Source: Anaeromassilibacillus senegalensis | GTDB taxonomy: Bacteria; Bacillota; Clostridia; Oscillospirales; Acutalibacteraceae | NCBI RefSeq assembly: GCF_001261775.1 | Contig: NZ_LN868538.1 | Coordinates: 434,001 to 498,000 of the forward strand | Length of the DNA stretch: 64,000 bases | Direction of reading: 5' to 3' | Shown: positions 1-64,000 of the stretch, in pieces | Numbering within the stretch: position 1 is the first letter of the stretch | Layout of the letters: each line of letters begins with the position of its first letter | The notes under the pieces: generated by a model | Database searches by the model: none | Told to the model about the DNA's origin: nothing | The model's input: the letters and a program-made list of their open reading frames with translations, nothing else | Program-made: the position numbers and the translations under genes

Positions 1-338
1 GCCGCACAAACCATGGAACCGTTTTCCGCCGCCTTGCAATAGGTATTGATGACCGGCGCAAGACGAACCGTGTAAGCTTCGAAGGCCGGAGGATATTTTT
101 CCGCCGTAAATTGCCGCATATCGGCGCAGAAGGCAACCAGCTCGTCGTCCATCAAGCGTTTGGCTTCCCCCATCCAATAGACAAACAGCTCTTCTTCCTG
201 CTCCGATCCGGCCTGCTTTTTCAAAATTGCCGGCACATCGATCGGCTTCGCACAGTACATGCAGACCACCTGCTCCGCATCGTCCGGCAGCTGCAGCACC
301 TTGCCGCAGTGGGGACATTCCGCCGTAATAAAACGCAT
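1..338 (-). CDS. Zinc-ribbon hypothetical protein (partial, 3' end outside window)
   Basis: An open frame runs from an ATG at 338 on the minus strand to the left edge, giving 112 codons with no stop. It begins MRFITAECPHCGKVLQLP and has two CxxC pairs, CPHC near residue 8 and CMYC near residue 28, which together form a small treble-clef or zinc-ribbon motif. The rest is acidic and helical, without a recognised domain. The site AGAGGTG lies at normal distance before the ATG. The start follows the stop of the upstream DtxR-like gene by 11 nt, so the two are probably co-transcribed. Function is unknown; the pairing may point to a metal-related role, which is inference only. Confidence 0.7.
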   Translation of the reverse strand, partial: MRFITAECPHCGKVLQLPDDAEQVVCMYCAKPIDVPAILKKQAGSEQEEELFVYWMGEAKRLMDDELVAFCADMRQFTAEKYPPAFEAYTVRLAPVINTYCKAAENGSMVCA

Positions 339-349
339 TTTCCGCACCT

Positions 350-733
350 CTATTCGCAATCGCTTTGACGCGCCTGCACATATTCCTTGATCTTGTCAAA
401 CGTCTCCTCGCTGAGGATATGCTCCATCCGGCAGGCATCCTGCGCGGCGGTTTCCGCACAGACATCCAGTGCAAGCTGTAAAAATCGGGAAAGCGTGGTA
501 TGGCGCTCATATACGGCGCTGGCCTTTTTCAATCCCGCTTCCGTTAAAACAATATTTCCGTTTTTCTCCATGACGATCAACTCCGCCTTGCGGAGAATAC
601 TCATGGCGCGGCTGACGCTCGCCTTTGTAAAATTAAGCTCATTGGCTATATCCACAGAGCGCACAAACCCGTTCCGGTTTTTTAAAATCAAAATGGTTTC
701 CAGGTAATTTTCGCCCGATTCCTGAATTTTCAT
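350..733 (-). CDS. DtxR/MntR-family metal-dependent transcriptional regulator
   Basis: This 127-residue protein has the DtxR-family layout: an N-terminal winged helix (about residues 5-65, with the wing GNIVLTEAG) and a short metal-binding and dimerisation domain. Compared with B. subtilis MntR, Glu12 and His78 keep the metal-ligand pattern and the segment ACRMEHILS gives Cys, Glu and His. A Cys sits where MntR has a Glu, as in DtxR-like proteins, so the cognate metal (Fe or Mn) cannot be told from sequence. There is no SH3-like third domain. AGGAGGTGTCTT directly precedes the ATG. It likely represses metal-uptake genes, but no target operator was recognised in the window. The zinc-ribbon gene downstream is its probable operon partner. 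Confidence 0.9.
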   Translation of the reverse strand: MKIQESGENYLETILILKNRNGFVRSVDIANELNFTKASVSRAMSILRKAELIVMEKNGNIVLTEAGLKKASAVYERHTTLSRFLQLALDVCAETAAQDACRMEHILSEETFDKIKEYVQARQSDCE

Positions 734-961
734 AAGACACCTCCTGTGTCATTGTGATTGTATCTTTTTAATTGTAGCAGTTTTCCTCAAAAATAACAAG
801 AGAGATTCCGTTCCTTCATCTTTTTCGCCATATTTTAAACGCGCACTTTATGGTAAAATAAAAGGCGTTTGCAGGAAAGTTCCCTTTCCCACAGTCTTTT
901 ATATACAAACAGTATAATAAATAACAAAACTACCAAACGGACAGATAAAGGAGAAAAACAC

Positions 962-2551
962 ATGATTACCGTTTCCGATCTCGGCCTGAGTTTCAGCGGC
1001 CAGCCGCTTTTTTCCCACGTCAACCTGCTGTTTACGGCGGGCAACTGTTACGGCGTCATCGGCGCCAACGGTGCGGGAAAATCCACCTTTCTGAAAATCC
1101 TCTCCGGAGAACTGGAGCCCAGCAAGGGGGAAGTTGTTATCGACCCCAAACTGCGCATGTCCGTCCTGAAGCAGGACCACCATGCCTACGACGCATACAC
1201 CGTATTTGAAACCATCCTGATGGGCAATCCGCGCCTGTATGAGGTCCTCAAGCAGAAGGACGCCCTCTATGAAAAAGAGGATTTCTCCGACGCGGACGGC
1301 GACCTGGCGGCGGAACTGGAGGCGGAGTTTGCGGAGCTGAACGGCTGGGAAGCAGAAACGGAGGCCGGCAAGCTTTTGCAGGGCCTCGGCGTGGACAATA
1401 TGACCCTATATTCGCAGATGGATTCTCTCACCGGCAGCGAGAAGGTTAAAGTCCTGCTGGCGCAGGCCCTGTTCGGGCAGCCGGATATCATCCTGCTGGA
1501 CGAGCCGACGAATGACCTGGATGTAAAATCCATCTCCTGGCTGGAGGATTTTCTTGCGGACTATATTGGAACAGTGATCGTCGTTTCCCATGACCGACAT
1601 TTCTTAAACAATGTGTGTACCCACATCGTGGACATCGATTATAACAAAATCAAGCTCTACGTGGGCAACTACGATTTCTGGTACGAGTCCAGCCAGCTGA
1701 TGCAGCGCGTGATGCGCGACCAGAATAAAAAAGCGGAGGAAAAGATTAAAGAGTTGCAGGCCTTTATTCAGCGCTTCTCCGCCAATAAAAGTAAATCCAA
1801 ACAGGCGACCTCCCGTAAAAAACTGCTGGATAAAATTACAGTGGAGGAAATGCCGGCGTCCAGCCGCCGCTATCCCTTTGTGGGCTTCACGATGGACCGC
1901 GAGCCCGGTAAGGAGATTCTGGAGGTCGAAGGCCTTTCCAAAACTGTGGACGGCATAAAAGTATTGAACAATGTGCGTTTTCGCGTCAATAAAGGCGATA
2001 AAATTGCATTCCTGGCCAAGAGCGATATTGCCCTGACCACGCTGTTTAAAATCCTGATGGAGGAGCTGGAGCCCGACGAAGGCTATTTTAAATGGGGTGT
2101 ATCCACAACACAGTCCTATTTCCCGCAGGACAACTCCGCCTATTTCAACGGCTGCGACCTCAGCATTATCAAATGGCTGGAGCAATACGCGCAGGACACC
2201 ACAGAAACCTATCTGCGCAGCTTCCTCGGCAAGATGCTCTTTTCCGGTGACGACGTGCAAAAGCCTGTCAATGTGCTGTCCGGCGGCGAGAAGGTGCGCT
2301 GTATGCTCTCCCGTATGATGATGTTCGGTTCCAACGCATTGGTACTGGATCAGCCCACCAACCACCTGGATTTGGAATCCATTACAGCGGTTAACAACGG
2401 CCTGATCGATTTCAAGGGGATTGTACTGTTTGCTTCACATGACCATCAATTCATTCAAACCATCGCAAACCGCATCATTGAGATCACTGACGACGGTGTG
2501 ATCGACCGCATGGGCACCTACGACGAATACATTGAGTATACAAACTCCTGA
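962..2551 (+). CDS. ABC-F family ATPase (YkpA/YbiT-like)
   Basis: This 529-residue soluble protein has two ABC ATPase domains and no membrane segment, as in ABC-F translation factors. The first domain has Walker A GANGAGKST (residues 34-42), a signature reading LTGSEK and Walker B ILLDEPTNDLD. A charged linker follows. The second domain is degenerate: its P-loop position reads AKSDIALTT and its Walker B reads LVLDQPTNHLD, with Gln in place of the catalytic Glu, while the signature LSGGEK is intact. I recall similar second domains in Firmicute YkpA-like members. The ATG at 962 is chosen because AAAGGAG stands just before it; the open frame extends further upstream without a good site. A ribosome-associated role is inferred from the family. 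Confidence 0.9.
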   Translation: MITVSDLGLSFSGQPLFSHVNLLFTAGNCYGVIGANGAGKSTFLKILSGELEPSKGEVVIDPKLRMSVLKQDHHAYDAYTVFETILMGNPRLYEVLKQKDALYEKEDFSDADGDLAAELEAEFAELNGWEAETEAGKLLQGLGVDNMTLYSQMDSLTGSEKVKVLLAQALFGQPDIILLDEPTNDLDVKSISWLEDFLADYIGTVIVVSHDRHFLNNVCTHIVDIDYNKIKLYVGNYDFWYESSQLMQRVMRDQNKKAEEKIKELQAFIQRFSANKSKSKQATSRKKLLDKITVEEMPASSRRYPFVGFTMDREPGKEILEVEGLSKTVDGIKVLNNVRFRVNKGDKIAFLAKSDIALTTLFKILMEELEPDEGYFKWGVSTTQSYFPQDNSAYFNGCDLSIIKWLEQYAQDTTETYLRSFLGKMLFSGDDVQKPVNVLSGGEKVRCMLSRMMMFGSNALVLDQPTNHLDLESITAVNNGLIDFKGIVLFASHDHQFIQTIANRIIEITDDGVIDRMGTYDEYIEYTNS

Positions 2552-2653
2552 TTTATACAAATTATGCCAGGATATTCCATATAATCGTAAACTTCGCGTT
2601 GATTCATGCGGCTGGTACAGGAAACCTCTTCTTTATAACTGCCTTATAAAAGA

Positions 2654-2697
2654 AAGCCCGCACAATCCGTTTTCATTTGGATTGTGCGGGCTTTTTA
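2654..2697. terminator. Bidirectional rho-independent terminator between ABC-F and HAD genes
   Basis: A perfect 15-bp stem (AAGCCCGCACAATCC with its complement) and a loop of about 10 nt, followed by a T-rich run on both strands, lies between two convergent genes. Confidence 0.9.
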
Positions 2698-2747
2698 TTG
2701 TATTCGAGGCTATCTGCCTTTTTGTACTCCGCCAAAGAAACCCTTCT

Positions 2748-3578
2748 TCAGCCTTCCAAAATATACTTCTGAATCGCCAGCGCCACGCCGTCCTCCTGGT
2801 TGGAAGCCGTCCGGTATTTGGCGGCTTCCATCGCATCCGGCGTACTGTTCCCCATGGCGACGGAGCATCCGGCAAACCGCAGCATTTCAATATCGTTGCC
2901 GCTGTCGCCTACCGCCATCACCTCTTCCGAAGCGATGTGCAGCTGTTCACACAGGTGGCGCAGCGCATCACCTTTACTTGCATCCCTTTGGTTTAACTCC
3001 AGATTGCTGCCCGCAGATGAGACAACGGCAAGCTCCGGAATGGCGTCAAACATTTTCCAAAGTTCTTCACGCAGCGGGGACGGTACGTGCGCCAGATTAC
3101 ATTTTTCAATGCCTTCCGGATGCTCCTGTAAAAAGGTACGCAGGCTGTCCACTTCCTGTTGTGTCTTCCGAATCTCTGCAATAAACTCTTTCGAAAAGGG
3201 CAGTTCATCCACATGTTTCATCAGACGCTTTTCCGTATAAATGTTTCCTTCGCAATAGAACTGTATCAACAAGCCGTAGGGCTCCAGCATATCTAAAATT
3301 TTTCCAGCAGTTTCAGCAGAGATACACTTATGATAAATCACTTTGTCCTCCCGCATATCCCGCACCGACGCGCCGTTGGAATTAATCACATAACGGACGT
3401 CCTCCATCCGCTGAAACACATCTGGCAGCATGGAAAAAACCCGCCCCGTGGCAGGAACCACCTGTACTCCCTTTTTCGCCGCTGCACAGATCGCCTGCCG
3501 TACCGCCGGGGTAACTGTCAGATGGTCGTCCAAAAGAATTGTGCCGTCCATATCCAGGGCCACCAATCGAATCGCCAA
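2748..3578 (-). CDS. HAD superfamily Cof-type phosphatase
   Basis: The 276-residue protein matches class IIB HAD hydrolases of the Cof/YidA/YcsE type. Motif I is LDMDGT (nucleophile Asp9, acid Asp11), a Thr is followed by GR in ATGR (motif II), a Lys lies in the Cof-type cap region, and GDSGNDIEML gives motif IV. The length is normal for the family, and such proteins usually dephosphorylate sugar phosphates or flavin and pyridoxal precursors. The start is a TTG: AAAGGAGTGGCAGAAA precedes TTG GCG ATT and no suitable ATG is present. The exact substrate cannot be read from sequence. Confidence 0.88.
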   Translation of the reverse strand: MAIRLVALDMDGTILLDDHLTVTPAVRQAICAAAKKGVQVVPATGRVFSMLPDVFQRMEDVRYVINSNGASVRDMREDKVIYHKCISAETAGKILDMLEPYGLLIQFYCEGNIYTEKRLMKHVDELPFSKEFIAEIRKTQQEVDSLRTFLQEHPEGIEKCNLAHVPSPLREELWKMFDAIPELAVVSSAGSNLELNQRDASKGDALRHLCEQLHIASEEVMAVGDSGNDIEMLRFAGCSVAMGNSTPDAMEAAKYRTASNQEDGVALAIQKYILEG

Positions 3579-3945
3579 TTTCTGCCACTCCTTTTTGCTT
3601 TCAAACTTATATACTGTTCATAGTATACGCAACCACAGGAAAGATTTAATTGCCGCGGATCAATTAGCCGCATCCTCTGTGTCCAGACTTTTTTCTTCCA
3701 TCCGTGAAAAAACTGTTACTTTATACGACAGAGAACATTTTCGGAATAATCAACAACAGGGACACCGCCCCGCCGACCAATTATTTCCCTAAACGGACTG
3801 GCAACAAACAAGCACTTTATCCATAGAATAGAGGTATGACCAAAGGCGGCATCACAACACATGGCTATTTAGCCCATTCACAAGCTGTTATATACTAATT
3901 GTTGATATAATGCCACCTTAATACAAATTGGATAGGGGCGATTCT
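3579..3945. other. Intergenic region between the HAD gene and sigK
   Basis: No gene is seen here. It holds a hyphenated palindrome at 3610-3627 (TATACT, 6 nt, AGTATA) just upstream of the HAD gene, which could overlap its -10 or serve as an operator. An AT-rich stretch at about 3885-3912 contains TATAAT-like sequence and probably the sigK promoter. A mother-cell (sigma-E) promoter would be expected for sigK, but no convincing consensus could be assigned. Confidence 0.4.
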
Positions 3946-4641
3946 ATGCTGACGGCTCTGCTCTCCTGCGCGCTCTCCGGGCTGATTTTTTGGGTTCTGC
4001 ATGTCACCGGAGCCGGTTCTTTCCCAAGGCCGCTCACCGCAGAAGAAGAGAAAGACTGTCTGGAACGCCTGCAAAACGGGGATCAGACAGCCCGCAACGA
4101 ACTGATTGAGCACAATTTGCGGCTGGTTGCACATATTATAAAAAAATACTATTCAAACACAAATGATCAGGACGATCTGATTTCCATTGGTACCATTGGC
4201 CTGATCAAAGCGGTAAACACCTTTGACAACTCCAAGGGAATCCGTCTTTCCAGCTATGCCGCACGTTGTATTGAAAACGAAGTGCTGATGTTTTTCCGTG
4301 CCTCCAAAAAGAGCGCGCAGGACGTTTCCATGAATGAACCGATCGACACCGATAAGGACGGCAACGCTTTGACGCTGATGGACGTTATGGCCACAGAGGA
4401 CAATATTGTTGACAACCTGGATTGGAAAATCAAATCCGAACAGCTGAAGCGCTACATACTGGAAACCCTTTCTCCCCGCGAACAAACCATTATTGAACTT
4501 CGCTACGGACTCAACGGCGATCTTCCGCTGACCCAGCGGGAGGTTGCGTCGAAATTAAAAATCTCGCGCTCATACGTTTCCCGGATTGAAAAAAAGGCAT
4601 TGCTTGCTTTGAAAAAGAAATTTGATAAACCCAGCAAATGA
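3946..4641 (+). CDS. sigK: RNA polymerase sporulation sigma factor sigma-K (pro-form)
   Basis: The 231-residue protein is sigma-K, the late mother-cell sporulation sigma factor. It begins with a hydrophobic pro-sequence (about residues 1-20, LTALLSCALSGLIFWVL) that is normally removed by the SpoIVFB protease, then the typical SFPRPLTAEEE junction. Region 2 contains NLRLVAHIIKKYY and DLISIGTIGLIKAV, and region 4 contains REVASKLKISRSYVSRIEK, the -35-binding helix-turn-helix. The gene is uninterrupted, with no skin (sigK intervening) element. GGGG stands about 7 nt before the ATG; an upstream in-frame TTG at 3928 is less likely. It indicates a spore-former. Confidence 0.93.
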   Translation: MLTALLSCALSGLIFWVLHVTGAGSFPRPLTAEEEKDCLERLQNGDQTARNELIEHNLRLVAHIIKKYYSNTNDQDDLISIGTIGLIKAVNTFDNSKGIRLSSYAARCIENEVLMFFRASKKSAQDVSMNEPIDTDKDGNALTLMDVMATEDNIVDNLDWKIKSEQLKRYILETLSPREQTIIELRYGLNGDLPLTQREVASKLKISRSYVSRIEKKALLALKKKFDKPSK

Positions 4642-4733
4642 CTGCCAGATTTTGCAGACGGCAGTTGCTGCAAAGGGCCATTTCACAGCGTTTGCACGAT
4701 CACGCTCTTCCTTCTCTCCTCTCTAAAAACACG

Positions 4734-4780
4734 GAATCCCCCGGCCAAATGGCCGGGGGATTCTCAGTTGGTCTGCTTTT
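4734..4780. terminator. Terminator shared by sigK and the GH-D-like gene
   Basis: A 14-bp GC-rich stem (GAATCCCCCGGCCA with its complement) and a tiny loop lies between two convergent genes. The T-run is better on the minus strand (GTGTTTTTAG), so it may mainly end the large hydrolase transcript. Confidence 0.8.
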
Positions 4781-4795
4781 TAGTGCGATTTCAAA

Positions 4796-5029
4796 TCAGT
4801 GCACAGTAACCCCACCGTGGTTCTGTGCCGTCTGACCCGGGGCCTCCTGTCGGGACACGCTTTCAGCGAGATCCATTTCTGACAACATAATGGAACTGCG
4901 GCCGGCACGCGTCTACGACGATTCTCTTAACCGGCCCGTTTAAAATCTCAATCAATGATTACTGTACCGTGTTTAACCGGATTCTGCCCCGGGATCTCTG
5001 GTTGAGACGTGTTTACAGCAAAACCTATT
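4796..5029 (-). repeat. Three decayed copies of the 3' tail of the upstream hydrolase
   Basis: Past the stop codon of the GH-D-like gene the minus strand contains three successive relics of the sequence that encodes its final residues (PQKHCVVTIA). Read in local frames they give IPGQNPVKHGTVIID then stop (about 4948-5010), PQFHYVVRNGSR then stop (about 4866-4905), and APGQTAQNHGGVTVH then stop (4796-4850). The equivalent bases lie 82, 79 and 73 bp apart. The spacer before the stop (GAGACGTGTTTACAGC-like) also recurs, and is shared with the spacer behind the GH3 gene. The relics are not in frame with the gene. Confidence 0.7.
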
Positions 5030-8000
5030 TTAAGCAATCGTGACAACACAATGCTTTTGCGGCACGCTGTTGGACAGCTGGGTATAAACGCCGGTGCTTG
5101 CGCCGGGTGTGCCGACTGCCCACACTCTGTAATAATAGTCGTTTCCAATCCTTGCGACAAACTGTGTCTTCAAAACGTCACTGTTGCCGACCGTAAAGTT
5201 CGGAACAAGGTTGTTTCCGTTGACAACGGTCATCTTGAAGCAATATGCGCTTCCTCTACGGAGGGTAAACGGCAGCGTTGTATCGGAAATAACCGACGCC
5301 GCCTGTGCAACCGTCGCACCGCCTGTAACGACGCCCGGAGTGGTAACGGCAACCAGCGTGCCTTCCCCGGAGGTCTTGCCGGAATTGGAAGTGTTCTTAT
5401 TCCCGGAGGAGGAACCGCCGTTTCCGCCGCTGCCTTTGTGCTCCAGCTGGGCATTCGCGGCCTGCAAACGATTGCACTTCTCGTCTACAAACAGCTGATC
5501 GTCTTCGCTGAGATTCCTATTTGCCAGCGCATCCTTTGCGTCCTTGAGCGCGTTCAGGAACACGCGGGCGCTGCTTGCCGTGTAGCGGGAGGTATCGACC
5601 TTTTCCATCTCCGCAATCAACGCTTCCAGCTTCGATTTATCCGCCTTCAGACGCATGTTTGCAACCGCCTCGGTCAGCGTCTTGACCACCGCATTGACTT
5701 CCTTCTGCGTATTTTCCGCGGTCATTTCTTCCGCCGCGTCCAGCGCTTCCTGCAGCTTGTCAAAGCCGCTGTCAATGTAGCTGTCTCTGTTTTCAATAAT
5801 ATCCTTTGCCTGCTGAATCATCTTCTCCAGCTCGCTCAAATCCGCCTTCATCTGCCGCTCATCCAGCGCCTTCATCAGTGCGTCATAAGCTTCCTGGATG
5901 GAATCGTCCATTGCGTTTTCATCTGCAATGACCCCTTCTGCCAGTGCAACCGCCGCTGCAATTTTCTCCATGCTGGCTTCCGTGTACAGTTCCGGATCCA
6001 CCGCCTTGGCGACGTCGATCAGGCCCTGCAGCGCGGTCTTATTGCCCGGCTGGAAGCTGAGGAGATGCAGCGCGTCGAGCAATTCGCCCCACGCATCGTT
6101 GATTTCCTGCTGGGTTGCGGTCTTTTGCTTATCAACTTCTTTGGCATGCTTGAGCGCCTTCTCATACTTCGCCTTTATCACTGGAATGGCCTGCGCCGCT
6201 TCATCCGCACAGGATTCCGCATAAACGATCGTCGCACCCAGAACACTCTTATCGACTGCTTCAAAATGGAGGTCTACTTCGACCGCCTGATTCGGCATAT
6301 CGATGGTGTACGTATACGCGTCTATGTCAAAGTCCACTGTTTCGCCGTTGACCGTGACGCCTGCGAAGCTTCTGCCTTCTACAAACGGCGTAAAGTCCAG
6401 TGTAAGCGTTGTTCCCGCCAGTACTTCAGCCTCATACTTGCCGAGCAGGTTTGCCAGCTTCTGTACTTCGCCATCGATGGACAGGCTCGCATTCTTTGTG
6501 TACCGGACCGTAATTGTATGCTCCTCCGGAACCGGCGTGCCAACCGATACTTCACAGCTTGCCTGGAATTCCGTATCCGGAACACTTGCTGTAATGACTG
6601 CCATGCCTTCCTTCAGCGCGGTAACCACGCCGTTTTCGTCCACTACCGCCACATCTGGAGCAGAGGAAGTCCATGTAAGCGCCGTTCCGCTCAAATTCGT
6701 CGGATAGATATCCACCAGAAGCGTATCGTTGTCACCTACATCCAGGGAAACCGCTGTTTCGCGCATGGAAATTCCCGTCATATCCGGCGTATTGTATGCG
6801 CGGATCTCCGCCGCGGAGGAATAGTTGCCCACGGAGGTGATGGACATCAGTTTGAGGTTGGTAACGGTCGTGGCCGGGAAACGGACTTCTTTCCAGCCGT
6901 CTTCCGCCTTCCACTCACCGGAAGCAATCTTCTCATAGGTTGCGCCATTGTCCTTGCTGGCAAGCAGTTCAAACTGTTTGATGGTACCGTTGCCCGCACC
7001 GGATCTCGGCAGATACCGGTAGGTGTTGACGACGGTCGGTGCATTGAATTTAATATCGATCCACTGCTTGTCTCTGGAAACACCGTTCCAGTTGGTATGC
7101 CACATCGTGCTTGGATTGTCATCCAGAACCTTGGAGGCCGCTTCACTTGTGGAGTTTGCATCCCCCGCGGTGGCAGTCATCTTACTGACCGGGATTGCCT
7201 CCGGTACGGACTGGGTGCGGACACTTGCCGCGCCGCCGACATTGCCGGACGCATCCGTCGCCGCGACCGCGAAATAGTAGCTTCCATTATGGACAATTTC
7301 GTCCACAAAGGAGGTTTCATTTACCGTGACAATCAGGTTATCCTCGGACGGCACAAAGTCCGCCTGATCGGAACCATAAACATTGTAACGCACAAAGCCG
7401 CTGTCATCCGTGGACGGCTGCCAGGTGAGGGAAACCAGTCCGTCATAATCCGCAGAAGCCTTCAGACCCATAACATCTGTCGGCGCCTCGGTATCGGGCT
7501 CCATCGTGCCTTCCTCGAAGGTCAGCGTCCAGTTGGCTGTCTGATTTTCCGCAGCGTCCATGATCAATTCCACATAATTGCCAAACGCGCTGTGTACAAA
7601 GCTCGCCGTTACATTTTCATTGTCGACTTTCAGATCCTTCGCAATCAGCTCGTGGCCATCCAGCGGGATGATCGCCTTGTAGGTATCGTTGCCAACCACT
7701 TCAAATGTACCGGTCATGGTCTTGCTGGCTGCGTCGTATGCAATGTTCTTTGCGTCAAACGCTCCCTGCAGGACATGGCGGTTGGTGGAAAGCAGATACG
7801 GGTCGTCGCGGACCTCGCGGACCGCCATGGTGCGCATCTCGTTCTTTCTGACGCGCTGGCTCAGGATGTCGCTGCCCTGATATTTGCCGATGTAATTCCA
7901 GTTCCAGAAGTCCCAGACCTCGTATTCTTTTTCCGGGTCGAGTCCAACGCCGCCGAACGCGGTGTCTTTGCCCAGATCCGCCTGCATGGTCTTGGTCTGG

Positions 8001-11000
8001 CTGCCCTGGTTCCAGAACATCAGGATATGGTCGTCATATTCGGAATTAAACTTGTAATCGAAGTATTCCGGAATGTCCGTACCGCACTCAAAGAGGCCGA
8101 CCGGGCGGGCGGAAATGCCGTCAATCGGGAATGGAACAGACCGGCCGATGTCCTTGATCTTCTGGTCGTCCATACGGGTGACGCTCTCGCCGATGGTCAT
8201 CTTGCCAAACAGAAATGCGGTGCCGGTAATCTGCGCGCGGCGCAGGTCGAGATCGTTGTCCTCAAAAACTTTAACGTCGGAATAGAGAAGCTTGGTCTTT
8301 CTATGGCGGTACCACTGGTACATCGCCGTGCGGGCGATTTCCGGGGAGAACTGGTTGGTATCTCCGATGGTGCGCTGAATGTCGATCAGACCGATCGCCA
8401 AATCAGAACCGCTGTGCTCCCAGGAGTTTTCAGAAATGCGCATATCGGGGCCGACATACTTCTTCGGCAGCGCAAAGATATTGCGGTATGCGGAAACGGT
8501 TGTAGCATACGGGTCTTCAAAACCGCCGGTCTTATCCAGCAGATATCCGCCGCTCTTGCCGTGGTACTGTCCCGCATAGTCGAAGAACAGGGAGCGGATG
8601 CCCGCATCCTTAATATTGGCATACACATCCGCCATATGGGCAATGAATTCCGGATCGGTGTAGTCGGGGCCTTCCAGCGGATCGTTGTAGAGCATGTGGC
8701 CCGGGTACTGCTCGCAGTAGTCGTCGGAACGATAGGAAGCCTGCATATAGAGGCCGCCCTCGCCGCCGGCGTTGTTCATCGCCTTGTTCCAGTCTTTAAT
8801 GGTCGGATAGTTGTCCGTCATATGCCCAAACTGCTTCCAATGTGCATCGTCCCACCAGAGCTGCTCATTCGGGTTGACATAACTGTCCGGCTCCACGCGC
8901 AGGTTCGGAATCGCATAATTTGCCATGCCGCGGTCCACAAGATCCTTGACCTCCTGCACAGCGAAGTCCGCGTTGTTGGAGCCCGGGGTCAGCCAGTTGA
9001 CATACCAGAGGCATTCATAGTAATACGGGTCAAAGTCGATTAGATCGACCTCCATCGCATCTGCCTGCTTGGTCGCATAGGCGTCGAGGGAATCGTAGGG
9101 GTTCTTTTCGGTAAAGTTGATCAGCGCCTTGTCGCCCATATAGAGCTGCCCGGCGTCGACCAGTTTGCCTGTGTTATCATAAATGCGGATTTTCGCATCC
9201 ACGCTCTTTCTGCCGTTGTTTTCCAGAGAGAGGCCCGCGTTGTACGCGGTGTCGATGGTGTTCTGGAACTCATAGGTGGTCAGGCCGCCGATGAGGAAAC
9301 TTTCCTTCTCCGGATCGTTCCGGTAGGAAAGCATGGTGTTGTTCTTGGAGGTTGCCGTCGCACTGTTTACCACGCGCGGCACGGTCCAGTTGCCCTCGCC
9401 GGTCAGGATCGTGTGGTCTTCAGCCGGGTCGGGGCCGACAAAGATACCGCCGCTGCCAGCATAATTGGCAATGATCGGGTACATCTGCATCAGCTTGACG
9501 CCCGCGTCGGTGTTGTTGACAATACCAGCGGTCAGAATGACATCGCCGCAATGATCCTCCAGCGTCACATCCAGCACAATGCCGTTCGCGCCGTCTTTTT
9601 CACCGATCATGCGCATGGTTTTACCCGCGAAGCCGTCTTCAGTCACGTCTTCCATATGGAATACATACCCATTGGTGCTCTTGTCATCGTTGACCTGTGT
9701 GTAGGCGTTGAGCACATACGGCAAACCGCTTTCCTGCTCATACACCGAATAGCGGCCGGTCATTTCGTCATATACGACGCGGACCATATCGTTCTGAATC
9801 ATGGTGAACGTGTCGCCCAGCTTTACGATTTCCGTCTTTTCCGGAACCGCGACGTCTCCCAGGCTGGTAAAGCCAACTTCCGCGGTGATATTCTCGCCGC
9901 CGTTTGCGGTTGCCACGACCTTAAACGAACCGCTCTTTAAAATCGTCAGCAAACCGTCCGCGTCAATCGTTGCAACGTCCGGATCATCGGACTGCACGGA
10001 CCAGGTGATCGACTTGTCCGTCGCGATGATCGGATAAACGGTCGCCTTCATCTGCACGGAGCCAAGTTCCTGGCGGATGGTTTCGCCGTCCTCCGGCGCA
10101 ATCACCAACCGTTTGACCGGGACCACTTCACCGTAGTCGCTGTCAAAGAAGATGCCGTTGACCACTGCGTTCGTTTTAACAGGGCTGTAATTTTCATTGT
10201 TGACTTTGACGTCAACGGAGCCGCTGAACGGAATGGTCACATATTTGCCCTTAGAGAGGGTACCGATTTCCGTCTTCTTGGATATCGGAATATCCGTTCC
10301 CGGCTGGAAGAGCTGGTAGCTGACCGCTCTGCCGTTTTCATTTTCCGCCAGTGCGTAGAATGTGAGGGTATGCGTATCCGTATCGTTCACACGGATGCGC
10401 ACTGTCAGGCACTTGTCATCAAAGCGGTAGGAAATTTTGCGGGTGCCTGTTTCGTCGTCCGGATTGACGAGGCCGTACGGCAGCGTTGCCGCCGTGCCGG
10501 TTTTCGCTGTATAGTTGCCGTTGCGGTCTTCCACGCCGTACGTAATGCCGTCCACATAGTAGGGCAACTTTTCCACGTCGACAGAGCCGGCATTCCAGGC
10601 GTTCAGCACATATCCGTCCCCGCCGTAAGTACCGGTCCAGTCGCCCATCGTTGTTTCGTCGACCGTCCACTCGGCGGCTTCGCCTTCAACCACGCTGATC
10701 AAGCAACTGCCGCTGATTTCGGTGCCGTCCTTCGCCGTCGCAATCACATTGTAATTGCCCGGCGCTTCGATGTTCAGCAGGCCTGTCCCGTCGATCGTGG
10801 CCTTGCCTTCGTTCTCGGACTGCATGGGCTCCACAGACCATGAAACCTCTTTGTTGGCCGCATAAGACGGCGCAACAGAAGCGATCATCTGGATCGGGAA
10901 GTCCGACTCATCAAAGGAAGTCTGTCCATTTGGCGCGCTGACTGTAACTTTGCGCACCGGCACATCATCATATGCCAGTGTGTCAAAGAATACACCGCTA

Positions 11001-11617
11001 ATCACGACGTTTGTGACCAACTCTTTAATATTCTCATTCAAAATAACCACGTCGACATCCCCGCAGAATTCCGCGGAAACATACTGGCCATTGATAAAAT
11101 TGGAGATGGTCACTTTGTCGGAGAGTGCGCGGTCCGTGCCAGCCTCAAAAATTTGATAGCTCTGCTCGCGGTCCTGGCCCTCAGCCGCATAAATGGTAAT
11201 GGTATGCATTTCGTCGTCGTTGACATCCACATGCATAACCATTTTTTCATCGTCAAAAATATAACCCAGACGTTTTTCTTCGCCTTCCACTGCGATCTTG
11301 GAGACGTCCGGTGCGCCGCTCTTCAACCATGTGCCGTGGCGCGCAAAATAAGAATACGTAACACCTTCCACATAGTCGGGATAATTGTCCCGCGGTGTCC
11401 GGTTGCCGGTGCCTGCGCCATCATAGGCGGGCAGCGTATAGCCGTCTAACCCATATACGCCGTTGAATGCACCGTTTGTTTCTTTGTCGACCGTGAAGAA
11501 CGTCTCCACCGGTTCAAATGCTTGTGCCTGCGCGACCGCGCCAATTGGCCCTGCCGAGAACAGCATGGTACATGCCAATACCGCCGCGGCGAGCTTTTTG
11601 CCCAGCCGTGTTTTCAT
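5030..11617 (-). CDS. Giant secreted glycoside hydrolase, clan GH-D-like, with CBM32, Ig-like, FN3 and FIVAR modules
   Basis: This 2195-residue protein has a signal peptide (about 1-33, ending AQAQA). Two copies of an unnamed module follow (about 35-210 and 320-500, with GVYGLDGY versus GTYGGDGY), each with a bacterial Ig-like domain after it. The catalytic region (about 600-1370) has a beta-rich front part and a barrel resembling GH27/GH36 (clan GH-D) enzymes. Candidate catalytic acids are Asp about 1012 (SLFFDYAG) and Asp about 1084 (TIGDTNQ). After it come FN3, an F5/8 type C (CBM32-like) domain, another Ig-like domain, and the C-terminal cassette common to all four hydrolases here: an Ig-like module, FIVAR-type repeats, a Gly/Ser linker and a Cys-containing terminal domain. 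The ATG at 11617 follows AAAGGAGTGA. Alpha-galactosidase-like activity is a guess; the family assignment is the least certain of the four. Confidence 0.75.
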   Translation of the reverse strand: MKTRLGKKLAAAVLACTMLFSAGPIGAVAQAQAFEPVETFFTVDKETNGAFNGVYGLDGYTLPAYDGAGTGNRTPRDNYPDYVEGVTYSYFARHGTWLKSGAPDVSKIAVEGEEKRLGYIFDDEKMVMHVDVNDDEMHTITIYAAEGQDREQSYQIFEAGTDRALSDKVTISNFINGQYVSAEFCGDVDVVILNENIKELVTNVVISGVFFDTLAYDDVPVRKVTVSAPNGQTSFDESDFPIQMIASVAPSYAANKEVSWSVEPMQSENEGKATIDGTGLLNIEAPGNYNVIATAKDGTEISGSCLISVVEGEAAEWTVDETTMGDWTGTYGGDGYVLNAWNAGSVDVEKLPYYVDGITYGVEDRNGNYTAKTGTAATLPYGLVNPDDETGTRKISYRFDDKCLTVRIRVNDTDTHTLTFYALAENENGRAVSYQLFQPGTDIPISKKTEIGTLSKGKYVTIPFSGSVDVKVNNENYSPVKTNAVVNGIFFDSDYGEVVPVKRLVIAPEDGETIRQELGSVQMKATVYPIIATDKSITWSVQSDDPDVATIDADGLLTILKSGSFKVVATANGGENITAEVGFTSLGDVAVPEKTEIVKLGDTFTMIQNDMVRVVYDEMTGRYSVYEQESGLPYVLNAYTQVNDDKSTNGYVFHMEDVTEDGFAGKTMRMIGEKDGANGIVLDVTLEDHCGDVILTAGIVNNTDAGVKLMQMYPIIANYAGSGGIFVGPDPAEDHTILTGEGNWTVPRVVNSATATSKNNTMLSYRNDPEKESFLIGGLTTYEFQNTIDTAYNAGLSLENNGRKSVDAKIRIYDNTGKLVDAGQLYMGDKALINFTEKNPYDSLDAYATKQADAMEVDLIDFDPYYYECLWYVNWLTPGSNNADFAVQEVKDLVDRGMANYAIPNLRVEPDSYVNPNEQLWWDDAHWKQFGHMTDNYPTIKDWNKAMNNAGGEGGLYMQASYRSDDYCEQYPGHMLYNDPLEGPDYTDPEFIAHMADVYANIKDAGIRSLFFDYAGQYHGKSGGYLLDKTGGFEDPYATTVSAYRNIFALPKKYVGPDMRISENSWEHSGSDLAIGLIDIQRTIGDTNQFSPEIARTAMYQWYRHRKTKLLYSDVKVFEDNDLDLRRAQITGTAFLFGKMTIGESVTRMDDQKIKDIGRSVPFPIDGISARPVGLFECGTDIPEYFDYKFNSEYDDHILMFWNQGSQTKTMQADLGKDTAFGGVGLDPEKEYEVWDFWNWNYIGKYQGSDILSQRVRKNEMRTMAVREVRDDPYLLSTNRHVLQGAFDAKNIAYDAASKTMTGTFEVVGNDTYKAIIPLDGHELIAKDLKVDNENVTASFVHSAFGNYVELIMDAAENQTANWTLTFEEGTMEPDTEAPTDVMGLKASADYDGLVSLTWQPSTDDSGFVRYNVYGSDQADFVPSEDNLIVTVNETSFVDEIVHNGSYYFAVAATDASGNVGGAASVRTQSVPEAIPVSKMTATAGDANSTSEAASKVLDDNPSTMWHTNWNGVSRDKQWIDIKFNAPTVVNTYRYLPRSGAGNGTIKQFELLASKDNGATYEKIASGEWKAEDGWKEVRFPATTVTNLKLMSITSVGNYSSAAEIRAYNTPDMTGISMRETAVSLDVGDNDTLLVDIYPTNLSGTALTWTSSAPDVAVVDENGVVTALKEGMAVITASVPDTEFQASCEVSVGTPVPEEHTITVRYTKNASLSIDGEVQKLANLLGKYEAEVLAGTTLTLDFTPFVEGRSFAGVTVNGETVDFDIDAYTYTIDMPNQAVEVDLHFEAVDKSVLGATIVYAESCADEAAQAIPVIKAKYEKALKHAKEVDKQKTATQQEINDAWGELLDALHLLSFQPGNKTALQGLIDVAKAVDPELYTEASMEKIAAAVALAEGVIADENAMDDSIQEAYDALMKALDERQMKADLSELEKMIQQAKDIIENRDSYIDSGFDKLQEALDAAEEMTAENTQKEVNAVVKTLTEAVANMRLKADKSKLEALIAEMEKVDTSRYTASSARVFLNALKDAKDALANRNLSEDDQLFVDEKCNRLQAANAQLEHKGSGGNGGSSSGNKNTSNSGKTSGEGTLVAVTTPGVVTGGATVAQAASVISDTTLPFTLRRGSAYCFKMTVVNGNNLVPNFTVGNSDVLKTQFVARIGNDYYYRVWAVGTPGASTGVYTQLSNSVPQKHCVVTIA

Positions 11618-11884
11618 AAAATCACTCCTTTTCAATTCTCAACCATCCTTCATTCTTCCAAAATTTTACGCAATTGAACCTCCTTCCTCCCCATTTTATA
11701 TCTAAAAAGGAAATCAATTATCTCCTTTTCAGCTCCGCTTATTACATATTTAGATATATTTTACTAACATAGTATATATAAATTATCCATGTTATTAATT
11801 CTTTTTTATATTATTGGTATATAATGGAAGGATTTTATTTTGCACAGGATATATATTTACCCATTCACTGAAACGGCAAAATAA
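11618..11884. other. AT-rich leader region of the GH-D-like gene
   Basis: No gene is supported. On the minus strand the leader has an orphan strong Shine-Dalgarno (GGAAGGAGG, about 11678-11690) followed by a 7-codon frame starting TTG at 11673 and ending TGA, some 56 nt before the true start. It might be a leader peptide or chance. Farther upstream the DNA is very AT-rich (11740-11830), probably holding the promoter, but no clear -35/-10 pair could be picked. Confidence 0.35.
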
Positions 11885-11930
11885 AAAGCAGTTTGGAAAA
11901 ACCTTTTTTAAGATTTTTCCAAACTGCTTT
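11885..11930 (-). terminator. Rho-independent terminator after the XRE regulator
   Basis: A perfect 17-bp stem (AAAGCAGTTTGGAAAAA with its complement) is followed on the minus strand by TTTTTATTTT. It ends the XRE gene and separates it from the GH-D-like gene. Confidence 0.9.
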
Positions 11931-11939
11931 ATTATCGTT

Positions 11940-12302
11940 TCAGCCTTTACTGCGGCTTCCCCGTTTTTTTAATTGCGCAACCGTCTGCATGATCAGTTCC
12001 ACGTCTTCCGGGTCCAACTCTAAGTCCTGCGCCGTTTTAGCAAGGTTCAGATATACGCCGTCGATCTGCGGCGCCTGCCCTTCTGGCTTCTCTTCCCATC
12101 CCATCAGATAAGAGGGCGTTACTTCAAAAATCTCCGCCAGCTTTGCAATCGTGGCCCGTTTCAGGTTTTCCACACTGCCGTTTTCATACTTTTGAACCGC
12201 CGCCTTTTTTACGCCCAGCAGCCGTCCCAACTCTTCCTGCGTCAGGCCGCGGGAGGTCCGCAGCGCCTTGATTCGCTGACCTACTTCCATCCTCTCCACC
12301 AT
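11940..12302 (-). CDS. XRE-family transcriptional regulator
   Basis: A protein of about 116-120 residues with an N-terminal Cro/CI-type helix-turn-helix (GLTQEELGRLLGVKKAAVQK, then a YENG motif) and a short acidic C-terminal helix region (LDPEDVELIMQTVAQLKK). Two starts are possible: ATG at 12302 (MVERMEV) or ATG at 12290 (MEVGQRIK). AAAGG stands 12 nt before the latter, which matches family N-termini better. It has its own promoter and terminator. Its position between two hydrolase genes suggests, but does not show, that it controls them. Confidence 0.88.
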   Translation of the reverse strand: MVERMEVGQRIKALRTSRGLTQEELGRLLGVKKAAVQKYENGSVENLKRATIAKLAEIFEVTPSYLMGWEEKPEGQAPQIDGVYLNLAKTAQDLELDPEDVELIMQTVAQLKKRGSRSKG

Positions 12303-12317
12303 CCTTTAACTGGTTTT

Positions 12318-12346
12318 ATCATACCATACTTTTGATGGAAATTCAA
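12318..12346 (-). promoter_or_regulatory. Sigma-A promoter of the XRE regulator
   Basis: On the minus strand TTGAAT, a 17-bp spacer and TATGAT lie immediately upstream of the regulator. Confidence 0.7.
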
Positions 12347-12392
12347 TCCGAATCCCATGGAACCGGGCTTGGTAAAAGGGAAAACAGCAGCT

Positions 12393-12433
12393 GAAAAAAG
12401 GCGCCCGGCTCCATTTTGATGGAACCGGGCGCC
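12393..12433 (-). terminator. Terminator after the GH3 gene
   Basis: A stem of GGCGCCCGG(C/T)TCCA type around a TTTTGA loop is followed on the minus strand by TTTTTTC. It lies beyond the extra tail copy. Confidence 0.88.
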
Positions 12434-12481
12434 CTGTATGGCTTTGGTCTGTCTTTACGATTACCGGACCTCTATCCATTG

Positions 12482-12564
12482 TCAGGCGACGGTAATCATA
12501 CAATGTTTCTGCGGAGCTTCGTCCGGAAGCTCCGGTCGGGACGCGCTTACAGCGAGCACCCCTT
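12482..12564 (-). repeat. Extra divergent tail copy behind the GH3 gene
   Basis: Past the GH3 stop, 83 bp from the equivalent bases of the gene, the minus strand encodes LPDEAPQKHCMITVA then TGA, clearly related to the gene's own MPNEAPQQHCVVTIA end. The frame differs from that of the gene because 83 is not a multiple of three. The spacer (GGTCGGGACGCGCTTACAGC on the plus strand) resembles those behind the GH-D-like gene. Confidence 0.75.
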
Positions 12565-15500
12565 TTAAGCGATTGTGACAACACAATGCTGCTGCGGCGC
12601 CTCATTTGGCATTTGGGTGTATACGCCGGTGCTCTGGCCCGGTGCGCCAATCGCCCAAATGCGGAAATAATACGCATTGCCAATCTTGGCCACGAACTGG
12701 GTCTTGAATGCATTGCCATTGCCGACAGTGAAACTCGGCACCGCAGCGCTTCCATTGACAACCGTCATCTTGAAGCAGTACGCCGCGCCTCTCTTAATGG
12801 AGAACGGCAATGTGGTATCGGAAACAACGGAAGCGGTCTTCGCCACAGTTGTTCCACCCGTTACGACCGGGGCCGCCGGTACAACCGGAGCTGTTCCATC
12901 GCCGGAAACCTTACCGGAGGAACCGCCCTTATTACCGGAACCGCCGCCGGAGCTGCCATGGCTGTTGTTGTCCTTGCCTTTCTCGACCAGCGCGTCTACC
13001 AGGTTGTCAATTTTTGCTGCTCTCGCGTCGATCTCGGGCTGATCCTCTGCGTCAAGGTCTGTATCCAGGTAGTTTTTAGCCGCTTTGATTTCGCTCAGGA
13101 GCGCATTGACGCCGGAAGCCTCATATTTGCTGAGGTCCATCTTCTCTACGTCCGCAATCAGGGTTTCCAACGCCTTCTTGTTCGGTACTCTGCGCAGAGC
13201 CGCCATCGCGTCCGCCAGTTTCTTCGCCGCCGCCTTGATCTCGCTCTGGGACGCTTCTTCGTCATCCACGACTTTCTTCGCTTCTGCCAATGCCGTCTGG
13301 AACGCTTCCTGATTATCCGGCAGGAACGCGCCCGCTTCGATCTCTTCGGCAATGGCCATTGCCTCGACGACCACAGTGTTCAGGTAGGTTTTATCCACCT
13401 TATCCAGCAGGGCGATCATGGCGTCGTACAGCGCGTCTGCCGCGTCTTTTACCTCTTCTTCCAGGGCATTATCGTCCGCAACGACGACCTTTGCCGCTTC
13501 CAGGGCATTCTCAAATGCCTCGATGTCGCTCGGCAGGGAACCTTCCGTATCGACCTCTTCGGAAATATTGATCAGATAATTCAGGTAGGTCTTATCGCCG
13601 GCCTTGAAGCTCAGCATCTGGATGACGTCGATCAGCTTGAAGCTTGCGTCATTCAGTTCCGCCTGCGTCGCGTCCGGGTTATCCAGCAGCGCTGTTGCCG
13701 CCGCGATGGCGTCGGTCAGGGCTTCCTGCACCGCCGGAATTGCTTCCTTGTACTCGTCGGTCGTGAGGCAATCCTCCGCAATTGCAAGTACAGTGCGCAG
13801 GGTAGATTTGTTCAGCAGGGTGTAAGAGAAATTCAGCGTGTTGTTCTGGTAATCCGCTGTGTACACATAGTCAAAGCGTGTCGGATCCTTTATTGCAACG
13901 GGTTCGCCGTTAAGCAGGACCTTGCTGAATTCCTTACCGTCCGCACGCGGGATAAAGCTGAGCGCCACGGTCTCGCCGCGCTTTGCAATACCGTCGTAGC
14001 GGCTGATGTTGTCCGCAAACTTCTGCTCCTCGCCGTTTACCAGCAGGGAAGCATCTCTGCCAACATAGTTGACTGTGTAGGAGACATCTTCCATTACCTT
14101 GGGTACGAATTTGAACCAGTTGACGTTAAAACCGGTGACCGTGCAGTAGAACTGCAGCTCATGACGTCCGGCGGGAAGGGTGATTTCAAACGGCTCCAGG
14201 GTCGTCCAGCTCTGCCAGCCGCCGGTGGGGGCCATGCTGGAAACGCCGCCGATGCTCTTGCCGTCCAGACGGAGGTCAAATCCACCATCCGCGTTAACCG
14301 CCACTCTGGTATAGAAATCATAGGTGCCGGGAGCTTCAATATCAAAGTAGTACTTCATCCAGTTGCCCTTGTCCGTATGAGTCGGATTGGTACCGCCGCC
14401 TTCGTCCTCGCAGGCTTCTTCGCCGATACCGAGGGCTTTGAAATAATCGATTGCTTTAATGGTCGTTTCTTCCGTCGCGCTGATCGGCACATATTCCGGC
14501 TGAGGCGGGTTGACGATTTCGCGATCCATAACAGGGGTTTTCATGATCATTTCCAGCGTGCGGGCAATATTGCGTTCCAGCTCCGCACGGGTCAGATCGC
14601 CGTTTTCCAGAGCGGTCAGGATGCTGTCGGAGCTGCCACTCGGCATCTTGACATCATCGCCCGCTTTGACTTCCTTCCAGTGGGTGCTGTCATTGCCCCA
14701 GTCGGACATGACCATACCCTTGAATCCCCACTCGCCACGGAGAATATTGGTCAGGATATCGTAGTTTTCAGAAACTTCCGTTCCGTTTACATAGTTGTAG
14801 GAGGACATGATACACCACGGGTCCGCTTCCTTTACCGCGATTTCAAAGCCCTTCATATAGATTTCACGCAGAGCGCGCTCGGACATTCTGCTGTCGCTCG
14901 CATTTCGGTTGTTTTCCTTGTTGTTTGCCACAAAGTGCTTGAGGGTAATGGAAACGCCTTCGCCTTGCACACCTTCGGTGATAGCAGCCGCCGTTTTACC
15001 AGTGAGCAGCGGATCTTCAGAGTAATACTCAAAGTTGCGGCCGCACAGCGGATTGCGGTGAATGTTCATGCCAGGTGCAAGCCAGATATCCAGCTTCTTC
15101 TCCAACGCCTCTGTTGCAACGCCTTTGCCGACCTTCTGTGCAAGATCAACATCCCACGTGCTGGCCAGGTTCGTAGAGCACGGCCATGCGGTGGCTGTAC
15201 CGGAACGAACGCCGGCTGGTCCGTCGGTGGTCTGCGCTCCCGGGATGCCATATTCGTCCAGTCCACCGATAATACCTGTCGCAATACCGGGATGTCCCTG
15301 GGACAAATAAGCCAAGTCTTCATTGGAGAGCTGCGCGATAAAATCGTCCATCGTCGCCGTCCCATGATAGACGTCGATCAGCATGATTTTATCCGTCGGT
15401 TCATCGTCCGCCGCTTTTGCGGAAGATGCCGCACGGCTGCCCGCAGCCTTACTGCTCGCGGCAGAGGAGGCACGGAACGCTGCCGCCGCAGGCTCCTCAG

Positions 15501-17781
15501 CTTCTGCTTTGGAGAAATCCATATAGTCGATATTACCGAACAATCCGGTGGAAACCAGTTTGAATTCACAAAGCCCCTTCGGCAGATTCACCTGAATTGG
15601 GCCAAAGGTCTCAAAATTATACCACTCGCTCTTGCCTTCACCGTCGCCGGTCTGCGGAAGGTTGAAATTGATGCCCGGCTGCAGCTTGCCGTCCACGTAA
15701 ACGCGCATCATATCCGGGATTTCCGGACGGCCGTTGGACATGCTGAAAGAAATGTTGTACTCGCCTTCTTCTTCCACATTGAGGTAATAGGTAACCCAGT
15801 TGCCTTCATAGTTCATGTAGGCCAGCGTGCTGATTTCTTCGTCACCCGGCTGCGGCACATAGCCCAGCGGATGGTTGGGAACACAGTTTTCAATTCGGAC
15901 GCTGCCCGCCGCGCCGAAGAACTGTTCTGCTTCCACGCGGGAGGTCTCTGTTGCAGAAATGGCAAAACCTTCTTCCGGTTGAACCATATTAAACGTCATA
16001 TAGTCGGTGTTACCGTATTTGGTACCTTTGCAGGTAAGCTTTAATGTGCAGGGACCCTTTGGCAGCTTAACCTCAAATGGCTCCAGGTCGATAAAGTTAT
16101 ACCATTCTGCTTTGCCGCTGCCGTCGCCTGTCTGCGGCAGGTTAACAACAACCTTCTGATCGCGGCCTTCCACCTCAACAGTAACCATGTCTTTAATTTC
16201 CGCATAACCGTTGGACATATGGAGCTGCACGGCATAGGTTCCGGCTTGTTCCACATTCAGACTATAGGAAACCCAGCGGTGTTCTTCCGCACTGTCCATG
16301 AACGCCACGCACTGTCCATCGCCAAATGACTCTACCACTACGTTTGCATGTGCGGATTCATAGTCTTCCGCCTCCACCTTTGTCGGCTCTGTGGCGGAAA
16401 TCTTTTTGATAGCCTCGCTGCGCATATCCTCATAGCTGCCGTCCGCCAAAAGACGTTTCGGAAGGCGTTTCGGAGCCGCCTGCTCGGAAAGCTGCTCGGT
16501 TACATACGCTTCTTCTACCGTATAGGTACCGCGCACGCCCTTTTCGCCGGCGTCCCGAATAGAATTGCCGACATAGACGTCATAGTCGCCGGCTTCCAGC
16601 ACATAAGCGGATTTATGTCCGGTAATCCCAGTATCGTCATAACTGGACATATCCTCGATTGCAAAAGACATTTTCAGAGTCTCAGAAGCCTCCGGCTCCA
16701 AAAGCCCCGTTTTTGCATAAGCCGCCAGCTCTTTTGCAGGTTTGCCCAAGACAGCGGTACCGGTACCCATCTGCGGCGCACTGAAATAGACCTGCGCCAC
16801 TTCTTTACCCGCCACATCGCCGGTATTGGTGATTGTCGCTTCCACATTGATATTTTCTTCATCGTATGTAACCTTTACATCGGTCATATCAAATGTGGTA
16901 TAGGAAAGGCCGTAACCAAACGGATAGCTGACCTTCTCATACTCTTGATCAAAGGTCTCAAAATAACGGTATCCTACAAAGACATCCTCTTCGTAGTTGA
17001 CATATGCGTTATTGCTGAAGTTATTGGAAGACGGATAATCCTCGTAATTTTTCGCCCAGGTATCCGTCAGTTTGCCGGAGGGGTTGACGTCTCCGCAAAG
17101 CACGTCCGCGATGGCGTTTCCACCCTCCATACCGGCCTGCCAGCCGATCAGAACGGAGTCGATCTCAGGATGCGCTGTGATCCATTTGGTATCGATAATA
17201 CCGCCGATATTCAGGACCACGACAACATTCTCAAAGCCCGCCGCGCAGACCAGATCCAGCATTTGGGATTCGGTATCACTTAAGAGATAATCTCCCTTTC
17301 CGGCGCTTCTGTCAGAGCCTTCACCGGAATTGCGGCTGATGACTACAACCGCCGTATCAGACTCGGCTGCCGCCGTGTTGGCCATATCTGCCGTCAGTGT
17401 CAACGCCTTGTTCGCTGTATAAGCATCAACCAACGTTTTGTTCAGGGTGATCTTGCCTTCTTTTTCTTTATTCTGCATTCCCTGCAGAATATTGACCAGA
17501 TAATCTACGCTCGTGTCACCGGAACCCCAGCCGCCCTTCACGTAGTCGATCTGGCCCTGCCCGAAAAGTGCCACCGAACCGCCCTGCGGAATCGGCAGGC
17601 CATTGTCCTTGTTTTGCAGCAATACCATACCTTCGCTTGCCACCTGACGCGCCAGCTCCGGATTGCCCGGCGAATACTTAGCGCTGGCTACCGGCGCCGC
17701 CGGTATTGTTCCAAACAGCATAGTCATGGTAAGAGCCGCCGCCAGAATTTTCTTCGCTGCGCCTTTTCTTTTCAAACTCAT
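12565..17781 (-). CDS. Giant secreted GH3 glycoside hydrolase with swapped domain order and inserted CBM6 modules
   Basis: This 1738-residue protein has a signal peptide (about 1-36). The usual GH3 order is inverted. The C-terminal alpha/beta domain and FN3-like part come first (about 37-450, with SRNSGEGSDR and YPFGYGLSYT). Two CBM6-like modules (about 460-600 and 607-760) and an Ala/Ser-rich linker follow. Then comes the (beta/alpha)8 domain (about 797-1095), with the substrate motif KHFVANN and nucleophile Asp1027 in VMSDWGND. A third CBM6-like module (about 1098-1228) and the shared Ig-like/FIVAR/terminal-domain cassette complete it. The ATG at 17781 has GGGGG 7 nt upstream. A beta-glucosidase-type exo-hydrolase is likely; the sugar is not defined. 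Inverted GH3 order is known in ruminal clostridial enzymes, but the module insertion is unusual. Confidence 0.88.
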   Translation of the reverse strand: MSLKRKGAAKKILAAALTMTMLFGTIPAAPVASAKYSPGNPELARQVASEGMVLLQNKDNGLPIPQGGSVALFGQGQIDYVKGGWGSGDTSVDYLVNILQGMQNKEKEGKITLNKTLVDAYTANKALTLTADMANTAAAESDTAVVVISRNSGEGSDRSAGKGDYLLSDTESQMLDLVCAAGFENVVVVLNIGGIIDTKWITAHPEIDSVLIGWQAGMEGGNAIADVLCGDVNPSGKLTDTWAKNYEDYPSSNNFSNNAYVNYEEDVFVGYRYFETFDQEYEKVSYPFGYGLSYTTFDMTDVKVTYDEENINVEATITNTGDVAGKEVAQVYFSAPQMGTGTAVLGKPAKELAAYAKTGLLEPEASETLKMSFAIEDMSSYDDTGITGHKSAYVLEAGDYDVYVGNSIRDAGEKGVRGTYTVEEAYVTEQLSEQAAPKRLPKRLLADGSYEDMRSEAIKKISATEPTKVEAEDYESAHANVVVESFGDGQCVAFMDSAEEHRWVSYSLNVEQAGTYAVQLHMSNGYAEIKDMVTVEVEGRDQKVVVNLPQTGDGSGKAEWYNFIDLEPFEVKLPKGPCTLKLTCKGTKYGNTDYMTFNMVQPEEGFAISATETSRVEAEQFFGAAGSVRIENCVPNHPLGYVPQPGDEEISTLAYMNYEGNWVTYYLNVEEEGEYNISFSMSNGRPEIPDMMRVYVDGKLQPGINFNLPQTGDGEGKSEWYNFETFGPIQVNLPKGLCEFKLVSTGLFGNIDYMDFSKAEAEEPAAAAFRASSAASSKAAGSRAASSAKAADDEPTDKIMLIDVYHGTATMDDFIAQLSNEDLAYLSQGHPGIATGIIGGLDEYGIPGAQTTDGPAGVRSGTATAWPCSTNLASTWDVDLAQKVGKGVATEALEKKLDIWLAPGMNIHRNPLCGRNFEYYSEDPLLTGKTAAAITEGVQGEGVSITLKHFVANNKENNRNASDSRMSERALREIYMKGFEIAVKEADPWCIMSSYNYVNGTEVSENYDILTNILRGEWGFKGMVMSDWGNDSTHWKEVKAGDDVKMPSGSSDSILTALENGDLTRAELERNIARTLEMIMKTPVMDREIVNPPQPEYVPISATEETTIKAIDYFKALGIGEEACEDEGGGTNPTHTDKGNWMKYYFDIEAPGTYDFYTRVAVNADGGFDLRLDGKSIGGVSSMAPTGGWQSWTTLEPFEITLPAGRHELQFYCTVTGFNVNWFKFVPKVMEDVSYTVNYVGRDASLLVNGEEQKFADNISRYDGIAKRGETVALSFIPRADGKEFSKVLLNGEPVAIKDPTRFDYVYTADYQNNTLNFSYTLLNKSTLRTVLAIAEDCLTTDEYKEAIPAVQEALTDAIAAATALLDNPDATQAELNDASFKLIDVIQMLSFKAGDKTYLNYLINISEEVDTEGSLPSDIEAFENALEAAKVVVADDNALEEEVKDAADALYDAMIALLDKVDKTYLNTVVVEAMAIAEEIEAGAFLPDNQEAFQTALAEAKKVVDDEEASQSEIKAAAKKLADAMAALRRVPNKKALETLIADVEKMDLSKYEASGVNALLSEIKAAKNYLDTDLDAEDQPEIDARAAKIDNLVDALVEKGKDNNSHGSSGGGSGNKGGSSGKVSGDGTAPVVPAAPVVTGGTTVAKTASVVSDTTLPFSIKRGAAYCFKMTVVNGSAAVPSFTVGNGNAFKTQFVAKIGNAYYFRIWAIGAPGQSTGVYTQMPNEAPQQHCVVTIA

Positions 17782-17982
17782 TTTCAAACCCCCGTTCGTT
17801 TCATAAACTCCTTATTCCAATCGTTTGCCCGATCCTGTATTTTGTCCCTCCTTTTCTTTATCAGTTGTATCAGTATGGAAATGGTTCCATAAACAGCTCT
17901 TTTGCTATATTGAATGTAATACCATCTCCCCTCCCCAATGAAAACCTCACTATAGTTATTAATCCGTTGAACCTATGATCTT

Positions 17983-18011
17983 ATTAAACTACAACTGGAA
18001 GAGATTGTCAA
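17983..18011 (-). promoter_or_regulatory. Sigma-A promoter of the GH3 gene
   Basis: On the minus strand TTGACA, 17 bp and TTTAAT predict a leader of about 195 nt before the GH3 ATG. The leader contains a second AAAGGAGGG and a 6-codon frame MKRTGV that ends just before the start. Confidence 0.7.
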
Positions 18012-18102
18012 TAGAATTCTCTATAAAATACACAGAATATATTTATACTATTGATAATTTTACAACATATTTACTTGTATCTACTTTGGAATTATAAGGC
18101 AA

Positions 18103-18144
18103 AAAAACAAGCAGCCGGCCCTGTTTTTCACAGGACCGGCTGCT
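18103..18144 (-). terminator. Terminator after the GH31 gene
   Basis: A 14-bp GC-rich stem (AGCAGCCGG(C/T)CCTG) is followed on the minus strand by TTGTTTTTTT. It lies beyond the 78-bp tail array. Confidence 0.9.
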
Positions 18145-18175
18145 CTTTACCGCATCTGGAATACAGACACAAAGT

Positions 18176-18475
18176 GTCTTTCACACCTATGTTGGTTTTC
18201 AGTGGCGGCAATCAGTCGATTGTAACCACACAGTGCTGCTGCGGACGTACAACGTCATTCGCACTTACGATGGTTTTCAGTGGCAGTAATCAGCCAATCG
18301 TTACCACACAGTGCTGCTGCGGACGTACAACGTCATTCGCACCTACGGTGGTTTTCAGTGGCAGCAATCAGCCAATCGTTACCACACAGTGCTGCTGCGG
18401 ACGTGCAACGTCATTCGCACCTACGGTGGTTTTCAGTGGCAGCAATCAGCCAATCGTTACCACACAGTGCTGCTG
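18176..18475 (-). repeat. 78-bp tandem array carrying the GH31 gene's last codons and stop
   Basis: The plus-strand sequence GGTTTTCAGTGGC recurs at 18194, 18272, 18350 and 18428, an exact period of 78 bp (26 codons). Each unit encodes, on the minus strand, QQHCVVTIG followed by TGA and then an open spacer reading about LLPLKTTVGANDVARP. The copy nearest the gene supplies its genuine stop at 18446-18448; the other stops are at 18368, 18290 and 18212, all in the gene's frame. The inner units are nearly identical while the outermost is slightly diverged (VTID). No CRISPR-like arrangement is present: there are no unique spacers and no palindromic repeat. Confidence 0.9.
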
Positions 18476-21400
18476 GACCTTCTCACTCGCCATTGTGGTA
18501 TACACGCCGGTGCTCTGGCCCGGAGTGCCGACCGCCCAGACTCTGTAATAGTAGTCATTGCCGATCTTCGCCACAAACTGGGTCTTCAGCACACTGCCGT
18601 TACCCACGGTGAAGTTCGGGGCCGCGCTGCTGCCGTTGACAACCGTCATCTTGAAGCAGTAGGCGCTGCCTCTCTTCAAGGTGAAGTTTGCCGTGGTATC
18701 GGAACGGACGGATTTCTGGCCCATCACGTTCTGTACCGCGTTGATTAACGGGTTGGGCACAGCAACTGCCGTTCCTGTTCCGGAGGTGTTGCCAACCGGC
18801 TTCTTGCTGCCGTTGCTGGACGGTTTATTGCTCGGCTTGTTGGCAGGCTCTTCCGGTTTGTCCGCCAGAACCAGACCCGCACGGGCCTTCTCTACCGTCG
18901 CGCAGACCGCCGTGATTTCCTCCGGGGTGGCGTTCTCATCTTCATAGACGCCCTGCGCGTTGTTCAGCGCCGCACGCAGGATTGCGTAACTCGCCTCGGT
19001 GTAATCATCCGGATTGAGCGCTTCCGACTCGTCGATCAGGTCCTTCAGCACTTTCTTGTCCGGGATCATGCGCAGGTTCATCATCGCTTTGTACAGGGCG
19101 TCCGCCATTTCGTCCACCTGCTTCTGGGTCGCATTCGCGTCCTCCAGAAGGGCTTCCGCCTGCGGGAACAGCTCGTTGAACTTGTCTTTTTCCGGGCCGT
19201 CCAGGTACTTGTCAATTTCAATCTCCTGTGCCTGCTGTACAAAGGCTCCCAGCACTTCCGTGTTTGCCTTGAACTCCAGGCGCAGGATTGCTTCTTGCAG
19301 GTTCTTTGCCGCCTTTTCAACTTCCGCCTTCAGCGTTTCGCCCTCGTCGTTGTAGATCTCTTCCGCATAGGCGAGCGCTTCCGCATAGCCTTCCAGGCTC
19401 TTCGGGGTGAAGTTGTTCAAGTCGAGCATGGCGGCGTAGTCGAGCCAGTATTCCAGCTCGTCCTTGGTGCCCGCCTCAAAGGAGAGGTAATGCATCGCGT
19501 CGAGCAGTTCCTTCCAGGCTTCGTTTACTTCTTCCTGGGTGGCACTGTCGTCTTCATAGACGGCCTTCGCGTTGTCGCGCGCCGCGATGAAGCGATTGCT
19601 TACGGACTCGACCAGACCAGCAAGCTGCTCATTGGTCACTTCGTTTGCCTTCTCCAGCAGGGTTTCCAGAATCCCCTTGCTTACGCTGGTGAATACAAAG
19701 CGCAGGGACGCCTTATCGTTCGGCATGGTAAAGGTGTAGGTGCAGCCGTCTGCCTCAAACGGGATGTCTTCTCCGTTAAGCTGCGCGCTTGCGAACGGGC
19801 CGTCTGCTGGGGTGAAGCTGAAGGTCAGCGTGTCGCCCGCATAGACCGTCGCGCCGAGCATGCCGTCCCGCTCGATGAGCGCTTCGTATGCACCCTCTAC
19901 AGACAGCGTTGCGTTTGTTCCATACTGCACCGTCAGGACCTGCTTCTCCAAGCCGGAGACGCGGTCGAACCGCAGGGAATCCAGATTAAAGTTGCCGGAG
20001 TTTGCAGAACCCTCGGAACGAATCTTAATGGTGTGTTTGCCTTCCGTCAGGGCAACGCCAGAGAGAACTTCTTCAAACCATTCGCCCCAACTCTGACGGA
20101 CCTTCAATGCAAAATCTTTCACCTTGACGCCGTCCACATACAGCGCGCCTGTGCGCGGCGTATTATCGAACTGTGCGCCGTTCTTTTTGCCGCAGGCCGC
20201 ACGGAGAGCCAAGTCATACATGCCGGCCTGTTTGACATTGACATCAAACTCAACAAAGTGGCCTACCGCTTTCCAGCCCGCTACATAGCCGCTGCCGGTG
20301 TAGCCCTTCCACTCGGTGTCCACACGGACTTTGCCGCTGCCGTCGCCATTGCCGCTGCTGGTATCGCCTCTGGCGTTCTCCAGTTCAAAGACGCTTCCGG
20401 ACTCAATGTCGTTCTCGCCCTCTTCCAGCGTTACAGTAACGTCCACACGTGTGCTGTCCGGCACGACAAAGGTGTACTCTTTGCCCGCTTCCACTTCGGT
20501 CAGCGCAACGGTGTTGCCATCCGCATCGACTGCGGAAATAGATTTAAACTTTCTGCCCATCTCGATATTGGAAATACGGACAGTTACAGTGTCGCCCACT
20601 TTTACGCTCTCCGGCGTCACTGCTACGGTCGCGCTGCCGCCGGTCACCTCTGTGGAAACAGAGGAACGGTCGCTCTTAAAGCGGAACCAATCCATATCGC
20701 AGATGGACTTATCTGTCTCTGTATTGACGAATTTGAGATAGACGTCATGCGTGCCGACAACGGTATCGCATACGCCGGTGTACGTTTTCAGCGTATTCCA
20801 GTCGCCGGTATTTGCAATCTTTACCTCTGCGACCTTCTCGCCGTCCACGGCGTCGAGACGGACTTCCATCGTGCCGCCCTGCAGGCCGGCCGCGACGCGG
20901 ACTTCCACGCTCGCCGCGTCTCCGTCTCCAAAGTCTACGTTGTTAAACTTGGCCCAATCGCCATTCTCAATGTGGTTCAAGACAGTAATTTTCTGTCCGT
21001 TAACCGTCTTGGAGGCGGTATCGATTCCCTGCCGATCGTCGGCGGTTTCCGCTTCGATCTGGCTGAAGGCGTCAATTACCTTGCGATTGGAAATAAATTT
21101 GATCCAGTCCATATCGCAGATGGAACTGGTGGTGGAGGTGTTGACAAACTTGAGATAGACGTCGTGAATTCCGGTGATTTCCATGCAGTCGCCAGAATAC
21201 ACCTTCAGGGTATCCCAGTTGCCGGTAGGTGCAATTTCGACTTCCGCCGCTTTGACACCGTTCACGGAGTCGAGACGAACTTCCAGCGTACCGCCCTGCA
21301 GGCCGGCTGCCACCTGGGTTTCAAAGCTTACCACGCCGCCTTCGCCAAAGTTGACGTCGCTGAACTTCGCCCAGTCGCCGTCCTCAATGTGATTCAGCAG

Positions 21401-24400
21401 AGTATAACGCTGTCCGCTGATGGTCTTTGAGGTGGTATCGATGCCATGGCGCTCGTTTGCGGTCTCCGCCTCAATCTGGCTGTATGCATCGATGGTCGCT
21501 TTATCGGTTGTAAAGTGGAACCAGTCTACATCGCAGTCAAAGCTCTCCGCGCCTTCCTTCGCAACAAAGGACAGGTAAATGTTGCTGGTCACAGCATCCG
21601 TATCCTTTGATACAGATGTCAGTGTGGTCCACTTGCCATTTGCCGGGATTTCCAGCGTGGCAAGAATCTTATCACCCACACCGTTTTCATAGACGACTAT
21701 GCTGCCGCCGGTGGTGCTCTTGACGCGCAGGGCAAGTCCGCTCTTCTGGCTGCCGCGCACTTCGTCAAACTGCACCCAGGCGCCGTTCTCTGTCACGGCG
21801 AGCTTGCTGCCGCCGGAGGCCGCGGTATCCGCAGCGACTGCCACGCCGCCCTCCAGGTGCGATGCGCTTTCCGCCTCAATCTTGCTGAACGCGTTGACAG
21901 AGGTGTCCACATAGCGGAAGGTCAGGGAATCCAGATTGTAATTGCCCGGATTGCTGCCCTCAGCGCGAATCTTCATGGTGGTAACGCCCGATTCGAGCTT
22001 CACACGGTAGGTGTAATCCACCCAAACGCCCTGCTTGACGCCATCCACGGTTTCGCCCCACTTGTCGGTCACTGCAAAGGCGAGGTCTACCGCCTTCTGG
22101 TTCTGGATATACAGGCCGCCGGTGCGCGGCGTGCTGTCGAACTGCGGCGCGTTCTTTTTGCCGTTGTTGACGCGCAGCACCAGATCATAGGTGCCGGCGG
22201 TCTCAACATTGACGTCGAACTGAACCGCATCGCCAACCGCTTTAAAGCCCTTGGCAAAGCCGCTGCCGGTGTAACCCTTCCACTCATTGTCCGGTTTGAC
22301 TTCTCCGCCGCTCGCGGGCAGCATTTCCGTCTCTTCCATTTCAATGACGCTGCCGTCCGTGATTCTGGTCGGCGGGTTTCCTTCGTTCTCGTCGCCCAGC
22401 TCCGGCTCCACGATGCCGCCAGACGCAAGGACTACATCGATCTCCTTGCCGGTATCCGGGGTGCGGACATAGACGGTGTTGGCGTCCGTATCCAGCCAGT
22501 AAGCCTGCTCCGCGGCGTTGTATGCTTCCAGGGAATCCGCAGCTGTAATCGCCGTACCGTTGATGGTCACGCCGCTGACTTCTGCGATATGGTTAAACTT
22601 GAGATTGTAAGAACGCGCATCCGGGGTGTAGACCGCCGGATTGTTGTCCACTCTCTCATGGATCTTGAAGGAGATATCGGTTCCGTCCTGAATGCTTTCA
22701 AAAGTTGTGGTGCTGTAAGCATTCTCTGTGATGTACTTGCGGCTCTGACCATCGTCTTCGTACAGGGTAAAGGAGGTCTTTCCCTTCGGATAGATGTCGA
22801 GGGTGAGCGGGTCGAGCGGTTTTTCGTCCGCATAGTTGACGTCCGGGCCCATCGGGACAATTGCGCCGGACTTAACAAATACCGGGATTTCTTCCAGCGC
22901 CGCCGCCACGGTGATGTTTTTGCCGATGGGGCCGCCTTCATAGCGCTCGCCGGTATAATAGTTGTACCATGTGGTTTCCGGAGGCAGCCACACCTTGACG
23001 GTGGTGTCCGCTGTGGCGGAAGCCGGCGCTACCAGGAACCAATCGCCATAGTAGTACTGCTTGTTCAGATCCCAGGCAGCCGGGTTATACTGGCTGTCAT
23101 CTTCCAACAGCATGGCGCGCATCATCGGTACGCCCTGGCTGTAGCCCTGCCATGCCAGGGAATAGGTGTACGGGTACAGTGCATAACGAACCTGCAGGTT
23201 CTGCTTGAGCGTGTCCTGCGCGGTCTGGTCAAAGGTCCAGGGCTCGCGTCCATCGTGGCCGTGTGTACGCATCATACCGCTCCACGCACCGAACTCAGAA
23301 ACCCAACGGGTATACAGCTCATTGCTCGGGCGCTTCATAAAGCCGCCCAGGTCGTTGGAGGATGTCCAGTAACCGACCAGGCCTGCGTCAATGCTGAAAC
23401 CGATCTGGTTATCCAGCTCCGCGCTGGTATTATTGATATCGCCGGACCATGCGGTCGCAAAGTGCTGGCCCGCATAGCTGCCTCTGGTGACAAACATCGG
23501 ACGGGATTCGTCCGTATATTCCTGCCACGCCTCATAGGCGCCCTTGGAGGAGAACGTCGGGGCGGTGTTGGTGCCCAGAACGTCGAACTCATCCGGCCAG
23601 AACCAATCGCCGTATCCGGTGGTGATTACGCTGTCCATATAGGACTTCACCCATTTTTCCTCGTTCTCCGGCTTGTAGAGTTCCTTGCCGCCGGAAGCCT
23701 CCGGCGTACCCGCGTTGTTATGCAGGCCGACATGGAATCCCAGCTCGTCCGCTTCTTTAAACATGGCGTCGATATCCGGGAATTTATTGGTATCGTTGCT
23801 CCACATCTGCTTGCCCCACTTTTCGCCCGCGCCGTGCTGTGGGTTGCCGTTATCCGCAACGTCGCCGCGCCAGCCGTAGTCGAACACATAGCAGTCGGTC
23901 GGATATCCCTCGTCGCGCAGACGATGCAGCCACTCCAGGAATTCCTTCTGTGTCGCGTTGTCGTTGCCGTACTTGGAGAGCATAAAGCCGTGCGCCCATT
24001 TGCCGTACAGCTCCATGCGGCCGGTAATCTCCGCGTACTCGTTCAGAATGGTCTTAAAGTCCGGGCCATACATAAAGAAATAATCCAGATAGCCCTTCGT
24101 CTGGAAACCGCCGCCCTGTTTAAAGAACTTGGTTTCCTTCTCAATGGTGTTGAGGAACACGCCGTAACCGACCGTGCTCATAAAGAACGGTGCGATCAGC
24201 CGGCCGTGGCTCATGCTGAATTCCGTAAAGTCGCTGCCGTAGCGATTCAGATTGGAACGGCGGCCGTGGTCACCGGATCCAAAACCGAAAATGCCGCCGG
24301 CATTTTTGGCACCTTCCACACGCTTGACGCCGCGTACGCCGGAATCGTCCCAATACATGCCCTGATCATCGGCGTCCTTGCTGAGCAGATTGCCCTCCAG

Positions 24401-24790
24401 ATCATACATGCCGATGCGAAGCGGGCTTTTCTGCACACGGATTTCCATGGCGTCGGTACGGATTTTGATGGTTCCGTCCTCCTCGGTCACGGTGCGATTT
24501 ACCGGGTCCCAGATGTTCTTCTGTACCATATAGTACTGCGGATCCTCCGGCCGGTAACCGTTCGCGCCATCCAGGGAAAGCTGGATGCGTGCGGTGCGGT
24601 CTGTGCACAGCTCAACCGTCACTTCCTGTCTGTCGCAGCTGAAGGTCAGCACGTTGCCGTCCTCCGCCAGTGCAGTCACATCGCCGATCTGCGCCAAGGT
24701 CGCCCCCTGTGCCGCCGTCGCCGGCAGGACCATCATGGAGAAAACCATTGCCACAGTCAACAGCAGGCTGAGTAATCTTTTCTTTCTCAT
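18446..24790 (-). CDS. Giant secreted GH31 glycoside hydrolase with CBM35/CBM6 modules
   Basis: This 2114-residue protein has a signal peptide (MRKKRLLSLLLTVAMVF). The GH31 barrel carries nucleophile Asp400 in WFWPDEFDVLG and acid/base Asp451 in AWSGDINN, preceded by RGSYAGQHFATAW. After the proximal beta domain come a CBM35-like module, three CBM6-like modules (two closely alike, with IDAYSQIEAETA and IDAFSQIEAETA), an Ig-like stretch, a second CBM35-like module, and the shared Ig-like/FIVAR/terminal cassette. The ATG at 24790 follows AAAGGGG; an in-frame ATG at 24853 with GGGAG is a second possibility. The active-site wording differs from plain alpha-glucosidases, so alpha-N-acetylgalactosaminidase or another exo-alpha specificity is possible. 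Three extra tail copies follow the stop. Confidence 0.88.
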   Translation of the reverse strand: MRKKRLLSLLLTVAMVFSMMVLPATAAQGATLAQIGDVTALAEDGNVLTFSCDRQEVTVELCTDRTARIQLSLDGANGYRPEDPQYYMVQKNIWDPVNRTVTEEDGTIKIRTDAMEIRVQKSPLRIGMYDLEGNLLSKDADDQGMYWDDSGVRGVKRVEGAKNAGGIFGFGSGDHGRRSNLNRYGSDFTEFSMSHGRLIAPFFMSTVGYGVFLNTIEKETKFFKQGGGFQTKGYLDYFFMYGPDFKTILNEYAEITGRMELYGKWAHGFMLSKYGNDNATQKEFLEWLHRLRDEGYPTDCYVFDYGWRGDVADNGNPQHGAGEKWGKQMWSNDTNKFPDIDAMFKEADELGFHVGLHNNAGTPEASGGKELYKPENEEKWVKSYMDSVITTGYGDWFWPDEFDVLGTNTAPTFSSKGAYEAWQEYTDESRPMFVTRGSYAGQHFATAWSGDINNTSAELDNQIGFSIDAGLVGYWTSSNDLGGFMKRPSNELYTRWVSEFGAWSGMMRTHGHDGREPWTFDQTAQDTLKQNLQVRYALYPYTYSLAWQGYSQGVPMMRAMLLEDDSQYNPAAWDLNKQYYYGDWFLVAPASATADTTVKVWLPPETTWYNYYTGERYEGGPIGKNITVAAALEEIPVFVKSGAIVPMGPDVNYADEKPLDPLTLDIYPKGKTSFTLYEDDGQSRKYITENAYSTTTFESIQDGTDISFKIHERVDNNPAVYTPDARSYNLKFNHIAEVSGVTINGTAITAADSLEAYNAAEQAYWLDTDANTVYVRTPDTGKEIDVVLASGGIVEPELGDENEGNPPTRITDGSVIEMEETEMLPASGGEVKPDNEWKGYTGSGFAKGFKAVGDAVQFDVNVETAGTYDLVLRVNNGKKNAPQFDSTPRTGGLYIQNQKAVDLAFAVTDKWGETVDGVKQGVWVDYTYRVKLESGVTTMKIRAEGSNPGNYNLDSLTFRYVDTSVNAFSKIEAESASHLEGGVAVAADTAASGGSKLAVTENGAWVQFDEVRGSQKSGLALRVKSTTGGSIVVYENGVGDKILATLEIPANGKWTTLTSVSKDTDAVTSNIYLSFVAKEGAESFDCDVDWFHFTTDKATIDAYSQIEAETANERHGIDTTSKTISGQRYTLLNHIEDGDWAKFSDVNFGEGGVVSFETQVAAGLQGGTLEVRLDSVNGVKAAEVEIAPTGNWDTLKVYSGDCMEITGIHDVYLKFVNTSTTSSICDMDWIKFISNRKVIDAFSQIEAETADDRQGIDTASKTVNGQKITVLNHIENGDWAKFNNVDFGDGDAASVEVRVAAGLQGGTMEVRLDAVDGEKVAEVKIANTGDWNTLKTYTGVCDTVVGTHDVYLKFVNTETDKSICDMDWFRFKSDRSSVSTEVTGGSATVAVTPESVKVGDTVTVRISNIEMGRKFKSISAVDADGNTVALTEVEAGKEYTFVVPDSTRVDVTVTLEEGENDIESGSVFELENARGDTSSGNGDGSGKVRVDTEWKGYTGSGYVAGWKAVGHFVEFDVNVKQAGMYDLALRAACGKKNGAQFDNTPRTGALYVDGVKVKDFALKVRQSWGEWFEEVLSGVALTEGKHTIKIRSEGSANSGNFNLDSLRFDRVSGLEKQVLTVQYGTNATLSVEGAYEALIERDGMLGATVYAGDTLTFSFTPADGPFASAQLNGEDIPFEADGCTYTFTMPNDKASLRFVFTSVSKGILETLLEKANEVTNEQLAGLVESVSNRFIAARDNAKAVYEDDSATQEEVNEAWKELLDAMHYLSFEAGTKDELEYWLDYAAMLDLNNFTPKSLEGYAEALAYAEEIYNDEGETLKAEVEKAAKNLQEAILRLEFKANTEVLGAFVQQAQEIEIDKYLDGPEKDKFNELFPQAEALLEDANATQKQVDEMADALYKAMMNLRMIPDKKVLKDLIDESEALNPDDYTEASYAILRAALNNAQGVYEDENATPEEITAVCATVEKARAGLVLADKPEEPANKPSNKPSSNGSKKPVGNTSGTGTAVAVPNPLINAVQNVMGQKSVRSDTTANFTLKRGSAYCFKMTVVNGSSAAPNFTVGNGSVLKTQFVAKIGNDYYYRVWAVGTPGQSTGVYTTMASEKVQQHCVVTIG

Positions 24791-24924
24791 ACAAACCCCT
24801 TTCTTGTCTCCTTTTCCGGCTGTGATCAGCTGGAAAAGACCATCTTTACCCATTTCTTCTCCCTTTCTATACCTCTTCGTTCCCACCTTTCTCATAGGAG
24901 ATTTGAACACTCCTTGTTGTATTC

Positions 24925-24953
24925 ATCATACAATGGAATTGAATGAGAATCAA
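24925..24953 (-). promoter_or_regulatory. Sigma-A promoter of the GH31 gene
   Basis: On the minus strand TTGATT, 17 bp and TATGAT lie about 135 nt before the ATG at 24790 and about 70 nt before the alternative at 24853. Confidence 0.75.
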
Positions 24954-25030
24954 TAAATTTTCTTGCACTTTTTCAGGTCTTTTTTAACATATACACCATT
25001 TTTATTTTTCGCCTGTATTATTTTGCAACA

Positions 25031-25069
25031 AAAAAAGAAAGGCCCTGGGTAAAAAAATCCAGAGCCTTT
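25031..25069 (-). terminator. Terminator of the sensor operon
   Basis: An 11-bp stem (AAAGGCTCTGG with one G-U pair) is followed on the minus strand by CTTTTTTTG, directly behind the lipoprotein gene. Confidence 0.85.
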
Positions 25070-25072
25070 TCC

Positions 25073-26131
25073 TCATTCTTCCCGCCGGTAGACATCTTCC
25101 TTTAAATGGAAGCCATCCTTGATCACCGTGTCATCTATATTCTCTTTTGTTACACTGATGACATCGCACATGAGATAGGGGACCTGATAGGTTCCGTCGT
25201 CGATGGTCTTGTCAGAATCGACCCTTTTCCCCGCGGCAAGTGTCTGGCAGGCTTCGATCGTCCGGTCCACCAGGTTGGGAATCGGTTTATAAACGGTCAT
25301 CAGCTGCGTTCCCACCACGATGCGCTGGCAGGCCGCCAGGTCCGCGTCGTGGCCTACCACCTTCACCCTGTCCGTCAGCCGCGCTTCGGACAAAGCGTCA
25401 ATCGCCGCCCACGCCAGGGAGTCGTTCGCCGCGATCACCGCGCTGATGCTGTCCCCTTTTTCCTTCAGGACATCGGACATAAAGTCAAAGGCCGTCTCTC
25501 TGCGCCAGTCCTCCACCCAGGTCTCCGCCTCAATCTGGATTTTGCCGCTGTCGATCCCCTCTTGCAGACGGTCCATACAGCCCTGGTGGTACATCTGGCT
25601 GTTGCTGTCGTCCTCGGACCCGTTCAGCAAAATGTAACCGCCCTCCGGCACTTCCTCCAGAATGGCCTCGCCTTGCAGTTCCCCAACCTTGTAATTGTCA
25701 AAGGAAACATAAACATCCACATTGGCGTTCTTGACCAGACGGTCGTAAGAGATTACGGGAATCCCCTCCCGTTTGGCCAGCGTGACACATTGTGCGGAAT
25801 TATCGCTGTCGTGCGGTGCGATCACCAGCACGTCAATTCCCCGCTCCACCATGTCCGCCACCTGCTCATACTGCCGTTCCGTGCTGTTGTTTGCGTTGGC
25901 AATGATGACGTCTATGTTCTCCTGCTTGGCCTTTGCGGAGAAAATATCCCGATCGCGCAGCCAGCGGTCCTCCTTGAGCGTCGCCATGGAAAAACCCACC
26001 AGCAAGCGCTTTTCCTGTTCCGGCTCCGGCGGCGACGTATCGCCGCTGCACGCGGCCAGCGCCATGGTGCATTGCAGTACCGCTAACACAAGCAGCGCAC
26101 AGCGGCGGAACAAATGCTTTTGCTTTTTCAT
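25073..26131 (-). CDS. Sugar-binding lipoprotein (XylF-like, type 1 periplasmic binding fold)
   Basis: The 352-residue precursor has a lipoprotein signal with lipobox LAAC (Cys28). The mature part matches xylose/ribose-type substrate-binding proteins: GFSMATLKEDRW near the start, NANNSTERQYEQV, IVIAPHDSDN-like text (VLVIAPHDS), and the hinge segment AVIAANDSLAWAAIDAL. It is expected to be anchored at the outer face of the membrane and to bind a monosaccharide. It is the last gene of the sensor operon; its ATG (26131) follows the regulator's TGA by 4 nt and shares GGGAGGTGAGGGC, so translation is probably coupled. No permease or ATPase gene is nearby, so it may act in sensing or serve a transporter elsewhere. 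Confidence 0.88.
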   Translation of the reverse strand: MKKQKHLFRRCALLVLAVLQCTMALAACSGDTSPPEPEQEKRLLVGFSMATLKEDRWLRDRDIFSAKAKQENIDVIIANANNSTERQYEQVADMVERGIDVLVIAPHDSDNSAQCVTLAKREGIPVISYDRLVKNANVDVYVSFDNYKVGELQGEAILEEVPEGGYILLNGSEDDSNSQMYHQGCMDRLQEGIDSGKIQIEAETWVEDWRRETAFDFMSDVLKEKGDSISAVIAANDSLAWAAIDALSEARLTDRVKVVGHDADLAACQRIVVGTQLMTVYKPIPNLVDRTIEACQTLAAGKRVDSDKTIDDGTYQVPYLMCDVISVTKENIDDTVIKDGFHLKEDVYRREE

Positions 26132-26135
26132 GCCC

Positions 26136-27731
26136 TCACCTCCCACAGGATTCTTTGTATTCCGTCGCCGTCATATTCGTAATTTTCTTAAACAGCTTGG
26201 AAAAATAATTGGGGTCTGCATATCCCACCATGCGTGCCACATCCTTAACGGTATATTCGGCGCGCGCCAGATATTGTTTGGCTTTCTCCATCCGGATCGC
26301 CGTCAGCCGGTCGATAAAATTTGTTCCCGTTTCATCCTTGTAAAACCGGCTGAAATAATATGGGCTCAGGTTGACCGCGCGGGCCACGCTTTCCAGGGCG
26401 ATATCCTGGTCAAAATGTTCCTCCATATAGCGGTCCGCCTGCTCAATGATCGCGCTGATTTTTCGTTGCTTTCCGGAATCAATGCGCTCCACCGCATCCC
26501 GGATGAAGCGGCGGCAGAGCTCGTGGAGCACATCCATGTGTTCCGCCTGCAACAGCGCAGACAAGGCATTGCAGGAATTGCCGATCACGTTCCCCCAGCG
26601 CTTCCCAAATTCTACCACCAGGGCGATCGTTTTATTCTTAATCATATCAAAATCCTGCGGTTCATTCTTACACAGGCCGGAAAACATGCGCTCAAACGCC
26701 AGGACCGCTCCTGTGGAATCCCCCTCCGCCGCCTTTGCAAAGATCAGATGGACCATCTGGTCTTCATACAGCGCGTCGTTGTCTTCCATCCCCTTCACCG
26801 CATCATCAAAATGCAGGATGTTGGTGGCCTCCGGCCGGCTGTCCGCCATACTCAGCGCCTGTAAAGCTTCCCGGTAGCTCTTCTTTGCCTCATCCAAACG
26901 CCCGTAGTTGCGTCCAATACCAATAGAGATCTCCGGATGCAAACTTCCCACCCGGTCGTATAGATTTTCTGCCAGCTTCAGGGCCGCAAGCCGCTGTTCA
27001 AAGGAAGGCTCCGGAAAATCACTGCAAACATAAACCACCAGACGGTTGAGCATGATCGGGCCAACCATGCACCGGCTCATTGATTTTAACGCCTCGCGGT
27101 ACCGGTTGTAAAGCGCCTGCCCTTTGACGCCGGCGCCGATGCGGTTGTTGCCGCCTCTGCTGTCCTTATCGTCAAACGCGATGATCATCACGTAGCCGCC
27201 CGTGGATTCGTTTCCCAGCAGGCGGCTGAAGTTTTTCAGCTCCTCCGCGTTGTCCTCAAACATGCAAAGCGCATTGATGAAGCCGGTCTCCATGATCGGG
27301 ACAATCATCTCAAATTTTTCCTTAATCTCCAGCTCTTTGCGCAGCTTTTCCCGCTGCTGTTCCACCTGCCCGGTCACCTTGCGCAACGTTTCCACCAGCT
27401 TGGCCTCGCGCACCGGTTTGAGCAGGTATTCCTCCGCGTCCAGTGCGACAGCCTCCACCGCATAGTCAAAATAATCAAACGCCGTCACGATGATAAAACG
27501 GATGACCGGGTTGGCTTCCTTGATCTGCCGCATCGCTTCCAACCCATTGATCCCCGGCATATTGATATCCATCAGCACGACGTCCGGACGGGTGTTGTAG
27601 GCTTTTTCAATCGCGTCCCGGCCGGAACGGGATTTTCCCACCACCTCGACGTCATCCATATTTTTACGGATCATATATTCCATGGAATCAATCGCAATTG
27701 GTTCATCATCCACAATCAGTACGCGAATCAT
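26136..27731 (-). CDS. YesN-type response regulator with AraC DNA-binding domain
   Basis: This 531-residue protein has a receiver domain (about 1-125, phospho-acceptor Asp55 in VVLMDINMPG, acidic pair VDDE at 8-10), a long helical middle region, and a C-terminal AraC/XylS double helix-turn-helix (about 430-531, with NLSPYYFSRFYKDETGTNF and ARMVGYADPNYFSKLFKK). It is the transcriptional output of the neighbouring kinase. Its start overlaps the kinase stop by 4 nt (ATGA). Likely targets are the flanking hydrolase genes or sugar-transport genes, by analogy with YesN systems. Confidence 0.92.
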   Translation of the reverse strand: MIRVLIVDDEPIAIDSMEYMIRKNMDDVEVVGKSRSGRDAIEKAYNTRPDVVLMDINMPGINGLEAMRQIKEANPVIRFIIVTAFDYFDYAVEAVALDAEEYLLKPVREAKLVETLRKVTGQVEQQREKLRKELEIKEKFEMIVPIMETGFINALCMFEDNAEELKNFSRLLGNESTGGYVMIIAFDDKDSRGGNNRIGAGVKGQALYNRYREALKSMSRCMVGPIMLNRLVVYVCSDFPEPSFEQRLAALKLAENLYDRVGSLHPEISIGIGRNYGRLDEAKKSYREALQALSMADSRPEATNILHFDDAVKGMEDNDALYEDQMVHLIFAKAAEGDSTGAVLAFERMFSGLCKNEPQDFDMIKNKTIALVVEFGKRWGNVIGNSCNALSALLQAEHMDVLHELCRRFIRDAVERIDSGKQRKISAIIEQADRYMEEHFDQDIALESVARAVNLSPYYFSRFYKDETGTNFIDRLTAIRMEKAKQYLARAEYTVKDVARMVGYADPNYFSKLFKKITNMTATEYKESCGR

Positions 27732-29239
27732 TCTTCATCCCCCTCCCTGCTCTTCGGCAGCTTTAACGTAAAGCGCGTCTCTCCCTGTTCGCAGACGATT
27801 TCCATTACATCGTCGCGGCCAAAGTACAGCCGCAGCCGCTTCAGAACGTTGTCCACACCGATTCCGGAAACATGCCCCCTGGGTGCGCGGCCCGGCTGCT
27901 CCGGGCTTCCAGGCTGCGCCTGCAAAAGCTGCTCAATCTTCTCCTCACTCATTCCCTTTCCATTGTCGCAGATGGCAATGCAGATCTGCTCCGCTTCTTC
28001 CCAGGCCAGCAGGCGGATGACCCCGCCAGATTCTTTTTCACTGATGCCGTGAATATACGCGTTTTCCACCAGCGGCTGCAGCGTCATCCTGGGAAGCACA
28101 AAGTGCAGCAGTTCCGAGCCTTCCTGAATCTCCTTTTCAAAACGGATTGCGTCGCCGAACCGGGTTTGCAGAAGACTCATATAGGCGCTGACATTCTCAA
28201 ACTCCTGCTGCAGCGTCGTATTGGTGTCCAGGCCTTTTAAATTATAGCGGAAAATATCCGCGGCGTTTTCAAAGTAGGCACAAGTTACCTCGTCGCCGTG
28301 CAGCATCGCCAGCTTCGCACCGATATTGATGGTGTTGAAAATAAAATGAGGGTTGACCTGAGATTGCAGCGCGAGAAGCTCCGATTCCCGCAGGGCGTTT
28401 TTCATCTTCAGGTTGTTCATCTTCTGCTCGTGCAGCGCCTTTTCAATCCGGCGCTTCTGCTGAATCTGATCCACATGCTCTTTGATGTTGGCCGCCATCA
28501 GACGGAAGGCACGGTAGAGCACATGGATTTCCTTACTTGTATTGTTCTGCGGAATCTGCACGTCAAAATTCCCATTGGAGATTTCCTCCGCATAGGTTGC
28601 CAGCCGGCTGAGCGGCTTCGTCATCTGTGCGCTGAACAGGACAATGGCAAACAACATGAAAATTGAGATACCGGCGATCAGCACATTATTAAATACCGTG
28701 ATCGTCTGCACATTGCTGCTGATCGCCGCGTAATTCTCCGAACTGCTGATCAGGTCGGCACTCATCATTTTTTCGATGTATTGGGTAATGTAGCGGTTCT
28801 CTTTGACTGTGTCGGCATAGCCCTGCGTATAGCTGCCCACCATGCGCCCACGCTTGGCGCGGATGGCATCGTCCGCCTGCTGCACATAATGCGCCATCAT
28901 ATTCGCCACATTTTTAATCCGGATCCCACGTTCCGTGTAAGAGGCCGTTTTTTTCAGCTTGTCCGTATTGCTGCTGACCGCGGCGGAATGGTTATAAAAC
29001 GAAACAAGGCTGTCGGAGCTGCTGGTAAAGAAATACGTCTCAAACTCCTGCTGCATTAAGTTGATCTCTTTATAGGCGTTTGTCAGCTGATAGTTCTTTT
29101 CCAACATCTCCACGCTGTCCCGCATCAGCACCTGTGCGGAAAGATAGGTATACAGGCCTGCCATCATGGCAATCCCGACTGCCAGCAGGAGGAACGCGAT
29201 CAGCTTGGTGCGGTATTGAAAGTTGATCTTTCTTTTCAA
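27728..29239 (-). CDS. YesM/LytS-type sensor histidine kinase
   Basis: The 503-residue kinase has two membrane segments (about 10-33 and 180-205) bracketing a roughly 145-residue extracellular helical domain, then a HAMP region, the His_kinase box LQSQVNPHFIFNTIN with phospho-acceptor His298, and a HATPase_c domain with CDNGKGMS and the glycine-rich GIGVDNVLKRL. The layout is that of YesM sensors, which pair with YesN regulators. The start codon is TTG, placed by AAAGGAGG 8 nt upstream; no ATG fits. It sits between the membrane-anchored binding protein and the regulator, so the binding protein may present ligand to its extracellular domain. Confidence 0.92.
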   Translation of the reverse strand: MKRKINFQYRTKLIAFLLLAVGIAMMAGLYTYLSAQVLMRDSVEMLEKNYQLTNAYKEINLMQQEFETYFFTSSSDSLVSFYNHSAAVSSNTDKLKKTASYTERGIRIKNVANMMAHYVQQADDAIRAKRGRMVGSYTQGYADTVKENRYITQYIEKMMSADLISSSENYAAISSNVQTITVFNNVLIAGISIFMLFAIVLFSAQMTKPLSRLATYAEEISNGNFDVQIPQNNTSKEIHVLYRAFRLMAANIKEHVDQIQQKRRIEKALHEQKMNNLKMKNALRESELLALQSQVNPHFIFNTINIGAKLAMLHGDEVTCAYFENAADIFRYNLKGLDTNTTLQQEFENVSAYMSLLQTRFGDAIRFEKEIQEGSELLHFVLPRMTLQPLVENAYIHGISEKESGGVIRLLAWEEAEQICIAICDNGKGMSEEKIEQLLQAQPGSPEQPGRAPRGHVSGIGVDNVLKRLRLYFGRDDVMEIVCEQGETRFTLKLPKSREGDEE

Positions 29240-29253
29240 AGCGGCGCCTCCTT

Positions 29254-30249
29254 TCAGGAGAGCTGACGTGTGGTTTTCTCCCGGAATTCCTCCAGGTTCC
29301 CGGCTGTTACCGTATACATGCCGGTATTGAGGGAATTGCTGATCTGTTCCCCTTCCAGCAGGTTATTCAATTGGTGCACCGTACTGCTTCCAATTTCAAA
29401 GGCGTCCGGACAAACCGTTCCGTAGATAACACCGCGTTCAATATAATCCAGCGTCTGTGGCATGGCCCCATAGCCGACCACACGAATCTCCCCAACACGG
29501 TTGGCGTCCACCAATACCTGTGCAACGCCCGGCGTGCTGGTTTCCCCCGCGCAAAGGATCAGATCGATTTCCGGCCGCTCGGTTAGAATGCTGTTGGACA
29601 ACTTTTCTACTTCAAAGCTGTCCGCACTGATGGAATACGTCTCTTCAACGGAAATTTTCTGGTATCCGGACAGCGCGTCCATAATGCCCTGTAATTTTAA
29701 ATTCTTGTAGGTTGTCTTTGCACCGGCCGCTGTGGACTCCAAGAGAACCGCCACGGTTGCTTTTCCCTGGCAGGCTTCCGCCGCCATCTGCCCCAGCGAA
29801 TAGCCCGCGTCATATCCGTTGGACCCGACGGTTGGAACATCCGATATCGGAAAGATGTCATTTTCGTAGGTGATCACTGGAATGCCGGCCTTTGAAGCCT
29901 CCTCCAAAACCAATGCCGTCCGTTCGGTGTCAGCGGCCTGCAGCGCCAGCCCGTCTACCGATGCATAAATTGCCTGCTCTGCCGTCTCCGCAATGGTATC
30001 GGGATTTTTGGTGGGCACGTCCACAAACTCCACATACAGATTGAGTTCCTCCCCCGCCTCCAAAGCACCATCCTTAAACATGGACCAGAAGTGTTCATTG
30101 GAATTCTGCGTAACCAATTGGATATGCCGGAGCGGCGGCTCCTGCTTGGAAACGCTTTTTCCCGCGTCCCATTGGGAAAAATACAGCCAGCCGACCATGC
30201 TGGTCAGAATAACAAGCACCGCGGTCAGCAAAGCAAAAATGACTTTCAA
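29254..30249 (-). CDS. Membrane-anchored sugar-binding sensor protein (XylFII-like)
   Basis: The 331-residue protein has an N-terminal transmembrane helix (VIFALLTAVLVILTSMVGWL) without a lipobox, then a type 1 periplasmic-binding fold (LVTQNSNEHFWSMFKDGA, GLALQAAD, PVITYENDI, LILCAGE, VVGYGAMP). It resembles the anchored binding proteins that form three-component systems with LytS/YesM kinases and YesN regulators, such as XylFII of clostridia. The start is a TTG behind GGAGGAGG; the open frame reaches farther to a GTG at 30285 but with no ribosome site. It is the first gene of the operon, 14 nt before the kinase. The likely role is ligand sensing rather than import. Confidence 0.87.
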   Translation of the reverse strand: MKVIFALLTAVLVILTSMVGWLYFSQWDAGKSVSKQEPPLRHIQLVTQNSNEHFWSMFKDGALEAGEELNLYVEFVDVPTKNPDTIAETAEQAIYASVDGLALQAADTERTALVLEEASKAGIPVITYENDIFPISDVPTVGSNGYDAGYSLGQMAAEACQGKATVAVLLESTAAGAKTTYKNLKLQGIMDALSGYQKISVEETYSISADSFEVEKLSNSILTERPEIDLILCAGETSTPGVAQVLVDANRVGEIRVVGYGAMPQTLDYIERGVIYGTVCPDAFEIGSSTVHQLNNLLEGEQISNSLNTGMYTVTAGNLEEFREKTTRQLS

Positions 30250-30444
30250 ATCCGGTCCTCCTCCAGAGCGGTTGGATCGTTCCACACAAAAACAATCATT
30301 ATTTTTTCAAATACTATGACAAACCAACCTAATTTAGTATAAATCTACCCTATTATAGGTTTTTTTAAATTTTTCATAATTTGGTACGGGCATTATCTTG
30401 CACTTTTTGCAAATTATGCCCATCCTGTTTCTGGCAGAAAGGAA
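30250..30444. other. Upstream region of the sensor operon
   Basis: This AT-rich stretch has no gene. It holds the short palindrome CCTATTATAGG (about 30348-30358) inside TATAAT-like sequence, a plausible promoter or operator site for the sensor operon. No -35 was convincing. Confidence 0.35.
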
Positions 30445-30475
30445 GGAACCCCCGAGCCGTAGGCCCGAGGGTTCC
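30445..30475 (-). terminator. Terminator after the GH2 gene
   Basis: On the minus strand a 14-bp stem GGAACCCTCGGGCC pairs fully when two G-U pairs are allowed, with a TAC loop and a short T/C-rich tail. It follows the extra tail copy. Confidence 0.75.
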
Positions 30476-30510
30476 CAAATTTTCCCGCAACTGCGGTGGA
30501 TTGTGTTTGT

Positions 30511-37733
<7,223 letters not shown>

Positions 37734-37762
37734 ATTATACAATCCATTTTGGAAGAAAGCAA
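37734..37762 (-). promoter_or_regulatory. Sigma-A promoter of the GH2 gene
   Basis: On the minus strand TTGCTT, a 17-bp spacer and TATAAT precede the gene. Confidence 0.72.
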
Positions 37763-37930
37763 CACCTTTTTGATACAAATTGCATAATTTTTGCCTGACA
37801 TCTTCCCTTTATATAAGTAATATTTTACCCATTTAATACAATAAAGCAAATGAATGATTGTTAACAATTTCTTTCTTGTATTCATCAGCAAAAAAGGGTA
37901 CGCTTATGGAGCGGTATTCCGCAGAAAGGA

Positions 37931-38338
37931 ATGTTTAACCAAACGATGGATTGGCTTAGACGGTTTATGATGGACCGGTACGGTACGGATCAGCTTGGGA
38001 TCGCGCTGATGATCTTCTATCTATTTCTCGTCCTTTTGGCGTCGCTCACTGGTGCATGGATCCTGCGGCTGCTTGCGCTGGCCGTGTTGGGCCTCTGTTT
38101 ATTCCGTATGCTTTCGCGCAACCGAAACAAGCGTTACCAGGAAAACGTGAAATTCCTGCAGGTCTGGACTCCGGTCAAAAATTGGTTTCAAAGCCTGACG
38201 CACCGCGCAAAGGACACCCGGACACATAAGTATTACCACTGCCCCAAATGCAGGAATACCCTGCGCGTGCCGAGAGGCAAGGGAAAAATACAGATCACGT
38301 GCCCTGTATGCCGCACGGAGTTTATCAAAAAGACTTAA
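37931..38338 (+). CDS. Small membrane protein with C-terminal zinc ribbon
   Basis: This protein of about 135 residues has a hydrophobic pair of helices (about 22-60, LGIALMIFYLFLVLLASL and ILRLLALAVLGLCLF), a basic linker, and a C-terminal zinc ribbon with CPKC near residue 105 and CPVC near 127. The basic segment after the helices suggests the ribbon is cytoplasmic. I do not know a defined function. AAAGGA abuts the ATG at 37931, so translation might instead begin at the ATG at 37946 (MDWLRRFMMDRYG). A terminator follows immediately. Confidence 0.8.
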   Translation: MFNQTMDWLRRFMMDRYGTDQLGIALMIFYLFLVLLASLTGAWILRLLALAVLGLCLFRMLSRNRNKRYQENVKFLQVWTPVKNWFQSLTHRAKDTRTHKYYHCPKCRNTLRVPRGKGKIQITCPVCRTEFIKKT

Positions 38339-38374
38339 AAAAGGCGGGAAGGATTGCAGTCCTTCCCGCCTTTT
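38339..38374. terminator. Bidirectional terminator
   Basis: A 15-bp perfect stem (AAAAGGCGGGAAGGA with its complement) lies between two convergent genes, with a better T-run on the minus strand. Confidence 0.85.
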
Positions 38375-38408
38375 GGAGTTTTTGTGCCATGACAGCTTAT
38401 GATATCTA

Positions 38409-39170
38409 TCAAATTGGCGGGTGGATAAAATCATTTCGTGTTACATCGTATGTCGTATAAATCTGTATTGCATTTTGAGAATCGTAATCATATAAAGTAA
38501 CCCTAAATGTTATATTGGTCACATCTCCAACCCTGCCATTTAGCGAAAAAGACGCTAACGGTCCTGGACGAGGCATTCCACCAGTGGAATCCAAATTTGG
38601 ACTAAACTCTACTACGATATTGCGTGGCTCATAGGCAGGGTTCTTTGTAGCATCTACATACATCTCGCCATAAAAAGATTCATTATAGTAATCGAAATGT
38701 GTAAAGGCTATCTCTACTCCATCCACTATAATTGTACGACTGGTTGGCTGTAACACCGTTAGCGTATTTTTACTGATATCATAACTTACCGTGATGCTTT
38801 TCCCTACATATCCACCAGAAATCAAAAACTCTATGCGAAGTTCCAAAATATAGTCTGACGAAGGGGCATAAAGCGGAAAAGCGTTATAAGTTCCGGGTTT
38901 AAAGGTTTCTCCGCTATTTCCTACCGCTGGTCCATATACTTTCATTCCAGAGTACTCATAATTCGGGTCATAACCTCCCACAACTAATTCCCCAGAGAAC
39001 GACCCAATTCCATCACTGAAAGTTCTAACGCTGATACTCGTACCATCTACCCAAGTATTAGCATCTAGCACCTCCCGCGCCGACGCCGAAGCCGGGACAA
39101 CACAAATCCCCATCACCATTGCAAGACACAGAACCATACTGATCAACGAACGTGAAAACCTCTTTTTCAT
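38409..39170 (-). CDS. Secreted hypothetical protein
   Basis: The 253-residue protein has a clear signal peptide (MKKRFSRSLISMVLCLAMVMG, cleavage after ASASA). The mature part is beta-rich with many Tyr, Ser, Thr and Gly, and no family is recognised. Two segments look like successive beta-sandwich sheets (TFSDGIGSFSGELVVGGYDP and onward, then YNESFYGEMYVDATKNP). It is AT-richer than the flanking genes, which may indicate a different origin. TAAGGAGGGAACAAA precedes the ATG. It stands alone with its own promoter and a terminator. The C-terminal domain shared by the large hydrolases is absent. Confidence 0.78.
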   Translation of the reverse strand: MKKRFSRSLISMVLCLAMVMGICVVPASASAREVLDANTWVDGTSISVRTFSDGIGSFSGELVVGGYDPNYEYSGMKVYGPAVGNSGETFKPGTYNAFPLYAPSSDYILELRIEFLISGGYVGKSITVSYDISKNTLTVLQPTSRTIIVDGVEIAFTHFDYYNESFYGEMYVDATKNPAYEPRNIVVEFSPNLDSTGGMPRPGPLASFSLNGRVGDVTNITFRVTLYDYDSQNAIQIYTTYDVTRNDFIHPPI

Positions 39171-39229
39171 TTTGTTCCCTCCTTACTATTTTCTCCACAT
39201 ATTCTTCCATGGATTCTCAATTCAGCTCC

Positions 39230-39258
39230 ATTATAATAGTTTATATGAAATCAGTCAA
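39230..39258 (-). promoter_or_regulatory. Sigma-A promoter of the secreted hypothetical gene
   Basis: On the minus strand TTGACT, 17 bp and TATAAT lie about 60 nt before the ATG at 39170. Confidence 0.82.
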
Positions 39259-39356
39259 CATATTTCACTATTTTTATTCAATTATATTAGATTGCATATA
39301 ATTATGAAAACTTGGCAGCTGAAATCGGACCATCAGCTCTTTCCCGCAATAAACGC

Positions 39357-39390
39357 AAAAAGGCTGTGGGAACACACTCCCACAGCCTTT
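39357..39390. terminator. Rho-independent terminator
   Basis: An 11-bp core stem AGGCTGTGGGA is extended by A/T pairs, with T-runs on both strands. It probably ends the minus-strand operon of the C_GCAxxG and HTH genes. Confidence 0.85.
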
Positions 39391-39400
39391 TATTTTCTCT

Positions 39401-39427
39401 CCTGCGCAACAACGCAGGCGTTTTTTT
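39401..39427 (+). terminator. Short hairpin followed by a T-run
   Basis: CCTGCG, a short loop and CGCAGG are followed by CGTTTTTTT on the plus strand. No plus-strand gene precedes it, so it may be a relic or chance. Confidence 0.4.
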
Positions 39428-39537
39428 ATTACGCCCATGGTTTATAGAAAATCCCTAGGTCTCCACGCGCAACAAAAAATGGATTGCTGTGGCTTTTCTA
39501 TCGTCCCGCGCGGAGGTTTCCTCGGAATCAGCTATTT

Positions 39538-40002
39538 TTATATGAGCTCTAAAATTTCACATTCCAGAATATCCGCTATGCGTTTTAATACACGGACGCT
39601 CGGCTCCGTTTCGCAGTGTTCCCATTGGTACAGCTCCGCCTGCGGCACTTCCAGCCGTTCGGCAAGCTCCGCGCGGGTCAGTTTGGCCCGCTCCCTTTGA
39701 CGCAGAATCTTTTTATCCCGTTCCAGCAAAATCGCAAGCTTTTTTTGTTCATCCACCAAAAGCGGACAGTCGTTGTGGCTTTGCAGCCCACAGCGCGCAC
39801 CGTCCGGATTCAAGAGAATCGGTACGCCATCCTGTGCGCTCAGCTCATATCCTTCCGGCAGCACATAATCTTTGCCACCGTCGTCCTCTCCCCGGCAGCA
39901 AACGTCCTCTTCGTCCCACGGCACCAAGGCGTAATCCACACCCAACAGCGCGCTGTCCTCCGCGTGAAAGCATTCCGTCCGATACAAAGTAATGGTTTTC
40001 AT
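39538..40002 (-). CDS. HTH (XRE-type) regulator with N-terminal extension
   Basis: In this 154-residue protein the C-terminal 60 residues form a Cro/CI helix-turn-helix (KLTRAELAERLEVPQAELYQ, WEHCETEPSVRVLKRIADIL). The N-terminal 80 residues are acidic with several Cys (TECF, EDVCCRGEDD, ARCGLQSHNDC) and no recognised family. The Cys pattern could bind metal or be redox-active, which would suit the redox-type neighbour. The ATG follows directly on the TAA of the upstream gene, with GGAGGAACTG inside that gene's end, so the two are translationally coupled. Confidence 0.8.
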   Translation of the reverse strand: MKTITLYRTECFHAEDSALLGVDYALVPWDEEDVCCRGEDDGGKDYVLPEGYELSAQDGVPILLNPDGARCGLQSHNDCPLLVDEQKKLAILLERDKKILRQRERAKLTRAELAERLEVPQAELYQWEHCETEPSVRVLKRIADILECEILELI

Positions 40003-40443
40003 TTACAGTTCCTCCAAAATTTCCGCAGCACATTTGATCAGCTCGCCGCAGGGGCGTTTTTGATAGTATTCCCCCGTGCGGGCGCTGGGATTCGGGTCTG
40101 TTCCCGCATCGCTCACACCCGCCAGCAGTTCGCGGCAGACGATGGAACCGTTTTCCTCCCGGTATTTCTGTGCGAGCTTTTGAATCTGCGCATACAGCTC
40201 TCTCTTTTCCTGCACTGCCTTCGGGTCGCTGTACCCTTTTTTCATACTGACCACAAATACCATCCCGGACACCGCGCCACAGACCTCGCGCATACGCCCC
40301 ATCCCACCGCCAAATCCGGATACCAGTTTCATGGCTGTATCAAAATCGAGCCCCAGCTCGTCCGCATACGCGCCGACAACCGCCTGCGCACAGTTGTAGC
40401 CCTGCTCGAACAGCTTCTTTGCCTGCTCGCCCTTTTCACTCAT
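40003..40443 (-). CDS. C_GCAxxG_C_C family (predicted redox) protein
   Basis: The 146-residue protein matches the C_GCAxxG_C_C family: YNCAQAV near the N-terminus, then SGFGGGMGRMREVCGAVSG, and later single Cys residues in SIVCRELL, KRPCGEL and IKCAAEIL. The family is predicted to be redox-active or cofactor-binding in anaerobes, but no reaction is established as far as I know. The ATG at 40443 is chosen for AAAGGAGCTGGCAG upstream; the frame stays open to 40530 without a ribosome site. It is the first gene of a two-gene unit with the HTH protein. Confidence 0.85.
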   Translation of the reverse strand: MSEKGEQAKKLFEQGYNCAQAVVGAYADELGLDFDTAMKLVSGFGGGMGRMREVCGAVSGMVFVVSMKKGYSDPKAVQEKRELYAQIQKLAQKYREENGSIVCRELLAGVSDAGTDPNPSARTGEYYQKRPCGELIKCAAEILEEL

Positions 40444-40537
40444 TTCTGCCAGCTCCTTTTTGCCGTGTATGGTTTGAAAAACAATGGTGAACCTAACCGA
40501 TATGATAACACAAACCCTGTTTGGATGCAATTTCCTC

Positions 40538-40566
40538 TTGACTTTATCAAATATAACGCTTATACT
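40538..40566 (+). promoter_or_regulatory. Strong sigma-A promoter of the DNA-repair pair
   Basis: TTGACT (40538), 17 bp and TATACT (40561) match the consensus closely and lie 44 nt before the ATG at 40610. Confidence 0.85.
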
Positions 40567-40572
40567 AAATAT

Positions 40573-40586
40573 CGAACAAATGTTTT
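40573..40586 (+). promoter_or_regulatory. Candidate LexA (SOS) box
   Basis: CGAACAAATGTTTT matches the Gram-positive DinR/LexA operator CGAACATATGTTCG except at one central and the two last bases. It lies right at the expected transcription start of the promoter above, where a repressor would block initiation. Confidence 0.72.
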
Positions 40587-40609
40587 ATATTCTCCATTTG
40601 GAGGTTCTT

Positions 40610-41920
40610 ATGACAACATTGGAAAAACTGACGATCCTCACCGACGCGGCAAAATACGACGTCGCCTGTACCTCCAGCGGCGTAGACCGCGGCGGGGAAG
40701 CCGGCAGTCTGGGCAGCGCTGTTAAAGCGGGCATCTGCCACAGCTTTGCATCCGACGGGCGGTGCATTTCCCTGCTCAAAGTGCTGATGACGAATTCCTG
40801 TATTTACGACTGCAAATACTGCGTCAACCGCCGGTCGCACGATACGCCGCGCGCTGCGTTCACCCCGCGCGAGCTGGCGGACCTGACCATCGGCTTTTAC
40901 CGGCGCAATTATATAGAGGGGCTTTTCCTCAGCTCCGGCGTGCTGAAAAATCCAGATTACACCTGCGAGCTTTTGATTCAGACACTGAAGCTGCTGCGGG
41001 AGGAATACCGTTTCCGCGGTTATATCCATGTCAAGGCCATCCCCGGCGCGGATGAAAAACTGTTGAGCCGATTGGGAATGCTGGCGGACCGTATGAGTGT
41101 CAACATCGAGCTGCCGTCCGAAACCAGCCTGAAGCTGCTGGCGCCCGATAAATCCAAAACGTCGATTCTCAAACCAATGGCCCTGATCTCCGGAAAAATC
41201 CAGGAAAACCGGCATGATCTGATCCAATACCGCCACGCGCCGAAATTCGCTCCCGCCGGCCAGAGCACCCAGATGATCATTGGCGCCACACCCGACACCG
41301 ATTGGAAAATTCTGCGCCTGACGGAAGGGCTGTACAAAAAGTATCAGCTGAAACGGGTATTTTATTCCGCCTATATGCCGGTATCGGAAAACGCACTGCT
41401 TCCGCCGATGGGGACCAAGCCGCCGCTTTTGCGGGAACACCGCCTGTATCAGGCGGACTGGCTGCTGCGCTTTTATGGCTTCACCGCAGACGAGCTGCTT
41501 GATGAGGAGCACCAGAGCTTCCACCCGCTGGTGGACCCCAAATGCGGTTGGGCACTGAACCATATGGAGCAATTTCCTGTGGAAATCAATCAAGCACCTC
41601 TGGAACTGCTCCTGCGCGTCCCGGGCATCGGCGTGCGCAGCGCACGGCGCATCCGGAAGGCACGGCAGAGCGGCTCCCTTGATTTTGCAGGATTAAAAAA
41701 AATCGGTGTGGTGCTTAAACGTGCGCAGTATTTTATTACCTGCTCTGGAAAAATGCGTGAAGGGCTTAAATTCACGCCGGAATCTGTGCTCCGTGCCCTC
41801 ATCTCAGAGGAAAAGCAAAAGCTTGCGGAGGATGTGCCGGAACAACTTTCTTTTTTCTCCGGTACACCCAGTCATACGGGACATCCCGCAGGGGGATTTT
41901 CCGGGAAACTGATACAATGA
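40610..41920 (+). CDS. Radical SAM protein, putative DNA modification/repair (TIGR03916-like)
   Basis: The 436-residue protein carries the radical SAM cluster motif as C64xxxC68xxC71 in NSCIYDCKYC, followed by a barrel with LFLSSGV, GYIHVKAIPGA and VNIELPSE. Near the C-terminus LLLRVPGIGVRSARRIRKAR is a helix-hairpin-helix DNA-binding element. This matches the family annotated as putative DNA modification/repair radical SAM protein, usually found beside the DUF4130 gene that also follows here. The ATG at 40610 has GGAGG 6 nt upstream; the frame is open to 40484 but the promoter lies inside that part. An SOS-type operator precedes it. Confidence 0.9.
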   Translation: MTTLEKLTILTDAAKYDVACTSSGVDRGGEAGSLGSAVKAGICHSFASDGRCISLLKVLMTNSCIYDCKYCVNRRSHDTPRAAFTPRELADLTIGFYRRNYIEGLFLSSGVLKNPDYTCELLIQTLKLLREEYRFRGYIHVKAIPGADEKLLSRLGMLADRMSVNIELPSETSLKLLAPDKSKTSILKPMALISGKIQENRHDLIQYRHAPKFAPAGQSTQMIIGATPDTDWKILRLTEGLYKKYQLKRVFYSAYMPVSENALLPPMGTKPPLLREHRLYQADWLLRFYGFTADELLDEEHQSFHPLVDPKCGWALNHMEQFPVEINQAPLELLLRVPGIGVRSARRIRKARQSGSLDFAGLKKIGVVLKRAQYFITCSGKMREGLKFTPESVLRALISEEKQKLAEDVPEQLSFFSGTPSHTGHPAGGFSGKLIQ

Positions 41921-41930
41921 GGAACAGCTG

Positions 41931-42746
41931 ATGAATACCAGAACCAACCTTTCCTATTGTTACGACGGCAGCTTTGACGGCTTTCTCTGCTGCGTCTTTG
42001 AAAGCTATACCAAACGCGAAGTTCCGACCCTGATCTATCCATACGACGAACCGCAGTGCTCTTTGTACCCGGAAAAGCAGATTGAAACCGATCCAGTGCA
42101 TGCGGAGCGCGTCTTTGCATCTTTGGTCAACAAAATATCCGAGGAAGCCTGCGAACTGGTCCAGCTGGGCTTTCTAACCTGCCTGCCACAAAAAGAGCTT
42201 TTGCTCTACCGTTTCATCCGCATGGGGTACCGGCACGGCGCGGGAGTCGTCAACTGGCTGGCGGACAAAACGGTCCATTCCCTGCGCAAAGCGGTGCAGT
42301 TTGCGACGCATGAAGCACATCTGCTGTGCGGTTTTGTCCGCTTTTCCGAGCAAAACGGGACGCTCGCCTCCGTCATAACGCCGAAAAACTGGGTTCTGCC
42401 GCTGCTGCGCGACCATTTTTGCAGCCGGTACAACACAGAAACCTTTCTGATTTATGATAAAACACATCGAATGGCGTTGGTCCATCAACCGGGTAAAACA
42501 GAGATCTTTCCGCTGGAACAATTCTCGCTGGAAAAAGCGGACAACACAGAGGCACAGTTCCGCAGGCTGTGGAAACGCTTTTACGACACCATTGGGATTG
42601 AGGGCCGCTACAATCCCAAGTGCCGTATGACGCACATGCCGAACCGCTACTGGGAAAACATGACGGAATTTCAGGAGCCGGCGCTTCCCTCCGGCAAACC
42701 TGGCACCAAGGCGTTTGCAGAAGCACCGGATACGCTTCTGCCGTGA
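41931..42746 (+). CDS. DUF4130 / TIGR03915-family putative DNA repair protein
   Basis: The 271-residue protein begins LSYCYDGSFDGFLCCVFES, typical of the TIGR03915/DUF4130 family, and ends in a segment with FYDTIGIEGRYNPKCRMTHMPNRYW. Members act, by gene neighbourhood, with the radical SAM protein in DNA metabolism and may resemble uracil-DNA glycosylases at the C-terminus; that link is from memory. It starts 10 nt after the radical SAM stop with GAGGAACAGCTG, so both come from the same SOS-type promoter. Confidence 0.87.
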   Translation: MNTRTNLSYCYDGSFDGFLCCVFESYTKREVPTLIYPYDEPQCSLYPEKQIETDPVHAERVFASLVNKISEEACELVQLGFLTCLPQKELLLYRFIRMGYRHGAGVVNWLADKTVHSLRKAVQFATHEAHLLCGFVRFSEQNGTLASVITPKNWVLPLLRDHFCSRYNTETFLIYDKTHRMALVHQPGKTEIFPLEQFSLEKADNTEAQFRRLWKRFYDTIGIEGRYNPKCRMTHMPNRYWENMTEFQEPALPSGKPGTKAFAEAPDTLLP

Positions 42747-42821
42747 TCTGCCGCACGCATTTTCTTGCTTTTTCAGAATGCCTGTGTTAGCATGGAGAAA
42801 AATGGAAAAGAGGTGCCGCAT

Positions 42822-44762
42822 ATGGTGGACCCGCACTATCTGCGCCTGCTGGCAAGGGAATATCCGAACGCCGACGCTGCCGCTTCGGAAATCATCAATC
42901 TGAACGCCATTCGTTATCTGCCCAAAGGCACAGAATACTTTTTCAGCGACCTGCATGGGGAGTACGAAGCCTTTGGTTATCTGCTGAACAGCGCCTCCGG
43001 CATCATACGCGATAAGATTGAATGGCTCTTTCAAAAATCGGTGGGGCTTCCAGACCGTGAGGAGTTGGCGGACCTGATCTATAAGCCGGAACCTGTTTTG
43101 GCCGCCAAAGAGAAGGGAACGGACGCTTACCACGAGTGGTGCCGGATCACCATTTACCGGCTGGTACAGGTCTGCAAAACCGTTTCCTCCAAATATACGC
43201 GGTCCAAGGTGCGCAAGAAAATGCCGGAACAATTCGCTTATATCATTGACGAGCTGCTGCACGCCGATACGGAGGAAACCAAGGAGCAGTATTACGGGGA
43301 AATCATCCACTCCATCATCCGCACCGATATGGCGGAACCCTTTATTATCGCTATCAGCCGCCTGATCCGGCAATGCAGCATCGACATGCTGCACATCATC
43401 GGAGATATCTTCGACCGCGGCCCGCACGCGGACATCGTGATGGACGAGCTGATGGGTTACCATGATGTGGACATTCAATGGGGCAATCACGACATCTCCT
43501 GGATGGGTGCGGCAACCGGTAACCTGGCGCTGGTTGCCAACGTGGTACGTCTGGGCATCAGCTATAACAACTTCGACCTGCTGGAGGACGGCTACGGCAT
43601 CAATCTGCGCGCACTCTCCATGTTTGCAGCGGAGGTTTATCAGGACGATCCCTGCACTATTTTCACCCCGCATATTCTGGACGAAAATACATACGACCCG
43701 GTCGACATTCCGCTGGCCGCCAAAATGCACAAGGCAATTGCCATCATTCAGTTTAAACTGGAAGGACAGCTCATCGCCCGTCATCCCGAGTATCAAATGG
43801 AAGACCGCATCCTGCTGGATAAAATCGATTTTCGTAAAGGAACCATTTCGATTCAGGGGCAAACCTATGAATTGACGGACCGTCTCTTCCCTACGGTTTC
43901 TCCGGAATGTCCGCTGGAACTGACGCAAGCGGAAGAAGATCTGATTCATACGCTTGCCGTCTCGTTCGCACACAGTGAACGGCTGGCCAAACATATCAAA
44001 TATCTGTATGCGCACGGCGGCATGTACAAATGTGTAAACTCCAATCTGCTTTACCACGGCTGCATTCCCATGACGGAAGACGGCGCCTTTGACTGCATTC
44101 CGTTTGGTGACACTTCCCGCTGCGGCAGAGAGCTGCTGGATTACATCGACGACCAGGTCCACTGCGCCTACTTCGCCGTGCCCGGCTCCGCCGAGCGGCA
44201 AAATGCCAGCGACTTTTTGTGGTACCTTTGGTGCGGGCCGAAGTCGCCCCTGTTTGGCAAAAGCAAGCTTGCCGCCTTTGAGCGCTACTTTATCCTGGAG
44301 CCGGAAACCCATGTGGAGCGACGCAACCCCTACTATAGCCTGATTGAGGACCGCTCCATCTGTGAAAAAATTCTGCGGGAATTCGGCCTGGACCCAACCT
44401 GTTCCCATATTGTCAACGGACATGTTCCGGTCAAAATCCGTCAGGGAGAAAGTCCGATCAAGGCGGGCGGCCTGTTGTTTATCATCGACGGCGGCATTTC
44501 TAAAGCGTACCAGAAACAGACAGGCATCGGCGGTTATACACTGATCTTTAATTCGCATCACCTGGCGCTGGCCCAGCACAAGCCGTACGAGCTGGCAAAA
44601 CAGAATCTTTCTAAAAACGCGCCCTCTATGCAGATTGTTGAGATCATGCCGCACCGTCTGACCGTGAACGATACCGACAATGGCAGAAACATTGCCCGGC
44701 AGATTGAAGAGCTGACGGAGCTGTTGAAAGCGTACCGGAGCGGGCAAATGAAAGAGCGCTGA
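42822..44762 (+). CDS. fbp: Class III fructose-1,6-bisphosphatase
   Basis: The 646-residue protein is the Firmicute-type (class III) FBPase, which makes fructose 6-phosphate in gluconeogenesis. The metallophosphoesterase motifs are all present: FSDLHGEY, GDIFDRGPHAD and WGNHD in the first half, and a late INGH-type motif (VNGHVPVK). The length agrees with the family (about 640-670). The ATG at 42822 is chosen for AAGAGGTG upstream and because it matches the family start; the frame is open to 42765. It follows the repair pair by 75 nt and may be read through or have its own promoter. Confidence 0.95.
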   Translation: MVDPHYLRLLAREYPNADAAASEIINLNAIRYLPKGTEYFFSDLHGEYEAFGYLLNSASGIIRDKIEWLFQKSVGLPDREELADLIYKPEPVLAAKEKGTDAYHEWCRITIYRLVQVCKTVSSKYTRSKVRKKMPEQFAYIIDELLHADTEETKEQYYGEIIHSIIRTDMAEPFIIAISRLIRQCSIDMLHIIGDIFDRGPHADIVMDELMGYHDVDIQWGNHDISWMGAATGNLALVANVVRLGISYNNFDLLEDGYGINLRALSMFAAEVYQDDPCTIFTPHILDENTYDPVDIPLAAKMHKAIAIIQFKLEGQLIARHPEYQMEDRILLDKIDFRKGTISIQGQTYELTDRLFPTVSPECPLELTQAEEDLIHTLAVSFAHSERLAKHIKYLYAHGGMYKCVNSNLLYHGCIPMTEDGAFDCIPFGDTSRCGRELLDYIDDQVHCAYFAVPGSAERQNASDFLWYLWCGPKSPLFGKSKLAAFERYFILEPETHVERRNPYYSLIEDRSICEKILREFGLDPTCSHIVNGHVPVKIRQGESPIKAGGLLFIIDGGISKAYQKQTGIGGYTLIFNSHHLALAQHKPYELAKQNLSKNAPSMQIVEIMPHRLTVNDTDNGRNIARQIEELTELLKAYRSGQMKER

Positions 44763-44775
44763 GGAGTGGAAACAG

Positions 44776-45240
44776 ATGGAATTTACCTATCAGAAGGGTA
44801 CTTTGGCAGATGTGGAACTGCTGACCAAAGTGCGCATACAGGTTTTGAGAGCGGCAAACCAGCTCTCAGAGGCGGAAGACCTTGCGCTTGTGGAACAAAA
44901 CTCCCGGGAATATTACCGGTCCAGCCTCTCTGACGGAAGCCACGCCGCGTATTTGGTCTTTCACGGAGAAATCGTCGCAGGCGCGGGCGGCGTCAGTTTT
45001 TACCGTGTAATGCCAACCTATCACAATCCAACCGGCCTGAAAGCATATATTATGAACATGTATACACATCCATCCTATCGCCGCAGAGGCATTGCGTGGA
45101 AGACGCTGGATCTGCTGGTTAGGGAAGCAAAGGGGCGTAATGCCGGCCTGATCTCACTGGAAGCGACCGCCATGGGAAAGCCGCTCTACGAAAAGTACGG
45201 GTTTATCAAGATGCAGGACGAACTATGGCTTCCGCAATAA
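44776..45240 (+). CDS. GNAT-family N-acetyltransferase
   Basis: In this 154-residue single-domain GNAT, motif A reads MNMYTHPSYRRRGIAWKTLDLLV, including the acetyl-CoA-binding R-R-G-I-A. The C-terminal segment LYEKYGFIKMQDELWL is the usual last strand pair. The substrate is unknown. GAGGAG stands 10 nt before the ATG, which lies 13 nt after fbp, so the two are probably co-transcribed. Confidence 0.88.
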   Translation: MEFTYQKGTLADVELLTKVRIQVLRAANQLSEAEDLALVEQNSREYYRSSLSDGSHAAYLVFHGEIVAGAGGVSFYRVMPTYHNPTGLKAYIMNMYTHPSYRRRGIAWKTLDLLVREAKGRNAGLISLEATAMGKPLYEKYGFIKMQDELWLPQ

Positions 45241-45311
45241 ACAAAATGAGTCCGTGTAGTGACACGATTTCTGAAAGGATGAAAGCGCATCATTGCATAA
45301 ACGTATTTTAT

Positions 45312-45662
45312 ATGAAGACAACACGCGAACTATTAAAGGAATTAAGAGAAGACAACGACCTGACGCAGCGCACTGTCGCACAGGTTCTGGGGGTATCGCA
45401 GCAGCAGTACTCCCGGTACGAAACCGGCAGCGCCGCGCTGCCGCTCCGGCATTTTATCAAGCTTGCCTATTACTATAATATCTCCGCGGATTATCTGATC
45501 GGCCGCCATGCGAACGCGGACAAACCGTCGGAAACGATTTATCTGACAAAGCATTGTACCTTTGAACAATTCAGCAGCGACGTATTTTCCTTAAATGAAC
45601 GGAGCCGTCAAGCCGTATTGGACTTCACAAAACTGCAAAAACGGAAGGACGGAAAACCTTAA
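45312..45662 (+). CDS. XRE-family transcriptional regulator
   Basis: A regulator of about 116 residues with an N-terminal helix-turn-helix (NDLTQRTVAQVLGVSQQQYS then RYETGSAALP, with YYYNISADYLIGR closing the domain) and a short helical tail (FSLNERSRQAVLDFTKLQKR). The start is unclear: the ATG at 45312 fits family N-termini but has no ribosome site, while the ATG at 45279 has AAAGG abutting it and would add 11 residues. Its target is unknown. Confidence 0.82.
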   Translation: MKTTRELLKELREDNDLTQRTVAQVLGVSQQQYSRYETGSAALPLRHFIKLAYYYNISADYLIGRHANADKPSETIYLTKHCTFEQFSSDVFSLNERSRQAVLDFTKLQKRKDGKP

Positions 45663-45711
45663 CCAGTTTATCTGTCCGATTTTCATATAGGCATCAGCGG
45701 AGGAACCATTC

Positions 45712-46281
45712 ATGAATAAAGATCTTGCCGAAATGTCCCTGCAGGAACTTTGGGAGCTGTTTCCCATCTTCCTGACAGAACCTCAACCCGATTGGCGCGG
45801 CTGGTATCGTGCAGAGGTGCAGCGTCTACAAACGCTTTTGCCCATGGATCCCGTTATCCGCATCAGCCACATTGGCAGTACCGCCATTTACGGTATCCGG
45901 GCAAAACCGATCATTGACATTCTGATTGAAATAACAAACGATTATCGGATGGAACGCCTGTCTCCTATTTTAAAAGAAGCCGGTTATCTTCCAATGCATG
46001 TGGACAACATGCGCGCATCTTTTAATAAGGGATATACGCCCAACGGCTTTGCAGAGAAGGTCTTTCACCTGCATCTGCGGTACAAAGGCGATCACGACGA
46101 GCTGTATTTCCGAGATTATCTAAACGATCACCCAGAGACCGCCAAAGCTTATGAAACACTAAAGCTGCGTCTGTGGAGACAATATGAGCACGATCGCGAC
46201 GCCTACACAGCAGGAAAAACAGATTTTGTCAAAACCTTCACCAAACTGGCAAAGGAATCTTACGCAGACCGGTACTGCTAA
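45712..46281 (+). CDS. GrpB-family (UPF0157) nucleotidyltransferase-like protein
   Basis: The 189-residue protein has the GrpB motif ISHIGSTAIYGIRAKPIIDI and later FHLHLRYKGD and FRDYLNDHPETAKAYETLK. The family has a nucleotidyltransferase-like fold but its reaction is not established. GCGGAGGAACC precedes the ATG. It ends a run of plus-strand genes; a shared terminator lies about 180 nt beyond. Confidence 0.9.
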   Translation: MNKDLAEMSLQELWELFPIFLTEPQPDWRGWYRAEVQRLQTLLPMDPVIRISHIGSTAIYGIRAKPIIDILIEITNDYRMERLSPILKEAGYLPMHVDNMRASFNKGYTPNGFAEKVFHLHLRYKGDHDELYFRDYLNDHPETAKAYETLKLRLWRQYEHDRDAYTAGKTDFVKTFTKLAKESYADRYC

Positions 46282-46462
46282 TGGTTCCTGTAAATTTATT
46301 ACCTGATTTTGGAGCTCTATGCCTTTGTCTGAACGTTGGCAATTTACCGGATCATCTACTTTTCGTGCATATTAGAGAATTTCTGCGTAATGACTGCCGC
46401 TTTTGATTTTAAGCCTGATTGTATATACAATTCGTATTATTTTATTCATATTATACCAACAT

Positions 46463-46496
46463 AAAAACCGCACGGAGCAAGTCCGTGCGGTTTATT
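46463..46496. terminator. Bidirectional terminator between the GrpB gene and the V-ATPase operon
   Basis: A 12-bp stem AAACCGCACGGA around GCAAG is flanked by A- and T-rich sequence on both sides, between convergent transcription units. Confidence 0.88.
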
Positions 46497-46512
46497 GTTT
46501 ATTCAGGAACTT

Positions 46513-47193
46513 TTATGCCGGTTCCGGTATATGCTCGCTGTAATGGTGCGCTTCCTCCAGCATCATATCTTTGACCTTCATCAGACGAATCTGCGTGCTT
46601 CGCTCGTTTTCATCCAGCTTCATCGTAATATACTTGATATTCGCCTGCATCTGCGGAATCATCACATGTTCGAGCGCATTGACACGGCGGCGCGTTTTTT
46701 CTATCTCCGCCGCCATCAGCTGGCAGGACTTTTCGCATTCCGCCAGTCGCAGCATCTCCGGCAGCAGATCTGCCAGAGACTTTACCGCCGCGTCCAAATC
46801 ACTGGACGTAAAGGCAAAGCCGTAGGAATAGATGTCGTTTGCGTCTGAGGTCCGCGTCTGGTAGGTAAACACCGGGATTTCCACGCTCATTACATTGCGG
46901 TTGCCGCACTCCAGAAAAACTTCCTGTTTGGGCGTCATCAGCGCTACGTCGAGCACCTGGTCCTGCATGCCGGCGCGTGCCAACACAAAATTCTGGTTGG
47001 CGGCGGCTATTCCGGCCTCCACCTTCTCGCGCAGGGCTTTGTTTTCCCGCACCAGATCGAGAAACTGGCGCATCAGCTCATCGCGCTTGTCTTTGAGCAG
47101 TTTATGGCCCCGTACGGCCGTAATCAGTTTTTTCTTGAGACGCGTCAATTCCATACGCGTCGGGTTCACATGGGTGGCAGCCAAAGTCTTCAT
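46513..47193 (-). CDS. ntpD: V-type ATP synthase subunit D
   Basis: This protein of about 225 residues is the central-stalk subunit D: the N-terminal helix has NPTRMELTRLKKKL and RGHKLLKDKRDELM, and the C-terminal helix has RRRVNALEHVMIP. Both are long coiled-coil halves, as the rotor shaft requires. Start choice: the ATG at 47193 has GGGGGG touching it, whereas a TTG at 47184 (giving AATHVNPTRM) has that site at ideal distance and matches the family N-terminus, so the TTG is a serious alternative. It is the last gene of the operon and is separated from ntpB by 208 nt holding a tandem repeat. Confidence 0.93.
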   Translation of the reverse strand: MKTLAATHVNPTRMELTRLKKKLITAVRGHKLLKDKRDELMRQFLDLVRENKALREKVEAGIAAANQNFVLARAGMQDQVLDVALMTPKQEVFLECGNRNVMSVEIPVFTYQTRTSDANDIYSYGFAFTSSDLDAAVKSLADLLPEMLRLAECEKSCQLMAAEIEKTRRRVNALEHVMIPQMQANIKYITMKLDENERSTQIRLMKVKDMMLEEAHHYSEHIPEPA

Positions 47194-47330
47194 CCCCCCT
47201 GTCGATACAATTGGTCACTTACTTGGTCGCTCCCAATTTCAAAGAGCTATCCATATAAACGCAGTTTGCCGGGAGCGGCCCTTTTCTGTCCCGCCCAGAC
47301 GCATTTCCGATTTTCACCATGGTTCAGGGC

Positions 47331-47411
47331 GGGCCGTGCATACAAACTCAGTTTGTCGGGCCGTGCATGCAAACTCAGTTTGCCGGGCCGTGCGTGCAAA
47401 CTCAGTTTGCA
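47331..47411 (-). repeat. 27-bp tandem repeat spanning the ntpB stop codon
   Basis: There are three units of 27 bp (47331-47357, 47358-47384, 47385-47411) of plus-strand type GGGCCGTGCATGCAAACTCA plus GTTTGCC. Each contains, on the minus strand, the hyphenated palindrome GCAAAC-TGA-GTTTGC whose centre is a stop codon. The unit nearest the gene provides the genuine ntpB stop (47402-47404). A weaker fourth relic lies near 47257-47280. Confidence 0.88.
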
Positions 47412-48772
47412 TAGTATTGATCAAGGAAGACATCCTTGATACGTTTCAGCTCGCTGCGGGGCAGGATGGACAACAGCTTCCAGCCGATGGCCAGCGTCTC
47501 TTCGATATCGCGGTTTGCGTCGTATCCCTGAGAGACATACTCCTGCTCAAAGGCGTCCGCAAACTTGGCGTACAGCTTGTCAATATCCGTTAAAGCCGCT
47601 TCACCCAGAATGGTCATGAGCTCCTTGGCTTCCTTGCCGCGTGCATACGCCGCAAAAAGCTGGTTCATCGTGTTCGCGTGATCGGCGCGGGTTTTCCCCT
47701 CGCCAATGCCCTTGTCCTTCAGACGGGACAGGGACGGCAGTACGTCGATTGGCGGCGTGACGCCCTTACGGAACAACTCACGGCTCAGGATAATCTGCCC
47801 CTCTGTGATATAACCCGTCAGATCGGGAATTGGGTGGGTTTTGTCGTCTTCAGGCATGGTCAGGATCGGGATCATCGTGATACTGCCATTCTTGCCCTTC
47901 TGCCGTCCGGCGCGCTCATAGAGAGACGCAAGGTCCGTGTACATGTAGCCCGGATAGCCGCGGCGTCCCGGCACCTCCTTGCGCGCGGCGGAAACCTCGC
48001 GCAGCGCGTCGGCGTAGTTGGTGATGTCCGTCAGGATGACCAGCACGTGCATATTCTTCTCAAACGCGAGATACTCCGCGGCGGTCAGCGCCATACGCGG
48101 CGTCGCGATACGCTCGACCGCCGGGTCGTTCGCCAGGTTGACAAACATGACGGTGCGGTCGATCGCACCTGTCTCCTTAAAGCTCTGGATAAAGAAGTTC
48201 GATTCTTCAAACGTGATACCCATGGCGGCAAACACAACCGCAAACGGTTCGCTTGTTCCGCGCACCTTTGCCTGACGCGCAATCTGCGCCGCCAGATTGG
48301 CATGCGGCAAGCCGCTGGCAGAGAAAATCGGCAGTTTCTGCCCGCGGACCAGCGTGTTCAGGCCGTCGATGGCGGAGATGCCCGTCTGAATAAACTCCTG
48401 CGGATAGTTGCGCGCCGCCGGGTTCATCGGCAGGCCGTTGATATCCATACGCTTGTCCGGCAGAATCTCCGGGCCGCCGTCGATCGGACGGCCCAAGCCG
48501 TCGAACACGCGGCTGAGCATGTCCTCGGAAACACCCAGTTCCATGCTGCGGCCCAGGAAACGCACCTTGCTGTTGCTCAGGTTGATGCCGGTGGAGCTTT
48601 CAAACAGCTGCACCAGCGCGTTGCCGCCGTCGATCTCCAACACCTTACAGCGGCGCTTTTCTCCACTGAACAGCTCAATTTCGCCCAGTTCGTTGTATGT
48701 GACGCCTTCCACACCGCGCACCAGCATTAGAGGACCTGCAACCTCCTGTATCGTCCGGTATTCTTTTGGCAT
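47402..48772 (-). CDS. ntpB: V-type ATP synthase subunit B
   Basis: The 456-residue non-catalytic subunit B of the V1 head has the family start [26 protein letters not shown] and [18 protein letters not shown], with no canonical P-loop, as expected. It alternates with subunit A in the hexamer. Its ATG follows the ntpA TAA directly, with AAAGGAGG inside the end of ntpA. Its stop lies inside a 27-bp tandem repeat. Confidence 0.96.
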
Positions 48773-50542
48773 TTAGAAGTCCTCCTTTTGCGAAAGCTCT
48801 TCAATCTGTTTGGAAAGCGCTTTCAAAATTGCCTGGTATTCGCTCTGCATGTCTTTTTCTTCAATATACTTGAAGCGGCCGATGCGCTCGCGCACGGGCA
48901 GCTTGACCAGATCGTCCACGGAAACACCCTTGTCCAGCGCTTCCACCGCCTGATCGTAATAATCCAGCACCAGCTGCATCATGGTGAACTGCTTCGGCAG
49001 CGGCGTATAGGTATCCGTTTCGTGGAACGCGTCCTGATGCAGGAAGTCTTCACGGATAGAACGGGAAGCTTCCAGTTTGAGGCGGTCCGGTGCGGAAAGT
49101 GCGTCCATACCGACCAGCTGTACAATTTCGTTCAGCTCGGCTTCCTCCTGCAACAGGCGCATCAAACGGCCGCGCAGATTCATCCAATCGGGGTTGACCT
49201 TGTCGTTAAACCAGTTTCTCATGGTGTCCACGTAGAGGGAATAGCTGGTCAGCCAGTTGACCGCCGGAAAATGGCGTTTATACGCCAGATCGGAGTCCAG
49301 GCTCCAGAACACCTTGACGATGCGCAGCGTCGCCTGCGAAACCGGCTCGGAAATATCGCCGCCCGGAGGGGAAACCGCGCCGATGACGGAGAGTGCACCC
49401 TCCCGGTTTTCGCTGCCGACGGTAACGACGCGGCCCGCACGCTCGTAGAATTGCGCCAAACGGCTGCCCAGATACGCCGGGTAGCCCTCTTCACCGGGCA
49501 TTTCCTCCAGACGGCCGGACATCTCGCGCAGCGCTTCCGCCCAGCGGGAGGTGGAATCCGCCATCAGCGCGACGGAATAGCCCATATCGCGGAAATACTC
49601 CGCGATGGTGATGCCGGTATAGATGGACGCTTCACGCGCCGCAACGGGCATGTCGGAGGTATTGGCGATCAGAACGGTGCGCTCCATCAGGGAGAAGCCC
49701 GTCTTCGGGTCCTTCAGCTCCGGGAACTCGTTCAAAACGTCCGTCATTTCGTTGCCGCGTTCGCCGCAGCCGATATAGACGACAATATCCGCCTCCGCCC
49801 ATTTGGCCAGCTGGTGCTGCACAACGGTTTTACCGCTGCCGAACGGGCCGGGAACTGCCGCCACGCCGCCCTTTGCAATCGGGAACAGCGTATCAATGAC
49901 GCGCTGGCCCGTCACCAGAGGCATATCCGGGGAAAGCTTCTGCTGATACGGACGGCCCACGCGGACCGGCCATTTCTGCATCAATGCAATATTCTGGCTC
50001 GAGCCGTTCGGGGTATCCACCACAGCAACGGTCTCTTCAATGGTGTAGTCGCCCTCCTTGATGGAGCGCAGCTTGCCCATCAGGCCGTTCGGCACCATAA
50101 TCTTATGCAGGACGATCTCCGTTTCCTGAACGGTGCCGAGGATGTCGCCGCCCGTCACCTTGTCGCCCGCCTTTTTCAGCGGTTTAAAATGCCATTTCTT
50201 TTTATGGTCCAGCGCGGGAATTTCCACGCCGCGTTTCAGGCTGTTGCCAGTCGCCTTCATGATTTCCTCCAGCGGGCGCTGGATTCCATCGAAGATGCTA
50301 CCGATCAGGCCCGGGCCAAGCTCCACGGAGAGCGGCGCGCCGGTGGATTCCACCGGTTCGCCCGGACCAAGCCCGGAGGTCTCCTCGTAAACCTGGACGG
50401 AAGCCTGGTCGCCGTGTATCTCAATGATTTCACCGATGAGCCGCTGTTCGCTGACACGCACCACGTCGAACATGTTCGCGTCGCGCATGCCCTCGGCGAT
50501 GACCAGCGGTCCGGCAACCTTTTTAATGGTTCCTTTGCTCAT
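48773..50542 (-). CDS. ntpA: V-type ATP synthase catalytic subunit A
   Basis: The 589-residue catalytic subunit has the P-loop GPFGSGKT, the long non-homologous insert typical of A subunits (about residues 110-200) and the motif [16 protein letters not shown]. It hydrolyses or makes ATP in the V1 head. AAAGGAAAG precedes the ATG. A short hairpin (GCCGGG-CCCT-CCCGGC, 50596-50611) lies in the 75-nt gap before it. Confidence 0.97.
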
Positions 50543-50617
50543 TGTTCTGATCTTTCCTTTCTGTGGGACTGCGCCCCAGAGTGCTGACGAAACCCGCCGG
50601 GCCCTCCCGGCAGGATA

Positions 50618-50935
50618 TTATTGATTGAAGATAATATCGGAGCCGACCGCCTGCTCAACGCTTTTCTTCACCGCGCGGACGCCCATGCCCGTGTTGCCGG
50701 ACACGCCCGGAATCAGGATGATCGCGGGAAGCATCTGCTCGCGGTACCGGTCGATCTCGGTTTCCAGGGAAGCCGCCAGCGCCTCGGTGATATAGACCAC
50801 CGCATAGTCCTGCTCCGCGAAGGACCGCAGCCGGCGCGCCGCCTCAACCGGGTCCGCCACCGGATAGGTGTCCAGCCCCAGGGCCGCAAAACCGTAAATA
50901 CTGTCCCGGTCCCCCATCACTGCAATTTTATACAT
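50618..50935 (-). CDS. ntpG: V-type ATP synthase subunit F
   Basis: The 105-residue protein matches the small stalk subunit F (called NtpG in Enterococcus hirae): KIAVMGDRDSIYGFAALG at the start, AVVYITEALA in the middle, PAIILIPG and a C-terminal helix. It binds subunit D in the central stalk. GGGGGAGAGCC precedes the ATG, and the gene follows ntpC by 10 nt. Confidence 0.93.
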   Translation of the reverse strand: MYKIAVMGDRDSIYGFAALGLDTYPVADPVEAARRLRSFAEQDYAVVYITEALAASLETEIDRYREQMLPAIILIPGVSGNTGMGVRAVKKSVEQAVGSDIIFNQ

Positions 50936-50945
50936 GGCTCTCCCC

Positions 50946-51917
50946 CTAGTTCACATACATTTCCCGCAGCCGTTCCCGGATGGATTCCATCCGCAGCTGG
51001 TTGAGCTTGCCGGAAAGAATCACCCGCACCGTTTTGATCTCGTTTTCTCTGGCCAGCACATAGGCCGCCAGGGGCGCGAGCGTAAACGGATTGTACTGCT
51101 GCGGGCGGATGCGCCGGATAATCAGGTTATCGCACCAGCGCTCAAACGCGGAGGGCGATTCCTTCAGCTCCTGCACCGCATCGGCATACGGCGTTGCGGA
51201 CAGATAGCTGTAAATGGCTTCCTGTCCCTCTACCGCGGCCTGCGCCAGCTTTGCGGTATCCAGCGTGTCGCAGTCCGCCAATGCGCGCCGGACAAAGTCC
51301 AGCGATTTGCCGGTTTTCTGCGCGCGTACCGCAACCTTGATGTTCGCCGCGGCCACCGTCAATTCCGCGTATTCTTTGATCACCGCGTTGTCGGCGGCTT
51401 TCCCCGCCGCATGGATCGCGTCGAGCGCCGCTTTGTCAATAATCACATCGCAAAGCTGCCCGTCGCGCGTATGCAGCAGCAGGTCAAACGCTTCCTTCGC
51501 CGGGGCACGCATGGCCTCCGGCAAAAGGGAGTAGTCCTGCTCTTGAATGGCTTTCAAAATCGTTTCCCATTCTACGGTTCCGTGGGTAAAAAAAGCCCCC
51601 GGCATTTCCGCGTTGGTAAAGACCAGTTTGATCGCCGCTTTCAGATTATGGTAGTCATTCTGATAGAGGAATACGTCGAACACGGAGAGGTCGTCCACCA
51701 GTTCCTCCATCAGCGCCCAGGTCTTCTCCTGTTCGCCCGTGAGGATCTGCTCCGCGCTCTGCGTGCTTCCATCTCCCCAGCCCTTGTCTGCCAAAAGCTG
51801 GAGACATTCCTCATAGGTGCGCGCCGCCAAAAGCTGCTCCAGAAACATACCGTTCAGCAGGGACAGTTCCTTGGAACGGATGCGCGCGACCGCATAGGTA
51901 TACTGCTTTTCCGCCAT
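50946..51917 (-). CDS. ntpC: V-type ATP synthase subunit C
   Basis: The 323-residue subunit C (d-type) links the central stalk to the membrane ring. Recognisable parts are YTYAVARIRSKELSLLN at the start, FLYQNDYHNLKAAIK and the C-terminal IRPQQYNPFTLAPLAAYVLARENEIKTVRVIL. The ATG at 51917 lies one base after the ntpE stop with GGGAGGGCAC upstream; the frame is open farther but overlaps ntpE. Confidence 0.95.
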   Translation of the reverse strand: MAEKQYTYAVARIRSKELSLLNGMFLEQLLAARTYEECLQLLADKGWGDGSTQSAEQILTGEQEKTWALMEELVDDLSVFDVFLYQNDYHNLKAAIKLVFTNAEMPGAFFTHGTVEWETILKAIQEQDYSLLPEAMRAPAKEAFDLLLHTRDGQLCDVIIDKAALDAIHAAGKAADNAVIKEYAELTVAAANIKVAVRAQKTGKSLDFVRRALADCDTLDTAKLAQAAVEGQEAIYSYLSATPYADAVQELKESPSAFERWCDNLIIRRIRPQQYNPFTLAPLAAYVLARENEIKTVRVILSGKLNQLRMESIRERLREMYVN

Positions 51918-51918
51918 A

Positions 51919-52518
51919 TCAGTGCCCTCCCGGGAAGAGCAGCGCGTGAATCTCGTCCTGCAAGCCTTCCTTCGCGGCGTCGAACAGAGCCGAGAACGAG
52001 CAGTTCTGTTCAATTCCGCCGTAGGTCAGTACAAAACCGCCGTCGATCTTCCGTGTCTCCTTGGAGAGCGTCAGTTTCGCTCCGGCGGGGACCGCCTTTT
52101 CCAGCCGGGAGGCAAACTCCTTCGGCAATCGCTGCAAGTCCTTTTGGTTAAACAAAATCTCCCCATCCTGGGGCAGGGCGTATTTTTTTACCATTTTTAA
52201 AATGTTGGAGAAGTATTCCTCCGGCGGCAGCTCCACCGCAGCCTGCAGCGCACGTTCCATCGTCTCGCCGATGATCTGCTGTTTTGCCGCGAGGACACTC
52301 TTCCTTTTTTGCAGAGCAGCGGCGGATGCCGCGCGCTCCTGCATCGCCTTTGCCTCATCCTTCGCGCGGTTGATGGTCTCTTCCCCCTGCACCGCACCTT
52401 GAACCTTTGCGTCCTGCCGAATTTGAAACGCCTGATTCTCCGCGTCTTCCAGCACAGCCGCAGCGGACGCCGCGGCATCGTCCTCAATTTGTTTGATGAT
52501 CTTTTCGAGTCCAGTCAT
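51919..52518 (-). CDS. ntpE: V-type ATP synthase subunit E
   Basis: The 199-residue peripheral-stalk subunit has a long Ala/Glu/Gln-rich N-terminal helix (IKQIEDDAAASAAAVLEDA) that pairs with the G-type subunit, then a globular C-terminal domain with GGFVLTYGGIEQNCSFSALFD. AAAAGGAGCG precedes the ATG. Confidence 0.93.
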   Translation of the reverse strand: MTGLEKIIKQIEDDAAASAAAVLEDAENQAFQIRQDAKVQGAVQGEETINRAKDEAKAMQERAASAAALQKRKSVLAAKQQIIGETMERALQAAVELPPEEYFSNILKMVKKYALPQDGEILFNQKDLQRLPKEFASRLEKAVPAGAKLTLSKETRKIDGGFVLTYGGIEQNCSFSALFDAAKEGLQDEIHALLFPGGH

Positions 52519-52567
52519 GAGCAGCGCTCCTTTTCCAATTCATTTTTCCTAATCGGGGCGCTGGTTC

Positions 52568-55065
<2,498 letters not shown>

Positions 55066-55101
55066 AAGTGCCATACCTCCTTTGCTTTACACGGAAACCG
55101 G

Positions 55102-55413
55102 CTAACCCACCAGTTCCTTTAAAATCCGTGCAGCCGCTTCTTTTTCTTTTTTCCGCGCGCCGGCCTGCAAAGCTGAAATTTCCTCTTTGGTGCTCTGCTG
55201 GACCTTTATTGTCTCCGCCTCGCTCTGCTTTTGAGCCGTGTTGAGCGCCGCCTGCGCTTCTCTTTGCGCGTCGGCAGCGATCTCTGCCACGATCTTTTCC
55301 GCATCGCTCCGGGCCTGCTTCAAAATTTCTTCCGCCCTTCGCGCGGCGTCGCGCTCTGCCTGTTCCGCTTTTTGCTCGGCCTCGCGCACGGCGTCGATCA
55401 TCTGCTGTGCCAT
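55102..55413 (-). CDS. ntpF: V-type ATP synthase subunit G/H-like
   Basis: The 103-residue, almost wholly helical protein (MIDAVREAEQKAEQAERDAA, rich in Ala, Glu, Gln and Lys) is the peripheral-stalk partner of subunit E (NtpF in E. hirae). It is the first gene of the operon. Together with the other eight genes the order is ntpFIKECGABD, as in E. hirae but without ntpH and ntpJ. Confidence 0.88.
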   Translation of the reverse strand: MAQQMIDAVREAEQKAEQAERDAARRAEEILKQARSDAEKIVAEIAADAQREAQAALNTAQKQSEAETIKVQQSTKEEISALQAGARKKEKEAAARILKELVG

Positions 55414-55530
55414 TGATTTTCACCCCCTGTATCGGTTACTATGAGCTCACCCGGCCGCACAGCTGCGGCCCTGCGCGCTTTTGATAAATCTGTAAAATCA
55501 TATTCTTTTGGGATTCCCAAAATTATATTC

Positions 55531-55559
55531 ATTGTACATGAAAATAGAGGAAAGTGCAA
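55531..55559 (-). promoter_or_regulatory. Sigma-A promoter of the V-ATPase operon
   Basis: On the minus strand TTGCAC, 17 bp and TACAAT predict a leader of about 110 nt before ntpF. The remainder of the 55414-55814 gap holds no gene. Confidence 0.75.
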
Positions 55560-55729
55560 CAACATAAACCAACTTATTTCTAAAAATCTTTCCATTTTGT
55601 ACAATGTGTTTGATTTTGTCCCCTTAACGGATAATATGACGAAATTCCGAACAGAATCCGCCGGTTTTCCGTACAAAAAACCTTGGAAAATCCCGCCGTT
55701 TTTTAAGTAATTTTATCGAGTGCGTTCCA

Positions 55730-55758
55730 TTGATTTTAGTTTACTAAAGCGGTATAAT
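55730..55758 (+). promoter_or_regulatory. Sigma-A promoter of serC-serA
   Basis: TTGATT, a 17-bp spacer and TATAAT stand about 57 nt before the serC ATG. The short leader leaves no room for a T-box or riboswitch. Confidence 0.85.
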
Positions 55759-55814
55759 TAATAACATTATAGTCTGCTCACAGAAGCAGTAATTTATAGG
55801 AGGTTGCACTACAT

Positions 55815-56900
55815 ATGAAACGCGTTTACAACTTTTCCGCGGGCCCCTCGATGCTGCCCGAAGCTGTTCTTCGCCGCGCTGCGGACGAAATGCTGGACTA
55901 CCAGGGCAGCGGCCAATCTGTGATGGAAATGTCCCACCGCTCCAAGGTCTACGAGGGCATTATTAACTCTGCTGAAAGTCTGCTTCGCGAAGTGATGAAT
56001 ATCCCCGACAATTACAAGGTTTTGTTCTTGCAGGGCGGTGCATCCTCTCAGTTTGCGATGGTGCCGATGAACCTGATGACCAAAAGCAACAAGGCGGATT
56101 TCGTCATTACCGGCCAGTGGGCCACCAAAGCATATAAGGAAGCAGCCCGCTACGGCACGGCCAACATCGTGGCTTCCTCCAAGGACCAGACCTTCAATTA
56201 TATCCCGGAGCTGGATCCTTCCACCTTCACCAAGGATGCGGACTACTTCCACATCTGCCTGAACAACACCATCTACGGCACCAAGTTCACCCAGCTGCCG
56301 GAGACCGGCGATGTGCCGCTGGTGGCGGATATCTCTTCCTGCATCCTGAGCGAACCGATCGACGTGAGCAAGTTCGGCATCCTGTATGCGGGCGCACAGA
56401 AGAACATGGGCCCTGCCGGCCTGACGGTCGTAATCATCCGCGAGGACCTTGTCGGCAATGCGATGGATATCACGCCGACTATGTTCAACTACCAGACGCA
56501 TGTGGACAACGGTTCCATGTTTAACACCCCGCCGTGCTACAGCATCTATATGTGCATGCTGGTGCTCGACTGGATCAAGAACACCATGGGCGGTCTGGAT
56601 GAGATGAAAAAATATAACGAGAAAAAGGCCGCGATCCTTTACGATTATCTGGACAGCTCCAAAATGTTCCGCGGCACCGTCGTTGCGAAGGACCGTTCCC
56701 TGATGAACATCCCGTTCGTCACCGACAGCGAAGACCTGAACGCCAAGTTCGTGAAAGAAGCCGCTGCAAACGACTTCGTCAACCTGAAGGGCCACCGTTC
56801 CGTCGGCGGCATGCGCGCTTCCATCTACAACGCGATGCCGATGGAAGGCGTGGAGAAGCTGGTCGCCTTCATGAAGAAGTTTGAAGAAGAGAACGCGTAA
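55815..56900 (+). CDS. serC: Phosphoserine aminotransferase
   Basis: The 361-residue class V aminotransferase starts VYNFSAGPSMLPEAVL, typical of SerC. The PLP-binding lysine is Lys196 in YAGAQKNMGPAGLTVVI, and the end GHRSVGGMRASIYNAMP is the family signature. It makes 3-phosphoserine from 3-phosphohydroxypyruvate and glutamate in serine synthesis. TAGGAGG precedes the ATG. The next gene encodes the preceding enzyme of the pathway. Confidence 0.97.
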   Translation: MKRVYNFSAGPSMLPEAVLRRAADEMLDYQGSGQSVMEMSHRSKVYEGIINSAESLLREVMNIPDNYKVLFLQGGASSQFAMVPMNLMTKSNKADFVITGQWATKAYKEAARYGTANIVASSKDQTFNYIPELDPSTFTKDADYFHICLNNTIYGTKFTQLPETGDVPLVADISSCILSEPIDVSKFGILYAGAQKNMGPAGLTVVIIREDLVGNAMDITPTMFNYQTHVDNGSMFNTPPCYSIYMCMLVLDWIKNTMGGLDEMKKYNEKKAAILYDYLDSSKMFRGTVVAKDRSLMNIPFVTDSEDLNAKFVKEAAANDFVNLKGHRSVGGMRASIYNAMPMEGVEKLVAFMKKFEEENA

Positions 56901-56961
56901 CAGGGCTGCATAGTATAGGAAAATGGGAACCCATTAAATTTGAATGGTACAGGTGATTACA

Positions 56962-58122
56962 ATGTTTAACGTTAAATGTTTGAATAAAATCTCCCCCGTG
57001 GGCACCAAGCGCTTCGGCGCGAACTACAACGTCGGCGAAGACGTGGAGAATCCGGAAGCAGTTCTGGTCCGCTCCGCTTCCATGCACGACATGGAACTGC
57101 CGCAAAGCCTTCTGGCGATCGCCAGAGCGGGCGCGGGCGTCAACAACATCCCGCTGGACAAATGCAGCGAAGCAGGTATCTGCGTATTTAATACGCCCGG
57201 CGCAAATGCAAACGCCGTGAAGGAACTGGTGATTGCGGGCCTGCTGCTCTCCTCCCGCAAGGTCATCTCCGGCATCGAATGGGCCAAGACCCTCAAGGGC
57301 AACGGCGCAGACGTGACCAAGATGGTCGAAAAAGGCAAGAGCGCGTTTGTCGGCCCGGAAATCAGCGGCAAGAAGCTCGGCGTCATCGGCCTCGGTGCAA
57401 TCGGCATCCTGGTCGCCAACGCGGCGAAGAGCCTGGGCATGGAAGTCTACGGCTACGACCCGTATCTGAGCGTCGATGCGGCATGGGGCCTCTCCCGTTC
57501 CACCAAGCACGCCCAGACACTGGATGAAATCTATGCGAACTGCGATTACATCACCGTGCATGTGCCGCTCACCCCGGACACCAAGGAGATGATCAATGCG
57601 GAGAGCATCGCCAAGATGCAGGACAATGTCCGCATCCTGAACTTTGCCCGCGGCGACTTGGTCAACTCCGGCGATATTTTGAAGGCACTGGCGGACGGTA
57701 AGGTTTCCGCCTACGTCACCGATTTCCCGACCGACGAGATGCTCGGCGCGGAAGGCGTCATCGCCATCCCGCACCTCGGCGCTTCTACCCCGGAGAGCGA
57801 GGACAACTGTGCGCGTATGGCAGCCGACGAGCTGAAGGATTACCTGGAAAACGGCAATATCACCCATTCTGTGAACCTGCCGAATGTTTCCATGCCGCGC
57901 GACCCGGCGTTCACCCGCGTGTGCATCATTCACCGCAATGTTCCGAACACCATCGGCCAGCTGGCCGGCAAGCTCGCGGAGTTCGGCATTAACATCGAGA
58001 ATATGCAGAGCAAGTCCCGCAAGGATTACGCGTATACCATTCTCGACGTCACCGGTGACCTCAACGGCAACGCCGCCAAGATGGAAGAGTCCGCGGATAT
58101 TGTCAAGGTCCGTGTGATCTGA
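56962..58122 (+). CDS. serA: D-3-phosphoglycerate dehydrogenase with ACT domain
   Basis: The 386-residue enzyme has the NAD-binding motif GVIGLGAIGILVANAA, the catalytic-region segments ARAGAGVNNIP and LNFARGDLV, and an ACT domain at the C-terminus (CIIHRNVPNTIGQLAGKL), which often senses serine. It oxidises 3-phosphoglycerate for serC. The ATG at 56962 follows AGGTGATT; the frame is open to 56944 (MVQVIT). It is 61 nt behind serC and shares its terminator. Confidence 0.96.
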   Translation: MFNVKCLNKISPVGTKRFGANYNVGEDVENPEAVLVRSASMHDMELPQSLLAIARAGAGVNNIPLDKCSEAGICVFNTPGANANAVKELVIAGLLLSSRKVISGIEWAKTLKGNGADVTKMVEKGKSAFVGPEISGKKLGVIGLGAIGILVANAAKSLGMEVYGYDPYLSVDAAWGLSRSTKHAQTLDEIYANCDYITVHVPLTPDTKEMINAESIAKMQDNVRILNFARGDLVNSGDILKALADGKVSAYVTDFPTDEMLGAEGVIAIPHLGASTPESEDNCARMAADELKDYLENGNITHSVNLPNVSMPRDPAFTRVCIIHRNVPNTIGQLAGKLAEFGINIENMQSKSRKDYAYTILDVTGDLNGNAAKMEESADIVKVRVI

Positions 58123-58143
58123 TTTCATAATATAATAATAAAA

Positions 58144-58190
58144 AAAACCAGCCTGCGGTAAGGAAATGTACCGCAGGCTGGTTTTTGTTT
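58144..58190. terminator. Terminator of serC-serA
   Basis: A 17-bp perfect stem AAAACCAGCCTGCGGTA with T-runs on both strands may also end the minus-strand XRE gene. Confidence 0.92.
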
Positions 58191-58297
58191 ATTTTATTAT
58201 AACATAACGACGCTCATCTGGGGATTCTATTCCTCTTACAAAGACAGAATGATCCATATATAATATTCAGAGACGAAAGGCCTAAGTTTCACAATCT

Positions 58298-58510
58298 TTA
58301 AATCCGCTTTCCCGTATCCCGAAGAACAAAATCCGCCTCAAAATCACAGCCTAAAGCGTCTGCTATTTGAACCAGCTCTTTTTCCGGAAAATTATCTCTG
58401 GCAAGCTTATTGCTCAAATTGTTCCCGTTTGTCCCAAGCTTTTCCGCCAGCTCTTTAATCGTCATATTTCTTTCCAGCAAAACCACACGGATTTTCTTCG
58501 CCATTCCCAT
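58298..58510 (-). CDS. Small XRE-type HTH protein
   Basis: A protein of about 70 residues with one helix-turn-helix (MTIKELAEKLGTNGNNLSNK), ending in DFVLRDTGKRI. Three closely spaced ATGs (58516, 58510, 58504) share the weak site AGAGGG; 58510 is taken as a compromise. The frame stays open to 58636, but that part reads as non-coding upstream DNA. It diverges from the small gene at 58672 and may control it through the inverted repeat between them. Confidence 0.78.
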   Translation of the reverse strand: MGMAKKIRVVLLERNMTIKELAEKLGTNGNNLSNKLARDNFPEKELVQIADALGCDFEADFVLRDTGKRI

Positions 58511-58617
58511 ATACATCCACCCTCTCTTTATACCAATATAGCACACCATAAAATGTAATATTTCAACCAAAAATACAAAATCACACAAATCAGTATGGTA
58601 TAACACTTGACTTTCAC

Positions 58618-58644
58618 TTTTTAGATATGCAATCAAGCTAAAAA
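58618..58644. promoter_or_regulatory. Inverted repeat between divergent small genes
   Basis: TTTTTAG (58618-58624) and CTAAAAA (58638-58644) form a 7-bp hyphenated palindrome in the intergenic space, a candidate operator for the XRE protein. Confidence 0.4.
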
Positions 58645-58671
58645 ATGTATATAAACACCTAAAAGAAAGGC

Positions 58672-58972
58672 ATGGAAAATATCATGGACTACATAGAAAA
58701 ACTGTTTTCCCGTTTGAATCTCCAGCATATCCGTGAATTTCTGCTCTACGGCACAGAAGCTGTAAAAATCACAGAACAAAGCTACCGTGAACGATTGGAT
58801 ACCTCCCAGCAACCTGTCTTTGAAATCATTCAAAAGGCTTACCCCGGTGAACTGGAATCACCTGAAGTCGACCTTTTTTTATCAGGCCCTATCCGCTGCG
58901 CAGGAGGTTTATCTGGAAATCGGAATACGCGCAGGCGCTATCCTGACCGCTCAGCTTTTAGGCAAAGGATAA
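58672..58972 (+). pseudogene. DUF6809-like small protein gene, frameshifted at a T7 run
   Basis: The first frame reads MENIMDYIEKLFSRLNLQHI and onward to PEVDLF. A +1 shift at TTTTTTT (58874-58880) takes it out of frame, and the unshifted continuation YQALSAAQEVYLEIGIRAGA ends naturally at 58972. With six T residues a single protein of about 99 residues would be made, resembling small DUF6809-type proteins of Clostridia (family recalled from memory). As given, translation runs on to 59019 with an unrelated tail. It may be a true mutation, a slippage switch or a sequencing error. AAGAAAGG precedes the first ATG. Confidence 0.75.
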
Positions 58973-59665
58973 AACTTAGTTTCTTTCCCATAGAACAGCT
59001 AAAGCTCCGCCGTCAATGAAAAGCACCCAGCCGACCCTAGGCAAAGCATCCCTATGTAGCAGAGAAAGCTCCAGCTCCGCCGTCAATGAAAAGCACGCCG
59101 CCCTCCCTGAGCAAAGCATCCCCATGGGGATACCGAGGGTTGTAAGGGGGGCGTGAGTCGAAGTACCCCGGAGCCCACTCTCGCGCCCCCCTTTCGCGGT
59201 CTTTGCTTCCTTTTCGACAAGACGGAAAGGAAGTGCCCGCCCGACATGAGGGCAAACCAGCGGTTTTCTCCCGCTTTTGCAAAAGCGAGTAAGCGATAAA
59301 GATTGCGCGCGCAATTAGTTTGCCATCGGTTTATAAAAACCAGAATAAGCGGAAAATAAAAGTTTACTTTTGCTTTATAAAAGCAGAAAATCCCATTGCT
59401 TCCGCAATGCAAAAGATTGCTTTCATAAAATTTGTTATACTTTTTTAAAGTAAAGAAGTCTTTGCTGTCGCTTTTATAAAGCGACGAATCCCCCGGCGAG
59501 AGCCGGGGTACAAAAAGGCCCCAAAGGCACCCCCTGCCCCATAAACAACCATATCACTCGTTCCCACTCGCTCTTCTCAGGAAGAGAGTTCCGTTCTCTG
59601 CGGAGAACGGCAAAGGGCCCTGCCCTTTGATCCCGCCACCTTTCAGAAAGGTGGATAAACACGTT
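58973..59665. other. Gene-free, hairpin-rich intergenic region
   Basis: No coding sequence is convincing over about 690 nt. It contains a 70-bp tandem duplication (59003-59125) and many small inverted repeats: CGCTTTTATAAAGCG (59469-59483), CCCCGGC-GAGA-GCCGGGG (59491-59508), CCGTTCTC-TGCG-GAGAACGG (59591-59610), AAAGGG-CCCTG-CCCTTT (59612-59628) and CCACCTTT-CAG-AAAGGTGG (59636-59654). The last three form a cluster just past the nagA stop and resemble intergenic palindromic elements seen in clostridial genomes. Confidence 0.6.
59003..59125 (+). repeat. 70-bp direct duplication
   Basis: AGCTCCGCCGTCAATGAAAA is found at 59003 and again at 59073, followed in both by related sequence (GCAAAGCATCCC(T/C)ATG). 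Confidence 0.75.
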
Positions 59666-60802
59666 TTAGCGGTTATCGACCGCTTTTTTCCCGCGTGCAA
59701 TGACTAATTTAATCTTTAAATTTTGATCCAGCACCACCAAGTCGGCGCGTTTGCCCACCTTGATACTGCCGATCTCGCCATCCTCATGGATCGCGCGCGC
59801 CGGGTTGATCGTCGCGCTCTTGATTACCTGCTTAAACGGTACGCCAAAATTGACCAGGTTACGAACCTCCTGATGAATATTCGTCGTCGAACCGGCAATT
59901 GTGCCGTCCTTCAGACGGGCCTGTCCGTCCTTGACATAGACCGTCTGCCCGCCCAGTTCCGAGATGCCGTCCGGCTCTCCGGCCGCACGCATCGAATCGC
60001 TGACAATGATGGAACGGTCTTCCCCCAGCTGACGGAATGTGATGCGCAGGACGGCGGGATTGATATGGAAACCGTCGCAGATGATCTCCGCATGTACACG
60101 CTCGTCGTCAAACACCGCGCCAACGACACCGGGATTGCGGTGCGTCATGCCGCTCATGGCGTTGTACAGGTGGGTTGCATGGGTAATTCCCAAATTAAAC
60201 GCATGCTTTGCCTGTTCATAATCGGCGTCTGTATGCGCAATGGAAACCGTGCAGAGCTTGCTGGCCTTCTTAATAAAGTCATCCGCTCCCTCACACTCCG
60301 GCGCAATATCGACCAGCTTGATGATACCGCCGCAGCCATCGTACAGCGTTTTAAACTCGTTCCAATCCGGGTTGCGGACATGCTCGCCTTTCTGTGCGCC
60401 CTTCTTATTGATAGAAATAAAGGGGCCTTCCATGTTAACACCAGCAATCGCCGCGCCGAACGGGCGGTCGTCCATACAAGCCTTGACCGTTGCCAGCGCG
60501 TCGGCAATCTCCTCGTGGGAAACCGTCATTGTCGTCGGACAGAAGGATGTGACGCCCTTTGTGACCAAATGTCCCGCCATCTTGGCAAGACCCGCCGTGG
60601 ATGCATCACAGGTATCCGCCCCAACACAGGCGTGGATGTGGATGTCGACAAAGCCCGGTACCACGCAGCAGCCGCTCAGGTCCAGTTCTTCTTCCCCACT
60701 CAGGTCGGGCGCAACGTCCGCGATGCGGTCTCCCTCCACGGACAGACAGGCGTCCACCAGAGTAAATGTATCGTCCATAATTTGTGCATTCTTCAGAATC
60801 AC
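59666..60802 (-). CDS. nagA: N-acetylglucosamine-6-phosphate deacetylase
   Basis: The 378-residue amidohydrolase removes acetate from GlcNAc-6-phosphate. Motifs are GFVDIHIHACVGADTCDA (first metal region), NMEGPFI (metal Glu), SIAHTDADY, THATHLYNAMSGMTHRNPG, ICDGFHI and SDSMRAAG (catalytic Asp). A GTG start at 60802 is chosen for GAGGTGAT 6 nt upstream; the GTG at 60811 lies within that site. No nagB or PTS gene is adjacent. It may serve the amino sugars released by secreted hydrolases, but cell-wall recycling is equally possible. Confidence 0.93.
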   Translation of the reverse strand: MILKNAQIMDDTFTLVDACLSVEGDRIADVAPDLSGEEELDLSGCCVVPGFVDIHIHACVGADTCDASTAGLAKMAGHLVTKGVTSFCPTTMTVSHEEIADALATVKACMDDRPFGAAIAGVNMEGPFISINKKGAQKGEHVRNPDWNEFKTLYDGCGGIIKLVDIAPECEGADDFIKKASKLCTVSIAHTDADYEQAKHAFNLGITHATHLYNAMSGMTHRNPGVVGAVFDDERVHAEIICDGFHINPAVLRITFRQLGEDRSIIVSDSMRAAGEPDGISELGGQTVYVKDGQARLKDGTIAGSTTNIHQEVRNLVNFGVPFKQVIKSATINPARAIHEDGEIGSIKVGKRADLVVLDQNLKIKLVIARGKKAVDNR

Positions 60803-60833
60803 AGCAATCACCTCATAGTTCTATAGTATCTTC

Positions 60834-60862
60834 ATTATAGCGGATAGTATCTGCCGATACAA
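60834..60862 (-). promoter_or_regulatory. Sigma-A promoter of nagA
   Basis: On the minus strand TTGTAT, 17 bp and TATAAT lie about 32 nt before the GTG start. Confidence 0.8.
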
Positions 60863-60934
60863 CTCATAAAAGCTGGAATTCCAAAAGAATACACAATCCG
60901 ACACCTGCATAATTAAGAAAGGATCAGAAAAGAC

Positions 60935-60970
60935 AAAAAGAAGGCGGGCCATCCGACCCGCCTTCTTTTT
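60935..60970. terminator. Terminator after the BspA-like gene
   Basis: A 14-bp stem AAAAAGAAGGCGGG is followed by T-runs on both strands. Confidence 0.9.
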
Positions 60971-60984
60971 TATCCAAATTATAA

Positions 60985-62562
60985 TCAGCCGTAGGCAATC
61001 TGCCCTTCACAATGGAGGACGACTTTGGAATCACCGGGCATTTGAGTGTAAAGTCCTGTCTTTTCACCCTTGTTTCCGATTGCCCACACCCGATAGGAGT
61101 ACACATTGCCATTCTTGCCCAGATACTGGGTCTTGAAGACCTTGCCGTTGCCGACCGTAAAGCTCGGCGCGTTATTGGTACCGGTCACCGTCATCTGGAC
61201 ATCATAGTAGCTTCCCTTGTAAACACCGAAGTTCACACTCGGATTGCAGAATGCAGATCCGTTCGGGGAAGTAGAAACCGTTACCGGGAAAGAAGCGGTA
61301 TAAGCGCCGCTTGTAATTGTAATCGTTGCCGTACCAGCGGATTTACCCTGAATCTGATACAGGTACGCGTTGGTGTAACCGCCCTTCAGATCGGCGCGGT
61401 TGGAACGGTCTGCCTGGAACTTTACCGCCACCACATTTGGGTTGCTGCTGGTGCAGGTTGGCGTCGCGGAAGAATTGACTCTGGCGAGTGGGTAATACAC
61501 ATTGCCCACATTAAAAGAATAGGAGCTGGTGTCCAGGGAAAGCACGCCAGAATTGCTGCTGCCGCCGCTGCCCACTGTAACGGCCACTGTTGCAGAAGCT
61601 AAACCGGAAGAAGTAACTGTCAACGTAGCGGAACCCGCGGAAACGCCGCGCACCGTGATGGTGGAGCCGCTCTGGGTTACGCTGACCGCACTGGAATTGG
61701 AAGATACGCTGTAGCTTCCGTTCGTCGGGTTGGTAACCGTAAAGCTGTTTGTCGCGCCGACCGCAACGCTCAGAGAGCTGACACTCAACCGAACCGCCGC
61801 ACTGTAGGAATTGCCGAGGTTGACAAAATCAATGTCATTTTCCTTTGCATACTTTTCAGCGGCCGAACCCGTATAACCCTTGATCGTAATGAAGTCCTCA
61901 AATGCATCGTAACCAATACGGGTAACATTCGGCGGAATCGTAACTTCATCCAGTTCGTCACAGCCTTCAAAAGCGCTGTCTCCGATACTGGTCACTGCGC
62001 TACCGATCGTAACGGAACGAAGATCACTGCAACCCTCAAAGGCATTGTCCGGAATTTTAGTCAGACTAGTTGGCAGCGACGCAGAACGCAGGGAGGAACA
62101 ACCGCTGAAAGCTTCCAAGCCAATTTTTGTGATGCTGTTCGCAAAAGTAACAGAGGTCATTTCATCTGCACCAGCAAACGCGCGCTCTCCAATTTCCTTG
62201 ACGCCCTCTTCCATAGAGATTCTCTTAATATCTGTACCTTCAAAAGCGCCGTCTGCAATCAAGTCAATGCTATCCGGAAGATAAATGTTTTTGTCACTAC
62301 CGCCATTATCCAAGACAGCGGAACTGCCGTCTCCAATACGAGTAACTGTCCTGCTGTCAATCTTATTGGGAATAGAGATGGAAGATTTGGATCTATAATA
62401 GTCTCCGCTATCATAGATTGTGATAACCGCATACTTTCCATCAACCTTTTTGATCTCATAGGCTTCGTCTATCTTCGCAGCATAAGCAACCGTACTGGTG
62501 AATGCCGTAACTGCCAGCACGGCGGACAGCGCCAGCGAAAGCAGTTTTTTTGCTCTTCTCAT
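60985..62562 (-). CDS. Secreted BspA-like leucine-rich-repeat protein with a divergent copy of the shared C-terminal domain
   Basis: The 525-residue protein has a signal peptide (MRRAKKLLSLALSAVLAVT, cleavage near AYA). About six LRR_5-type repeats of the BspA kind follow (IADGAFEGTDIKRIS, IGERAFAGADEMTSVTF, IPDNAFEGCSDLRSVTI), then two Ig-like domains (about 270-345 and 360-440). The last 75 residues resemble the end of the large hydrolases (FTVGNGKVFKTQ, YRVWAIGNKGEKTGLYTQMP, LHCEGQI). Its first cysteine lies earlier (AFCNPSV) than in the hydrolases (AYCFKM). BspA-type proteins commonly mediate adhesion. The ATG at 62562 has GGAGAGGAAAG upstream. No extra tail copies follow it. Confidence 0.87.
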   Translation of the reverse strand: MRRAKKLLSLALSAVLAVTAFTSTVAYAAKIDEAYEIKKVDGKYAVITIYDSGDYYRSKSSISIPNKIDSRTVTRIGDGSSAVLDNGGSDKNIYLPDSIDLIADGAFEGTDIKRISMEEGVKEIGERAFAGADEMTSVTFANSITKIGLEAFSGCSSLRSASLPTSLTKIPDNAFEGCSDLRSVTIGSAVTSIGDSAFEGCDELDEVTIPPNVTRIGYDAFEDFITIKGYTGSAAEKYAKENDIDFVNLGNSYSAAVRLSVSSLSVAVGATNSFTVTNPTNGSYSVSSNSSAVSVTQSGSTITVRGVSAGSATLTVTSSGLASATVAVTVGSGGSSNSGVLSLDTSSYSFNVGNVYYPLARVNSSATPTCTSSNPNVVAVKFQADRSNRADLKGGYTNAYLYQIQGKSAGTATITITSGAYTASFPVTVSTSPNGSAFCNPSVNFGVYKGSYYDVQMTVTGTNNAPSFTVGNGKVFKTQYLGKNGNVYSYRVWAIGNKGEKTGLYTQMPGDSKVVLHCEGQIAYG

Positions 62563-62618
62563 ACTTTCCTCTCCTTGTCTAAAATGTTTCATAGGTTTTA
62601 TCTGTTTTGGTAAATCCT

Positions 62619-62647
62619 ATTATACCGTAGCATGTCAAATTATGCAA
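62619..62647 (-). promoter_or_regulatory. Sigma-A promoter of the BspA-like gene
   Basis: On the minus strand TTGCAT, 17 bp and TATAAT stand about 55 nt before the ATG. Confidence 0.75.
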
Positions 62648-62742
62648 GGTTTTGGGCGGTTACACTTGTGTAATTTGCACTGGTAATATCTGTCTTGTTC
62701 GTCACCAAATTGAAAACGCTTTGTAATAACTTTTTGGGAACA

Positions 62743-62775
62743 TAAAAAAAGCCCTGCACAAACCGTGCAGGGCTT
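62743..62775 (-). terminator. Terminator of the rpoA-rplQ operon
   Basis: An 11-bp stem AAGCCCTGCAC is followed on the minus strand by TTTTTTTATG, right behind rplQ. Confidence 0.92.
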
Positions 62776-62791
62776 CACTATGCAATCCCGA

Positions 62792-63133
62792 TTAGATCAG
62801 CTCGATGATCGCCATTTCCGCAGCATCGCCGCGGCGCGGTCCAAGCTTTGTGATGCGGGTATAACCGCCATTGCGGTCCACATACTTCGGGGCAATCTCT
62901 GTAAACAGCTTGTTTGTTACAGCTTCCTTTGTAACGAAGCCCATAACAAGGCGCTTGCTGTGCAGATCGTTTGTCTTTGCAATTGTAATCATCTTCTCTG
63001 CCAGGGAGCGGACTTCCTTCGCGCGGGTGACGGTCGTCTCGATCTTGCCGTTTTCAAGCAGGAACGTAACCATCGCGCGCAGCATAGCAGTTCTATGGCT
63101 GGTTGCTCTTCCGAGTTTTCTGGTTCCGGGCAT
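62792..63133 (-). CDS. rplQ: 50S ribosomal protein L17
   Basis: The 113-residue protein begins [20 protein letters not shown] and ends [20 protein letters not shown], both diagnostic for L17. It is the last gene of the ribosomal-protein/rpoA operon, 33 nt behind rpoA. AAAGGAGTGATATTCG precedes the ATG. Confidence 0.98.
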
Positions 63134-63166
63134 CGAATATCACTCCTTTACCTTTGGCTGCAAGGC

Positions 63167-64000
63167 TCATTCGTCTTCCTTGCGCAGATTAAAGCCGAGA
63201 GAGGCCAGTTTCCACACGACCTCTTCCAGGGACTTGCGTCCCAGGTTGCGCACCTTCATCATGTCTTCCTCAGACTTGTTAATGAGGTCCTCAACCGTAT
63301 TGATTCCAGCGCGCTTGAGGCAGTTAAAGGAACGCACGGAGAGATCCAACTCTTCAATGGTCATCTCCAGCACCTTTTCCTTGCCCTTGTCGTCCTTCTC
63401 CACCATGATCTCTGTGCTGCTGCCCTTGTCAGACAGGTTGACAAAGAGGTTCAGGTGCTCGGTCAGGACTCTTGCGGCCAAAGAGACCGCTTCCTGCGCA
63501 CTGATCACGCCATTGGTCCAAACCTCGAGCGTCAGCTTATCAAAATCGATACGCTGGCCCACGCGGGTCGGTTCCACGTTGAAGTTCACTTTATAAACAG
63601 GAGTGTAAATAGAATCAACCGGAAGTTCGCCGATCACGCCTGCGGGCATATTCTGCTTGTTCCGCTCAGCGGGGACGTATCCGCGGCCCTTGTCCAAGGT
63701 CAGTTCCATGTACAGCTTCGCGCCCTCTCCCAGGGTTGCAATGTGCATTTCCGGGTTCAGGATTTCAACCTCGCTGTCGCACTTGATAGAGTCGGCCGTG
63801 ACCTCGCACGGACCCTCTGCACAGATTTCCACTGTTTTCGGGCCGTCACAATGAAGCTTCGCGGTCAATCCTTTGATGTTCAGCACGATCTCGGTGACAT
63901 CTTCCTTGACGCCGGGAACGGTGGAAAACTCATGCAGAACGCCGTCTATTTTAATAGAGGTGACTGCAACGCCCGGCAGGGAAGACAACAGCACGCGGCG
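63167..64000 (-). CDS. rpoA: DNA-directed RNA polymerase subunit alpha (partial, 5' end outside window)
   Basis: The last 277 codons are present; translation is open to the right edge, where [20 protein letters not shown] corresponds to about residue 40 of RpoA. The N-terminal dimerisation domain ([19 protein letters not shown]) and the C-terminal domain with helix-hairpin-helix ([28 protein letters not shown]) are clear. The GTG in the edge frame is not the start. Confidence 0.97.

Follow-up and report, generated by a model that had tools for sequence, protein, structure and literature searches.

Displaced tail copies behind a giant secreted-protein gene of Anaeromassilibacillus senegalensis and a proposed renewal of gene ends by short units of tail and hairpin spacer

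Introduction

Partial gene copies lie beside the expressed copy in pilin-type silent cassettes, while in tRNA-type islands integrative elements supply a new gene 3' end and displace the old one. The locus described here lies in a stretch of 64,000 nucleotides of the Anaeromassilibacillus senegalensis genome (contig NZ_LN868538.1, positions 434,001 to 498,000), which is called the window below. As with silent cassettes, partial copies adjoin an expressed gene, but here they decay and encode nearly the same strand. As with the islands, a new 3' end seems to be supplied and the old one moved downstream, but the insert here is 78-83 bp, contains no gene and has a variable copied length.

Di Nocera et al. 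(2013, PMC3733652) describe REP clusters that are reiterated in tandem together with flanking DNA segments, and this is the nearest described phenomenon. The features shared with that account are short palindromes, many intergenic copies lying mostly 3' of coding regions, and flanking DNA reiterated in tandem. Unlike the clusters described there, the flanking DNA here comes from the coding end of a single gene family, the units are spread among paralogs and would renew their 3' ends, the stems are of only 4-5 bp and a RAYT-type transposase was not found. Apart from PMC3733652, a literature search covering mostly papers outside subscription found nothing on point about gene-end renewal by tail units.

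Results

The gene, its tail and its C-terminal domain

The minus-strand open reading frame at 5030-11635 encodes 2,201 amino acids ending in PQKHCVVTIA and a stop. Pfam found Big_2, F5/8 type C and FIVAR domains in its product and gave no confirmation of the GH-D-like label it had received in the preliminary description; the label is kept here only as a name. The last 85-100 or so amino acids form a domain that has no Pfam entry as such; its match to AlphaC_N (E 3e-4, 21 bits against a curated cut-off of 25) is sub-threshold, as is that to a related NCBIfam model. An AlphaFold2 model of this domain has eight strands (mean pLDDT 91), and the closest solved folds are domains of the SbsC S-layer protein (4uid, TM about 0.7). 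On this model the tail of the gene, which is the sequence found repeated downstream, encodes the last beta-strand of the domain (residues 92-99).

The domain closes about 80 giant secreted proteins in the A. senegalensis genome (86 matches at E 1e-10) and was present in 4/4 genomes of the genus (86, 74, 47 and 37 matches) and in 0/26 outside it (30 searched). The tail variants encode a nearly identical strand (HCVVTIG vs HCVITIA), and functional tails differ freely at synonymous sites. The features of the window that concern these tails are as follows, with loci numbered L.

5030-11635, minus strand: GH-D-like gene, functional tail at 5030-5074 (open reading frame; AlphaFold2 model of the last domain)
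4993-5029, minus strand: type-2 spacer of unit 1 (homologous to other type-2 spacers)
4948-4992, minus strand: relic 1, about 45 nt, ending PVKHGTVIID and a stop (profile score 18.0)
4902-4947, minus strand: spacer of a third type, GATTTTAAAC..CGTGCCGG (common to L049 and L077)
4880-4901, minus strand: relic 2, about 9 nt deleted (weak alone; cassette common to L049)
4840-4879, minus strand: second copy of the type-2 spacer (sequence comparison)
4796-4839, minus strand: relic 3, ending AQNHGGVTVH and a stop, the former gene end (score 4.1; aligned with the L176 tail and flank)
4724-4764, minus strand: terminator-like hairpin and T run past the relics (read by eye from the sequence)
12482-12564, minus strand: one type-2 unit (spacer and displaced tail) behind the GH3 gene 12565-17787 (not in ortholog L188)
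18176-18445, minus strand: three type-1 units of 78 bp and a partial spacer behind the GH31 gene 18446-24910 (sequence comparison, tail-profile scan)
30511-30588, minus strand: one type-1 unit behind the GH2 gene 30589-37485 (not in ortholog L166)

The GH3 gene listed above has a reversed domain order, its C-terminal GH3 domain (54-296) preceding the N-terminal one (847-1078), and a 27-bp tandem repeat in three copies lies elsewhere in the window at 47330-47410.

Three relics stand behind the GH-D-like gene

Three decayed tail copies at steps of 82, 79 and 73 nt, with a second spacer type between them, had been proposed for 4796-5029, and this layout holds: tail-like stretches end 82, 161 and 234 nt past the stop, and the spacers are of type 2 (AATGGT..GACCGGAGGTCC) plus a third type containing GACCGCAGG. 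Scoring used a 33-nt tail profile built from the other domain genes, with the gene's own tail excluded, and for the null the same 330 nt were shuffled 1000 times (first-order) and the top-scoring site of each shuffle was taken. Relics 1 and 3 (18.0 and 4.1) lay above all 1000 shuffles (maximum -0.7, 99th percentile -8.9) and are thus significant with base composition taken into account, and relic 2 (-15.4, about the 95th shuffle percentile) is not significant by itself. Relic 2 is credible because 4796-4947 aligns, for the greater part of its length, with the array behind a paralog, L049 (local alignment score 99, compared to a mean of 18.6 and a maximum of 35 in 500 shuffles), whose middle copy is full length and about 9 nt longer than relic 2; the NGSR and stop that had been taken as the end of relic 2 belong instead to the following spacer. 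In an ungapped recurrence test, in which the last 30 nt of 29 long open reading frames of the window were compared with the following 300 nt, the four domain genes ranked 1-4 (30, 24, 20 and 18 matches; best other frame 17), the result for 5030-11635 alone being marginal.

Relic 3 is a former gene end

The ortholog L176 of Clostridium sp. D33t1 is 91% identical to the 5030-11635 protein across 807 aa, the domain not counted, and its downstream flank matches at 89.7% over 812 nt; the D33t1 gene carries one unit where the source genome has three. Its unit consists of a partial type-2 spacer, then AQNRCVVTVG and a stop, then the same flank as stands behind relic 3. Both this displaced tail and the flank behind it can be aligned with relic 3, which identifies relic 3 as the gene's former 3' end, a point that the preliminary description had not recognised; the two extra units were either gained in the source genome or lost in D33t1. 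Relic 3 differs from its D33t1 counterpart at 6/33 positions, and five of these six are first or second positions of codons; the functional tails of the two genes differ at 3/33. More distant best matches were L151 of An250 (57%), where the hairpin spacer is of another kind and copies lie at +52 and +361, and L187 of UC5.1-1E11 (56%), which has no copies.

Units behind every domain gene of the window

All four domain genes of the window are followed by units, a point that also goes beyond the preliminary description. There the relics had been taken for an earlier form of the GH31 array. The units of the GH31 array hardly differ from one another and no full unit of their type was found in the nearest species compared, while a unit of the GH-D array is present there; for these reasons the GH-D array is the older, and it reflects the same process. 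It is not a version of the GH31 array, however, as it belongs to a separate gene, its copies derive from different tail variants and the GH31 spacer (type 1, TTGCTGCC..GACGTTGTACGTCC) is of a separate family.

How common the units are

The 3' ends of 80 loci of the source genome were sampled and four (L060, L086, L087 and L088) were left out, and with a copy called at a tail-profile score of at least 5 within 500 nt downstream, 26 of the remaining 76 domain genes had a tail copy and 50 had no unit. Tail copies, with other spacers, were also found in the congeners: 12/42 loci in Clostridium sp. D33t1_170424_F3, 8/26 in Anaeromassilibacillus sp. An250 and 1/6 in Clostridia bacterium UC5.1-1E11 (all from one scan, in which 42, 30 and 8 loci were examined of the 74, 47 and 37 domain matches, and 42/42, 26/30 and 6/8 of these were long enough for the 500-nt count). 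This gives 47 array-bearing genes among the 150 examined in the four related genomes, compared to 1 for the reverse-complement and 0 for the reversed control over all 150. Extending the scan to 900 nt, with a profile made from own and relatives' tails together (also used for the frame count of displaced copies below), gave 13/42, 8/28 and 3/8 in the relatives. The initial profile, from which the window units were listed, included the badly framed L060, which was dropped from later profiles.

Ortholog pairs place the breakpoints in the last 48 bp

Six clean ortholog pairs (protein identity 84-93%, flanks in agreement) differ by exactly one unit of 78, 82 or 83 bp, which one of the two species has and the other lacks, and the breakpoints fall in the final ~48 bp of the gene; the direction of these differences, gain or loss, is unrooted and the copy numbers are small. 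Left out of these six were L016/L109, L011/L153 (a contig cut) and L045/L157 (whose "empty" partner has a weak copy), and a nine-case table including them leaves the picture unchanged. L016/L109, L018/L117 and L020/L114 were rejected as orthologs, their flanks fitting but their proteins not being best matches.

Between positions -75, -48, -33, -18 and 0, identity to the empty ortholog was 0.85, 0.73, 0.77 and 0.66 for the front copy and 0.23, 0.58, 0.83 and 0.83 for the displaced copy; ten unit-free ortholog pairs gave 0.88, 0.77, 0.85 and 0.85, and the paralog baseline was 0.78, 0.50, 0.69 and 0.66. The front copy thus tracks the empty ortholog until about -18, its last 18 nt being at the paralog baseline, and the displaced copy tracks it in the last 33 nt but not upstream of -48. 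Over nine cases, the last 18 nt of the front copy were in 6 more similar to fronts that share its spacer type than to the orthologous tail (0.82 vs 0.69). Long gene-conversion tracts into the domain were rejected, because domain identity stays at the ortholog level until about -50. The length of tail copied depends on unit type (30-35, 33-48, 24-32 and 36-78 nt).

In L013/L112 and L023/L110, where protein and flank are orthologous, a type-1 unit in the source genome and a type-2 unit in D33t1 stand at the same place, suggesting repeated events at one site. Within the source genome, L021 (C9:380339) and L023 (C9:372415), 8 kb apart, have the start of their downstream flank in common (CAATCCATCCGG...); only one of the two has a type-1 unit, so that they form a filled and empty pair inside one genome. 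Separately, the body of L020 matches L117 of D33t1, whose flank matches that of L018 (the other D33t1 locus concerned being L114), as if whole genes had been lost or gained via exchange of paralogous 3' ends.

Old displaced copies have lost codon constraint

Taking the nearest functional tail as reference, and with displaced copies divided by us into recent and old from spacer type and spacing, differences at codon positions 1/2/3 were 21/19/33 in the 31 old copies and 45/26/155 in functional tails (Fisher p 5e-4), and nonsynonymous to synonymous differences were 39:26 and 68:138 respectively (p 1.4e-4), both p values being nominal because the sequences are related. The 28 recent copies (4/5/18) resembled functional tails, and 26/28 were intact in frame. 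The His-Cys pair was retained in 143/151 functional tails, 26/28 recent copies and 21/31 old copies. Old displaced copies as a class have lost codon constraint, while recent ones have not.

The spacers belong to a dispersed REP-like hairpin repeat

With up to 3 mismatches, GCGTCCCGACCGGAGGT has 168 matches in the genome compared to 12 for the reversed pattern, and these often form inverted pairs 130-220 bp apart; the spacers consist of modules of an interspersed REP-like hairpin repeat. The 13-nt hairpin that closes the type-1 and An250 spacers has several paired variants, and a perfect 5-bp stem was present at 33/55 own and 44/53 An250 anchors (9-10% of shuffled stretches) and at 4/12 D33t1 hairpin anchors (control 14%). 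One spacer type has spread within each lineage: among the four genus genomes, full type-1 tail units were found in the source genome only, and type-2 units resemble one another most closely in D33t1 (about 11 at 87-96%), those of the source genome being fewer and more diverged.

Many dispersed extragenic palindromic copies were found, as in REPs, their placement between genes being judged by eye. CGTC stands before one of the palindromes, but these have stems of 4-5 bp and 3-nt loops, compared to stems of 8-9 bp and loops of 4-5 for the CGTC REP families in PMC3733652, and we call the spacers only REP-like because they fail this stem definition. No RAYT transposase (GTAG type) was found in the genome, a search for Y1_Tnp (PF01797) giving 0 matches there and being positive in 5/14 control genomes.

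A dispersed modular hairpin repeat was seen at L089-L108 of the source genome (e.g. C9:3899/4030, C12:841045/841241). Its copies frequently stand in inverted orientation to each other at a distance of 130-220 bp, such pairs having 19-bp end modules that are each repeated one to three times, and it may be a MITE-like element. At L100 and L107 (C12:1138000-1139500, C9:455800-456600) there are adjoining direct repeats of about 297 bp with the same hairpin modules inside.

Discussion

We propose, at a probability of about 0.62, that homology-guided insertion of a tail and hairpin-spacer unit renews the gene end, and that the displaced old end decays. The unit would be a copy of the domain's 3' tail joined to a short REP-like hairpin spacer, and homology between tails would guide it into the tail of a recipient gene. 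The reading frame of that gene would then continue into the new tail and its stop, while the old tail, shifted into the untranslated region, would lose selection and decay. Each unit type probably arose when a tandem duplication fused the hairpin end (GTCC) to a C/CC in the tail, and may have spread from paralog to paralog through short gene-conversion tracts or template switching during replication, for which a dedicated enzyme would not be needed and from which the cell would draw little or no benefit. Copying from one paralog's tail to another's seems the likeliest route given the short changed stretch, the synonymous variation of the tails, the type-dependent copied length (24-78 nt) and the lack of a REP transposase. 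Against the proposal, two of the six clean pairs (L051/L188 and L042/L166) have no foreign front tail, their last 33 nt being 87 and 84% identical as in unit-free pairs, and no recombination intermediate or within-species polymorphism was seen. Stop-codon readthrough joining the copies was rejected as a general account, since type-1 units of 78 bp keep the frame but most type-2 units are of 82 bp.

At L042 and L113 the spacer lies between two stretches of recipient tail sequence, as insertion with target duplication would also produce. A tiny mobile element (the spacer, ~34-48 bp, with its hairpins) that a trans-acting recombinase or transposase actively inserts into the conserved tail would further explain why many genes have a single unit at one and the same position, why each lineage has its burst of one type and why spacer modules are dispersed through the genome. 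We consider this unlikely, because the duplicated length is not constant but type-specific at 24 to 78 nt, unlike that of a fixed staggered cut, free synonymous variation in the tails leaves no fixed DNA site, and the genome has no Y1 (REP-type) transposase in the PF01797 search. Slightly more doubtful is a genus-specific mini-element (~35-50 bp) that homes into the 3' tails of this large secreted-enzyme family and rewrites the codons of the last beta-strand each time, driven by an unknown enzyme or by a defined mechanism of fork-stalling at the hairpins; were it true, the arrays would be a dated insertion record with the newest insertion adjoining the gene.

Retention of the units as RNA structures of the 3' untranslated region, with a role in mRNA protection or regulation, would suit hairpin modules with paired variants sitting between stop and terminator, but it is improbable when about two thirds of the genes have no unit, the array at 4796-5029 is decaying and no known RNA family matched in the window at Rfam gathering scores. 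It is harder still to believe in a reservoir of alternative 3' ends for switching in the manner of silent cassettes: nearly all recent copies keep an intact frame, and tails that recombine would indeed swap ends, but old copies are without the codon constraint that coding selection would maintain, and variants of nearly one strand offer little to vary. Chance resemblance, for which only the non-significance of relic 2 by itself and the marginal ungapped recurrence of 5030-11635 speak, is refuted for relics 1 and 3 by the shuffles and is highly improbable overall, with a nearly intact copy in L176 where relic 3 stands and a relic cassette common to L049.

Renewal of gene ends by tail and spacer units would mean that hairpin repeats repeatedly renew the coding end of an entire protein family, and it would account for runs of gene-end copies that are open to misreading as pseudogenes or silent cassettes. 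The 47 array-bearing genes, some with filled and empty orthologs, are material for studies of small repeats and of short-homology recombination.

Follow-up and report, generated by a model that had tools for sequence, protein, structure and literature searches.

The question raised by this locus is why the end of a gene, stop codon included, should recur three times behind the gene's own stop. The window, by which we mean the whole stretch of 64,000 nucleotides analyzed from Anaeromassilibacillus senegalensis, carries on its minus strand a gene for a GH31-type multidomain surface enzyme with Pfam matches to GH31, CBM6/CBM35, and FIVAR. Between its stop codon and a terminator-like hairpin with a T-run lies an array in which the final 30 nt of the gene, stop codon included, occur four times; these copies (here called tails) are spaced by 48-bp spacers.

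The array and its host gene

Tandem Repeats Finder placed the array at 18176-18475 with a period of 78, 3.8 copies, 93% matches, no indels, and a score of 509, which confirms the four units and exact 78-bp period described in the first-pass annotation. The tail coordinates (Table 1) likewise bear out that three further tails follow the true stop, every one in the frame of the GH31 gene. The peptide QQHCVVTIG, which had been read in all four units, is present in tails 1 to 3; tail 4 ends in a different residue and is probably the older end, displaced. The spacer sequence given earlier needed correction, the inner spacers being LLPLKTTVGANDVARP, LLPLKTTVGANDVVRP, and LLPLKTIVSANDVVRP. The units differ from one another at several bases, which rules out a duplicated-read artifact of the simple kind. 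Chance origin is excluded by the Tandem Repeats Finder score together with the recurrence of tail, spacer, and tail in 15 further genes of this genome. Within the window's 64 kb, only a single additional array reached the threshold. A 27-bp tandem repeat (47330-47410, 3 copies, 94% matches) lies at the end of a minus-strand open reading frame (ORF) at 47402-48772.

Table 1. Coordinates in the window of the array, its host gene, and related features
Feature	Position	Strand	Remarks
GH31-type multidomain surface enzyme gene, array host	18446..24910	-	2154 aa from first listed start
C-terminal domain (CTD) of host gene	18449..18712	-	88 aa; predicted Ig-like beta-sandwich
Tail 1	18446..18475	-	Last 9 codons + TGA (QQHCVVTIG*), predicted last CTD beta-strand; stop 18446-18448
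Type-A spacer, copy 1	18398..18445	-	48 bp; TTGCTGCCACTGAAAACCACCGTAGGTGCGAATGACGTTGCACGTCCG; mini-palindromes CACCGTAGGTG and GACGTTGCACGTC
Tail 2	18368..18397	-	Past the stop; QQHCVVTIG*
Type-A spacer, copy 2	18320..18367	-	
Tail 3	18290..18319	-	QQHCVVTIG*
Type-A spacer, copy 3	18242..18289	-	3 differences from copy 2
Tail 4	18212..18241	-	QQHCVVTID*; outermost, most diverged
Decayed type-A-like stretch 3' of tail 4	18164..18211	-	TTGCCGCCACTGAAAACCAACATAGGTGTGAAAGACACTTTGTGTCTG
Terminator-like hairpin + T-run closing the 3' UTR	18101..18145 (about)	-	Strong; kept in sister species
Other CTD copies	12571-12831, 30592-30852, 5036-5296		
Single type-A spacer + displaced tail	30511..30588	-	VKHCTVTVG*; behind CTD gene 30589-37485; absent from sister-species counterpart
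Type-B-like spacer + displaced tail	12482..12564	-	QKHCMITVA*; +83, out of frame; behind GH3 CTD gene 12565-17787
Type-B-like spacer + decayed displaced tail	4948..5029	-	+82, out of frame; behind CTD gene 5030-11635

The host gene ends in a CTD of which the 3.5-Mb genome holds about 75 to 80 full-length copies, mostly at the ends of very long genes. AlphaFold2 modeled the CTD as an Ig-like beta-sandwich (mean pLDDT, 92.3), and in this model the repeated tail is predicted to be the last beta-strand, residues 80 to 87. A fold search returned Ig-like domains, with the S-layer protein SbsC as the top match (E of about 1e-3). The CTD matched no Pfam family, no NCBIfam model near its cut-off (one weak match, E of 0.008), and no significant sequence relative in the PDB. 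Among 150 family genomes sampled, close and numerous copies were confined to this genus, with distant versions in four genomes of other genera. The domain has two conserved cysteines, at positions 19 and 83, and ends most of the very long surface enzymes of the genus, where it may serve in anchoring to the surface or in sorting.

Recurrence behind other CTD genes

We scored a tail matrix over the 450 bp 3' of each CTD stop codon in the genome containing the window (G000) and in the sister genomes Clostridium sp. D33t1_170424_F3 (G002) and Anaeromassilibacillus sp. An250 (G003). An extra tail was found behind 30 of 74 CTD genes in the own genome and 25 of 77 in the sister species; a handful of these are weak, and shuffled flanks pass this test at about 1%. 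The annotation's link between such units and genes with a C-terminal domain in other genomes is thus confirmed in sister species. The recurring entity is a cassette consisting of the last 10 to 15 codons plus the stop codon of one CTD gene, followed by 37 to 48 bp (sometimes longer) of noncoding spacer made of small palindromes. Outside CTD genes, the 42 ORFs of the window yielded one further candidate, a doubtful ORF that overlaps a duplication of the ordinary kind with 70-bp spacing. At 58997-59126, two 60-nt direct copies (85% identical, spacing of 70) lie near an inverted repeat and overlap a doubtful 115-aa ORF.

Several types of spacer exist, and they are mutually unrelated. Most cases in the own genome have the 78-bp type-A arrangement (16 genes, including the window gene). 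In type B, prevalent in D33t1 and present in the own genome too, the second tail lies at +81/+82 behind a spacer beginning AATGGTCTTCGCTGTAAGCGCGTCCCGACCGGAGGTC; types C (+78) and D (+52) are seen in An250, and some spacers are long. The whole type-A array was not found in other members of the genus, in which only fragments were detected. The stop codon of tail 1 tracks the spacer type (TGA in 16 of 16 type-A genes, TAA in 12 of 12 type-B genes), and the stops of displaced tails are mixed. Each spacer type meets the tail at one fixed position, which lies near codon -10 for types A and C, at -15 for type B, and near -28 in UC5.1. This junction also explains why the gene's own upstream sequence (SEKVQQHC) differs from that of the units (ARPQQHC), a difference the first-pass annotation had reported correctly and left as a puzzle: the homologous block begins at QQHC, where spacer and displaced tail join. 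At two loci the insertions are nested, reading tail-C-tail-D-tail at L102 (An250) and tail-A-tail-long spacer-tail at L054, and these stacked events indicate that the same site has been reused. At L111 (An250), ~30-bp palindrome modules resembling CGCCGTAGGCGCGAAAAGACGCCGTGCGTC stand in tandem between the CTD stop and the displaced tail; this run shows that expansion can affect the spacer as well.

Empty and occupied sites among orthologues and paralogues

For the window gene, the D33t1 genome contains a syntenic orthologue, 98% identical over the 500-aa part compared, with a single tail. It is followed by a different 3' UTR of about 155 bp and then by the same terminator and ~90% identical downstream DNA. 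This comparison suggests that the array in the window is a species-level gain; the alternative, loss in D33t1, appears less likely given the other data. The recent expansion of inner units that had been proposed is supported by the absence of the array from this orthologue. At least the last step was tandem amplification, as indicated by the near-identical units and the decayed A-like stretch after the last tail.

Other locus pairs, drawn from paralogues as well as orthologues, were matched through flank similarity, full synteny being available for the window gene only. At these pairs, the flank after the displaced tail resembles the flank directly after the counterpart's single tail: 92% identity for L052/L050, 89% for L158/L137, 97% for L080/L132, 84% for L083/L039, and 77% for L070/L051. 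Base-by-base alignment of four pairs gave clean insertions of 78 bp (L052/L050 and L158/L137) or 82 bp (L080/L132 and L083/L039). In the four clearest pairs, the displaced tail matches the counterpart's native tail at 30/30 positions in L052, 28/30 in L158, 29/30 in L080, and 29/30 in L070, and the present tail 1 matches that native tail at 24/30, 25/30, 21/30, and 20/30, respectively. This native-tail test is nondiscriminating for several An250 pairs (L095, L102, L104, and L122) and for L054, L057, and L045. Type-A spacers are 94% identical across 13 genes, compared with 78% at the third codon positions of the CTDs of the same genes, so type-A spacers spread after the genes diverged. Past tail 2, the DNA at type-A genes is 30% identical, i.e., unrelated.

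Chimeric tails occur as well. Incoming and native stretches are interspersed in them at homologous positions, as in ectopic gene conversion, and this supports recombination between paralogous gene ends. Incoming-like sequence seems to reach about 30 to 75 bp upstream of the stop. In L052 the incoming sequence runs into the CTD, and in type B it is found partly in both tails. The suggestion that the array is a store for swapping C termini stands in one respect, as recombination does exchange tails (tail 1 is of the incoming type and the displaced tail is native). A functional store is not supported, since the peptides encoded by most stored tails are almost alike and the displaced copies are older ends undergoing decay.

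Explanations weighed and known systems compared

We propose that short-tract ectopic recombination probably carries a tail-plus-spacer unit from one paralogous gene end to another, and that the unit was tandemly amplified in the window gene. A cassette enters the end of another CTD gene, and the recipient gains the incoming tail while its own tail is pushed downstream behind the spacer. We infer that the transfer is short-tract ectopic homologous recombination between paralogous gene ends, either as gene conversion or by template switching. The upstream homology arm would be the CTD or tail 1 and the downstream arm the displaced tail, perhaps assisted by palindromes that stall replication. Since the last beta-strand and the stop codon are both restored by the incoming tail, the protein would hardly change and the insertion would be tolerated; the model calls for no cellular function. 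In the window gene, the direct repeats would then have grown by slippage or unequal exchange to give three A units plus the older tail. Conversion in short patches or a template switch at palindromes would be a plausible route to the incoming tracts, which seem to span ~30 to 75 bp. Such tracts are below the usual length of gene conversion and could indicate a more specific mechanism.

Such a mechanism might be a dedicated mobile cassette, with the tail as the attachment site of a recombinase or single-strand transposase, the palindromic spacer as its recognized end, and the gene end rebuilt on entry. The fixed junction within each spacer type, the short incoming tracts, the use of one site by several spacer types with nested insertions, and the palindromes that adjoin the junction and occur dispersed elsewhere in the genome all agree with this idea. 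We nevertheless regard it as rather unlikely, as the junction position differs between spacer types, the type-B tails and the incoming tract of L052 are unlike the product of a single crossover of a small circle, and the own genome has no match to the Y1 transposase family (PF01797). The insert encodes no recombinase, and the survey for recombinases acting in trans covered PF01797, which had no match in G000, G002, or G003 and six in G001. The stronger form of this idea, a dedicated system of minimal cassettes moved by a recombinase, is likewise unlikely in our judgment; if true, the attachment site would be the last strand of a domain shared by surface proteins, every insertion would reconstitute the gene, and the former ends would be left stacked in order of time.

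Another account has every gene simply duplicating its end in tandem by slippage, with inheritance through gene duplication. It fits the look of the window array, including the decayed spacer after its last tail, and could explain the amplification step there. As a general account it is improbable. Elsewhere, the differences between the two tails go with type and the displaced tail matches the counterpart's native tail, the DNA behind displaced tails is unrelated between genes, and spacer divergence is far below third-position divergence; for L052, L080, L083, and L070 it is refuted. A functional 3' element, with the spacer acting in the mRNA (stability or termination) or as a selected recombination hot spot, is quite improbable, even though the window gene's units sit between stop and terminator and the mini-palindromes occur as complementary variants (CACC/GGTG versus CGCC/GGCG and GACGT/ACGTC versus GACGC/GCGTC). 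The A unit and the spacers fold no better than shuffled sequences (z of about 0), type B folds worse, the window has no Rfam match, more than half of the CTD genes lack a unit, and spacers vary between species. The annotation's 3' RNA element finds no support in that folding energy of the A unit. Its other proposal, that programmed stop readthrough appends further tails, could draw on the 16 type-A genes with 78-bp spacing and a spacer open in frame. It is barely credible, as the second tail is out of frame in type B and in other members (+82, +52, +155, and +170), and variation by codon position in the spacer (3/11/7) is not coding-like, unlike that in the tails (7/2/20 and 9/4/30).

Among open-access papers we found no equivalent system. 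Repetitive extragenic palindromic (REP) elements, such as the GTAG- and CGTC-tagged ones, BIMEs, and other small palindromic repeats are likewise dispersed between genes; for CGTC repeats, whose stems are 8 to 9 bp, no dedicated transposase was found (PMC3733652). The spacer palindromes resemble them in being dispersed over many intergenic places, also away from CTD genes: GACGTTGNACGTCC occurs at 45 sites in the genome, on both strands and often off CTD genes, compared with 1 for the reversed control. The spacers differ in lacking a 20- to 40-bp hairpin with an unpaired GTAG or CGTC end tag; their stems measure 4 to 5 bp and enclose 3-nt loops, and neither tag stands outside the stem, GTAG overlapping the loop and CGTC being contained in the stem. 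The Y1 (RAYT) transposase of GTAG-class REPs also has no match in the genome, and what spreads here includes a coding tail with its stop and displaces the native tail. Modular mini-palindromes (GACCGGAGGTC, GACGTTGCACGTC, and CGCCGGAGGCG) form intergenic mosaics off CTD genes in the own genome (e.g., L025, L027, L028, L029, and L032), and these have the look of a REP-like family not yet described.

The RU elements of enterobacteria, where fused to the 3' ends of genes, are small repeats that supply a new C terminus and stop codon (PMC2759123), as the unit does here. The RU extension is unrelated to the gene, however, whereas this unit is a homologous tail that restores the last strand and keeps the old tail downstream.

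Some integrative elements insert at gene 3' ends and rebuild them. The likeness is that an incoming copy rebuilds the gene end and leaves the native end on the far side of the insert; the differences are an insert of ~80 bp without integrase, dozens of paralogous genes, and unrelated spacers sharing the site. Gene conversion also occurs among paralogous surface-protein genes, and it too transfers sequence between paralogous segments within one genome, but here a net insertion is moved, a displaced end is left, and former ends are stacked.

Several further candidates were rejected. L052 and type B are not accounted for by a single crossover of a 78-bp circle, and RAYT-driven REP movement was set aside on the absence of PF01797 matches in the own genome. 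A transposon or MITE with target-site duplication is at odds with the incoming-type tail 1 and native displaced tail of L052, L080, L083, and L070. Integron attC cassettes and diversity-generating retroelements bear no resemblance, as judged by eye.

These gene ends indicate that noncoding DNA can spread through coding genes harmlessly by carrying a spare last strand and stop codon, and that a tandem repeat past a stop codon is no sure sign of readthrough or RNA function. Because sister species offer the site both empty and filled, rate and mechanism can be tested directly, and at dozens of genes the displaced ends can be read as a record of one replacement after another.
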